A DNA stretch of 21,190 nucleotides from a virus: the IMG/VR virus record IMGVR_UViG_3300037189_011128, positions 1 to 21,190 of that record. The stretch is one strand, 5' to 3'. The notes below the pieces were generated by a model, which ran no database searches, was not told the DNA's origin, and was given only the letters and a program-made list of their open reading frames with translations. Shown one piece after another: positions 1 to 21,190 of the stretch. Within the stretch, counting starts at the first letter, position 1; each line of letters begins with the position of its first letter. Both the position numbers and the translations under genes were made by a program.

Positions 1-132
1 CCCGATTCGATTCCACAGGCTGTGCTTGTTCTAGCGGAGTATCAGTATAAAGCAGCATTCGCTGCTGACCACGAGATCAACCTGACTGCTTGCCTGATTT
101 CCTTGGCTGCTGACTGCACCTTCAAATCATAA
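1..132 (+). CDS. 44: Clamp-loader large subunit gp44, C-terminal end (partial)
   Basis: Only the last 43 codons are inside the window; the gene runs in from the left edge and stops with TAA. The tail, with AEYQYKAAFAADHEINLTAC followed by LISLAAD, lines up with my recollection of the T4 gp44 C-terminus (QYHGIAANTELHLAYLFIQL): the QY pair, the AA pair and the following Glu and Leu fall in the same places. In T4, gp44 is the ATPase subunit that, with gp62, loads the gp45 sliding clamp for the polymerase. The ATPase motifs would lie upstream of the window. The position just before gp62 and regA supports the call, although one extra gene lies between gp44 and gp62. The identification rests on a short stretch plus synteny. 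Confidence 0.75.
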   Translation, partial: PDSIPQAVLVLAEYQYKAAFAADHEINLTACLISLAADCTFKS

Positions 133-135
133 ATA
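128..135 (+). promoter_or_regulatory. T4 late-promoter-like element CATAAATA
   Basis: CATAAATA matches the T4 late consensus TATAAATA at seven of eight positions. It overlaps the gp44 stop codon and lies about 35 bases before the ATG of the next gene, leaving room for a short leader with a strong ribosome site. T4-type late promoters are read by RNA polymerase carrying gp55/gp33. This is a single short motif match, so it is tentative. Confidence 0.35.
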
Positions 136-170
136 GATGTAGTTCTACGGCGCAAGCCAAGGAGGCACAG

Positions 171-899
171 ATGGTTGTAAAGAGCCTCAACGATCTCTCC
201 ATCACGATCCACGAGATCGGAAAAAGGTATGACATCAAGAACTTCGTGACCGAGTTCAAGTCATCTGTAAGAGAAATCAACAACCAAGCATGGGAAGAGA
301 TTGATACCATTCGTCCGACTGATGTGGGCGAGGGTACTCCTCTTGAAAAGATCATGCTGCTGTCGAACATCTTGAGTGACGAGGACTTGCAAAAGGTCAT
401 CAAGGTCTCCGAGAAACTCAATACCAAATATCACTATGACATCTTCAGCAAGGAATGTGAAAACATTCGTAAGGCATTCCTCGAAGATCGCAATGAATAT
501 TTCTCTGTCAAGGCAATCAAGGGAAGCAAGCAAAGCGATATCGGTGGGTTGAACTCATATGTTGAACTCACGGGCATGTCCGACCTGATGCTTGGCTCGT
601 GGATCTGCAAGATCCTCGAACGCATCTACCCATACGCCCTCGACATCGAATACGAAGACCTTAACGGACGGATCGTGAAGACCGAGATCTCACACCGTCA
701 GCCCGTTGTCACCGAGAACTATGTTGACTGCCCTCTCATCTCTCGTTACCATGGCAGCAACGGCTACGACCAGTTCCTGTTGAACTCGTTCTACGACCGC
801 AAGAAGAGCAAGTGGGTGTACATCCCTATCCGCTTGATCGTGAACCTCTCTTCTCCCGATGGGATCAAACTTGACGATCTAGACCTACCTGATGAGTAA
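171..899 (+). CDS. Unrecognised 242-aa protein between gp44 and gp62
   Basis: I do not recognise the family. The ATG at 171 is preceded by a strong AAGGAGG ribosome site at about 159-165. The product looks soluble, with no signal peptide or membrane segment. The first half (residues 1 to about 105) is charged and probably helical. The second half is more beta-like and contains SYVELTGMSDLMLGSWICK, a conserved-looking HRQPVVTENY stretch and WVYIPIRLIVNL near the end. The C-terminus is acidic. The gene overlaps gp62 by 8 bases, so translation is probably coupled. In T4 itself gene 44 is followed directly by gene 62, so this is an insertion into the clamp-loader operon. It could be a replication accessory or a structural protein read from the late-like element upstream. 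Confidence 0.8.
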   Translation: MVVKSLNDLSITIHEIGKRYDIKNFVTEFKSSVREINNQAWEEIDTIRPTDVGEGTPLEKIMLLSNILSDEDLQKVIKVSEKLNTKYHYDIFSKECENIRKAFLEDRNEYFSVKAIKGSKQSDIGGLNSYVELTGMSDLMLGSWICKILERIYPYALDIEYEDLNGRIVKTEISHRQPVVTENYVDCPLISRYHGSNGYDQFLLNSFYDRKKSKWVYIPIRLIVNLSSPDGIKLDDLDLPDE

Positions 900-1281
900 G
901 CGACTTTCACCATTCGACTTCGCCAAGAGCATCAACGAGAAGACCGAACACCTGATGAAGGTGCAGCCCGAGACCGAGAAGGACTACATGCCCTTCATGG
1001 TCAATCGTGCCCTGTCTTTCAGCCCTGATGCCGTCCTGTATGCCAACGCCATGAACACGAATTGGATCGTGGACAAGCGGATGCAGTATGACTTCCTGTT
1101 CGGCTCCGTCCGCCGCCGCAAGCGGTTCGACAAGTGGCTGAAGAAGGATGACATCGATGAACTCACCATCAAGGTCATCATGGAGTACTACCAAGTCGGG
1201 CACAAGCGGGCGATAGAGTATCTTTCGATGATGACCGAGGAGCAGAAGCAGACCCTGCGGAGTGGCTACGGCGGATCATAA
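892..1281 (+). CDS. 62: Clamp-loader small subunit gp62
   Basis: This 129-aa product resembles T4-superfamily gp62, in particular the short form of cyanophages (T4 gp62 is 187 aa). Family features seen are KDYMPFMVNRALSF near residue 31, the YANAMN segment, the QYDFLFGSVRRRKRFDKW basic block near residue 63, and a C-terminal region with EYYQVGHKRAIEYLSMMTEE. Known role: gp62 joins the gp44 ATPase in the clamp loader that opens the gp45 ring and places it on primed DNA for gp43. The ATG at 892 overlaps the end of the preceding gene by 8 bases. Its place between gp44 and regA is the standard T4-type order. Confidence 0.9.
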   Translation: MSKRLSPFDFAKSINEKTEHLMKVQPETEKDYMPFMVNRALSFSPDAVLYANAMNTNWIVDKRMQYDFLFGSVRRRKRFDKWLKKDDIDELTIKVIMEYYQVGHKRAIEYLSMMTEEQKQTLRSGYGGS

Positions 1282-1312
1282 ATCGCTAAATATCTCCTAG
1301 TATGATTGACAG

Positions 1313-1324
1313 GAGATATCATGT
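1313..1324 (+). promoter_or_regulatory. regA ribosome site and start, possible RegA operator
   Basis: The bases GGAGATATCATG form the ribosome site, spacer and start codon (beginning about 1313) of regA. The same 12 bases occur at the uvsX start near 9195-9206. T4 RegA binds around start codons of target mRNAs, so an identical start region on its own message and on another early gene is a candidate shared operator. Seen: the identity. Inferred: RegA binding. Confidence 0.35.
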
Positions 1325-1746
1325 CTTTGATTGACACATTCGTTGAGGTGACCCTCGCTGACCCGCAAGACTTCTTGAAAGTACGGGAGACGCTGACCCG
1401 TATCGGGGTCTCGTCCAAGACCGAGAACAAGTTGTACCAATCCTGTCACATCCTCCACAAGCGGGGCAAGTATTACATCGTCCACTTCAAGGAACTCTTC
1501 GCTCTCGATGGGCTGTCCTCGACATTCCCTGACGCAGACAAGGGACGGCGTAATACAATCGCAAACCTCCTTGAGGAGTGGGGCTTGGTAAAGATCGTGA
1601 ACAAGGAGATCTCGAAGGATCCTGTGTGCCCGATCTCTCACATGAAGATCCTGCCTCACTCACAAAAGAAGGATTGGGAACTGATCCCCAAATACACTAT
1701 CGGATCTCGCCAAAAGCCTCTTGACAGCGGCGAAGACCTGAAGTAA
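1321..1746 (+). CDS. regA: RegA translational repressor
   Basis: The 141-aa product matches T4 RegA (122 aa) throughout: EVTLADPQDFLKVRETLTRI at the N-terminus, then LYQSCHILHKRGKYYIVHFK, then NLLEEWGLVKIV, and near the end WELIPKYTIG, which is nearly identical to the T4 C-terminus. About 15 extra residues follow that point. RegA binds start regions of early phage mRNAs and blocks ribosome access, including on its own message. ATG 1321 is preferred over in-frame TTG 1306 because an AGGAGA ribosome site at 1312-1317 lies between them and the family homology begins after ATG 1321. The start region GGAGATATCATG recurs exactly at uvsX. Confidence 0.95.
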   Translation: MSLIDTFVEVTLADPQDFLKVRETLTRIGVSSKTENKLYQSCHILHKRGKYYIVHFKELFALDGLSSTFPDADKGRRNTIANLLEEWGLVKIVNKEISKDPVCPISHMKILPHSQKKDWELIPKYTIGSRQKPLDSGEDLK

Positions 1747-1749
1747 ACT
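1721..1749 (+). promoter_or_regulatory. Sigma70-type promoter before dUTPase
   Basis: A perfect -35 TTGACA (1721-1726), a 17-base spacer and a -10 TAAACT (1744-1749) lie across the end of regA. Transcription would start near 1756, giving a leader of about 19 bases that carries the GAGG ribosome site of the dUTPase gene. The same layout recurs before uvsX and the helicase, which makes chance less likely. It would let the dUTPase block be transcribed by unmodified host RNA polymerase. Confidence 0.6.
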
Positions 1750-1774
1750 AGACCCAACAAGCGAGGTTTATATT

Positions 1775-2308
1775 ATGATGACCGACACGGTCGCTGTGGG
1801 TATCCACAAACTACATCCCGATGCGTTCGATCCCGTCTACGCCACCGAAGGCTCTGCCTGTTTCGACATTCGGGCGTGTTTCCCCAACGGGAAGTGCCTA
1901 GTCACTTCCTATGCCCCCCACGGCAAGGCTAGCAGCCTCTTGGCAGCAGCGGAGCATGGGGAACCCAACCACATCCTAGTTCCGCCCCAAGAGCGTGTGA
2001 TGGTTCCTACGCAACTGGTGTTCGACATCCCCGAGGGATGGTCGATGCGTCTCCACATGCGTTCGGGTCTCGCCATCAAGGGCGGTCTCGTCCTGTCCAA
2101 CTCCGAGGGCATCGTTGACTCCGACTACACCGATCAACTCATGGTTCTCATAACCAATACGAGTTCGATCTCCGTCCGCATCAACCACGGTGACCGCATC
2201 TGTCAGGGAGAACTCGTTCCCGTTTATCGGACGCAGTTCCACCATTGCGCCAAGCCCGAACCGAAGGCTAACCGCACAGGCGGCTTTGGCTCGACAGGCA
2301 AGTCCTAA
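1775..2308 (+). CDS. dut: dUTP diphosphatase (dUTPase)
   Basis: This 177-aa enzyme would hydrolyse dUTP to dUMP and pyrophosphate, keeping uracil out of phage DNA and feeding dTMP synthesis. All five trimeric dUTPase motifs can be seen in order: SACFDIRA, MRSGLAIKGGL, NSEGIVDSDYTDQL (with the Asp that positions the attacking water), GDRICQGELVPV, and the C-terminal RTGGFGSTG loop that closes over the substrate. Length is slightly above the usual 150 or so because of an insertion after motif 1 (around residues 40-65). ATG 1775 is followed by a second ATG at 1778; a GAGG site at 1763-1766 serves either. A host-type promoter precedes it. Deoxycytidine deaminases share this fold, but motif 3 and the P-loop-like tail favour dUTPase. 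Confidence 0.92.
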   Translation: MMTDTVAVGIHKLHPDAFDPVYATEGSACFDIRACFPNGKCLVTSYAPHGKASSLLAAAEHGEPNHILVPPQERVMVPTQLVFDIPEGWSMRLHMRSGLAIKGGLVLSNSEGIVDSDYTDQLMVLITNTSSISVRINHGDRICQGELVPVYRTQFHHCAKPEPKANRTGGFGSTGKS

Positions 2309-2372
2309 TAACATGATCTTCTCGAAACTCTCAAGTGACCCCATCCAAAACGCCGATGAAAGGAATGTGCCG

Positions 2373-2711
2373 ATGACTCGTGATGAACTGCTGAAGTGCC
2401 ACAAGACCCTGTGTGAGTCTGCTTATGAACTCATGAAGCGCAAGAACGCCGACTATGCAGGACGGCATGGCACCGAGCCGTTTGCGAACTTCACCCGCTG
2501 CGAGGCGATGGGTATCTGCTCCACCGAGGCGGGTATGCTCGTTCGGTTGACCGACAAGATGAGCCGCCTGTCCTCCTTCGTTGAGGCGGGTGCGTTTCAG
2601 GTCAAGGACGAGAGTCTTGAGGACACTTGCGTGGACATCATCAACTACGCAATCCTCTTTCACTCGTTCGTGCAGAGCAAGAAGACTGCTTCCTCCAACA
2701 AGAAGGGGTAA
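2373..2711 (+). CDS. Nmad1-like (DUF1599) nucleotide-modification-associated protein
   Basis: The 112-aa product looks like the small helical phage proteins grouped with nucleotide modification associated domain 1 (DUF1599). Features seen: ELMKRKNADYAG, then FANFTRCEAMGICSTEAG, then LVRLTDKMSRLSSF, then DTCVDIINYAILF. The KxxDY and D..NY pattern also recalls all-alpha (MazG/dUTPase-like) NTP pyrophosphatases, so nucleotide binding or cleavage is a fair alternative. ATG 2373 has an AAAGGA site 8 bases upstream; an in-frame ATG at 2313 lacks one, so the shorter start is chosen. It sits directly after dUTPase, fitting nucleotide metabolism. Family membership is by recall of motif pattern; the biochemical role is not known to me. 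Confidence 0.65.
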   Translation: MTRDELLKCHKTLCESAYELMKRKNADYAGRHGTEPFANFTRCEAMGICSTEAGMLVRLTDKMSRLSSFVEAGAFQVKDESLEDTCVDIINYAILFHSFVQSKKTASSNKKG

Positions 2712-2713
2712 CC

Positions 2714-3130
2714 ATGAACCGTATGACTTCCCTCGTGTGCGTGGGCGTGTGTGCGCTCGTGTGCGCCCGTGCGTGGGCGGGTGCGCCCGCTCGTGCGGAT
2801 GCCCGCTTGCTCGATGCGCTGCGTCAGGTGGAGTCTCACGGCAACGACCGTGCAGTCGGTGACAACGGCAAGGCGATTGGTCCGTATCAGATCTGGTACT
2901 CGTATTGGAAGGATGCCGTGGAGTTCGACAAGACTCTTGGTGGCTCCTACGAGGACTGCTACAAGCCCGACTACGCACGGCGGGTGGTCATTGCCTACCT
3001 GTCACACTACGCACCGAAGAATGCGTCCTACGAGCAACTCGCTCGAATCCACAATGGTGGTCCCAAGGGCGACAAGAACAACAAGACTGTGAAGTACTGG
3101 AACAAGATCAAGAAGGAGATGAGCAAGTGA
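2714..3130 (+). CDS. Secreted i-type lysozyme-like (destabilase-like) muramidase
   Basis: The 138-aa product starts with a signal peptide or signal anchor: a short basic end, a hydrophobic stretch at residues 5-19 and a possible AxA cleavage region near 22-30. The mature part matches invertebrate-type lysozymes: RQVESHGND with candidate catalytic Glu40, GPYQIWYSYWKDA at 56-68, and the family hallmark ARIHNGGPKG at 110-119 followed by TVKYWNKIK. The many cysteines of animal i-type lysozymes are absent. Likely action is cleavage of peptidoglycan in the periplasm, as a Sec-exported or signal-anchor endolysin. ATG 2714 follows an AAGGGG site, 2 bases after the previous stop. Codons for residues 9-30 are very G+C rich, unlike the neighbours. 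Its use in lysis rather than entry is inferred. Confidence 0.75.
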   Translation: MNRMTSLVCVGVCALVCARAWAGAPARADARLLDALRQVESHGNDRAVGDNGKAIGPYQIWYSYWKDAVEFDKTLGGSYEDCYKPDYARRVVIAYLSHYAPKNASYEQLARIHNGGPKGDKNNKTVKYWNKIKKEMSK

Positions 3131-3522
3131 GCAAGCCATTCGGATACTCGTATTACCTCGACATGTACAACTGTCGCATCGGTGCAGCCGATGACTTGGA
3201 ACTGCACTACCGCTTTCTTGAGCGGGTCGTAGACAAGATCGGCATGACCCGCATGAGTCAGCCTGTGGTCATGCACGGTCCCACGCAGCAGGGCAAGGAA
3301 CTGTACCCCGACAAGGCGGGCGTGAGTGGTTGGGTTCCTCTCATCGAGAGCGGCATTCAGATTCACTCGATGGAGCCGAAGCGTTTCATCACGCTCGATG
3401 TCTACTCGTGCAACAAGTTTGACAAGAACATCATTCTCGAATACGCTCGGGAATGCTTTGGCTTTGAGCAGCATGAGGAGAACTTCTTCGTGCGTGGCAC
3501 AGGGTACGGCGACATCCAATGA
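3127..3522 (+). CDS. speD: S-adenosylmethionine decarboxylase proenzyme
   Basis: This 131-aa protein resembles prokaryotic AdoMet decarboxylases, which cleave themselves at a Glu-Ser bond to form a pyruvoyl group and then convert AdoMet to decarboxylated AdoMet for spermidine synthesis. The key residues are visible: GVSGWVPLIESGIQIHS with cleavage pair Glu74-Ser75 and His80, then LDVYSC with Cys95. Length is typical of the short bacterial form. The GTG start at 3127 overlaps the previous stop (GTGA) and has an AAGGAG site 8 bases upstream. Similar genes are known in cyanophages and other marine T4-like phages. It overlaps a DNA methyltransferase gene by 4 bases, so it may instead affect AdoMet supply; that is inference. 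Confidence 0.88.
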   Translation: MSKPFGYSYYLDMYNCRIGAADDLELHYRFLERVVDKIGMTRMSQPVVMHGPTQQGKELYPDKAGVSGWVPLIESGIQIHSMEPKRFITLDVYSCNKFDKNIILEYARECFGFEQHEENFFVRGTGYGDIQ

Positions 3523-4628
3523 ACACACACCGCATCATCCTTGGCGACTGCATCGAGGGCATGAAAACTCTGCCTGACGAATGCATCAACACCTGTATCA
3601 CCTCGCCCCCGTACTTCGGGCTGCGTGACTACGGAACCGCAAGTTGGAAGGGCGGCGATCCGAATTGCGATCATGTTGCCGATCCGACCAAGACGAAGAA
3701 GTTCGGCAATCCTGCGTTCAACGAGAATCGTCCGAGCCGTGAACTCACAAAGGTCGAGGGCTACTACTACAAGGATGTCTGTGGTAAGTGCGGTGCAACC
3801 TGTGAGGACTCACAGATCGGTCAGGAGGATACCGTTGAGGGTTATGTCGAGAAGATGGTTGAGGTGTTCCGTGAGGTACGCCGTATCCTGCGTGATGACG
3901 GTACGCTGTGGCTCAACCTTGGTGACTCGTACATGAGCGCAAAGAACTGCGCCCCGCCGCCACAGACTGTTGGTGGTCAGCGTGGTATGCCTTCCGATTT
4001 CATTCCTGCCAACCGCAAGTCACAGACAGGTCTCAAGCAGAAGGACTTGATCGGCATTCCGTGGCGTGTAGCGTTTGCGCTGCAAGCAGACGGGTGGTAT
4101 CTGCGTCAGGATATCATTTGGAACAAACCAAACCCAATGCCCGAGAGCGTTGAGGATCGCTGCACCAAGGCGCACGAGTACATCTTCCTGCTGTCCAAGA
4201 AGCAGAGGTATTACTATGACTTCGAGGCAGTCAAGGAACCCGCTCGTAACTGGGGAACCCGTGACCGCTCCGAGATGCGTAACGGGACTACCGATCCCAA
4301 ACTGAAGCACCACGGGCTACAGGGCAAGGAGTGGGAAGAGAATCCCATGAAGAACAAGCGGTCGGTGTGGACGGTGAACGCCAAGGGCTACAAGGGCGCA
4401 CACTTCGCTGTGTACCCCGAGGAACTCATCAAGCCCTGTGTCCTCGCAGGATGCCCCGCAGGAGGTACGGTGTTTGATCCGTTCACGGGCAGCGGCACGA
4501 CTGCCGTGGTTGCCATGAAGAACGGTCGCAACTACATCGGCACCGAACTGAACCCCGAGTATGTGAAGATCGCAGAGGATCGGATCGCAGAAGAGATCAA
4601 GCCGAGCCTCGTTGATGTCATGGAGTAA
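3519..4628 (+). CDS. DNA methyltransferase, beta class (N6-adenine or N4-cytosine)
   Basis: The 369-aa protein is a complete site-specific DNA methyltransferase. The catalytic motif IV TSPPY is at residues 28-32 and the AdoMet-binding motif I DPFTGSGTT at about 320-328; this order (IV before I) defines the beta class, which modifies the amino group of adenine or cytosine. Between them are well-conserved stretches such as VFREVRRILRDDGTLWLNLG, IPWRVAFALQADGWYLRQDI, NKPNPMPESVEDRC and HEYIFLLSK. A CDH...CGKCGATC segment (about residues 49-95) may bind zinc. The ATG overlaps speD by 4 bases. No restriction enzyme lies nearby, so it is an orphan, most likely shielding phage DNA from host restriction. 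The target site cannot be read from sequence. Confidence 0.93.
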   Translation: MNTHRIILGDCIEGMKTLPDECINTCITSPPYFGLRDYGTASWKGGDPNCDHVADPTKTKKFGNPAFNENRPSRELTKVEGYYYKDVCGKCGATCEDSQIGQEDTVEGYVEKMVEVFREVRRILRDDGTLWLNLGDSYMSAKNCAPPPQTVGGQRGMPSDFIPANRKSQTGLKQKDLIGIPWRVAFALQADGWYLRQDIIWNKPNPMPESVEDRCTKAHEYIFLLSKKQRYYYDFEAVKEPARNWGTRDRSEMRNGTTDPKLKHHGLQGKEWEENPMKNKRSVWTVNAKGYKGAHFAVYPEELIKPCVLAGCPAGGTVFDPFTGSGTTAVVAMKNGRNYIGTELNPEYVKIAEDRIAEEIKPSLVDVME

Positions 4629-5368
4629 TGATGGAATTGGATAAGATCCATCTAGGCGACTGCTTGGAAGTCATGAAGACTTTCCCCGATGACTCGGTGG
4701 ATTTGATTGTCACTTCTCCCCCATACAACAACTGGCGCAACAGAAGAACACAGGCAAACCGAAGTTCGTATTGGAAGCGCACCAACATCGTGTATGAGAA
4801 TCACAACGACAAGCAGTCGGATGATGAGTATGAACAGGGACAGATCGATGTCCTGAATGAGATGCTTCGTGTTCTAAAGCCAACGGGAACGATCTGTTAC
4901 AATCACAAAGATCGCATCTTCAACTTCGAGGTGACAACCCCGATCTCGTGGATAATGAAGTCGAAGGCAGTTTATCGACAGCGTATCACATGGGATCGAT
5001 GTGGGATGCAAGCATACAATCCCGTCAGATTCTACCGTGTAGACGAGGACATCTACATCCTTGGAAAACAGGCAAAGGGATTCAAGTGGAACAAGGATGC
5101 AGCAAAGTACCTGTCTGTATGGAGAATCCCACCAAACAGAAACATCTACGAACACAATGCAACCTTTCCTGAAGAGATAGTGAAGCGATGTGTGAGTGCC
5201 TTCACCGATGTTGGGGATGTTGTTCTTGATCCCTACAACGGAACAGGAACAACAACAAAAGTTGCTTCAGAAATGGCTAGGCATTACATCGGCATAGACA
5301 TATCAGAGAAGTACAACAAGACGGCAAAGGAAAGAGTTCAGCACAACCTAAAAGGAGTCATGGAATGA
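4628..5368 (+). CDS. Second DNA methyltransferase, beta class, acquired-looking
   Basis: This 246-aa enzyme has the same motif order as its neighbour: TSPPY at 29-33 and DPYNGTGTT at 201-209, with EMLRVLKPTGTICYNHKDR and a C-terminal HYIGIDISEKY between and after. It is compact and only distantly similar to the upstream enzyme, so the two probably have different target sites. The start ATG 4628 shares one base with the previous TAA; a second ATG follows at 4631. Base use differs from the neighbours: AGA/AGG arginine codons are frequent (for example in WRNRRTQ, WRIPPNRN and MARHY), A+T is higher, and asparagine/lysine codons are common. That suggests more recent acquisition. No cognate nuclease is visible. 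N6-adenine versus N4-cytosine cannot be settled. Confidence 0.9.
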   Translation: MMELDKIHLGDCLEVMKTFPDDSVDLIVTSPPYNNWRNRRTQANRSSYWKRTNIVYENHNDKQSDDEYEQGQIDVLNEMLRVLKPTGTICYNHKDRIFNFEVTTPISWIMKSKAVYRQRITWDRCGMQAYNPVRFYRVDEDIYILGKQAKGFKWNKDAAKYLSVWRIPPNRNIYEHNATFPEEIVKRCVSAFTDVGDVVLDPYNGTGTTTKVASEMARHYIGIDISEKYNKTAKERVQHNLKGVME

Positions 5369-5646
5369 GCAAGAACAATATGAGAACGATTGGCAAGTGG
5401 GTGTCCGTGCAGACCGAGGGTCTTGGCAAGGAAAAGAAAACCAAGTCAGGCATCATCTACAAGGAGAAGATCACAAACCCCAACATCTGGAGCAAGGTGG
5501 TCGGTGTGGGCGACAAGATCACCGAGGACATCAAGGTGGGAGATAAAGTCCTTTGGGATATCACCAAGGGTGGTGGACGAGGTTGGGGTGGTTGTGATAT
5601 CATCCACCAAGACCACATTCTCGCAGTCGAGCGAGAGGAAGACTGA
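5365..5646 (+). CDS. GroES-like co-chaperonin (gp31-type)
   Basis: The 93-aa product has the Cpn10/GroES pattern: an N-terminal beta strand IGKWVSVQTEGL, a lysine-rich mobile-loop region KEKKTKSGIIYKEK (about residues 21-36) that would contact GroEL, VVGVGDKI, then IKVGDKVLWD and a C-terminal CDIIHQDHILAVE. T4 gp31 (111 aa) replaces host GroES so that GroEL can fold the major capsid protein; cyanophages also carry GroES-like genes. It overlaps the methyltransferase stop (ATGA) and ends directly before the polymerase start. The central GGGRGWGG segment takes the place of part of the usual core and is unusual. Role in capsid folding is inferred from T4. Confidence 0.85.
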   Translation: MSKNNMRTIGKWVSVQTEGLGKEKKTKSGIIYKEKITNPNIWSKVVGVGDKITEDIKVGDKVLWDITKGGGRGWGGCDIIHQDHILAVEREED

Positions 5647-8184
5647 TTGACCAAGTTCTACACCCATGTAGCCTCGAAGGGCGGCAAGATCCTTCATCGT
5701 GGTTGGGACGAGGATGGCACACGGATTCATGAGTCCGTTCCGTTCCGTCCCACGCTGTTTGTTCCGACAAGCAAGAAGGGGAGCAAGTGGAAGACCATCG
5801 ACGGCAAGTCCGTTGATGAGATCGACTTCCCCAACATCTACGAGTCGAGAAAGTTCATGGATGAGTACAAGGGTGTGCAGGGCTACTCCATCTACGGGGA
5901 CATTGATCCACAGTATCAGTACATCGCTGCGAACTACAAGGGCGAAGGCGAAGTCGAGTACAACCAAAAGCACATTCGGATCATGTACATCGACATCGAG
6001 ACCGAGAGCGAAGACGGCTTCGCTTCCCCCGAGAATCCGACCGAGCGGGTCAACGCCATCACTATGACCATGTCTGACGGCAAGTGCATCAGCCTTGCCC
6101 TGCATCCGTTCAAGGTCAGCGGTGTGGAGTGCCGTACCTACGAGGACGATGAGCGGCGGTTGCTTGCCGACTTCGTTGAACTGTGGGAGACGCTCGACCC
6201 CGACATCGTGACGGGTTGGAATGTCAACCTGTTCGATATGCCCTACCTGTACAACCGAATCACCTCCATCCTTGGCAAGAAGATGGCACAGCGGCTGTCT
6301 CCGTGGGGCGAGGTGCGAGACCGCAAGGTCGTTGTGAAGGATCGGATCAACACGGCATTCGAGTTCGTTGGCGTGACCATCCTCGACTACCTCGACCTCT
6401 ACAAGAAGTTCACCTTCGTGCAGCAGGAGACCTACAAGTTGGGTCACATCGCAGCAGTCGAGTTGGGCGAGGACAAGTTGTCCTACGAGGAGTTCGGCTC
6501 CCTGCGTGAGTTCTACAGCAAGGACTTTCAGAAGTTCATGGAATACAACATTCGAGATGTCCACCTCGTGGTCAAACTCGAATCCAAGTTGCGCCTCCTC
6601 GAACTCGCTTTCGGTCTGACCTATTCGGCACGGTCGAACTTCGGTGATGTGTTCTCACAGGTACGCATGTGGGACTCGATCATCTACAACTACCTCATGC
6701 GACATGGCGTGGTCATCCCGCCTCGCAGCCGTGAGGACAAGGACGAGCAGTTCGAGGGTGCTTATGTCAAGGAGCCACAGGTCGGTCAGCACAAGTGGGT
6801 CGTGTCGTTCGACCTTGACTCGCTGTACCCTCACCTGATCATGCAGTACAACATCAGCCCTGAGACCATCGTCTCCGAGCGACTCCCCGCCATCACGGTG
6901 GATGCCCTGATCAGCGGCAAGGATCCTGCCATGGAGCAGTTCCTCGCCATGAAGAAGGAGGAGGGGCTGTGTGTCGCCGCCAACGGCACCGTCTACCGCA
7001 AGGATGTCCGTGGGTTCCTAGCCGAACTCATGGAGACCATGTACGAGCAGCGCAAGCAGTTCAAGAAGCAGATGCTCGAAGCCAAGGCATACCTGAAGAA
7101 CAACACGAACCTGACCCCCGAGCAGATCGACTCGAAGAAGCGGGAGATCTCGAAGTACGGCAACTTCCAACTTGTCCGTAAGGTGCAGTTGAACTCCGCT
7201 TACGGTGCCTTGGGCAACCAATACTGCCGCTACTACAACATCAACATGGCAGAAGCCATCACGGTGTCGGGTCAGTTGTCGGCTCGTTGGATCGAGAAGC
7301 AGTTGAACGACTTCCTGAACAAGACCTGTGAGACGAGCGGCGTGGACTATGTCATCGCATCGGACACCGACTCCGTCTATCTCCGCATGTCCGAGTTGGT
7401 GGACAAGATCTCCCCCAACAAGTCGCAGGAGAAGACCGTGCAGTTCATCGACAAGTCCTGCAAGGAGATCGTCCTGCCGTTCATCGCCAAGAAGTACGAG
7501 GAGTTGGCAAAGCGTATGAATGCATATGCCAACAAGATGTCCATGAAGCGGGAATCCATCGCAGCCAAGGGCATTTGGACTGCCAAGAAGCGGTACGCCC
7601 TGACCGTCCTCAAGGGCGAGGACGATGTCTACATGGAGAAGCCCGAACTGAAGATCACGGGCATGGAGATGGTCAAGTCCTCGACTCCTGCCATCGTCCG
7701 CAAGCGGCTCAAGGAAGCCATGGAGATCATCATGCTGAAGGACGAGTCAGACCTCCGTGCCTTCGTGCAGAAGTTCCGTGACGAGTTCTGCATGCTTCCC
7801 GCCGAGGACATCGCCTTCCCGAGAGGCTGCAACGGCTTGGACGAGTACGCCGACTACAGCGGCATCTACAAGAAGGGTACGCCGATTCAGGTCAAGGGCG
7901 CATTGATATTCAATCATTGGGTGCGTAAGAAGAAACTTGACCAACGCTACCCGCTGATCCGTGAGGGCGAGAAGGTCAAGTTCGTGTACCTACGCATGCC
8001 CAACCCCGTGCGTGAGAAGGTCATCTCGTTCATGACTACCATCCCAAACGAACTCGCACTCAAGGACTTCATCGACTACGAGACGCAGTTCGAGAAGGTG
8101 TTTACTGAACCCCTAACTACTATTGCTGAAGTGATTGGGTGGGAACTCGAAGAAATCAGCACATTGGAGGATCTGTTCGCATGA
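5647..8184 (+). CDS. 43: DNA polymerase, family B, gp43
   Basis: This 845-aa replicative polymerase (T4 gp43 is 898 aa) is one intact frame. The 3'-5' exonuclease has motif I with Asp116 and Glu118, motif II NVNLFD with Asp197, and motif III YNIRD with Tyr300 and Asp304. The polymerase has motif A SFDLDSLYP (Asp389), motif B KVQLNSAYG (Lys512), and motif C SDTDS (Asp573, Asp575). All catalytic residues are present, so both synthesis and proofreading should work. The C-terminal TLEDLFA is a plausible sliding-clamp tail. The start is TTG at 5647, right after the previous TGA, with AGAGGAAG upstream; the first ATG in frame is far inside conserved sequence. In T4 the N-terminal and exonuclease region also binds gp43 mRNA. 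Confidence 0.97.
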   Translation: MTKFYTHVASKGGKILHRGWDEDGTRIHESVPFRPTLFVPTSKKGSKWKTIDGKSVDEIDFPNIYESRKFMDEYKGVQGYSIYGDIDPQYQYIAANYKGEGEVEYNQKHIRIMYIDIETESEDGFASPENPTERVNAITMTMSDGKCISLALHPFKVSGVECRTYEDDERRLLADFVELWETLDPDIVTGWNVNLFDMPYLYNRITSILGKKMAQRLSPWGEVRDRKVVVKDRINTAFEFVGVTILDYLDLYKKFTFVQQETYKLGHIAAVELGEDKLSYEEFGSLREFYSKDFQKFMEYNIRDVHLVVKLESKLRLLELAFGLTYSARSNFGDVFSQVRMWDSIIYNYLMRHGVVIPPRSREDKDEQFEGAYVKEPQVGQHKWVVSFDLDSLYPHLIMQYNISPETIVSERLPAITVDALISGKDPAMEQFLAMKKEEGLCVAANGTVYRKDVRGFLAELMETMYEQRKQFKKQMLEAKAYLKNNTNLTPEQIDSKKREISKYGNFQLVRKVQLNSAYGALGNQYCRYYNINMAEAITVSGQLSARWIEKQLNDFLNKTCETSGVDYVIASDTDSVYLRMSELVDKISPNKSQEKTVQFIDKSCKEIVLPFIAKKYEELAKRMNAYANKMSMKRESIAAKGIWTAKKRYALTVLKGEDDVYMEKPELKITGMEMVKSSTPAIVRKRLKEAMEIIMLKDESDLRAFVQKFRDEFCMLPAEDIAFPRGCNGLDEYADYSGIYKKGTPIQVKGALIFNHWVRKKKLDQRYPLIREGEKVKFVYLRMPNPVREKVISFMTTIPNELALKDFIDYETQFEKVFTEPLTTIAEVIGWELEEISTLEDLFA

Positions 8185-8384
8185 GTACGCAAGACACATT
8201 TATGAAGATCGTCACCGTAGGAGTCATCGTTAGCGTGGTTGGTCTCGCCTATTGGCACTTCATTGGTTGGTTCTGCAACACAATGACGGGGCGGGATCCG
8301 TTGCCCCCCGCTAACCTGAAGATCGTCAAGAAGAAGAAGACCACCAAGAAGGTGACCAAGAAGGTCTCCAAGAAGACCCGCTAA
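8181..8384 (+). CDS. Small membrane protein with lysine-rich tail
   Basis: The 67-aa product has one clear hydrophobic segment (about residues 8-28, MKIVTVGVIVSVVGLAYWHF) followed by a short linker with PLPP and a strongly basic tail of repeated KKVT/KKVS units. The basic tail probably faces the cytoplasm. ATG 8181 overlaps the polymerase stop (ATGA) and has GGAGG at 8166-8170. The tail is encoded by a near-tandem 12-base repeat. Function unknown: it could be a holin-like or anti-holin-like protein, or a membrane anchor that binds DNA through its tail. Coupling to the polymerase gene is a positional fact, not proof of a joint role. Confidence 0.7.
   Translation: MSTQDTFMKIVTVGVIVSVVGLAYWHFIGWFCNTMTGRDPLPPANLKIVKKKKTTKKVTKKVSKKTR
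8345..8380 (+). repeat. Three imperfect 12-base tandem units coding KKVT/S
   Basis: Three successive units of the type (A/T)CCAAGAAGGT(G/C) encode the basic tail of the small membrane protein. The last unit is diverged (AAGAAGACC). Such a repeat can change length by slippage, altering the tail without shifting frame. Confidence 0.5.
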
Positions 8385-8392
8385 ATATCGGC

Positions 8393-9166
8393 ATGGAACG
8401 GTTCAACTCCTTCGCAACTACCAAGGTTCAGTACCCCCATGTGCATCTGTCTTTCGATGATCACTCGATCACCGATTGGTACACGGTGCGTGGTGTGCTG
8501 AAGTTCAAGAAGGCGAAAGCCGTCTTCTATGTGGACTCGTTCGATGAGTTGGACGATGACGATATCGATAGGCTTCGTGCTTTGCGTTCCGATGGTCATA
8601 TCATCGGTTGCCACAGCGTGAGTCATGCTGATGCGATTGCATACTCCAAGAAGTATGGAATCGACAAGTACATCGAGGACGAAGTGATTCCCGCCATGGA
8701 GTCCATGGCAGCAGCGGGGTTCTCTCCCACTCACTTTGCCTTCCCGAACTCACACTTCGATGAGCCTCTGTATGAAGCGGTATCAAAACTGTTCTGCTAT
8801 GTCAGACCAGGAAACGAAAGCCACTTCTACACCAAGAGCCGAATGTACATTCAGGGTGATCGCCTCAATCATCAGAATGAGACCTGTGAACATCGCATTC
8901 GCAAGGGTGAGATGGTCGGGGTCATCAAGGACATCACCGAACACCTGAAGGCAGACCACGGGATCAGTCTTGTGTTTCATGACATCCGCCGCATTGGTCA
9001 GCCGAAGCATGAAGGTACACAGGCAAGCAATACTGCCTTTATCACCGCAGAAGAGTTGGATACCGTTCTCGCAGCCGTGAATGCTGCGGGGGCTGTCTAC
9101 GAAACCTTTGCTGAACATTGCAAAGTTGGCAAGGATCCGTTTGACAAGCCTGAAGGTCTAGTGTAG
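8393..9166 (+). CDS. Polysaccharide deacetylase (NodB/CE4 family)
   Basis: The 257-aa protein shows the CE4 deacetylase core. Motif 1 is LSFDD with the catalytic and metal-binding Asp22-Asp23. Motif 2 is HSVSH at 74-78, giving two metal-binding histidines. The AFPNSHFDE stretch (from about 125) stands where the family usually has RxPxG, and a late LVFHDI supplies another His. These enzymes remove N- or O-acetyl groups from chitin-like glycans, peptidoglycan or surface polysaccharides. No signal peptide is visible, so it would act inside the cell or on the virion. ATG 8393 has a poor ribosome site. It lies between polymerase and uvsX, separate from the glycan island but plausibly related in function. 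Substrate unknown. Confidence 0.8.
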   Translation: MERFNSFATTKVQYPHVHLSFDDHSITDWYTVRGVLKFKKAKAVFYVDSFDELDDDDIDRLRALRSDGHIIGCHSVSHADAIAYSKKYGIDKYIEDEVIPAMESMAAAGFSPTHFAFPNSHFDEPLYEAVSKLFCYVRPGNESHFYTKSRMYIQGDRLNHQNETCEHRIRKGEMVGVIKDITEHLKADHGISLVFHDIRRIGQPKHEGTQASNTAFITAEELDTVLAAVNAAGAVYETFAEHCKVGKDPFDKPEGLV

Positions 9167-9169
9167 AAT
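9141..9169 (+). promoter_or_regulatory. Sigma70-type promoter before uvsX
   Basis: Perfect -35 TTGACA (9141-9146), 17-base spacer, -10 TAGAAT (9164-9169). The -10 includes the TAG stop of the deacetylase gene. The predicted start near 9176 gives a leader of about 28 bases that carries the GGAG ribosome site of uvsX. This is the strongest of the three host-type promoters in the window and could drive uvsX plus the glycan island behind it. Confidence 0.7.
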
Positions 9170-9194
9170 CCGTCCAAATAACCCCTTTCGTAAT

Positions 9195-9206
9195 GGAGAT
9201 ATCATG
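9195..9206 (+). promoter_or_regulatory. uvsX ribosome site and start, identical to that of regA
   Basis: GGAGATATCATG at the uvsX start equals the regA start region base for base over 12 positions. Other genes in the window use different sequences. It may be a RegA target; this is inference from T4, where RegA acts at start regions of early messages. Confidence 0.35.
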
Positions 9207-10250
9207 AGTTTCTTGAAGAGCCTAGTGAAGAGCAGCGGCAACGAGTTTGCCCGCATCGTGACTGATGGAACCGAAGCCGATGTGTCGGGATTTGTTGACA
9301 CAGGCTCCTACGCATTCAACGCCCTCGTGTCAGGCACTCTGACGGGCGGCATCGCCAACAACAAGATCCTCGGCATCGCAGGAGAGTCTGCCACGGGCAA
9401 GACTTACTTTGCGCTTGGCATCGCAGGACAGTTCCTTGCCGACCACGAGGACGGTGTGGTTCTCTACTTCGACAGCGAACAGGCTGTGACGAGCGACATG
9501 ATCAAGTCCCGTGGTCTTGATCCGTCCAAGGTCGCCGTGTTCCCTGTTGCCACGGTCGAGAACTTCCGCTTTCAGTTGATTCAGATCCTTGACAACTTCG
9601 GTAAGTTGGACAAGAAGGATCAGAAGCCGATCATGGTGGTGCTTGACTCGCTCGGTATGTTGTCCACCTCGAAGGAGATGAACGACACCGCAGAGGGCAA
9701 GGAAGTCCGTGACATGACCCGTTCACAGGTCATCAAGGGAACCTTCCGTACCGTGACCCTCAAGTTGGGCAAATACAACATCCCGCTGATCGTGACCAAC
9801 CACACCTACGATGTCGTGGGTGCGTATGTGCCGACCAAGGAGATGGGTGGTGGTAGCGGTCTCAAGTACTCCGCTTCGACCATCGTCTACCTGTCCAAGA
9901 AGAAGCACAAGGTCAACGATGAGGTTGTGGGCAACATCATTCATTGCAAGACCTACAAGAGCCGCCTGACCAAGGAGAACCGTCAGGTCGATGTCCTGCT
10001 CAACTACGATACGGGACTCGACCGCTACTACGGTCTCGTGGAACTTGGTCTCGCACAGGGAGTGTTCAAGAAGGTGTCGAACAAGATTCAGTTCCCTGAC
10101 GGCACCTCCGCATTCGAGAGCCATATCAACAAGGATCCGCAGAAGTACTTCACCGAGTCTGTAATCAAGGCTTTGGATGAGGCTGCTGCCAAGGAGTTCA
10201 AGTACGGTGTCGGTGAGATCCCCGATGCCGAAGAGGAGACCGAAGAGTGA
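9204..10250 (+). CDS. uvsX: UvsX RecA-like recombinase
   Basis: The 348-aa protein is a T4-type UvsX strand-exchange ATPase (T4 UvsX is 391 aa). Walker A GESATGKT is at 60-67 and Walker B PIMVVLDSL at about 142-150. A segment around SQVIKGTFRTVTLKLGKYNI followed by PLIVTNHTYD matches the RecA-fold core after the ATPase site. The C-terminus is acidic. UvsX coats single-stranded DNA with the help of UvsY and drives recombination-dependent replication and repair. ATG 9204 has GGAG 6 bases upstream and its own host-type promoter. In T4 the downstream genes are 40 and 41; here a 10.5-kb island separates uvsX from gene 41. Confidence 0.95.
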   Translation: MSFLKSLVKSSGNEFARIVTDGTEADVSGFVDTGSYAFNALVSGTLTGGIANNKILGIAGESATGKTYFALGIAGQFLADHEDGVVLYFDSEQAVTSDMIKSRGLDPSKVAVFPVATVENFRFQLIQILDNFGKLDKKDQKPIMVVLDSLGMLSTSKEMNDTAEGKEVRDMTRSQVIKGTFRTVTLKLGKYNIPLIVTNHTYDVVGAYVPTKEMGGGSGLKYSASTIVYLSKKKHKVNDEVVGNIIHCKTYKSRLTKENRQVDVLLNYDTGLDRYYGLVELGLAQGVFKKVSNKIQFPDGTSAFESHINKDPQKYFTESVIKALDEAAAKEFKYGVGEIPDAEEETEE

Positions 10251-11023
10251 GCCGCCTAGTAGTCAAGATGCCAACCCGTGGCAGACCACAGAAGTTTGTG
10301 TCTGTCCTTGATCGGTACATCAACTTCTGCTCGGGGATGCAGGATGTGCAGTTCCTGATCTCCATGGATCATGATGATCCAACGATGAACAACCCCAACA
10401 TGATCTCGCTGCTTACCCGTATGCAGAATCAGTTGGATGGTCGCATTCACTTCGCTTATGGCTCATCCAAGAGCAAGATCGAAGCATGCAACGCCAACAT
10501 CGAGATGCTGCGCCGACTGAATCCCGACATCATTCTTCTCGCTTCTGACGATATGATTCCAATCGTCAGCGGCTACGATGACATCATCTGCAAGGACATG
10601 GGTAAGCACTTCCCCGATACGGATGGGGTGCTGCACTATGACGATGGATTCTCGGGCAAGGACAAGTTGATCACCTTGAGCATCCTTGGTCGCAAGTACT
10701 TCGAGCGTTTCGGGTACATCTACCATCCTGAGTATAAGAGTGTGTTCTCTGATGACGAGTTCACACAGGTTGCCCGTCTGATGAACAAGGTGGTCTATAT
10801 CGACCGCTGCATCATTCAGCATCAATGGGTGGGCATTCCATATGTTCAGGCACAGCAGGGACAGATCGCTGCCGAACAGATTCGCAGAGATCCCGTACAC
10901 GAGCGCAACGAGTCGCAGGAGATGTATGACCACGACCGTGGTGTCTATGAGCGTCACAAGGCAAGCAACTTCGGTATCGCTGTGAAGGAGGAAGCCCATG
11001 CGTCCATGGCGACCAACTCATAA
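10247..11023 (+). CDS. Glycosyltransferase-like protein (GT-A, GT2-type)
   Basis: The 258-aa protein begins with VVKMPTRGRPQKFVSVLDRY, a start typical of GT2-like transferases, continues with LISMDHDDPTMNN, and has LLASDDM at 98-103 as the probable DxD-like metal and nucleotide-sugar site. DGFSGKDKLITLSILGRKYF and a late FSDDEFTQVARL fit acceptor-side regions. The GTG start overlaps the uvsX stop (GTGA) and has an AGAGGAGA site upstream, so it is coupled to uvsX. It is the first gene of the glycan island. Donor sugar and acceptor are unknown. A predicted soluble protein, it would act in the cytoplasm. Confidence 0.7.
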   Translation: MSRLVVKMPTRGRPQKFVSVLDRYINFCSGMQDVQFLISMDHDDPTMNNPNMISLLTRMQNQLDGRIHFAYGSSKSKIEACNANIEMLRRLNPDIILLASDDMIPIVSGYDDIICKDMGKHFPDTDGVLHYDDGFSGKDKLITLSILGRKYFERFGYIYHPEYKSVFSDDEFTQVARLMNKVVYIDRCIIQHQWVGIPYVQAQQGQIAAEQIRRDPVHERNESQEMYDHDRGVYERHKASNFGIAVKEEAHASMATNS

Positions 11024-11597
11024 GTTGTCGATTCTTGTACCATCACTCAACAGCCGTAAGGACAAGTTGCAGCAGTTGATGGCTATGCTTCAGCCACAGA
11101 AGCGAGACAATGTGGAGATCATCGTCCTTGGTGATGATGGTCAGATGTCCATTGGGCAGAAGCGGAATATGCTTCTCATGCAGTCGCATGGTGAGTATGT
11201 TTCCTTTGTCGATGACGATGACATGGTTCCCAACGACTATGTGGATCGCATCGTGAATGCACTAGCCAAGCACAACCCCGACTGCACCTCTCTGACGGGG
11301 CGCATCGTGTTCTCGGATGGCTACAGCCGCCCGTTCGTCCATTCCCTGCGGTATGACCGTTGGATCGATGACCACGACAACAAGGTCTACTACCGTCCAC
11401 CCAATCACCTGAACGCAGTTCGTCGTGACCTAGCGGTTAAGGTTGGATTCCCTCAAGTAAACCTCGGAGAAGATCGGCACTTCTCCGTCAACATTCGTCC
11501 ACTCCTCAAGAAGGAAGCATGGATTGATGGTGAACTCTATGAGTATCGTTGCCGTAACACATTTGAACAGACCCACAACAATCAGGTGAAGCGATGA
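10998..11597 (+). CDS. Glycosyltransferase family 2-like protein
   Basis: The 199-aa protein has the GT2 N-terminal pattern LSILVPSLNSRKDKLQQL, then EIIVLGDDGQMSIGQKRNML and a strong metal site FVDDDDM (Asp72-Asp75). A later LGEDRHFSVNI probably holds the catalytic base. It is short for a GT2 enzyme but seems to cover the full nucleotide-binding and acceptor halves. ATG 10998 lies 26 bases inside the previous gene, with a strong AAGGAGGAA ribosome site. It shares the MSIGxK...DDDD layout with the protein at 19587, so these two look like paralogues at the two ends of the island. Sugar and acceptor unknown. Confidence 0.8.
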   Translation: MRPWRPTHKLSILVPSLNSRKDKLQQLMAMLQPQKRDNVEIIVLGDDGQMSIGQKRNMLLMQSHGEYVSFVDDDDMVPNDYVDRIVNALAKHNPDCTSLTGRIVFSDGYSRPFVHSLRYDRWIDDHDNKVYYRPPNHLNAVRRDLAVKVGFPQVNLGEDRHFSVNIRPLLKKEAWIDGELYEYRCRNTFEQTHNNQVKR

Positions 11598-12496
11598 AAG
11601 TATGCGTAACAGGCGGTGCAGGATACATTGGTTCCCATCTCGTCTCTGTCCTTGCATTTCAGGGACATGAGGTGGTGGTCGTTGACAACTTGGAGAATGG
11701 CAATCGTATCCACCCGAAGTGCCAGTTCTTCTCCCATGACATTCGTGAGATCAACGACATCGAAGATCGGTTGCAGGGAACCGAAGTGTTCTTTCATCTA
11801 GCCGCAGACAAGCGGGCAGCATCCGAGGAGTACTACGAGATGGTCTCCGCTAATGTGGCGGGCACCGCTGCCGTCCTAGAGACCGCAAAGAAGGTCGGCG
11901 CACGGCGCATGGTTTTCTCTTCGTCCTGTGCCGTCTACACCAAGGGGATGTATGACCGTGGCATCGTCTCCGAATCAGCCGCCGATGCCGAGCGGGGTAC
12001 GCAGCAGAATGTCTATGGCTTGAGCAAGTTGCTCTGCGAGGATCTCTGCAAGTTCATGTCTGATGACAAGTTCTCATGCATCAACCTACGATACTTCAAT
12101 GTATGGGGTGGGCAATACTTGGATTCGGCACCCGTCCACAAGTCCGTGATTGAGATCTTTGCCGACAAGAAGCGCAAGGGTGAACCCATCATGATCTATG
12201 GAGACGGTGGTACGGTTCGTGACTTCGTCCATGTCAACGATGTCGTAAAGGCAAACCTGTTGGCTGTGGATCACGCCCCACGCACGGGTGCGACCACCTT
12301 CAACATCTGCAACAACAAGGCAACCACGGTTCTAGACATTGCCAAGAAGGTCTGTGGAGAGGACTACCCGATGGAATACAAGCCTATGCGGGGAAACGAA
12401 CTCCCGTGGTGCGTGGGGTCAAACGCCCTTGCAGCCTCGGAACTCGGATGGGTTCCAGATCACAGCATCGATGAGTTGACACCCGATTCTTATTGA
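11594..12496 (+). CDS. NAD-dependent sugar epimerase, UDP-glucose 4-epimerase-like
   Basis: The 300-aa extended short-chain dehydrogenase has the NAD-binding GGAGYIG at 7-13, the FHLAA segment at 67-71, a catalytic Ser region VFSSSCAVY (around 108-115) and Tyr141/Lys145 in YGLSK. RYFNVWG and a YGDG...RDFVHVNDV stretch are typical of GalE-like enzymes. The likely reaction is interconversion of UDP-glucose and UDP-galactose, or of similar hexoses. The next gene is UDP-galactopyranose mutase, which uses UDP-galactose, so GalE-type activity is the best guess. The ATG overlaps the previous stop (ATGA). Other epimerases or dehydratases of the family cannot be excluded. Confidence 0.88.
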   Translation: MKVCVTGGAGYIGSHLVSVLAFQGHEVVVVDNLENGNRIHPKCQFFSHDIREINDIEDRLQGTEVFFHLAADKRAASEEYYEMVSANVAGTAAVLETAKKVGARRMVFSSSCAVYTKGMYDRGIVSESAADAERGTQQNVYGLSKLLCEDLCKFMSDDKFSCINLRYFNVWGGQYLDSAPVHKSVIEIFADKKRKGEPIMIYGDGGTVRDFVHVNDVVKANLLAVDHAPRTGATTFNICNNKATTVLDIAKKVCGEDYPMEYKPMRGNELPWCVGSNALAASELGWVPDHSIDELTPDSY

Positions 12497-12509
12497 ACTG
12501 AAGGTTTCC

Positions 12510-13595
12510 ATGTACGACTATCTCATTGTGGGGTCGGGTCTATTCGGCTCCATCTTCGCTCGTCAGATGACTGATAGAGGGGCGAAGTGCCTTGTCATCG
12601 ACAAGAGAAACCATATCGGAGGCAACTGCTATACCAAGGATGTTGGGGGTATTCATGTTCATGAGTACGGACCACACATCTTTCATACGAGCAGCGACCG
12701 TGTGTGGGAATACATGAATCGGTGGACGAAGTTCAATCACTTCGTCTATCGCCCAAAGGTTTCAAACAAGGGACAGGTCTATTCCTTTCCGATCAACCTG
12801 TTCACTCTGTATCAACTGTGGGGCGTGAGCAATCCTGCCGATGCAAAGCGTAAGTTGGACGAGGTCAAGGTAAAGATCGAGAACCCCTCGAACCTTGAGG
12901 AGTGGATCCTGTCACAGGTTGGTGAGGAGATCTATCACAAGTTCGTCTATGGCTACACCAAGAAGCAATGGGGACGAGACCCCAAGGAACTGCCCGCTTC
13001 GATCATCAAGCGTCTGCCCATTCGCCTGACCTTCGATGACAACTACTTCGAGGACAAGTATCAGGGCATCCCTATTGGTGGCTACACCGCCATATTTGAG
13101 AAGTGGCTCGATGGTATTCCTGTCGAGACGGGCGTTGACTATCTCAAAGAAAAGGATCGCTTCGATGCCATGGCAAAGCGTGTGGTCTACACAGGACCAA
13201 TCGATGAGTTCTTTGGCTGTGACCTTGGGAGACTCGAATGGAGAAGCCTACGCTTCGACCATGAGATCCTGACGGGAGACTTTCAAGGCAACGCTGCTTT
13301 CAACTACACGGATGAGTCGGTTCCATACACTCGCATCTGCGAACACAAGCATTTCGAGTTCGGCAAGCAGGAGCATACCGTCATCACCAAGGAGTATCCG
13401 CAGAGTTGGGATCCTTCTCGTGAGAAGTTCTATCCCCTGAATGATGAAGAAAACAATGCTCTCTACGCAAGATACAAGGAGAGGGTTGACAGCAACCGAT
13501 ACATACTTGGTGGTCGTTTGGCAGACTACAAGTACTACGATATGCACCAAGTAGTCGGATCAGCACTCGTGAGATCCGATAAGGAAACATCATAA
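12510..13595 (+). CDS. glf: UDP-galactopyranose mutase
   Basis: The 361-aa flavoprotein matches Glf (bacterial enzymes are about 367-390 aa). It has the FAD-binding GSGLFG at 8-13, HIGGNCYTK at 35-43, the signature GPHIFHT at 54-60, then VYSFPINLFTLYQLWG, YGYTKKQWGRDP, and PIGGYTAIFEKWL. The C-terminal GGRLADYKYYDM is the usual last FAD-binding region. The enzyme converts UDP-galactopyranose to UDP-galactofuranose, the donor for galactofuranose residues in bacterial surface glycans. With the epimerase just upstream this forms a two-step route from UDP-glucose. ATG 12510 has a GAAGG site. Very few phage genomes that I know of carry this gene with its epimerase. Confidence 0.95.
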   Translation: MYDYLIVGSGLFGSIFARQMTDRGAKCLVIDKRNHIGGNCYTKDVGGIHVHEYGPHIFHTSSDRVWEYMNRWTKFNHFVYRPKVSNKGQVYSFPINLFTLYQLWGVSNPADAKRKLDEVKVKIENPSNLEEWILSQVGEEIYHKFVYGYTKKQWGRDPKELPASIIKRLPIRLTFDDNYFEDKYQGIPIGGYTAIFEKWLDGIPVETGVDYLKEKDRFDAMAKRVVYTGPIDEFFGCDLGRLEWRSLRFDHEILTGDFQGNAAFNYTDESVPYTRICEHKHFEFGKQEHTVITKEYPQSWDPSREKFYPLNDEENNALYARYKERVDSNRYILGGRLADYKYYDMHQVVGSALVRSDKETS

Positions 13596-14431
13596 TGAAG
13601 ATCGTGATTGCGAATCAATTCAAGAACGAAGGAAAGCGTCTCCGTGAGTGGCTTGAGTACTACCGTGATCGTGGGATCACCGACTTCGTGTTGGTGAATG
13701 ACCACTCGACTGACAACTCGATTGAAGTCATCAATAGCGTTGCGGGCGTGAATGTCACGGTGATGGACTCGCCGTTCAACAACCTTCAATTCAACAACTC
13801 GAAGGACACCGAACACTACAAGGGCAACATCGCTCTTGCGGAAACTATCTCCACCAACTTTAGAAGAGTGCATCAATTCGTGTTGCAGAAGTATGGTCGT
13901 GAGACTATCCTTGGCTTCTTCGATGTTGACGAATACCTTGTGGGCAAGAGCAAGGACTTGGCAACAATCATCAATGACACGGCTTCGCAGTATCTCGTGT
14001 CTTCTGTATGCTCCTTTGAGATCGACTCGGATACCATTGATCTTGATTCGGATGTTCCGTTCATCAAGCAGACAACGAGATCCACATCCACTAGCAGCAG
14101 ATATAGATGCACTAGAAGATCAACCGTAAAGTCATTTGCGAATCTGAATAGAAAGGATTCCGACTTGATCTTCTCGGTTCCGATGCATGCGTTTGGTGAG
14201 TCGATTCATTGTTGTGGTGTGCCGTCCAAGAGATTGGGATTTGATGCCAAAGGCAATCCTGAATATGGTCACTATGTCTCACAGCCAATGAACGATACCG
14301 ATGAGTGCATCACCGATGGAAGACTGTGCTTGGTTGCTCCGAAGACCATGAAGATGCTTCACTATCGGAAGCCTTCGTATGACCATGCGGTCAACAAGCC
14401 ACTTTTCGACACCGACCACACAATCGTTTAA
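13595..14431 (+). CDS. Glycosyltransferase, GT92/GT2-like
   Basis: The 278-aa protein starts with the pattern of the GT92 and related families: NQFKNEGKRLREWLEYYRDR, then VLVNDHSTDNS, and the metal site FFDVDEYL at 108-115. A later MHAFGESIHCCG and MLHYRKPSYDHAVNKP fit the C-terminal acceptor half. Residues about 158-176 are rich in Ser, Thr and Arg and use AGA codons heavily; the frame stays open, but this stretch looks unlike the rest and is either a variable loop or a locally shifted frame. The ATG shares one base with the glf stop, so galactofuranose transfer is a natural idea, though unproven. Confidence 0.8.
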   Translation: MKIVIANQFKNEGKRLREWLEYYRDRGITDFVLVNDHSTDNSIEVINSVAGVNVTVMDSPFNNLQFNNSKDTEHYKGNIALAETISTNFRRVHQFVLQKYGRETILGFFDVDEYLVGKSKDLATIINDTASQYLVSSVCSFEIDSDTIDLDSDVPFIKQTTRSTSTSSRYRCTRRSTVKSFANLNRKDSDLIFSVPMHAFGESIHCCGVPSKRLGFDAKGNPEYGHYVSQPMNDTDECITDGRLCLVAPKTMKMLHYRKPSYDHAVNKPLFDTDHTIV

Positions 14432-14445
14432 ACGGAGCCTATACT

Positions 14446-15120
14446 ATGAAGGTCATCTCATTTGGTCTATGGGGAAGCGATCCCCGATACATCGATGGAG
14501 CAGAGACGAATGTCTTGCTAGCACGGAGGTTCTATCCCGGTTGGCAACTGTGGTTCTTTGCCGATCAGACCGTACCAGCCGACACCTTGAACATCCTTGC
14601 CCGTCAGCCTGACTGCCGAGTCATGATTGCCGACAGCACCAAGGAGCGGCAGCATCGTCTGTTCTGGCGGTTCTGGGCTGCGTCCTACCCCGAGGTGGAC
14701 ATCATGCTCATCCGTGATACCGACTCTCGTATCGGTCAGCGTGAGCAGTTGGCTGTGCAGGATTGGCTCACCAACCACAATACGGGCTTTCACATCATGC
14801 GAGACAGCCCGCAGCACAGCGTCCCCATGTGCGGGGGTATGTGGGGTTGTAGAGCAGAACGCCTACGCAACATTCGGCAACTGATCAATCAATACTACGA
14901 TAACGGTCGTGATAAGGATGTTCGTTTCGGTGTGGATCAGGACTTCCTGATGGAGGTAGTCTGGCCTTTCTATGCCCAACACGATTGCACCGAGCATGAT
15001 GAGTTCTTCGCCAAGAAGCCATTTCCATACATCCCTCGTCAAGAGAAGTATTATGTGGGTCGGGCATTTGGAACCACTTGCCCCGACTTCGCACAGCACA
15101 CCAAGAAACTACCGAGATAA
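14446..15120 (+). CDS. Conserved glycosyltransferase-like protein with DTD motif
   Basis: The 224-aa protein begins MKVISFGLWGSDPRYIDGAE and has LFWRFWAASYPEVDIMLIRD with DTD at 91-93, then FHIMRDSPQHSVPMCGGMWG. That series recurs in uncharacterised GT-A-like proteins of bacterial and phage glycan loci; the WRF...RDTDSR and HIMRD...GGMWG blocks would form the nucleotide-sugar site. The full fold appears present at a normal length for this group. ATG 14446 has an ACGGAG site 9 bases upstream. Donor and acceptor unknown. I rely on remembered motif pattern for the family. Confidence 0.7.
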   Translation: MKVISFGLWGSDPRYIDGAETNVLLARRFYPGWQLWFFADQTVPADTLNILARQPDCRVMIADSTKERQHRLFWRFWAASYPEVDIMLIRDTDSRIGQREQLAVQDWLTNHNTGFHIMRDSPQHSVPMCGGMWGCRAERLRNIRQLINQYYDNGRDKDVRFGVDQDFLMEVVWPFYAQHDCTEHDEFFAKKPFPYIPRQEKYYVGRAFGTTCPDFAQHTKKLPR

Positions 15121-15123
15121 ATC

Positions 15124-15984
15124 ATGAAATCAGATAAGATCATCTTCACTTGCTCCGAACAGTTCAGCCCCTTCTGGAACTTGCAGTCACAGATTTGGAA
15201 GACCAAGATGGGTATCGAGCCTGTCCTCCTGCTATTTGGTAAGAAGGAGAACACGAATGTCTCCGAGGAGTTCGGCAAGGTACATGAGATGGAGACTGAT
15301 AGCAGCGTTCCTGCGATTCTTCAGGTGACCATGTCGAAGTTCATCTTCCCGTCAGTCGAACCCGAGACCACATGGATGATCGGGGACATCGACATGCTCC
15401 CGCTACAGACAAACTACTTCACCAAGCGAATCGAAAGCATTCCGAGTGATGACAATGTATATGCTCATCTGAACTTCTGTGGCATCTCGCAGAGCATGAG
15501 AGTGGATCCAAGAGTGTTCTTTCAGAAGGGCGGTCAGACCACGGGTGGTGTGAACCTACCGGGACATTACCACATTGCCAAGGGTAAGGTATACGGCAAC
15601 CTGTTTGCACAGAATCGAACCATTGTTGATGTTGTTCGTTCTATGGTCGATTCGAAGCGATATGGAATGTTTGATCCTGCCGTACAGAAGTACATCGGGC
15701 TTGACCCGACCATGCACGGTAGCCATTGGTGTGCCGAGGAGGACTACACGAGCGAGATTCTCGCCGTCAAGGCAAGGAACAACGAGATCAACTTCCAAGG
15801 CATATGCTACGACAACCGCAACGAGCGAGTTGACCGTGCTGTGTGGAATCCAAAGACGAGGTCGTATGCATTCGATCCCAATCGTTTGATCGAAGGTCAA
15901 TATGTTGACATCCATTGCCACCGTCCCTATCATGAGCAGGAAGATGCCCTGAAGACCATCCTCAAGATGGCTAACATGATCTGA
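15124..15984 (+). CDS. Glycosyltransferase-like protein, tandem copy 1
   Basis: The 286-aa protein has MKSDKIIFTCSEQFSPFWNL at its start, GIEPVLLLFGKKENT at 30-44, and TWMIGDIDMLPL with GDID at 87-90 as a DxD-type metal site. The end reads YVDIHCHRPYHEQEDALKTI. The next gene codes for a clear relative with the same blocks in the same order, so the pair arose by duplication. The fold is probably GT-A; the family name is not known to me. The start codon follows the previous stop by 3 bases with only a weak ribosome site, so translation is probably coupled. Confidence 0.65.
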   Translation: MKSDKIIFTCSEQFSPFWNLQSQIWKTKMGIEPVLLLFGKKENTNVSEEFGKVHEMETDSSVPAILQVTMSKFIFPSVEPETTWMIGDIDMLPLQTNYFTKRIESIPSDDNVYAHLNFCGISQSMRVDPRVFFQKGGQTTGGVNLPGHYHIAKGKVYGNLFAQNRTIVDVVRSMVDSKRYGMFDPAVQKYIGLDPTMHGSHWCAEEDYTSEILAVKARNNEINFQGICYDNRNERVDRAVWNPKTRSYAFDPNRLIEGQYVDIHCHRPYHEQEDALKTILKMANMI

Positions 15985-15996
15985 TAGAGGTCACCA

Positions 15997-16902
15997 ATGA
16001 AGATCGACAAGATCGTCTTTTCGTCAACTGAACCATACAGCGACTACTGGAATCTGCAAGCAGAGGTTTGGAGCAACATGGGCATCGAGCCTGTGTTGTT
16101 GCTTTGGGGCAAGAAGGAGAACACCAAGGCAACCGAGAAGCATGGGCGCATCGTGGAGATGGAGTATTCTCCCGATGCAATCAAGTCCTTGCAGATGACC
16201 TTGAGCAAGTTCTACTACACGCAGACAGAGCCTGAAGCGACTTGGCTCACGGGAGACATCGACCTGTATCCCCTTCAGCGGAAATGGTTCACCGAAACAG
16301 TCAAGGACATTCCTGATGACTGCTATGCTCACTTGTCCGCTACTGCTCTGACATCCAAGAAGGGCAACATCAGTTGGCACACCCATGGTGGGTTCGTTGG
16401 TGGTGGTCAAGACTTGGTTGCTTACTTCCACGCTGCGAAGGGCAAAGTGTTCAACGATGTCTACAAATTCGATGGTATCTCGCTGACCGACTATGTCAAC
16501 AAGATCGTGGCAACAGGTAAGTACGGCAGACACATTCCTGAAGAGTGCAAGACGATGTCCCCAAAGGAGATTGCCGCTTTCACAGGAAGCCTGTCCAAGG
16601 ATCACACGAATCAGCCATATTGGTGTGCAGACGAAAACTACACATCAGATGTCTTGTGGGAGGCTGCAAAGAACGGTTTGGTCAAGTGGAAGGGTGTGTT
16701 CTATGACTTGATCAATTGGGAAAACCCATATCAATCGAACCGCATCGACCGCCACTTTTGGCACGGCGGAAACTACCAAGGCGTTGACTTGGCTCGATTG
16801 AAGAACAATGGATACACAGACATCCATTGCTCCACCCCATTTGCGCCACAGGAAAACGATCTGACCGACATTCTCCGTTTGGCAGGGATGATCAAGCGAT
16901 GA
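15997..16902 (+). CDS. Glycosyltransferase-like protein, tandem copy 2
   Basis: The 301-aa paralogue of the preceding protein shares KIDKIVFSSTEPYSDYWNLQ, GIEPVLLLWGKKENT, TWLTGDIDLYPL (GDID at 86-89), YWCADENYTSDVL (versus HWCAEEDYTSEIL in copy 1) and YTDIHCSTPFAPQENDLTDI. By eye about a third or more of residues match. An extra segment at roughly residues 180-200 explains the length difference. The two copies have diverged enough to have different substrates. ATG 15997 is preceded by AGAGGT. Family function is inferred from the DxD site and context only. Confidence 0.65.
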   Translation: MKIDKIVFSSTEPYSDYWNLQAEVWSNMGIEPVLLLWGKKENTKATEKHGRIVEMEYSPDAIKSLQMTLSKFYYTQTEPEATWLTGDIDLYPLQRKWFTETVKDIPDDCYAHLSATALTSKKGNISWHTHGGFVGGGQDLVAYFHAAKGKVFNDVYKFDGISLTDYVNKIVATGKYGRHIPEECKTMSPKEIAAFTGSLSKDHTNQPYWCADENYTSDVLWEAAKNGLVKWKGVFYDLINWENPYQSNRIDRHFWHGGNYQGVDLARLKNNGYTDIHCSTPFAPQENDLTDILRLAGMIKR

Positions 16903-18296
16903 ATCTGATTTGCGTATCTGGCAGTTCGGGTGTGGGCAAGACCACACTCACGAAGTTGATCGAGAGTGTCATTGGCTCCGACAACGCTGTCTGCTTGAGT
17001 GGTGATGATCTCCATCTTTGGGAACGCAACGATCCCATGTGGAACACATACACACACCTCAACCCAAAGGCTAACGATCTCGAAACAGGTCATGCCCACA
17101 TCGATGCATTGAAGAGCGGTGAGGCGATCACTCGTAGGCACTACAATCACGACACAGGCAAGTTCGATCCTCCAATCACCATCGAACCAAAGCCTTATGT
17201 CATTTACGAGGGTCTCCATGCCCTGTATTACGCCGATACATCTGCCATCTGTATCTTTGTTGACACGGATGATGCCCTGAAGACCGAGTGGAAGGTCAAA
17301 CGGGACACCAAGAAGCGTGGCTACACCGAGTCACAGGTGATGGACACCATGCGGCGCAGGAAGCAGGACGAGGATCTGTACATCACTCCACAGCGTAACT
17401 CCGCAGACATCGTGGTCAAGTTCACCAAGGATAGAGGCGGCTCCATCTCGTTGGAGTATGTCAACATCACCAACAAGGGTTGGGATCTCATGTCCAAGGT
17501 AAAGGATTTCTATGATTCCCTGAACGAGTTCATGGGCATCTGCAAGTCCCTCTCGCTCGATCCCTCGCTCACGCAGGGGCGTGGGGGCAATGTGTCCGTG
17601 AAGTCAAAGAGTGGGTTGATCGTCAAGGCATCGGGAGCAAAGATGGCTGACATCAATCTGCACCACGGATTCTGTGTGTGCCGTACTGATGGCTATATGC
17701 CCATGTTCACCACCGAGGAAGAGTACAACGACTACATTGGTGGATCGAAGAAGGTTGGTGTCGGTAGACCTTCGATGGAGACGGGCTTCCATGTCGCCAT
17801 GAAGGATCGAGTCATTGTTCACACCCATCCCATCCATCTGAATGCTCTCCTTTGCAGCAAGGAGGCACGGGCGATTCTCAAGGGACTCTTCCAAGACCTG
17901 TCATATGAATTCGTAGAGTACACCGTGCCTGGTATGGAACTCGTGAACCGCATTCGTGATAGCAAGGGCATCCTGTTCCTAGAGAACCATGGACTCATCG
18001 TCGGTGCAGATACCGCAGAGGAAGCCATGAGCATCACCGAGGAGATCAACAACAAGTGCAAGCGATGGCTAGGTAATCATGTAGAGTCTTTCGTGGACTT
18101 CGATGAGAACGATACTGAAACGAATCTCCCGCTGTTCCCCGATGCAGCCGTGCTGCCCGAAGAGATGTCTCCAACCAACAACTACATACTACGGTTGATG
18201 ACGGGGGCTTGCCTGACTCCGAAGTTCCTTGACGAGTCGCAAGTCAAGCACCTCAATGACATGACATCCGAGAAATACAGGAAGGCTATACCATGA
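16899..18296 (+). CDS. Fusion: PRK/uridine-kinase-like kinase + class II aldolase
   Basis: The 465-aa protein joins two enzymes. Residues 1 to about 190 are a P-loop kinase of the phosphoribulokinase/uridine kinase type: Walker A GSSGVGKT at 8-15, LSGDDLHLWE at 33-42, HYNHDTGKFDPP at 81-92 and IYEGLHALY at 102-110. Residues about 205-450 are a class II aldolase/adducin domain: GGNVSVK at 229-235, KASGAKM, PSMET with Glu294, HTHPIHLN with zinc ligands His308 and His310, and ENHGL with His364. Zinc ligands and nucleotide site are intact, so both halves should be active. Such a fusion could phosphorylate a small alcohol or sugar and cleave, epimerise or dehydrate a phosphosugar. ATG 16899 overlaps the previous stop. 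It is followed by a nucleotidyltransferase, suggesting a route to an activated compound. Exact substrates unknown. Confidence 0.88.
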   Translation: MNLICVSGSSGVGKTTLTKLIESVIGSDNAVCLSGDDLHLWERNDPMWNTYTHLNPKANDLETGHAHIDALKSGEAITRRHYNHDTGKFDPPITIEPKPYVIYEGLHALYYADTSAICIFVDTDDALKTEWKVKRDTKKRGYTESQVMDTMRRRKQDEDLYITPQRNSADIVVKFTKDRGGSISLEYVNITNKGWDLMSKVKDFYDSLNEFMGICKSLSLDPSLTQGRGGNVSVKSKSGLIVKASGAKMADINLHHGFCVCRTDGYMPMFTTEEEYNDYIGGSKKVGVGRPSMETGFHVAMKDRVIVHTHPIHLNALLCSKEARAILKGLFQDLSYEFVEYTVPGMELVNRIRDSKGILFLENHGLIVGADTAEEAMSITEEINNKCKRWLGNHVESFVDFDENDTETNLPLFPDAAVLPEEMSPTNNYILRLMTGACLTPKFLDESQVKHLNDMTSEKYRKAIP

Positions 18297-19120
18297 AGAT
18301 CGTGATTCCGATGGCAGGGACGGGCAATCGTTTCGTTGAGAAGGGTTACGCTGACCCCAAGCCGCTCATCAAGGTGAACGGCAAGCGCATCATCGAATAC
18401 ATCCTAGACATGTTCGACCGCAAGAAGGACGAGTTCGTCTTCATCTGCAATGATGTGCATTTGAAGACCACCGACATGGAGAAGATCCTCAAGGAACTCG
18501 TGCCGAATGCCAAGATCGTCTCGATGCCGCAGCACAAGTTGGGTCCGGTCTATACGGTCAAGACTGTCTATGACTTGATCGAAGACAACGAGGAGGTCAT
18601 CATCTCCTACTGCGACAACCCGCACCTGTGGGATCGCAAGGACTTCGAGAAGGCGATGAAGAAGGGCAAGTTCGATGGATGCGTCCTCACGCACACGGGC
18701 TTCCACCCACACACGCTGGCGCACACGAAGATGGCGTTCGTCAAGGGTGAGAACGGTGTCCTTGAGGAGATCAAGGAGAAGGCTTGCTACACGGACAACC
18801 CGCTGAATGAGCATGCGTCCACGGGCGTGTACTACTTCAAGAAGGGTTCGTACATCAAGAAGTACTTTGAGCAAGCCATGAAGGAAAACATTCAGTACAA
18901 CGGTGAGTACTATGTGACACTCGTGTACAACCTTCTTGTGAAGGATGGTCTCAAGGTCGGTTACTACGATACTCCGTTCGTCACCGTCTTCGGCACCCCC
19001 GAGGAGGTCGAGAACTTCGAGTCTTGGGCAAAGATCCTCAAGGGTGGGCAAGCCTCGCACCCGCTCCATGCAGCGGCTTGCTTCGAGTACTGGAGCGAAT
19101 ACCACAAGTTGACATCATGA
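18293..19120 (+). CDS. Sugar-phosphate nucleotidyltransferase-like protein
   Basis: The 275-aa protein has the N-terminal signature of NTP-transferases: IPMAGTGNRF at 5-14, followed by YADPKPLIKVNGKRIIEYIL, with Lys23 in the place of the catalytic lysine. VIISYCDNPHLWD at about 103-115 stands where the family has its metal-binding Asp. Such enzymes join a phosphorylated sugar or alcohol to a nucleotide, releasing pyrophosphate. The ATG overlaps the kinase-aldolase stop (ATGA), so its substrate may well be that enzyme's product. The C-terminal half is shorter than in dTDP-glucose synthases and has no left-handed beta-helix, so it is a single-domain enzyme. The nucleotide (CTP, UTP or other) is not clear. 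Confidence 0.85.
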   Translation: MKIVIPMAGTGNRFVEKGYADPKPLIKVNGKRIIEYILDMFDRKKDEFVFICNDVHLKTTDMEKILKELVPNAKIVSMPQHKLGPVYTVKTVYDLIEDNEEVIISYCDNPHLWDRKDFEKAMKKGKFDGCVLTHTGFHPHTLAHTKMAFVKGENGVLEEIKEKACYTDNPLNEHASTGVYYFKKGSYIKKYFEQAMKENIQYNGEYYVTLVYNLLVKDGLKVGYYDTPFVTVFGTPEEVENFESWAKILKGGQASHPLHAAACFEYWSEYHKLTS

Positions 19121-19590
19121 TCTACATTTCTCACCGTGGCAATCTGAACGGGATCAATCACTCCCGTGAGAACTCGCCAACCTATATCGATGAGTGCATC
19201 AACAAGGGGTTTCATTGCGAGATCGATCTTCGCATGAAGGACGGCGTTCCTCATTTGGGGCACGACACGGCAGACTACCCCGTCACGATCTCGTGGCTAC
19301 AGGATCGTTGCATGTGGCTGTGGATCCATGTCAAGGAGTACGAGGCTCTGATGTGGCTGATGAAGACCATGCCGTGGGCGAACTACTTCTGCCATGAGTC
19401 CGATAAGTACACCCTCGTTAGCAATGGTATGGTTTGGTGTCACGACCTGACAAACGAAATGAATGCAAACTGTGTGATCCCGCTTTTGTCGAAGGAATCT
19501 GTCGATTCCTATGGACAGACGGGCTTCGGTGCGGTATGCTCCGACTTCATCTACGACTGCGTAGCCAAGTTCAACAAGGACAATTCATGA
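19117..19590 (+). CDS. Short GDPD-like phosphodiesterase
   Basis: The 157-aa protein starts MIYISHRGN with the His6-Arg7-Gly8 motif of glycerophosphodiester phosphodiesterases, and continues with CEIDLRMKDGVPHLGHD (residues 34-50), giving the Glu35, Asp37 and His49 expected at the metal and catalytic site. The family normally has about 240-300 residues in a TIM barrel; this one is much shorter, so it is a minimal or C-terminally reduced version. It begins inside the stop of the nucleotidyltransferase (ATGA) and ends in the start of the next gene. In context it may hydrolyse a phosphodiester in a glycan or its nucleotide-activated precursor. No signal peptide, so cytoplasmic. Confidence 0.75.
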   Translation: MIYISHRGNLNGINHSRENSPTYIDECINKGFHCEIDLRMKDGVPHLGHDTADYPVTISWLQDRCMWLWIHVKEYEALMWLMKTMPWANYFCHESDKYTLVSNGMVWCHDLTNEMNANCVIPLLSKESVDSYGQTGFGAVCSDFIYDCVAKFNKDNS

Positions 19591-20231
19591 GCAATGTGAA
19601 ACTCACCATCGGCATCCCAACGATTCCGAATCGAAACCGCAGATACCTCGAACCCCTGTTCTCCAAACTCATGGGACAGGTCGGCAACGAAAAGGATGTT
19701 GAGATCATCGCCCTGATGGACAACAAGATGATGTCTATCGGACGCAAGAAGACCCTGCTCTTCAGCATGGCTAGCGGCAAGTATGCATGCCTGATTGACG
19801 ATGATGACGATGTGACCGATGACTTCGTGGCTACACTTCGTTCCGTGATCAACGATCAGTTGGATGTCGATGTCATTTGCTATGATCAGGAAGCGGACAT
19901 CAACGGGAAGAAGTGGCTCGTCAAGTCCAACCTGAACCACAATCGCAAGCATCCGTTTGATCAGTTGCAAGTCGATCAGCATGGCAACCCTGTGCCCTGC
20001 AAGCGTCCCCCGTGGCAATGGTGTGCTTGGAAGACCTCGTTCATCAAGAACATCCCGTTCGGTGACTCGAACTGGGCAGAGGACGCAGCGTTCACCCTAG
20101 CCGCCGTAGAAGCAGCCAAGAGCCAACTCGTCCTCGACAAGGTGCTATGCAAGTACCGCTACTCACCTTCCGTGTCCGAGGCTCCGCAGCAGAACATTAC
20201 ACCCAATCAAATGAATCGAGTCCAACTCTAA
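19587..20231 (+). CDS. Glycosyltransferase family 2-like protein
   Basis: The 214-aa protein reads LTIGIPTIPNRNRRYLEPLF at its start, EIIALMDNKMMSIGRKKTLL, and a metal site LIDDDDD at 69-75. SNWAEDAAFTLAAVEAAK near the end contains the usual ED catalytic region. Block order and spacing match the 199-aa protein at 10998, so the two are paralogues. ATG 19587 overlaps the GDPD-like gene stop (ATGA). The PPWQWCAWKTSFIKNIPFG segment is typical of GT2-like phage and bacterial transferases. Donor and acceptor unknown. Confidence 0.8.
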   Translation: MSNVKLTIGIPTIPNRNRRYLEPLFSKLMGQVGNEKDVEIIALMDNKMMSIGRKKTLLFSMASGKYACLIDDDDDVTDDFVATLRSVINDQLDVDVICYDQEADINGKKWLVKSNLNHNRKHPFDQLQVDQHGNPVPCKRPPWQWCAWKTSFIKNIPFGDSNWAEDAAFTLAAVEAAKSQLVLDKVLCKYRYSPSVSEAPQQNITPNQMNRVQL

Positions 20232-20240
20232 AGGAACATC

Positions 20241-20804
20241 ATGGAACACATCTATCAGAATCCGAACTTCGGTGAGAACTGGTTTACCTATCCCAAACTG
20301 TACTCTTGGTTTGTTCAGAACCTATCCAACGGCTCGAAGATCGTTGAGGTCGGTTCATGGAAGGGCAAGAGTGTTGCATACCTTGGGGTTGAGATCGTCA
20401 ACTCTGGCAAGGACATCAAGGTCGATGCCGTGGACACTTGGATGGGTTCTCCCGAGTCTCCCGATCACCTAAAGGATGTCTATGTCAGGACGAATACTCT
20501 CTATTCGCTGTTCCTTGCCAACATCGCTCCTTTGTCTCATGTGATCAAGCCGATTCGCATGGCATCGGTTGATGCTGCCAAACTCTACGAAGACAATTCT
20601 CTCGATGCGGTGTTCATCGATGCGGGTCATACCTATGATGCCGTAAAGGCAGATATCGCTGCTTGGCTTCCCAAGGTCAAGGTGGGCGGCATCCTTGCGG
20701 GTCATGACTACGCATGGAGCGATGATGTTCGGCGGGCAGTTGATGAATCGATTGCCCCCATCGATGAGACCGAGGGCTGCTTCGTCTTCAAGAAGGTTCA
20801 GTAA
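20241..20804 (+). CDS. Class I SAM-dependent methyltransferase (Methyltransf_24-like)
   Basis: The 187-aa protein has the AdoMet-binding motif I KIVEVGSWKGKSVAYLG at about residues 33-49, an acidic VDAVDTW at the end of strand 2 (about 62-68), LDAVFIDAGHTYDAVKADIA and VGGILAGHDYAW at about 146-157. This layout matches small methyltransferases found in sugar and glycan gene clusters. It could methylate a sugar hydroxyl, capping a glycan or changing a precursor. ATG 20241 has an AAAGGAA site. It is the last gene before the promoter of the helicase. The precise acceptor cannot be told; a small-molecule or protein methyltransferase remains possible. Confidence 0.85.
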   Translation: MEHIYQNPNFGENWFTYPKLYSWFVQNLSNGSKIVEVGSWKGKSVAYLGVEIVNSGKDIKVDAVDTWMGSPESPDHLKDVYVRTNTLYSLFLANIAPLSHVIKPIRMASVDAAKLYEDNSLDAVFIDAGHTYDAVKADIAAWLPKVKVGGILAGHDYAWSDDVRRAVDESIAPIDETEGCFVFKKVQ

Positions 20805-20808
20805 GTAC

Positions 20809-20837
20809 TTGACTTCCCCAGGTTTTGGTGGTAAGAT
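20809..20837 (+). promoter_or_regulatory. Sigma70-type promoter before the helicase gene
   Basis: -35 TTGACT (20809-20814), 17-base spacer and -10 TAAGAT (20832-20837) lie just after the methyltransferase stop. Predicted initiation at about 20844 is only two bases before the chosen ATG at 20846, so the message would be nearly leaderless unless start or promoter is misassigned. Confidence 0.55.
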
Positions 20838-20845
20838 CTATCCAA

Positions 20846-21190
20846 ATGTCCACCGACAAAATTGAACTCGTTGTACTGCGTAACTTGCTGTACAACGCCG
20901 AGTACACCCGCCGTGTCCTTCCCTTCCTCAAGGAGGACTACTTTCACGACCCGTGCGAACGGCGGCTTTTCAAGACCGTTGAAGACTTCATTCAGAAGTA
21001 TTCATCGTCACCAACATCGGAAGCCCTGAACATCATCCTGTCCGAGCAGGATGGTGTCTCACAGGGTGAGTATGATAGTTGTGCCAAACTGATCGAAGCG
21101 TTGTCTTCAAGCAAGGACATCGAAAACGAACCCGAGTGGCTGATTGAGCAGACCGAGAAGTTCTGCAAGGACAAGGCGGTCTACAACGCC
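20846..21190 (+). CDS. 41: Replicative helicase gp41, N-terminal part
   Basis: The frame is open from ATG 20846 to the right edge (115 codons). LRNLLYNAEYTRRVLPFLKE followed by DYF near the N-terminus, and WLIEQTEKFCKDKAVYNA at the edge, match the N-terminal domain of T4-superfamily gp41, the DnaB-type hexameric helicase that unwinds DNA ahead of gp43 and loads the gp61 primase. The Walker motifs would lie beyond the window. There is no clear ribosome site before ATG 20846; upstream in-frame GTG 20828 and TTG 20825 also lack good ones and overlap the promoter. In T4, gene 41 lies close to uvsX; here the glycan island stands between. Confidence 0.9.
   Translation, partial: MSTDKIELVVLRNLLYNAEYTRRVLPFLKEDYFHDPCERRLFKTVEDFIQKYSSSPTSEALNIILSEQDGVSQGEYDSCAKLIEALSSSKDIENEPEWLIEQTEKFCKDKAVYNA

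Follow-up and report, generated by a model that had tools for sequence, protein, structure and literature searches.

The locus at 11594–14431 of a viral DNA fragment raises the question of what a phage would do with a putative sugar epimerase, a UDP-galactopyranose mutase (glf/UGM) and a glycosyltransferase (GT) encoded side by side and, in particular, which sugar they would deliver and onto which acceptor. Galactofuranose (Galf) does not occur in animals and is widespread on the surfaces of bacteria and fungi. The original prediction was a phage-encoded, two-step route to UDP-Galf, with the transferase attaching the sugar, either to the particle itself or to host structures.

A compact sugar island in a T4-like phage

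The window, i.e., the whole stretch of DNA analyzed here, is a 21,190-base virus fragment, in which the polB (around 50% identity) and UvsX (61%) proteins have their closest counterparts in T4-like cyanophages. A 28,157-base IMG/VR contig was 100% identical to it over the mutase region. In line with the phage origin initially proposed, the polB and uvsX affinities and this near-identical contig identify the window, on sequence grounds, as DNA of a T4-like phage.

The sugar genes are tightly packed in a compact island (10247–20804), which is located between uvsX and the gene for the replicative helicase and encodes no membrane proteins. The start of the island overlaps the uvsX stop codon and its end precedes the helicase gene, which runs out of the window, while start and stop codons overlap at three junctions (uvsX/GT, GT/epimerase and mutase/GT). 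Because of the overlap with the uvsX stop, the island is probably expressed together with the replication genes; no T4-type late promoter (TATAAATA) was found in the window. The island and its borders comprise the following features:

9204..10250, + strand: uvsX recombinase, left border of the island; 61% identical to cyanophage UvsX
10247..11023, + strand: glycosyltransferase-like gene overlapping the uvsX stop; phrog_14945 glycosyltransferase, 1.7e-13
10998..11597, + strand: GT2 glycosyltransferase; PF00535, 6.7e-10; phrog_14775
11594..12496, + strand: GalE-like NAD-dependent nucleotide-sugar epimerase, 300 aa; PF01370, 1.3e-45; GalE 4zrm; NAD motif; YxxxK
12510..13595, + strand: UDP-galactopyranose mutase (glf/UGM), 361 aa; TIGR00031; 1i8t; active-site residues kept
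13595..14431, + strand: GT-A glycosyltransferase, Glyco_tranf_2_4/GT92-like, candidate galactofuranosyltransferase, 278 aa; DVD motif at 110–112
14446..15120, + strand: island protein without assigned family, bordering the exchangeable mutase and GT block; homologues in many UGM islands
15124..15984, + strand: GT-A-fold glycosyltransferase (GT6/GT8-like fold by AlphaFold2 and Foldseek), tandem paralogue 1; D88-I89-D90 invariant
15997..16902, + strand: second tandem paralogue, from the glycosyltransferase family of the first; 40% identical to 15124–15984
16899..18296, + strand: PRK/uridine-kinase-like domain fused to a class II aldolase domain; PF00485, 6e-37; PF00596, 2.6e-17
18293..19120, + strand: nucleotidyltransferase-like (MobA/GlmU-like) protein; PF12804, 1.4e-08; phrog_3980, 4.6e-62
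19587..20231, + strand: GT2-like glycosyltransferase; phrog_8858, 1.1e-25
20825..21190, + strand: start of a putative DnaB-type replicative helicase, identified by eye, right border of the island, leaving the window; full ORF (479 aa) on the near-identical contig

With regard to the island members outside the locus in question, the 14446–15120 protein had no Pfam or PHROG match, and the tandem paralogues (15124–16902) reached the cut-off of neither a Pfam nor a PHROG family. The AlphaFold2 model of the first paralogue (mean pLDDT 82) had LgtC as its best Foldseek match (1.8e-06). Homologues of the kinase–aldolase fusion, with 61–92% identity, occur in 11 other viral contigs, where a nucleotidyltransferase-like gene always comes next. 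The latter gene is followed in the window (span 18293–19590) by a small ORF that resembles phosphodiesterases (phrog_34507, without a Pfam family over cut-off), and this pair recurs in many UGM islands. Two further observations concern the DNA upstream of the island, namely a weakly polysaccharide-deacetylase-like protein in the polB–uvsX interval (8393–9166), which is kept in close relatives, and two adjoining ORFs (3519–5368) that appear DNA methyltransferase-like by eye (DPPY-like motifs).

Mutase, epimerase and adjacent transferase

The coordinates and order of the three reading frames were as initially described, with 13 intergenic bases between epimerase and mutase and a 1-base overlap (TAATG) between the mutase stop and the GT start. 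Similarly, the epimerase start overlaps the stop codon of the preceding GT (ATGA).

The expectation of a clear UDP-galactopyranose mutase was borne out. The protein scored 358.6 bits against TIGR00031 (NCBIfam), over the equivalog cut-off of 303.75, matched PF03275 (GLF; 4.2e-75, Pfam) and had E. coli Glf (1i8t; 2.8e-129) as its closest solved protein. In an alignment of 171 mutases, residues G8/G10/G13, H56, H59, W156, R170, R247, R278, Y311, Y346 and D348 (E. coli numbering) were kept; the checked catalytic residues are intact, as are the FAD-site positions, whose loss had been named beforehand as evidence against the route. Position 59 is His in 169 of the 171 aligned mutases, that of the window included, and Arg in the Campylobacter enzyme 4mo2, which we take to be a GalNAc-accepting mutase in which Arg59 accompanies use of the GalNAc sugar. 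Given this His in place of the Campylobacter Arg, the enzyme of the window resembles an ordinary Galp mutase, and His59 argues against a GalNAc-type mutase. Compared with five relatives, pS values were 0.69–0.92 and pN values 0.13–0.17, with synonymous sites near saturation, and the mutase is under strong purifying selection. By family and residues, the product of 12510–13595 is a bona fide UDP-galactopyranose mutase, and would be expected to be catalytically active.

A tree of 104 mutases placed the window enzyme within a clade of 69 rows (SH-aLRT 100) that is nearly all viral and whose bacterial members are Planctomycetota, at around 60% identity, and one short MAG contig. Mutase phylogeny, proposed as a means to find the donor lineage, thus gave a negative answer: with the mutase nested in a phage-dominated clade, a recent bacterial donor was rejected for the collections used. 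The 72% identical mutase of apparent bacterial origin lies on a 6.4-kb contig (L085) from a Crocinitomicaceae MAG bin, which also carries a homologue of the window gene at 19099–19590 and is probably phage DNA wrongly assigned to a bacterial MAG.

The designation of the upstream gene as a GalE-like epimerase held with regard to its motifs and best family, but not at the level of an equivalog. The protein harbors an NAD motif (GGAGYIG, residues 7–13) and the catalytic YxxxK (YGLSK, residues 141–145), its best NCBIfam family is GalE (TIGR01179), and its closest solved relative is GalE of T. maritima (4zrm; 4.1e-36); however, its TIGR01179 score of 158.9 bits is below the equivalog cut-off of 262.3. 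Because of this score, we refer to the protein as GalE-like and to its activity as that of a putative UDP-Glc/UDP-Gal 4-epimerase. Furthermore, Cys273 aligns with the gate-position Cys of a Streptococcus GalE, and the protein scored 92.1 bits against the E. coli entries 1lrk/1lrl, presumably the Y299C variant of GalE that also takes N-acetyl sugars, compared to 87.4 bits against the wild type. Both features would be compatible with a broad epimerase.

As for the downstream gene, described originally as a GT92-like transferase overlapping the mutase stop, the overlap was confirmed and GT92 (PF01697; 6.1e-07) was matched at 29.7 bits, over the Pfam gathering cut-off of 23, but Glyco_tranf_2_4 (PF13704; 2.6e-13) fits better, with 50.7 bits against a cut-off of 27.5. 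Residues D110-V111-D112-E113 are invariant, and the protein had no match in the named-phage collection. The AlphaFold2 model (mean pLDDT 61) was good for residues ~1–60 and ~80–130 and poor beyond residue ~140. Its best solved fold match was the plant GT92 enzyme GalS1 (8d3t), with 12–13% identity, and the solved AfGfsA appeared among the fold matches only as a generic GT-A protein, at rank 42. The fold match supports a GT-A/GT92 assignment and, since only residues ~1–140 of the model are confident, says nothing about the donor. As we take the solved GT92 enzymes to use a pyranose donor (UDP-Galp), the case for a Galf donor rests on gene linkage and not on family: linkage suggests that the transferase uses UDP-Galf, and it could also be a Galp transferase.

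Linkage among viral loci and a natural sibling pair

In the 34 viral loci whose mutases are closest to that of the window, an epimerase gene was located within 20 nt of the mutase gene in 21 and within 1 kb in 27; these loci include near-duplicates, so that the independent events are fewer than 21. The mutase-side epimerases belong to two subfamilies, only around 32% identical to each other, and are encoded upstream of the mutase in the window and in two other loci (L005, L033) and downstream of it in others (L007, L010 and more). Because unrelated subfamilies pair with the mutase in two gene orders, which is hard to explain otherwise, a shared epimerase–mutase pathway is indicated. This recurrent adjacency agrees with the predicted functional coupling of the two enzymes.

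With regard to linkage of the transferase, a profile search of viral contigs retrieved 18 GT relatives, seven lineages scoring at least 297 bits and the rest at most 33 bits. In all seven high-scoring lineages, a mutase gene lay next to the GT gene or was separated from it by a single gene, upstream or downstream, and no mutase was found near the relatives at or below 33 bits. As the profile derives from mutase-neighbour loci, this test is not fully blind, the scan itself being mutase-independent; this linkage rests on few lineages, and the pattern search was limited in sensitivity. Searches of the viral contigs with a single epimerase or GT sequence reached less far than the profile search. 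That the transferase travels with the mutase was thus seen in 7/7 lineages, and both genes are missing from a sibling of the window.

This sibling contig (L173) matches the window at 87% DNA identity over 14434–20807 and at 70% over 10985–12119. It keeps the epimerase (57%) without the mutase and GT, its epimerase stop lying at 1525 and the next gene start at 1545, and identity to the window jumps to 87% just before the start of the 14446–15120 gene. No mutase was found elsewhere on its 22.7-kb record. Conversely, in another contig (L004), mutase and GT are present without an adjacent epimerase. On the basis of the contents of these two contigs, the exchangeable unit would be the mutase together with the GT, and the epimerase a separable supplier. 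The original three-gene grouping therefore stands for the mutase and GT, which are linked, but not for the epimerase, which occurs alone in L173 and is missing beside the pair in L004. Accordingly to their gene content, L173 and the window form a natural sibling pair without and with the mutase and GT block, and we read this block as a putative galactofuranose-adding cassette fed by the epimerase.

Acceptor of the sugar and relation to known systems

In the proposed pathway, the GalE-like epimerase would convert host UDP-glucose into UDP-galactopyranose, the ring of which would be contracted by the mutase, with reduced FAD, to yield UDP-galactofuranose, and the GT-A transferase (13595–14431) would then, as its linkage suggests, attach the Galf residue. 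Mutase and transferase would constitute an exchangeable cassette, with the epimerase also serving an island devoid of both. With regard to the acceptor, 22 T4-like UGM islands were searched for multi-TM proteins (proteins of at least 100 aa), and 21 of them encoded none with two or more predicted TM segments, the sole exception being a short ORF located at the edge of its contig (L003). Similarly, the initiating sugar transferase PF02397 was absent in 20 of 20 records. Both results argue against a self-contained export pathway, and a self-contained LPS/capsule export locus was rejected on these grounds. As the island lacks genes for a membrane transporter, an initiating transferase and a ligase, the acceptor should be reachable from the cytoplasm, and would most likely be a virion protein or a glycan already present on one, i.e., particle decoration. 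We give an even chance to this account as a whole, in which a cytoplasmic glycan-building island carries a UDP-Galf cassette and a virion protein is the most likely acceptor. Its more specific form, in which the mutase and a novel GT92-like transferase with UDP-Galf as donor make up a mobile galactofuranosylation cassette that modifies virion proteins with Galf and is swapped between phage lineages to vary the particle surface, is tentative, and we hold it to be rather doubtful.

The closest competitor retains the UDP-Galf chemistry and places the sugar, at the cytoplasmic face, on the host LPS core or on a lipid-linked intermediate, which the host would export and which would block superinfection or re-adsorption. 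Peripheral cytoplasmic GTs could act on such substrates without a phage transporter, bacterial Galf is mostly a surface sugar, and the probable expression of the island with the replication genes, together with the absence of the late promoter from the window, would suit an effect on the host; however, the islands lack a transporter, polymerase, initiating transferase and ligase, and a virulent phage has little time for envelope remodelling, although neither point is decisive. We regard modification of host LPS as a serious but improbable option, and infer that virion decoration is roughly twice as likely. A product other than Galf would result if epimerase and mutase acted on another sugar pair (UDP-GlcNAc/UDP-GalNAc or a pentose), as the sub-cut-off GalE score, the gate-position Cys and the higher score against the presumed Y299C entries than against the wild type might suggest; this seems unlikely in view of the mutase His59, which is shared with E. 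coli Glf and nearly all aligned mutases and differs from the Arg59 of 4mo2.

Least probable, and very unlikely in our judgement, is that the GTs add Gal or Galf to phage DNA, in the manner of the T4 beta-glucosyltransferase encoded at a neighbouring locus. In its favor are the T4-like nature of the phage, the consecutive thymidylate-synthase family, T4-type beta-glucosyltransferase and mutase genes of Lactobacillus phage ATCCB, and a Galf-transferase-like protein of phiVPE25/phiVFW that was proposed to modify glycosylated phage DNA (PMC4999554). However, the beta-glucosyltransferase domain PF09198 was matched by none of the ten sugar-island proteins of the window in a Pfam scan. DNA glycosylation of the T4 type would need a thymidylate synthase-family hydroxymethylase, and it is disfavored by the absence of PF00303 (thymidylate synthase/dCMP hydroxymethylase family) from 24 of 25 mutase-bearing viral records, four of 113–174 kb included, the window itself being a genome fragment.

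A phage with its own predicted UDP-Galf enzymes and a linked transferase would be a tractable source of Galf-transferases, and the sibling pair with and without the block would make particle glycosylation in T4-like phages a testable case. Annotated mutases occur in 88 phage records, among them those of Rhizobium, Agrobacterium, Aeromonas and Streptococcus phages, and nucleotide-sugar epimerases were matched in 180 phage records. Phage mutases are mentioned in PMC6630229, PMC10611076 and PMC9611531, any role assigned to them there being an effect on the host cell wall, and no description of a phage epimerase–mutase–transferase module was found in the open-access literature, in which phage UGM appears only as annotations. 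Phage mutases as such are already known; the fresh point is that the mutase and GT block is gained and lost together. Particle decoration would also correct the usual view that phage UGM does no more than affect the host cell wall.

Two loci of cultured phages are worth recording separately. In Lactobacillus phage ATCCB (MK504445; L084, 4043–7098), a thymidylate-synthase family gene, a beta-glucosyltransferase gene (PF09198, 9e-22) and the mutase gene are consecutive, a locus that is a candidate for Gal or Galf on modified phage DNA and is separate from that of the window. In the Straboviridae phages IME13 (L166, 3276–5458) and Erwinia FBB1 (L167, 4992–7117), the mutase gene lies beside motA and is followed by a gene for a 353–358 aa phrog_14998 protein, a candidate transferase partner of the mutase with no Pfam match and no convincing PDB match.

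The mutases of Agrobacterium phage Atu_ph04, Rhizobium phage P10VF, Sinorhizobium phage phiM9, the Aeromonas phage 25 group, Stenotrophomonas phage IME13, Erwinia phage FBB1 and Lactobacillus phage ATCCB belong to the same family as that of the window and come from large tailed phages, T4-like in several cases (PMC6630229), but they are only 31–45% identical to it, and the annotated flanks in six records (P10VF, phiM9, ATCCB, Atu_ph04, IME13 and FBB1) are not an epimerase plus a window-type GT. For virion decoration as such, mycobacteriophages offer a precedent, with phage-encoded O-glycosylation of their capsid and tail proteins (Freeman et al. 2023, via PMC11652166). Compared to bacterial Glf (E. 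coli 1i8t; TIGR00031), the window mutase is alike in its full length, family score over the cut-off, FAD and catalytic positions and His59, and belongs instead to a phage-dominated clade, with Planctomycetota (around 60%) as its nearest true bacterial relatives. The epimerase shares with GalE (TIGR01179; T. maritima 4zrm) the fold, the NAD motif, the YxxxK and the best equivalog match, and differs in its score below the cut-off and in extra active-site-loop residues, which are common to a phage homologue (L005). Finally, the transferase resembles the GT92/Glyco_tranf_2_4 enzymes, in that both Pfam families are matched over their cut-offs and GalS1 (8d3t) is its best fold match, and is set apart from GalS1 by its low identity (12–13%) and by its linkage to a mutase, which suggests a furanose donor.

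Follow-up and report, generated by a model that had tools for sequence, protein, structure and literature searches.

A phage PRK-type kinase-class II aldolase fusion and its coupled genes as a candidate glycan-precursor pathway

Among described schemes, the one closest to the later steps of the pathway considered here is that of the haloarchaea, with a RuBP phosphatase and a FucA-type Ru1P aldolase (PMC9700705). This non-carboxylating pentose bisphosphate pathway has RuBP, a HAD phosphatase and a FucA-type aldolase acting on a ketose-1-phosphate in common with what we propose for the phage genes, but its RuBP comes from a ribose-1-phosphate kinase and R15P isomerase, it is degradative, and it includes neither a nucleotidyltransferase (NTase) nor a glycerophosphodiester-phosphodiesterase (GDPD) (PMC9700705). 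The kinase-isomerase-aldolase clusters for 5-deoxyribose disposal likewise combine a kinase with a class II aldolase and proceed through a ketose-1-phosphate; they differ in having a kinase of another family and an isomerase, in lacking NTase and GDPD, and in lying outside glycan clusters (PMC6079011). Campylobacter capsule donor pathways, such as that of CDP-glycerol in HS:1, also use an NTase to make the donor of a surface polysaccharide, whereas the portion of the published account consulted showed no PRK-like kinase and no class II aldolase (PMC11924219); as the published pathways covered by that portion contain no such set, they were rejected as its source. Phosphoribulokinase (PRK) has been mentioned for large marine phages, without sequence context (PMC10732071). 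In the literature searched, which consisted mostly of papers outside subscription, no described pathway with the enzyme set reported here was found, in phages or otherwise, in agreement with what a sequence-only reading of this DNA had stated for phages.

The window analysed here is a stretch of 21,190 nucleotides from a viral record (IMGVR_UViG_3300037189_011128), and all of its genes discussed below lie on the plus strand. A single uninterrupted frame at positions 16899-18296, starting with the ATG at 16899, encodes a kinase-aldolase fusion of 465 aa. Its PRK-type kinase half (aa 3-176, positions 16905-17426) matches Pfam PRK PF00485 (E=5e-37, 128 bits against a cut-off of 22), and its class II aldolase half (aa 212-390, positions 17532-18068) matches Pfam Aldolase_II PF00596 (E=2e-17) and is followed by a conserved C-terminal tail. 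The AF2 model of the fusion has a pLDDT of 90.9. The GSSGVGKT P-loop and the GGN, PSxE, HxHP and NHG motifs are all present and all conserved in 25 homologues. The Pfam matches and the retained catalytic motifs thus agree with the initial description of one polypeptide carrying both an intact PRK-type kinase and an intact class II aldolase.

The catalytic-domain profile match and the P-loop, whose lysine is invariant in the 25 homologues, place the kinase half in the PRK/uridine kinase superfamily (PF00485). It scored 186.2 bits with the NCBIfam phosphoribulokinase model PRK07429 (cut-off 236) and 65.3 bits with the uridine kinase model TIGR00235 (cut-off 220.3), under the cut-off in both cases. 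Given the better scores of PRK profiles and structures, uridine kinase was rejected as its nearest identity and the uridine-kinase-like label was replaced by a PRK-like one. Its catalytic-domain fold and core motifs resemble those of PRK, especially the cyanobacteria-specific PRK (9qko, 9qkp), with about 35% identity. Unlike PRK, it is joined to an aldolase and lacks the PRK C-terminal region, sequence matches stopping at about aa 180 and the aldolase starting at about aa 200. In addition, it carries a W-E-R...W...THL motif which is common to kinases of bacterial glycan clusters and whose positions are occupied by different residues in the canonical PRKs sampled. Because of this motif and the absence of the PRK C-terminal part, the substrate of the kinase may not be ribulose-5-phosphate (Ru5P). 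No cellular relative of the fusion turned up when patterns of its own peptides were scanned against the genome collection; a profile search of the collection did find cellular relatives of the kinase. A match in Planctomycetota (L121) was discarded as a relative, being an ordinary PRK that adjoins a RuBisCO-like gene.

The second half shows the profile, the fold (Z up to 20.4) and the three presumed zinc histidines of the class II aldolase/adducin superfamily (PF00596), with H308, H310 and H364 invariant in the 25 homologues and aligned with solved aldolases. It shares with the FucA and RhaD class II aldolases this fold, these histidines, a Glu and the GGN and PSxE motifs; unlike them, it sits in a fusion and falls under all curated equivalog cut-offs, with 18.8 bits against 400 for fucA and 40.7 bits against 568 for RhaD_aldol-ADH, a longer bifunctional model (both NCBIfam). 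AraD-type 4-epimerases have Asp at the position of the catalytic Glu of FucA. Glu 294 of the phage protein is invariant in the 25 homologues and aligns with the Glu of FucA, in an alignment without AraD itself. Where the sequence-only reading had left the choice between aldolase and epimerase, retention of the Glu of FucA-type aldolases tends to favour an aldolase over an AraD-type epimerase.

Four consecutive ATGA junctions, with starts at 16899 (fusion), 18293 (NTase), 19117 (GDPD) and 19587 (glycosyltransferase), couple the genes of this region, and the two genes after the fusion both start inside the stops of their neighbours, as had been noticed from the letters. The first of them, a sugar-phosphate NTase of 275 aa (18293-19120; NTP_transf_3, phrog_3980, nearest PDB entry 4evw), matches sugar-1-phosphate NTases rather than a glycerol-phosphate cytidylyltransferase model among the families searched. 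The second, a mini-GDPD of 157 aa (19117-19590; phrog_34507), had no Pfam or NCBIfam match; its AF2 model (pLDDT 96.1) has a GDPD fold, the top three structure matches being GDPDs with Z of 11.4-11.7 (best PDB match 7e0v, Z 11.7). In GDPDs, the HR, ExD and H residues have catalytic or metal roles, and H6, R7, E35, D37 and H49 of the phage protein are invariant in 29 sequences. A GT2-like glycosyltransferase (19587-20231; PHROG glycosyltransferase, weak Pfam match) is translationally coupled to it. On the other side, the stop of a glycosyltransferase-like gene (15997-16902) overlaps the start of the fusion; its product, without a family match in Pfam or PHROG, is conserved on this side of the fusion in many loci and is a paralogue of a probable glycosyltransferase at 15124-15984. 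Glycosyltransferases and a UDP-galactopyranose mutase are the neighbours of the set. A defence system was rejected as a reading, PADLOC having given no match.

The fusion is present as a single ORF in 40 other IMG/VR loci, representing 22 clusters at 90% identity; the window's own sequence (L001) is not part of this count. In all 39 loci with enough downstream sequence it is adjoined by the NTase and followed by the GDPD. A HAD phosphatase of about 100 aa, which forms a separate family without any NCBIfam match and does not match the RuBP 5-phosphatase model NF053830, was also found in 28 of these 39 loci, while 11, including this window, have no HAD nearby. In the comparison with L002, dN/dS was 0.13 for the kinase, 0.10 for the aldolase, 0.04 for the NTase and 0.08 for the GDPD, values which indicate that both halves of the fusion are under purifying selection. 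No fusion was found in cultured phages among 50,697 records. In L101, a GT61, the kinase, a methyltransferase, the aldolase, a HAD, the GDPD and a tandem NTase are each encoded by their own gene, and in L083/L084 the kinase is joined to another domain with the aldolase apart; these split arrangements retain the same partner genes. A cyanobacterial host was considered and not assigned. psbA was found in none of 18 related viral records, which may be fragments, and the DNA polymerase shares about 50% identity with the polymerases of cyanophages.

Among cyanophages, Synechococcus phages S-SM2 (SSM2_204-208) and Bellamy (209-213) carry a class II aldolase, a small HAD, a mini-GDPD and an NTase, all of the same families as here, in a run of overlapping genes. 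They differ from the fusion loci in that the aldolase stands alone, the NTase consists of two domains in tandem and a GT61 lies in between; no PRK-like kinase was found in either genome. Distant relatives of the NTase in cyanophages are joined to RpiB (L018, L040) or to RibB (S-SKS1), and both RpiB and RibB act on ribulose-5-phosphate. A heptose pathway, suggested by the 'phosphoheptose isomerase' labels of cyanophage proteins, was rejected, as the proteins of about 100 aa tested match HAD families and no isomerase.

A new observation is that bacterial genomes of two phyla hold the set with a close relative of the kinase fused to a membrane protein. This long kinase protein was found in six genomes (Pseudomonadota and Bacteroidota), all of which also encode a tandem NTase and a class II aldolase; in five of them, a stretch of about 10 kb holds kinase, NTase and aldolase as well as a GDPD-like protein, a HAD and a GT2. 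No further copies of it were found in the class of G649. In the clusters L116-L120 (Bacteroidota, Pseudomonadota), the kinase relative shows 36-42% identity and the NTase 38-50% identity to that of the window, and a class II aldolase, a GDPD-like protein and a HAD are likewise present. They differ from the phage loci in that the fusion partner of the kinase is a polytopic membrane half instead of an aldolase, the NTase is tandem, the HAD is larger and the GDPD-like protein, similar to that of the phages at motif level only, is of another subfamily; they also have a dedicated GT2 and, in some cases, a GtrA-like protein. The best NCBIfam score of two bacterial HADs was with RuBP 5-phosphatase NF053830 (181 and 184 bits, under the cut-off of 330). 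The set is not confined to phages, as it occurs in bacteria with a different partner attached to the kinase. The HAD phosphatase has to be added to it as a further regular member. Its presence in bacterial glycan gene clusters suggests that it probably forms one pathway for a sugar building block.

We consider it likely that the set constitutes one glycan-donor pathway. The leading reading, as first proposed from sequence, is a route towards an unusual sugar or polyol in nucleotide-activated form: the coupled set in 39 of 39 loci, the glycan-gene neighbours and the bacterial clusters speak for it. We give a probability of about 0.5 to the locus encoding, in phage form, a conserved pathway to a glycan precursor, mechanism included, with kinase and class II aldolase joined in one polypeptide and with the NTase, the GDPD-fold phosphodiesterase and, in most loci, the HAD phosphatase as its other members. 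Sequence or structure prediction establishes the domains, catalytic residues, folds, gene coupling, purifying selection and the joint occurrence in phages and bacteria; the substrates, the order and direction of the reactions, the product and its fate are inferred as follows. The PRK-type half would phosphorylate C1 of a ketose or ketose phosphate, most likely D-ribulose-5-phosphate to the 1,5-bisphosphate. Next, a HAD, which 28 of 39 phage loci encode and which the host presumably supplies in the others, would take off the distal phosphate and leave a ketose-1-phosphate. The zinc aldolase half would interconvert this with DHAP and a small aldehyde, so setting carbon skeleton or stereochemistry, and the NTase would turn the phosphorylated product into an NDP-derivative. 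By cleaving a phosphodiester, the mini-GDPD may provide or trim the unit, a step with no clear place in this chemistry, and the adjacent glycosyltransferases would transfer the unit to a surface glycan. More tentatively, bacteria and phages might share an undescribed nucleotide-sugar pathway which runs outside carbon fixation through a RuBP-like ketose-1,5-bisphosphate and a ketose-1-phosphate; its end product would be a new NDP-activated compound, a short ketose or polyol destined for surface glycans, and the fusion would compress the pathway in phages. The nearness of the kinase half to PRKs supports the proposed mechanism, as do the RpiB and RibB fusions of distant cyanophage NTases; against it, the aldolase and the HADs fall far under the curated cut-offs for Ru1P aldolase (NF053831, cut-off 300: 25.7 bits for the fusion and 49.7 bits for the S-SM2 aldolase) and RuBP phosphatase. 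The specific chain from Ru5P through RuBP to Ru1P is doubtful.

The same gene set would also account for an order in which the aldolase acts first, joining DHAP and a small aldehyde to a ketose-1-phosphate whose far end the kinase phosphorylates, after which the C1 phosphate is lost to the HAD and the far-end phosphate is activated by the NTase, giving an NDP-ketose or NDP-alditol. PRK-type kinases do convert sugar phosphates to bisphosphates. Class II aldolases such as Hx-FucA join DHAP to several aldehydes (PMC9700705). Nevertheless, PRK chemistry is directed at C1, here already phosphorylated, and the bacterial HADs resemble a 5-phosphatase rather than a 1-phosphatase, so we regard this order as unlikely. 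The conserved fold and catalytic residues of the GDPD would suit a route in which it frees sn-glycerol-3-phosphate from glycerophosphodiesters, kinase and aldolase feed DHAP, which the aldolase family yields, and phosphoglycerol decoration draws on CDP-glycerol or a comparable three-carbon donor made by the NTase; CDP-glycerol donors of surface glycans are known, as for the Campylobacter HS:1 capsule (PMC11924219). This is improbable, given that DHAP and glycerol-3-phosphate are ordinary metabolites needing no dedicated kinase and aldolase and that the NTase, in the families searched, sides with the sugar-1-phosphate enzymes. Salvage or catabolism is a slim prospect: a kinase and a class II aldolase cleaving a pentulose to DHAP plus an aldehyde would feed host metabolism during infection, as in the DHAP shunt, and the same pairing of enzymes occurs in the routes for 5-deoxyribose, fucose and rhamnose (PMC6079011) and in the haloarchaeal pathway (PMC9700705), but NTase and GDPD, which would then be separate neighbours, adjoin in 39 of 39 loci and recur in bacterial glycan clusters, and neither a transporter nor a phosphorylase is seen alongside. 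Finally, although kinase and aldolase are separate genes in L101, which is a real alternative arrangement, the merging of two genes by a sequencing or assembly error, the refutation named at the outset, is refuted by the single ORF in 40 other loci of 22 clusters and by the purifying selection on both halves, and the fusion cannot be put down to chance or to a frame error at this locus.

Returning to the glycan-precursor pathway, the repeated association of several unrelated enzyme activities near glycosyltransferases, in phage contigs and, arranged differently, in two bacterial phyla, is strong genomic evidence for a seemingly undescribed glycan building block. Such a pathway would give a PRK-like kinase a reason to exist outside carbon fixation, and would aid the annotation of several cyanophage genes that are unassigned or misnamed. 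In this regard, the fusion, as a single bifunctional enzyme, offers a handle for assays.

The window, a virus record of 21,190 bases, encoded a DNA polymerase with approximately 50% identity to those of Synechococcus T4-like phages, and a long series of glycan genes was located between a recA-like gene (9204-10250) and its right-hand end: glycosyltransferase-like genes, an epimerase-like gene, a UDP-galactopyranose mutase gene and then the fusion gene set. The intact kinase and class II aldolase that the sequence-only reading placed in one polypeptide were confirmed as a single open frame (16899-18296, 465 aa) matching both PRK (PF00485, aa 3-176, E=5e-37) and Aldolase_II (PF00596, aa 212-390, E=2e-17). 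The claimed coupling of the next two genes also held, the nucleotidyltransferase (NTase, 18293-19120) and the 157-aa GDPD-fold protein (mini-GDPD, 19117-19590) both starting in an ATGA over the preceding stop, as did the following glycosyltransferase (from 19587) and the fusion itself. Two tandem paralogous proteins (15124-16902), kept 5' of the fusion in many loci, matched no family and are probably glycosyltransferases. An adjacent ORF pair 5' of the DNA polymerase gene (3519-5368) was read as putative DNA methyltransferases. No psbA was present in 18 related viral records, which are possibly fragments, and the fusion gene set matched no defence family.

The profile search of IMG/VR yielded 46 related loci. 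In 40 of them, which grouped into 22 clusters at 90% identity, a single ORF encoded both kinase and aldolase (one of the 40, L001, is identical in sequence to the window). NTase and GDPD genes were near the fusion in all 39 loci with more than 1.5 kb downstream, a HAD of about 100 aa homologous to SSM2_207 of cyanophage S-SM2 in 28 of these 39, and GT61 in six. The architecture was constant down to about 36% identity, and dN/dS values (Nei-Gojobori, against locus L002) were 0.13, 0.10, 0.04 and 0.08 for kinase, aldolase, NTase and GDPD, respectively. Among 50,697 phage records, neither the fusion nor a close relative of its kinase was found.

The AlphaFold2 model of the fusion, built with 25 homologues (pLDDT 90.9, pTM 0.89), matched the cyanobacteria-specific PRK 9qkp with its kinase half (Z 24.2, rmsd 1.9, 196 aligned); its aldolase half matched 3m4r (Z 20.4, rmsd 2.5, 187 aligned) as well as FucA 2opi (Z 18.5, rmsd 2.6, 176 aligned). 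In 25 sequences the P-loop lysine, DD-H-WER, YNH, EGLH, K-RD-R, GGN, SG, PS-E, H-H-P and HG were all invariant. Since the PSxE, HxH and HG positions line up with solved aldolases, the aldolase half should bind zinc and have kept the catalytic Glu. One fusion (L012:8001-9380), near-identical to that of L008, lacks nine residues including the aldolase PSME motif, and could be an inactive variant or an assembly artefact. The nearest structure to the NTase was 4evw, annotated just as a nucleoside-diphosphate-sugar pyrophosphorylase. The mini-GDPD model (pLDDT 96.1) best matched GDPDs (7e0v, Z 11.7, rmsd 3.2, 151 aligned), although it is 60-100 residues shorter than these; H6, R7, E35, D37 and H49 were invariant in 29 sequences.

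A counterpart was found in bacteria. The fusion profile, searched against 694 genomes of two phyla, gave 10 strong kinase matches, six of them in proteins of about 700 aa with a polytopic membrane half followed by the kinase (L106-L109, L113 and L114), for which no description was found. The membrane half of one matched ALG3 weakly, below cut-off. The clusters that contain these proteins also encode a tandem NTase, an aldolase, a HAD, a GDPD-like protein and a GT2. The motif DDxHxW(E/D)R...W...THLxPxAN was common to the phage kinases and the six bacterial proteins, and absent from the ordinary PRKs sampled. All six genomes had the tandem NTase and class II aldolase; in five, these lay within about 10 kb of the kinase protein, HAD, GT2 and a GDPD-like protein of about 196 aa, and in the sixth (G075) on contigs apart from the kinase. 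Over more than 520 aa, the bacterial tandem NTases shared 39-48% identity with their S-SM2 counterpart. The bacterial GDPD-like proteins, with no Pfam match, had only motifs in common with the phage ones. The two bacterial-cluster HADs tested had ribulose-1,5-bisphosphate (RuBP) 5-phosphatase as top NCBIfam match (181 and 184 bits; cut-off of 330 not reached).

Other arrangements were seen in phages and related contigs. Kinase and aldolase were separate genes with unchanged partners in L101; in L083/L084 the aldolase stood apart and the kinase was joined to a different domain; and six loci (L067, L069-L071, L073, L074) had separate genes for a second NTase domain and GT61 downstream. In the Synechococcus phages S-SM2 and Bellamy, a run of overlapping genes encodes a tandem NTase, GT61, class II aldolase, small HAD and mini-GDPD; neither phage has the fusion-type kinase. 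Rearrangements of this kind would be expected if the enzymes belong to one pathway. Two S-SM2 genes labelled "phosphoheptose isomerase" (L014:11306-11617 and 12947-13276) resemble small HAD phosphatases; the former, tested of the two, matched HAD_PNKP, and their relatives occurred in 374 phage records, many T4-like. Contigs L022 and L040, binned with Planctomycetaceae and Crocinitomicaceae MAGs, carry cyanophage-type runs whose genes reach up to 91 and 88% identity to S-SM2 and Bellamy, and are probably viral DNA binned with bacteria. Synechococcus phage S-SCSM2R has a stand-alone class II aldolase (L104:7998-8663) outside a glycan cluster, near nrdA and a DNA primase gene.

In cyanophage-type clusters, NTases were also found fused to enzymes of ribulose-phosphate metabolism, namely RpiB (L018:7989-9146, L040:8530-9687) and DHBP synthase (RibB; S-SKS1 SWZG_00042, L102:6001-7428); these are cyanophage proteins of the same broad group as the fusion-set NTase. 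Three clues, the PRK-type kinase, the RuBP-phosphatase-like bacterial HADs and these NTase fusions, point to the ribulose-phosphate pool. In haloarchaea, a HAD dephosphorylates RuBP to ribulose-1-phosphate, which a FucA-type aldolase converts to DHAP and glycolaldehyde (PMC9700705). From these clues and this route we propose an order in which the kinase half would act first, the HAD second and the aldolase half third, on a ketose-1-phosphate; the NTase would then perform nucleotidyl transfer and the product would pass to a glycan. We infer this order, the aldolase direction and the GDPD role. Because the kinase half has sequence motifs other than those of true PRKs and lacks their C-terminal part, ribulose-5-phosphate is the leading candidate for its substrate rather than a proven one.

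The tested features excluded the haloarchaeal pathway for the set, the phosphoribulokinase equivalog and uridine kinase for the kinase half, and FucA and RhaD as curated for the aldolase half; in function the set may resemble parts of these. Both the enzyme families and phage glycan clusters have been described before. The literature searched contained neither the kinase-aldolase fusion nor the set common to phages and bacteria, and no phage pathway with this set, in agreement with the initial reading. An undescribed pathway behind the fusion set would, if true, be a serious upside.
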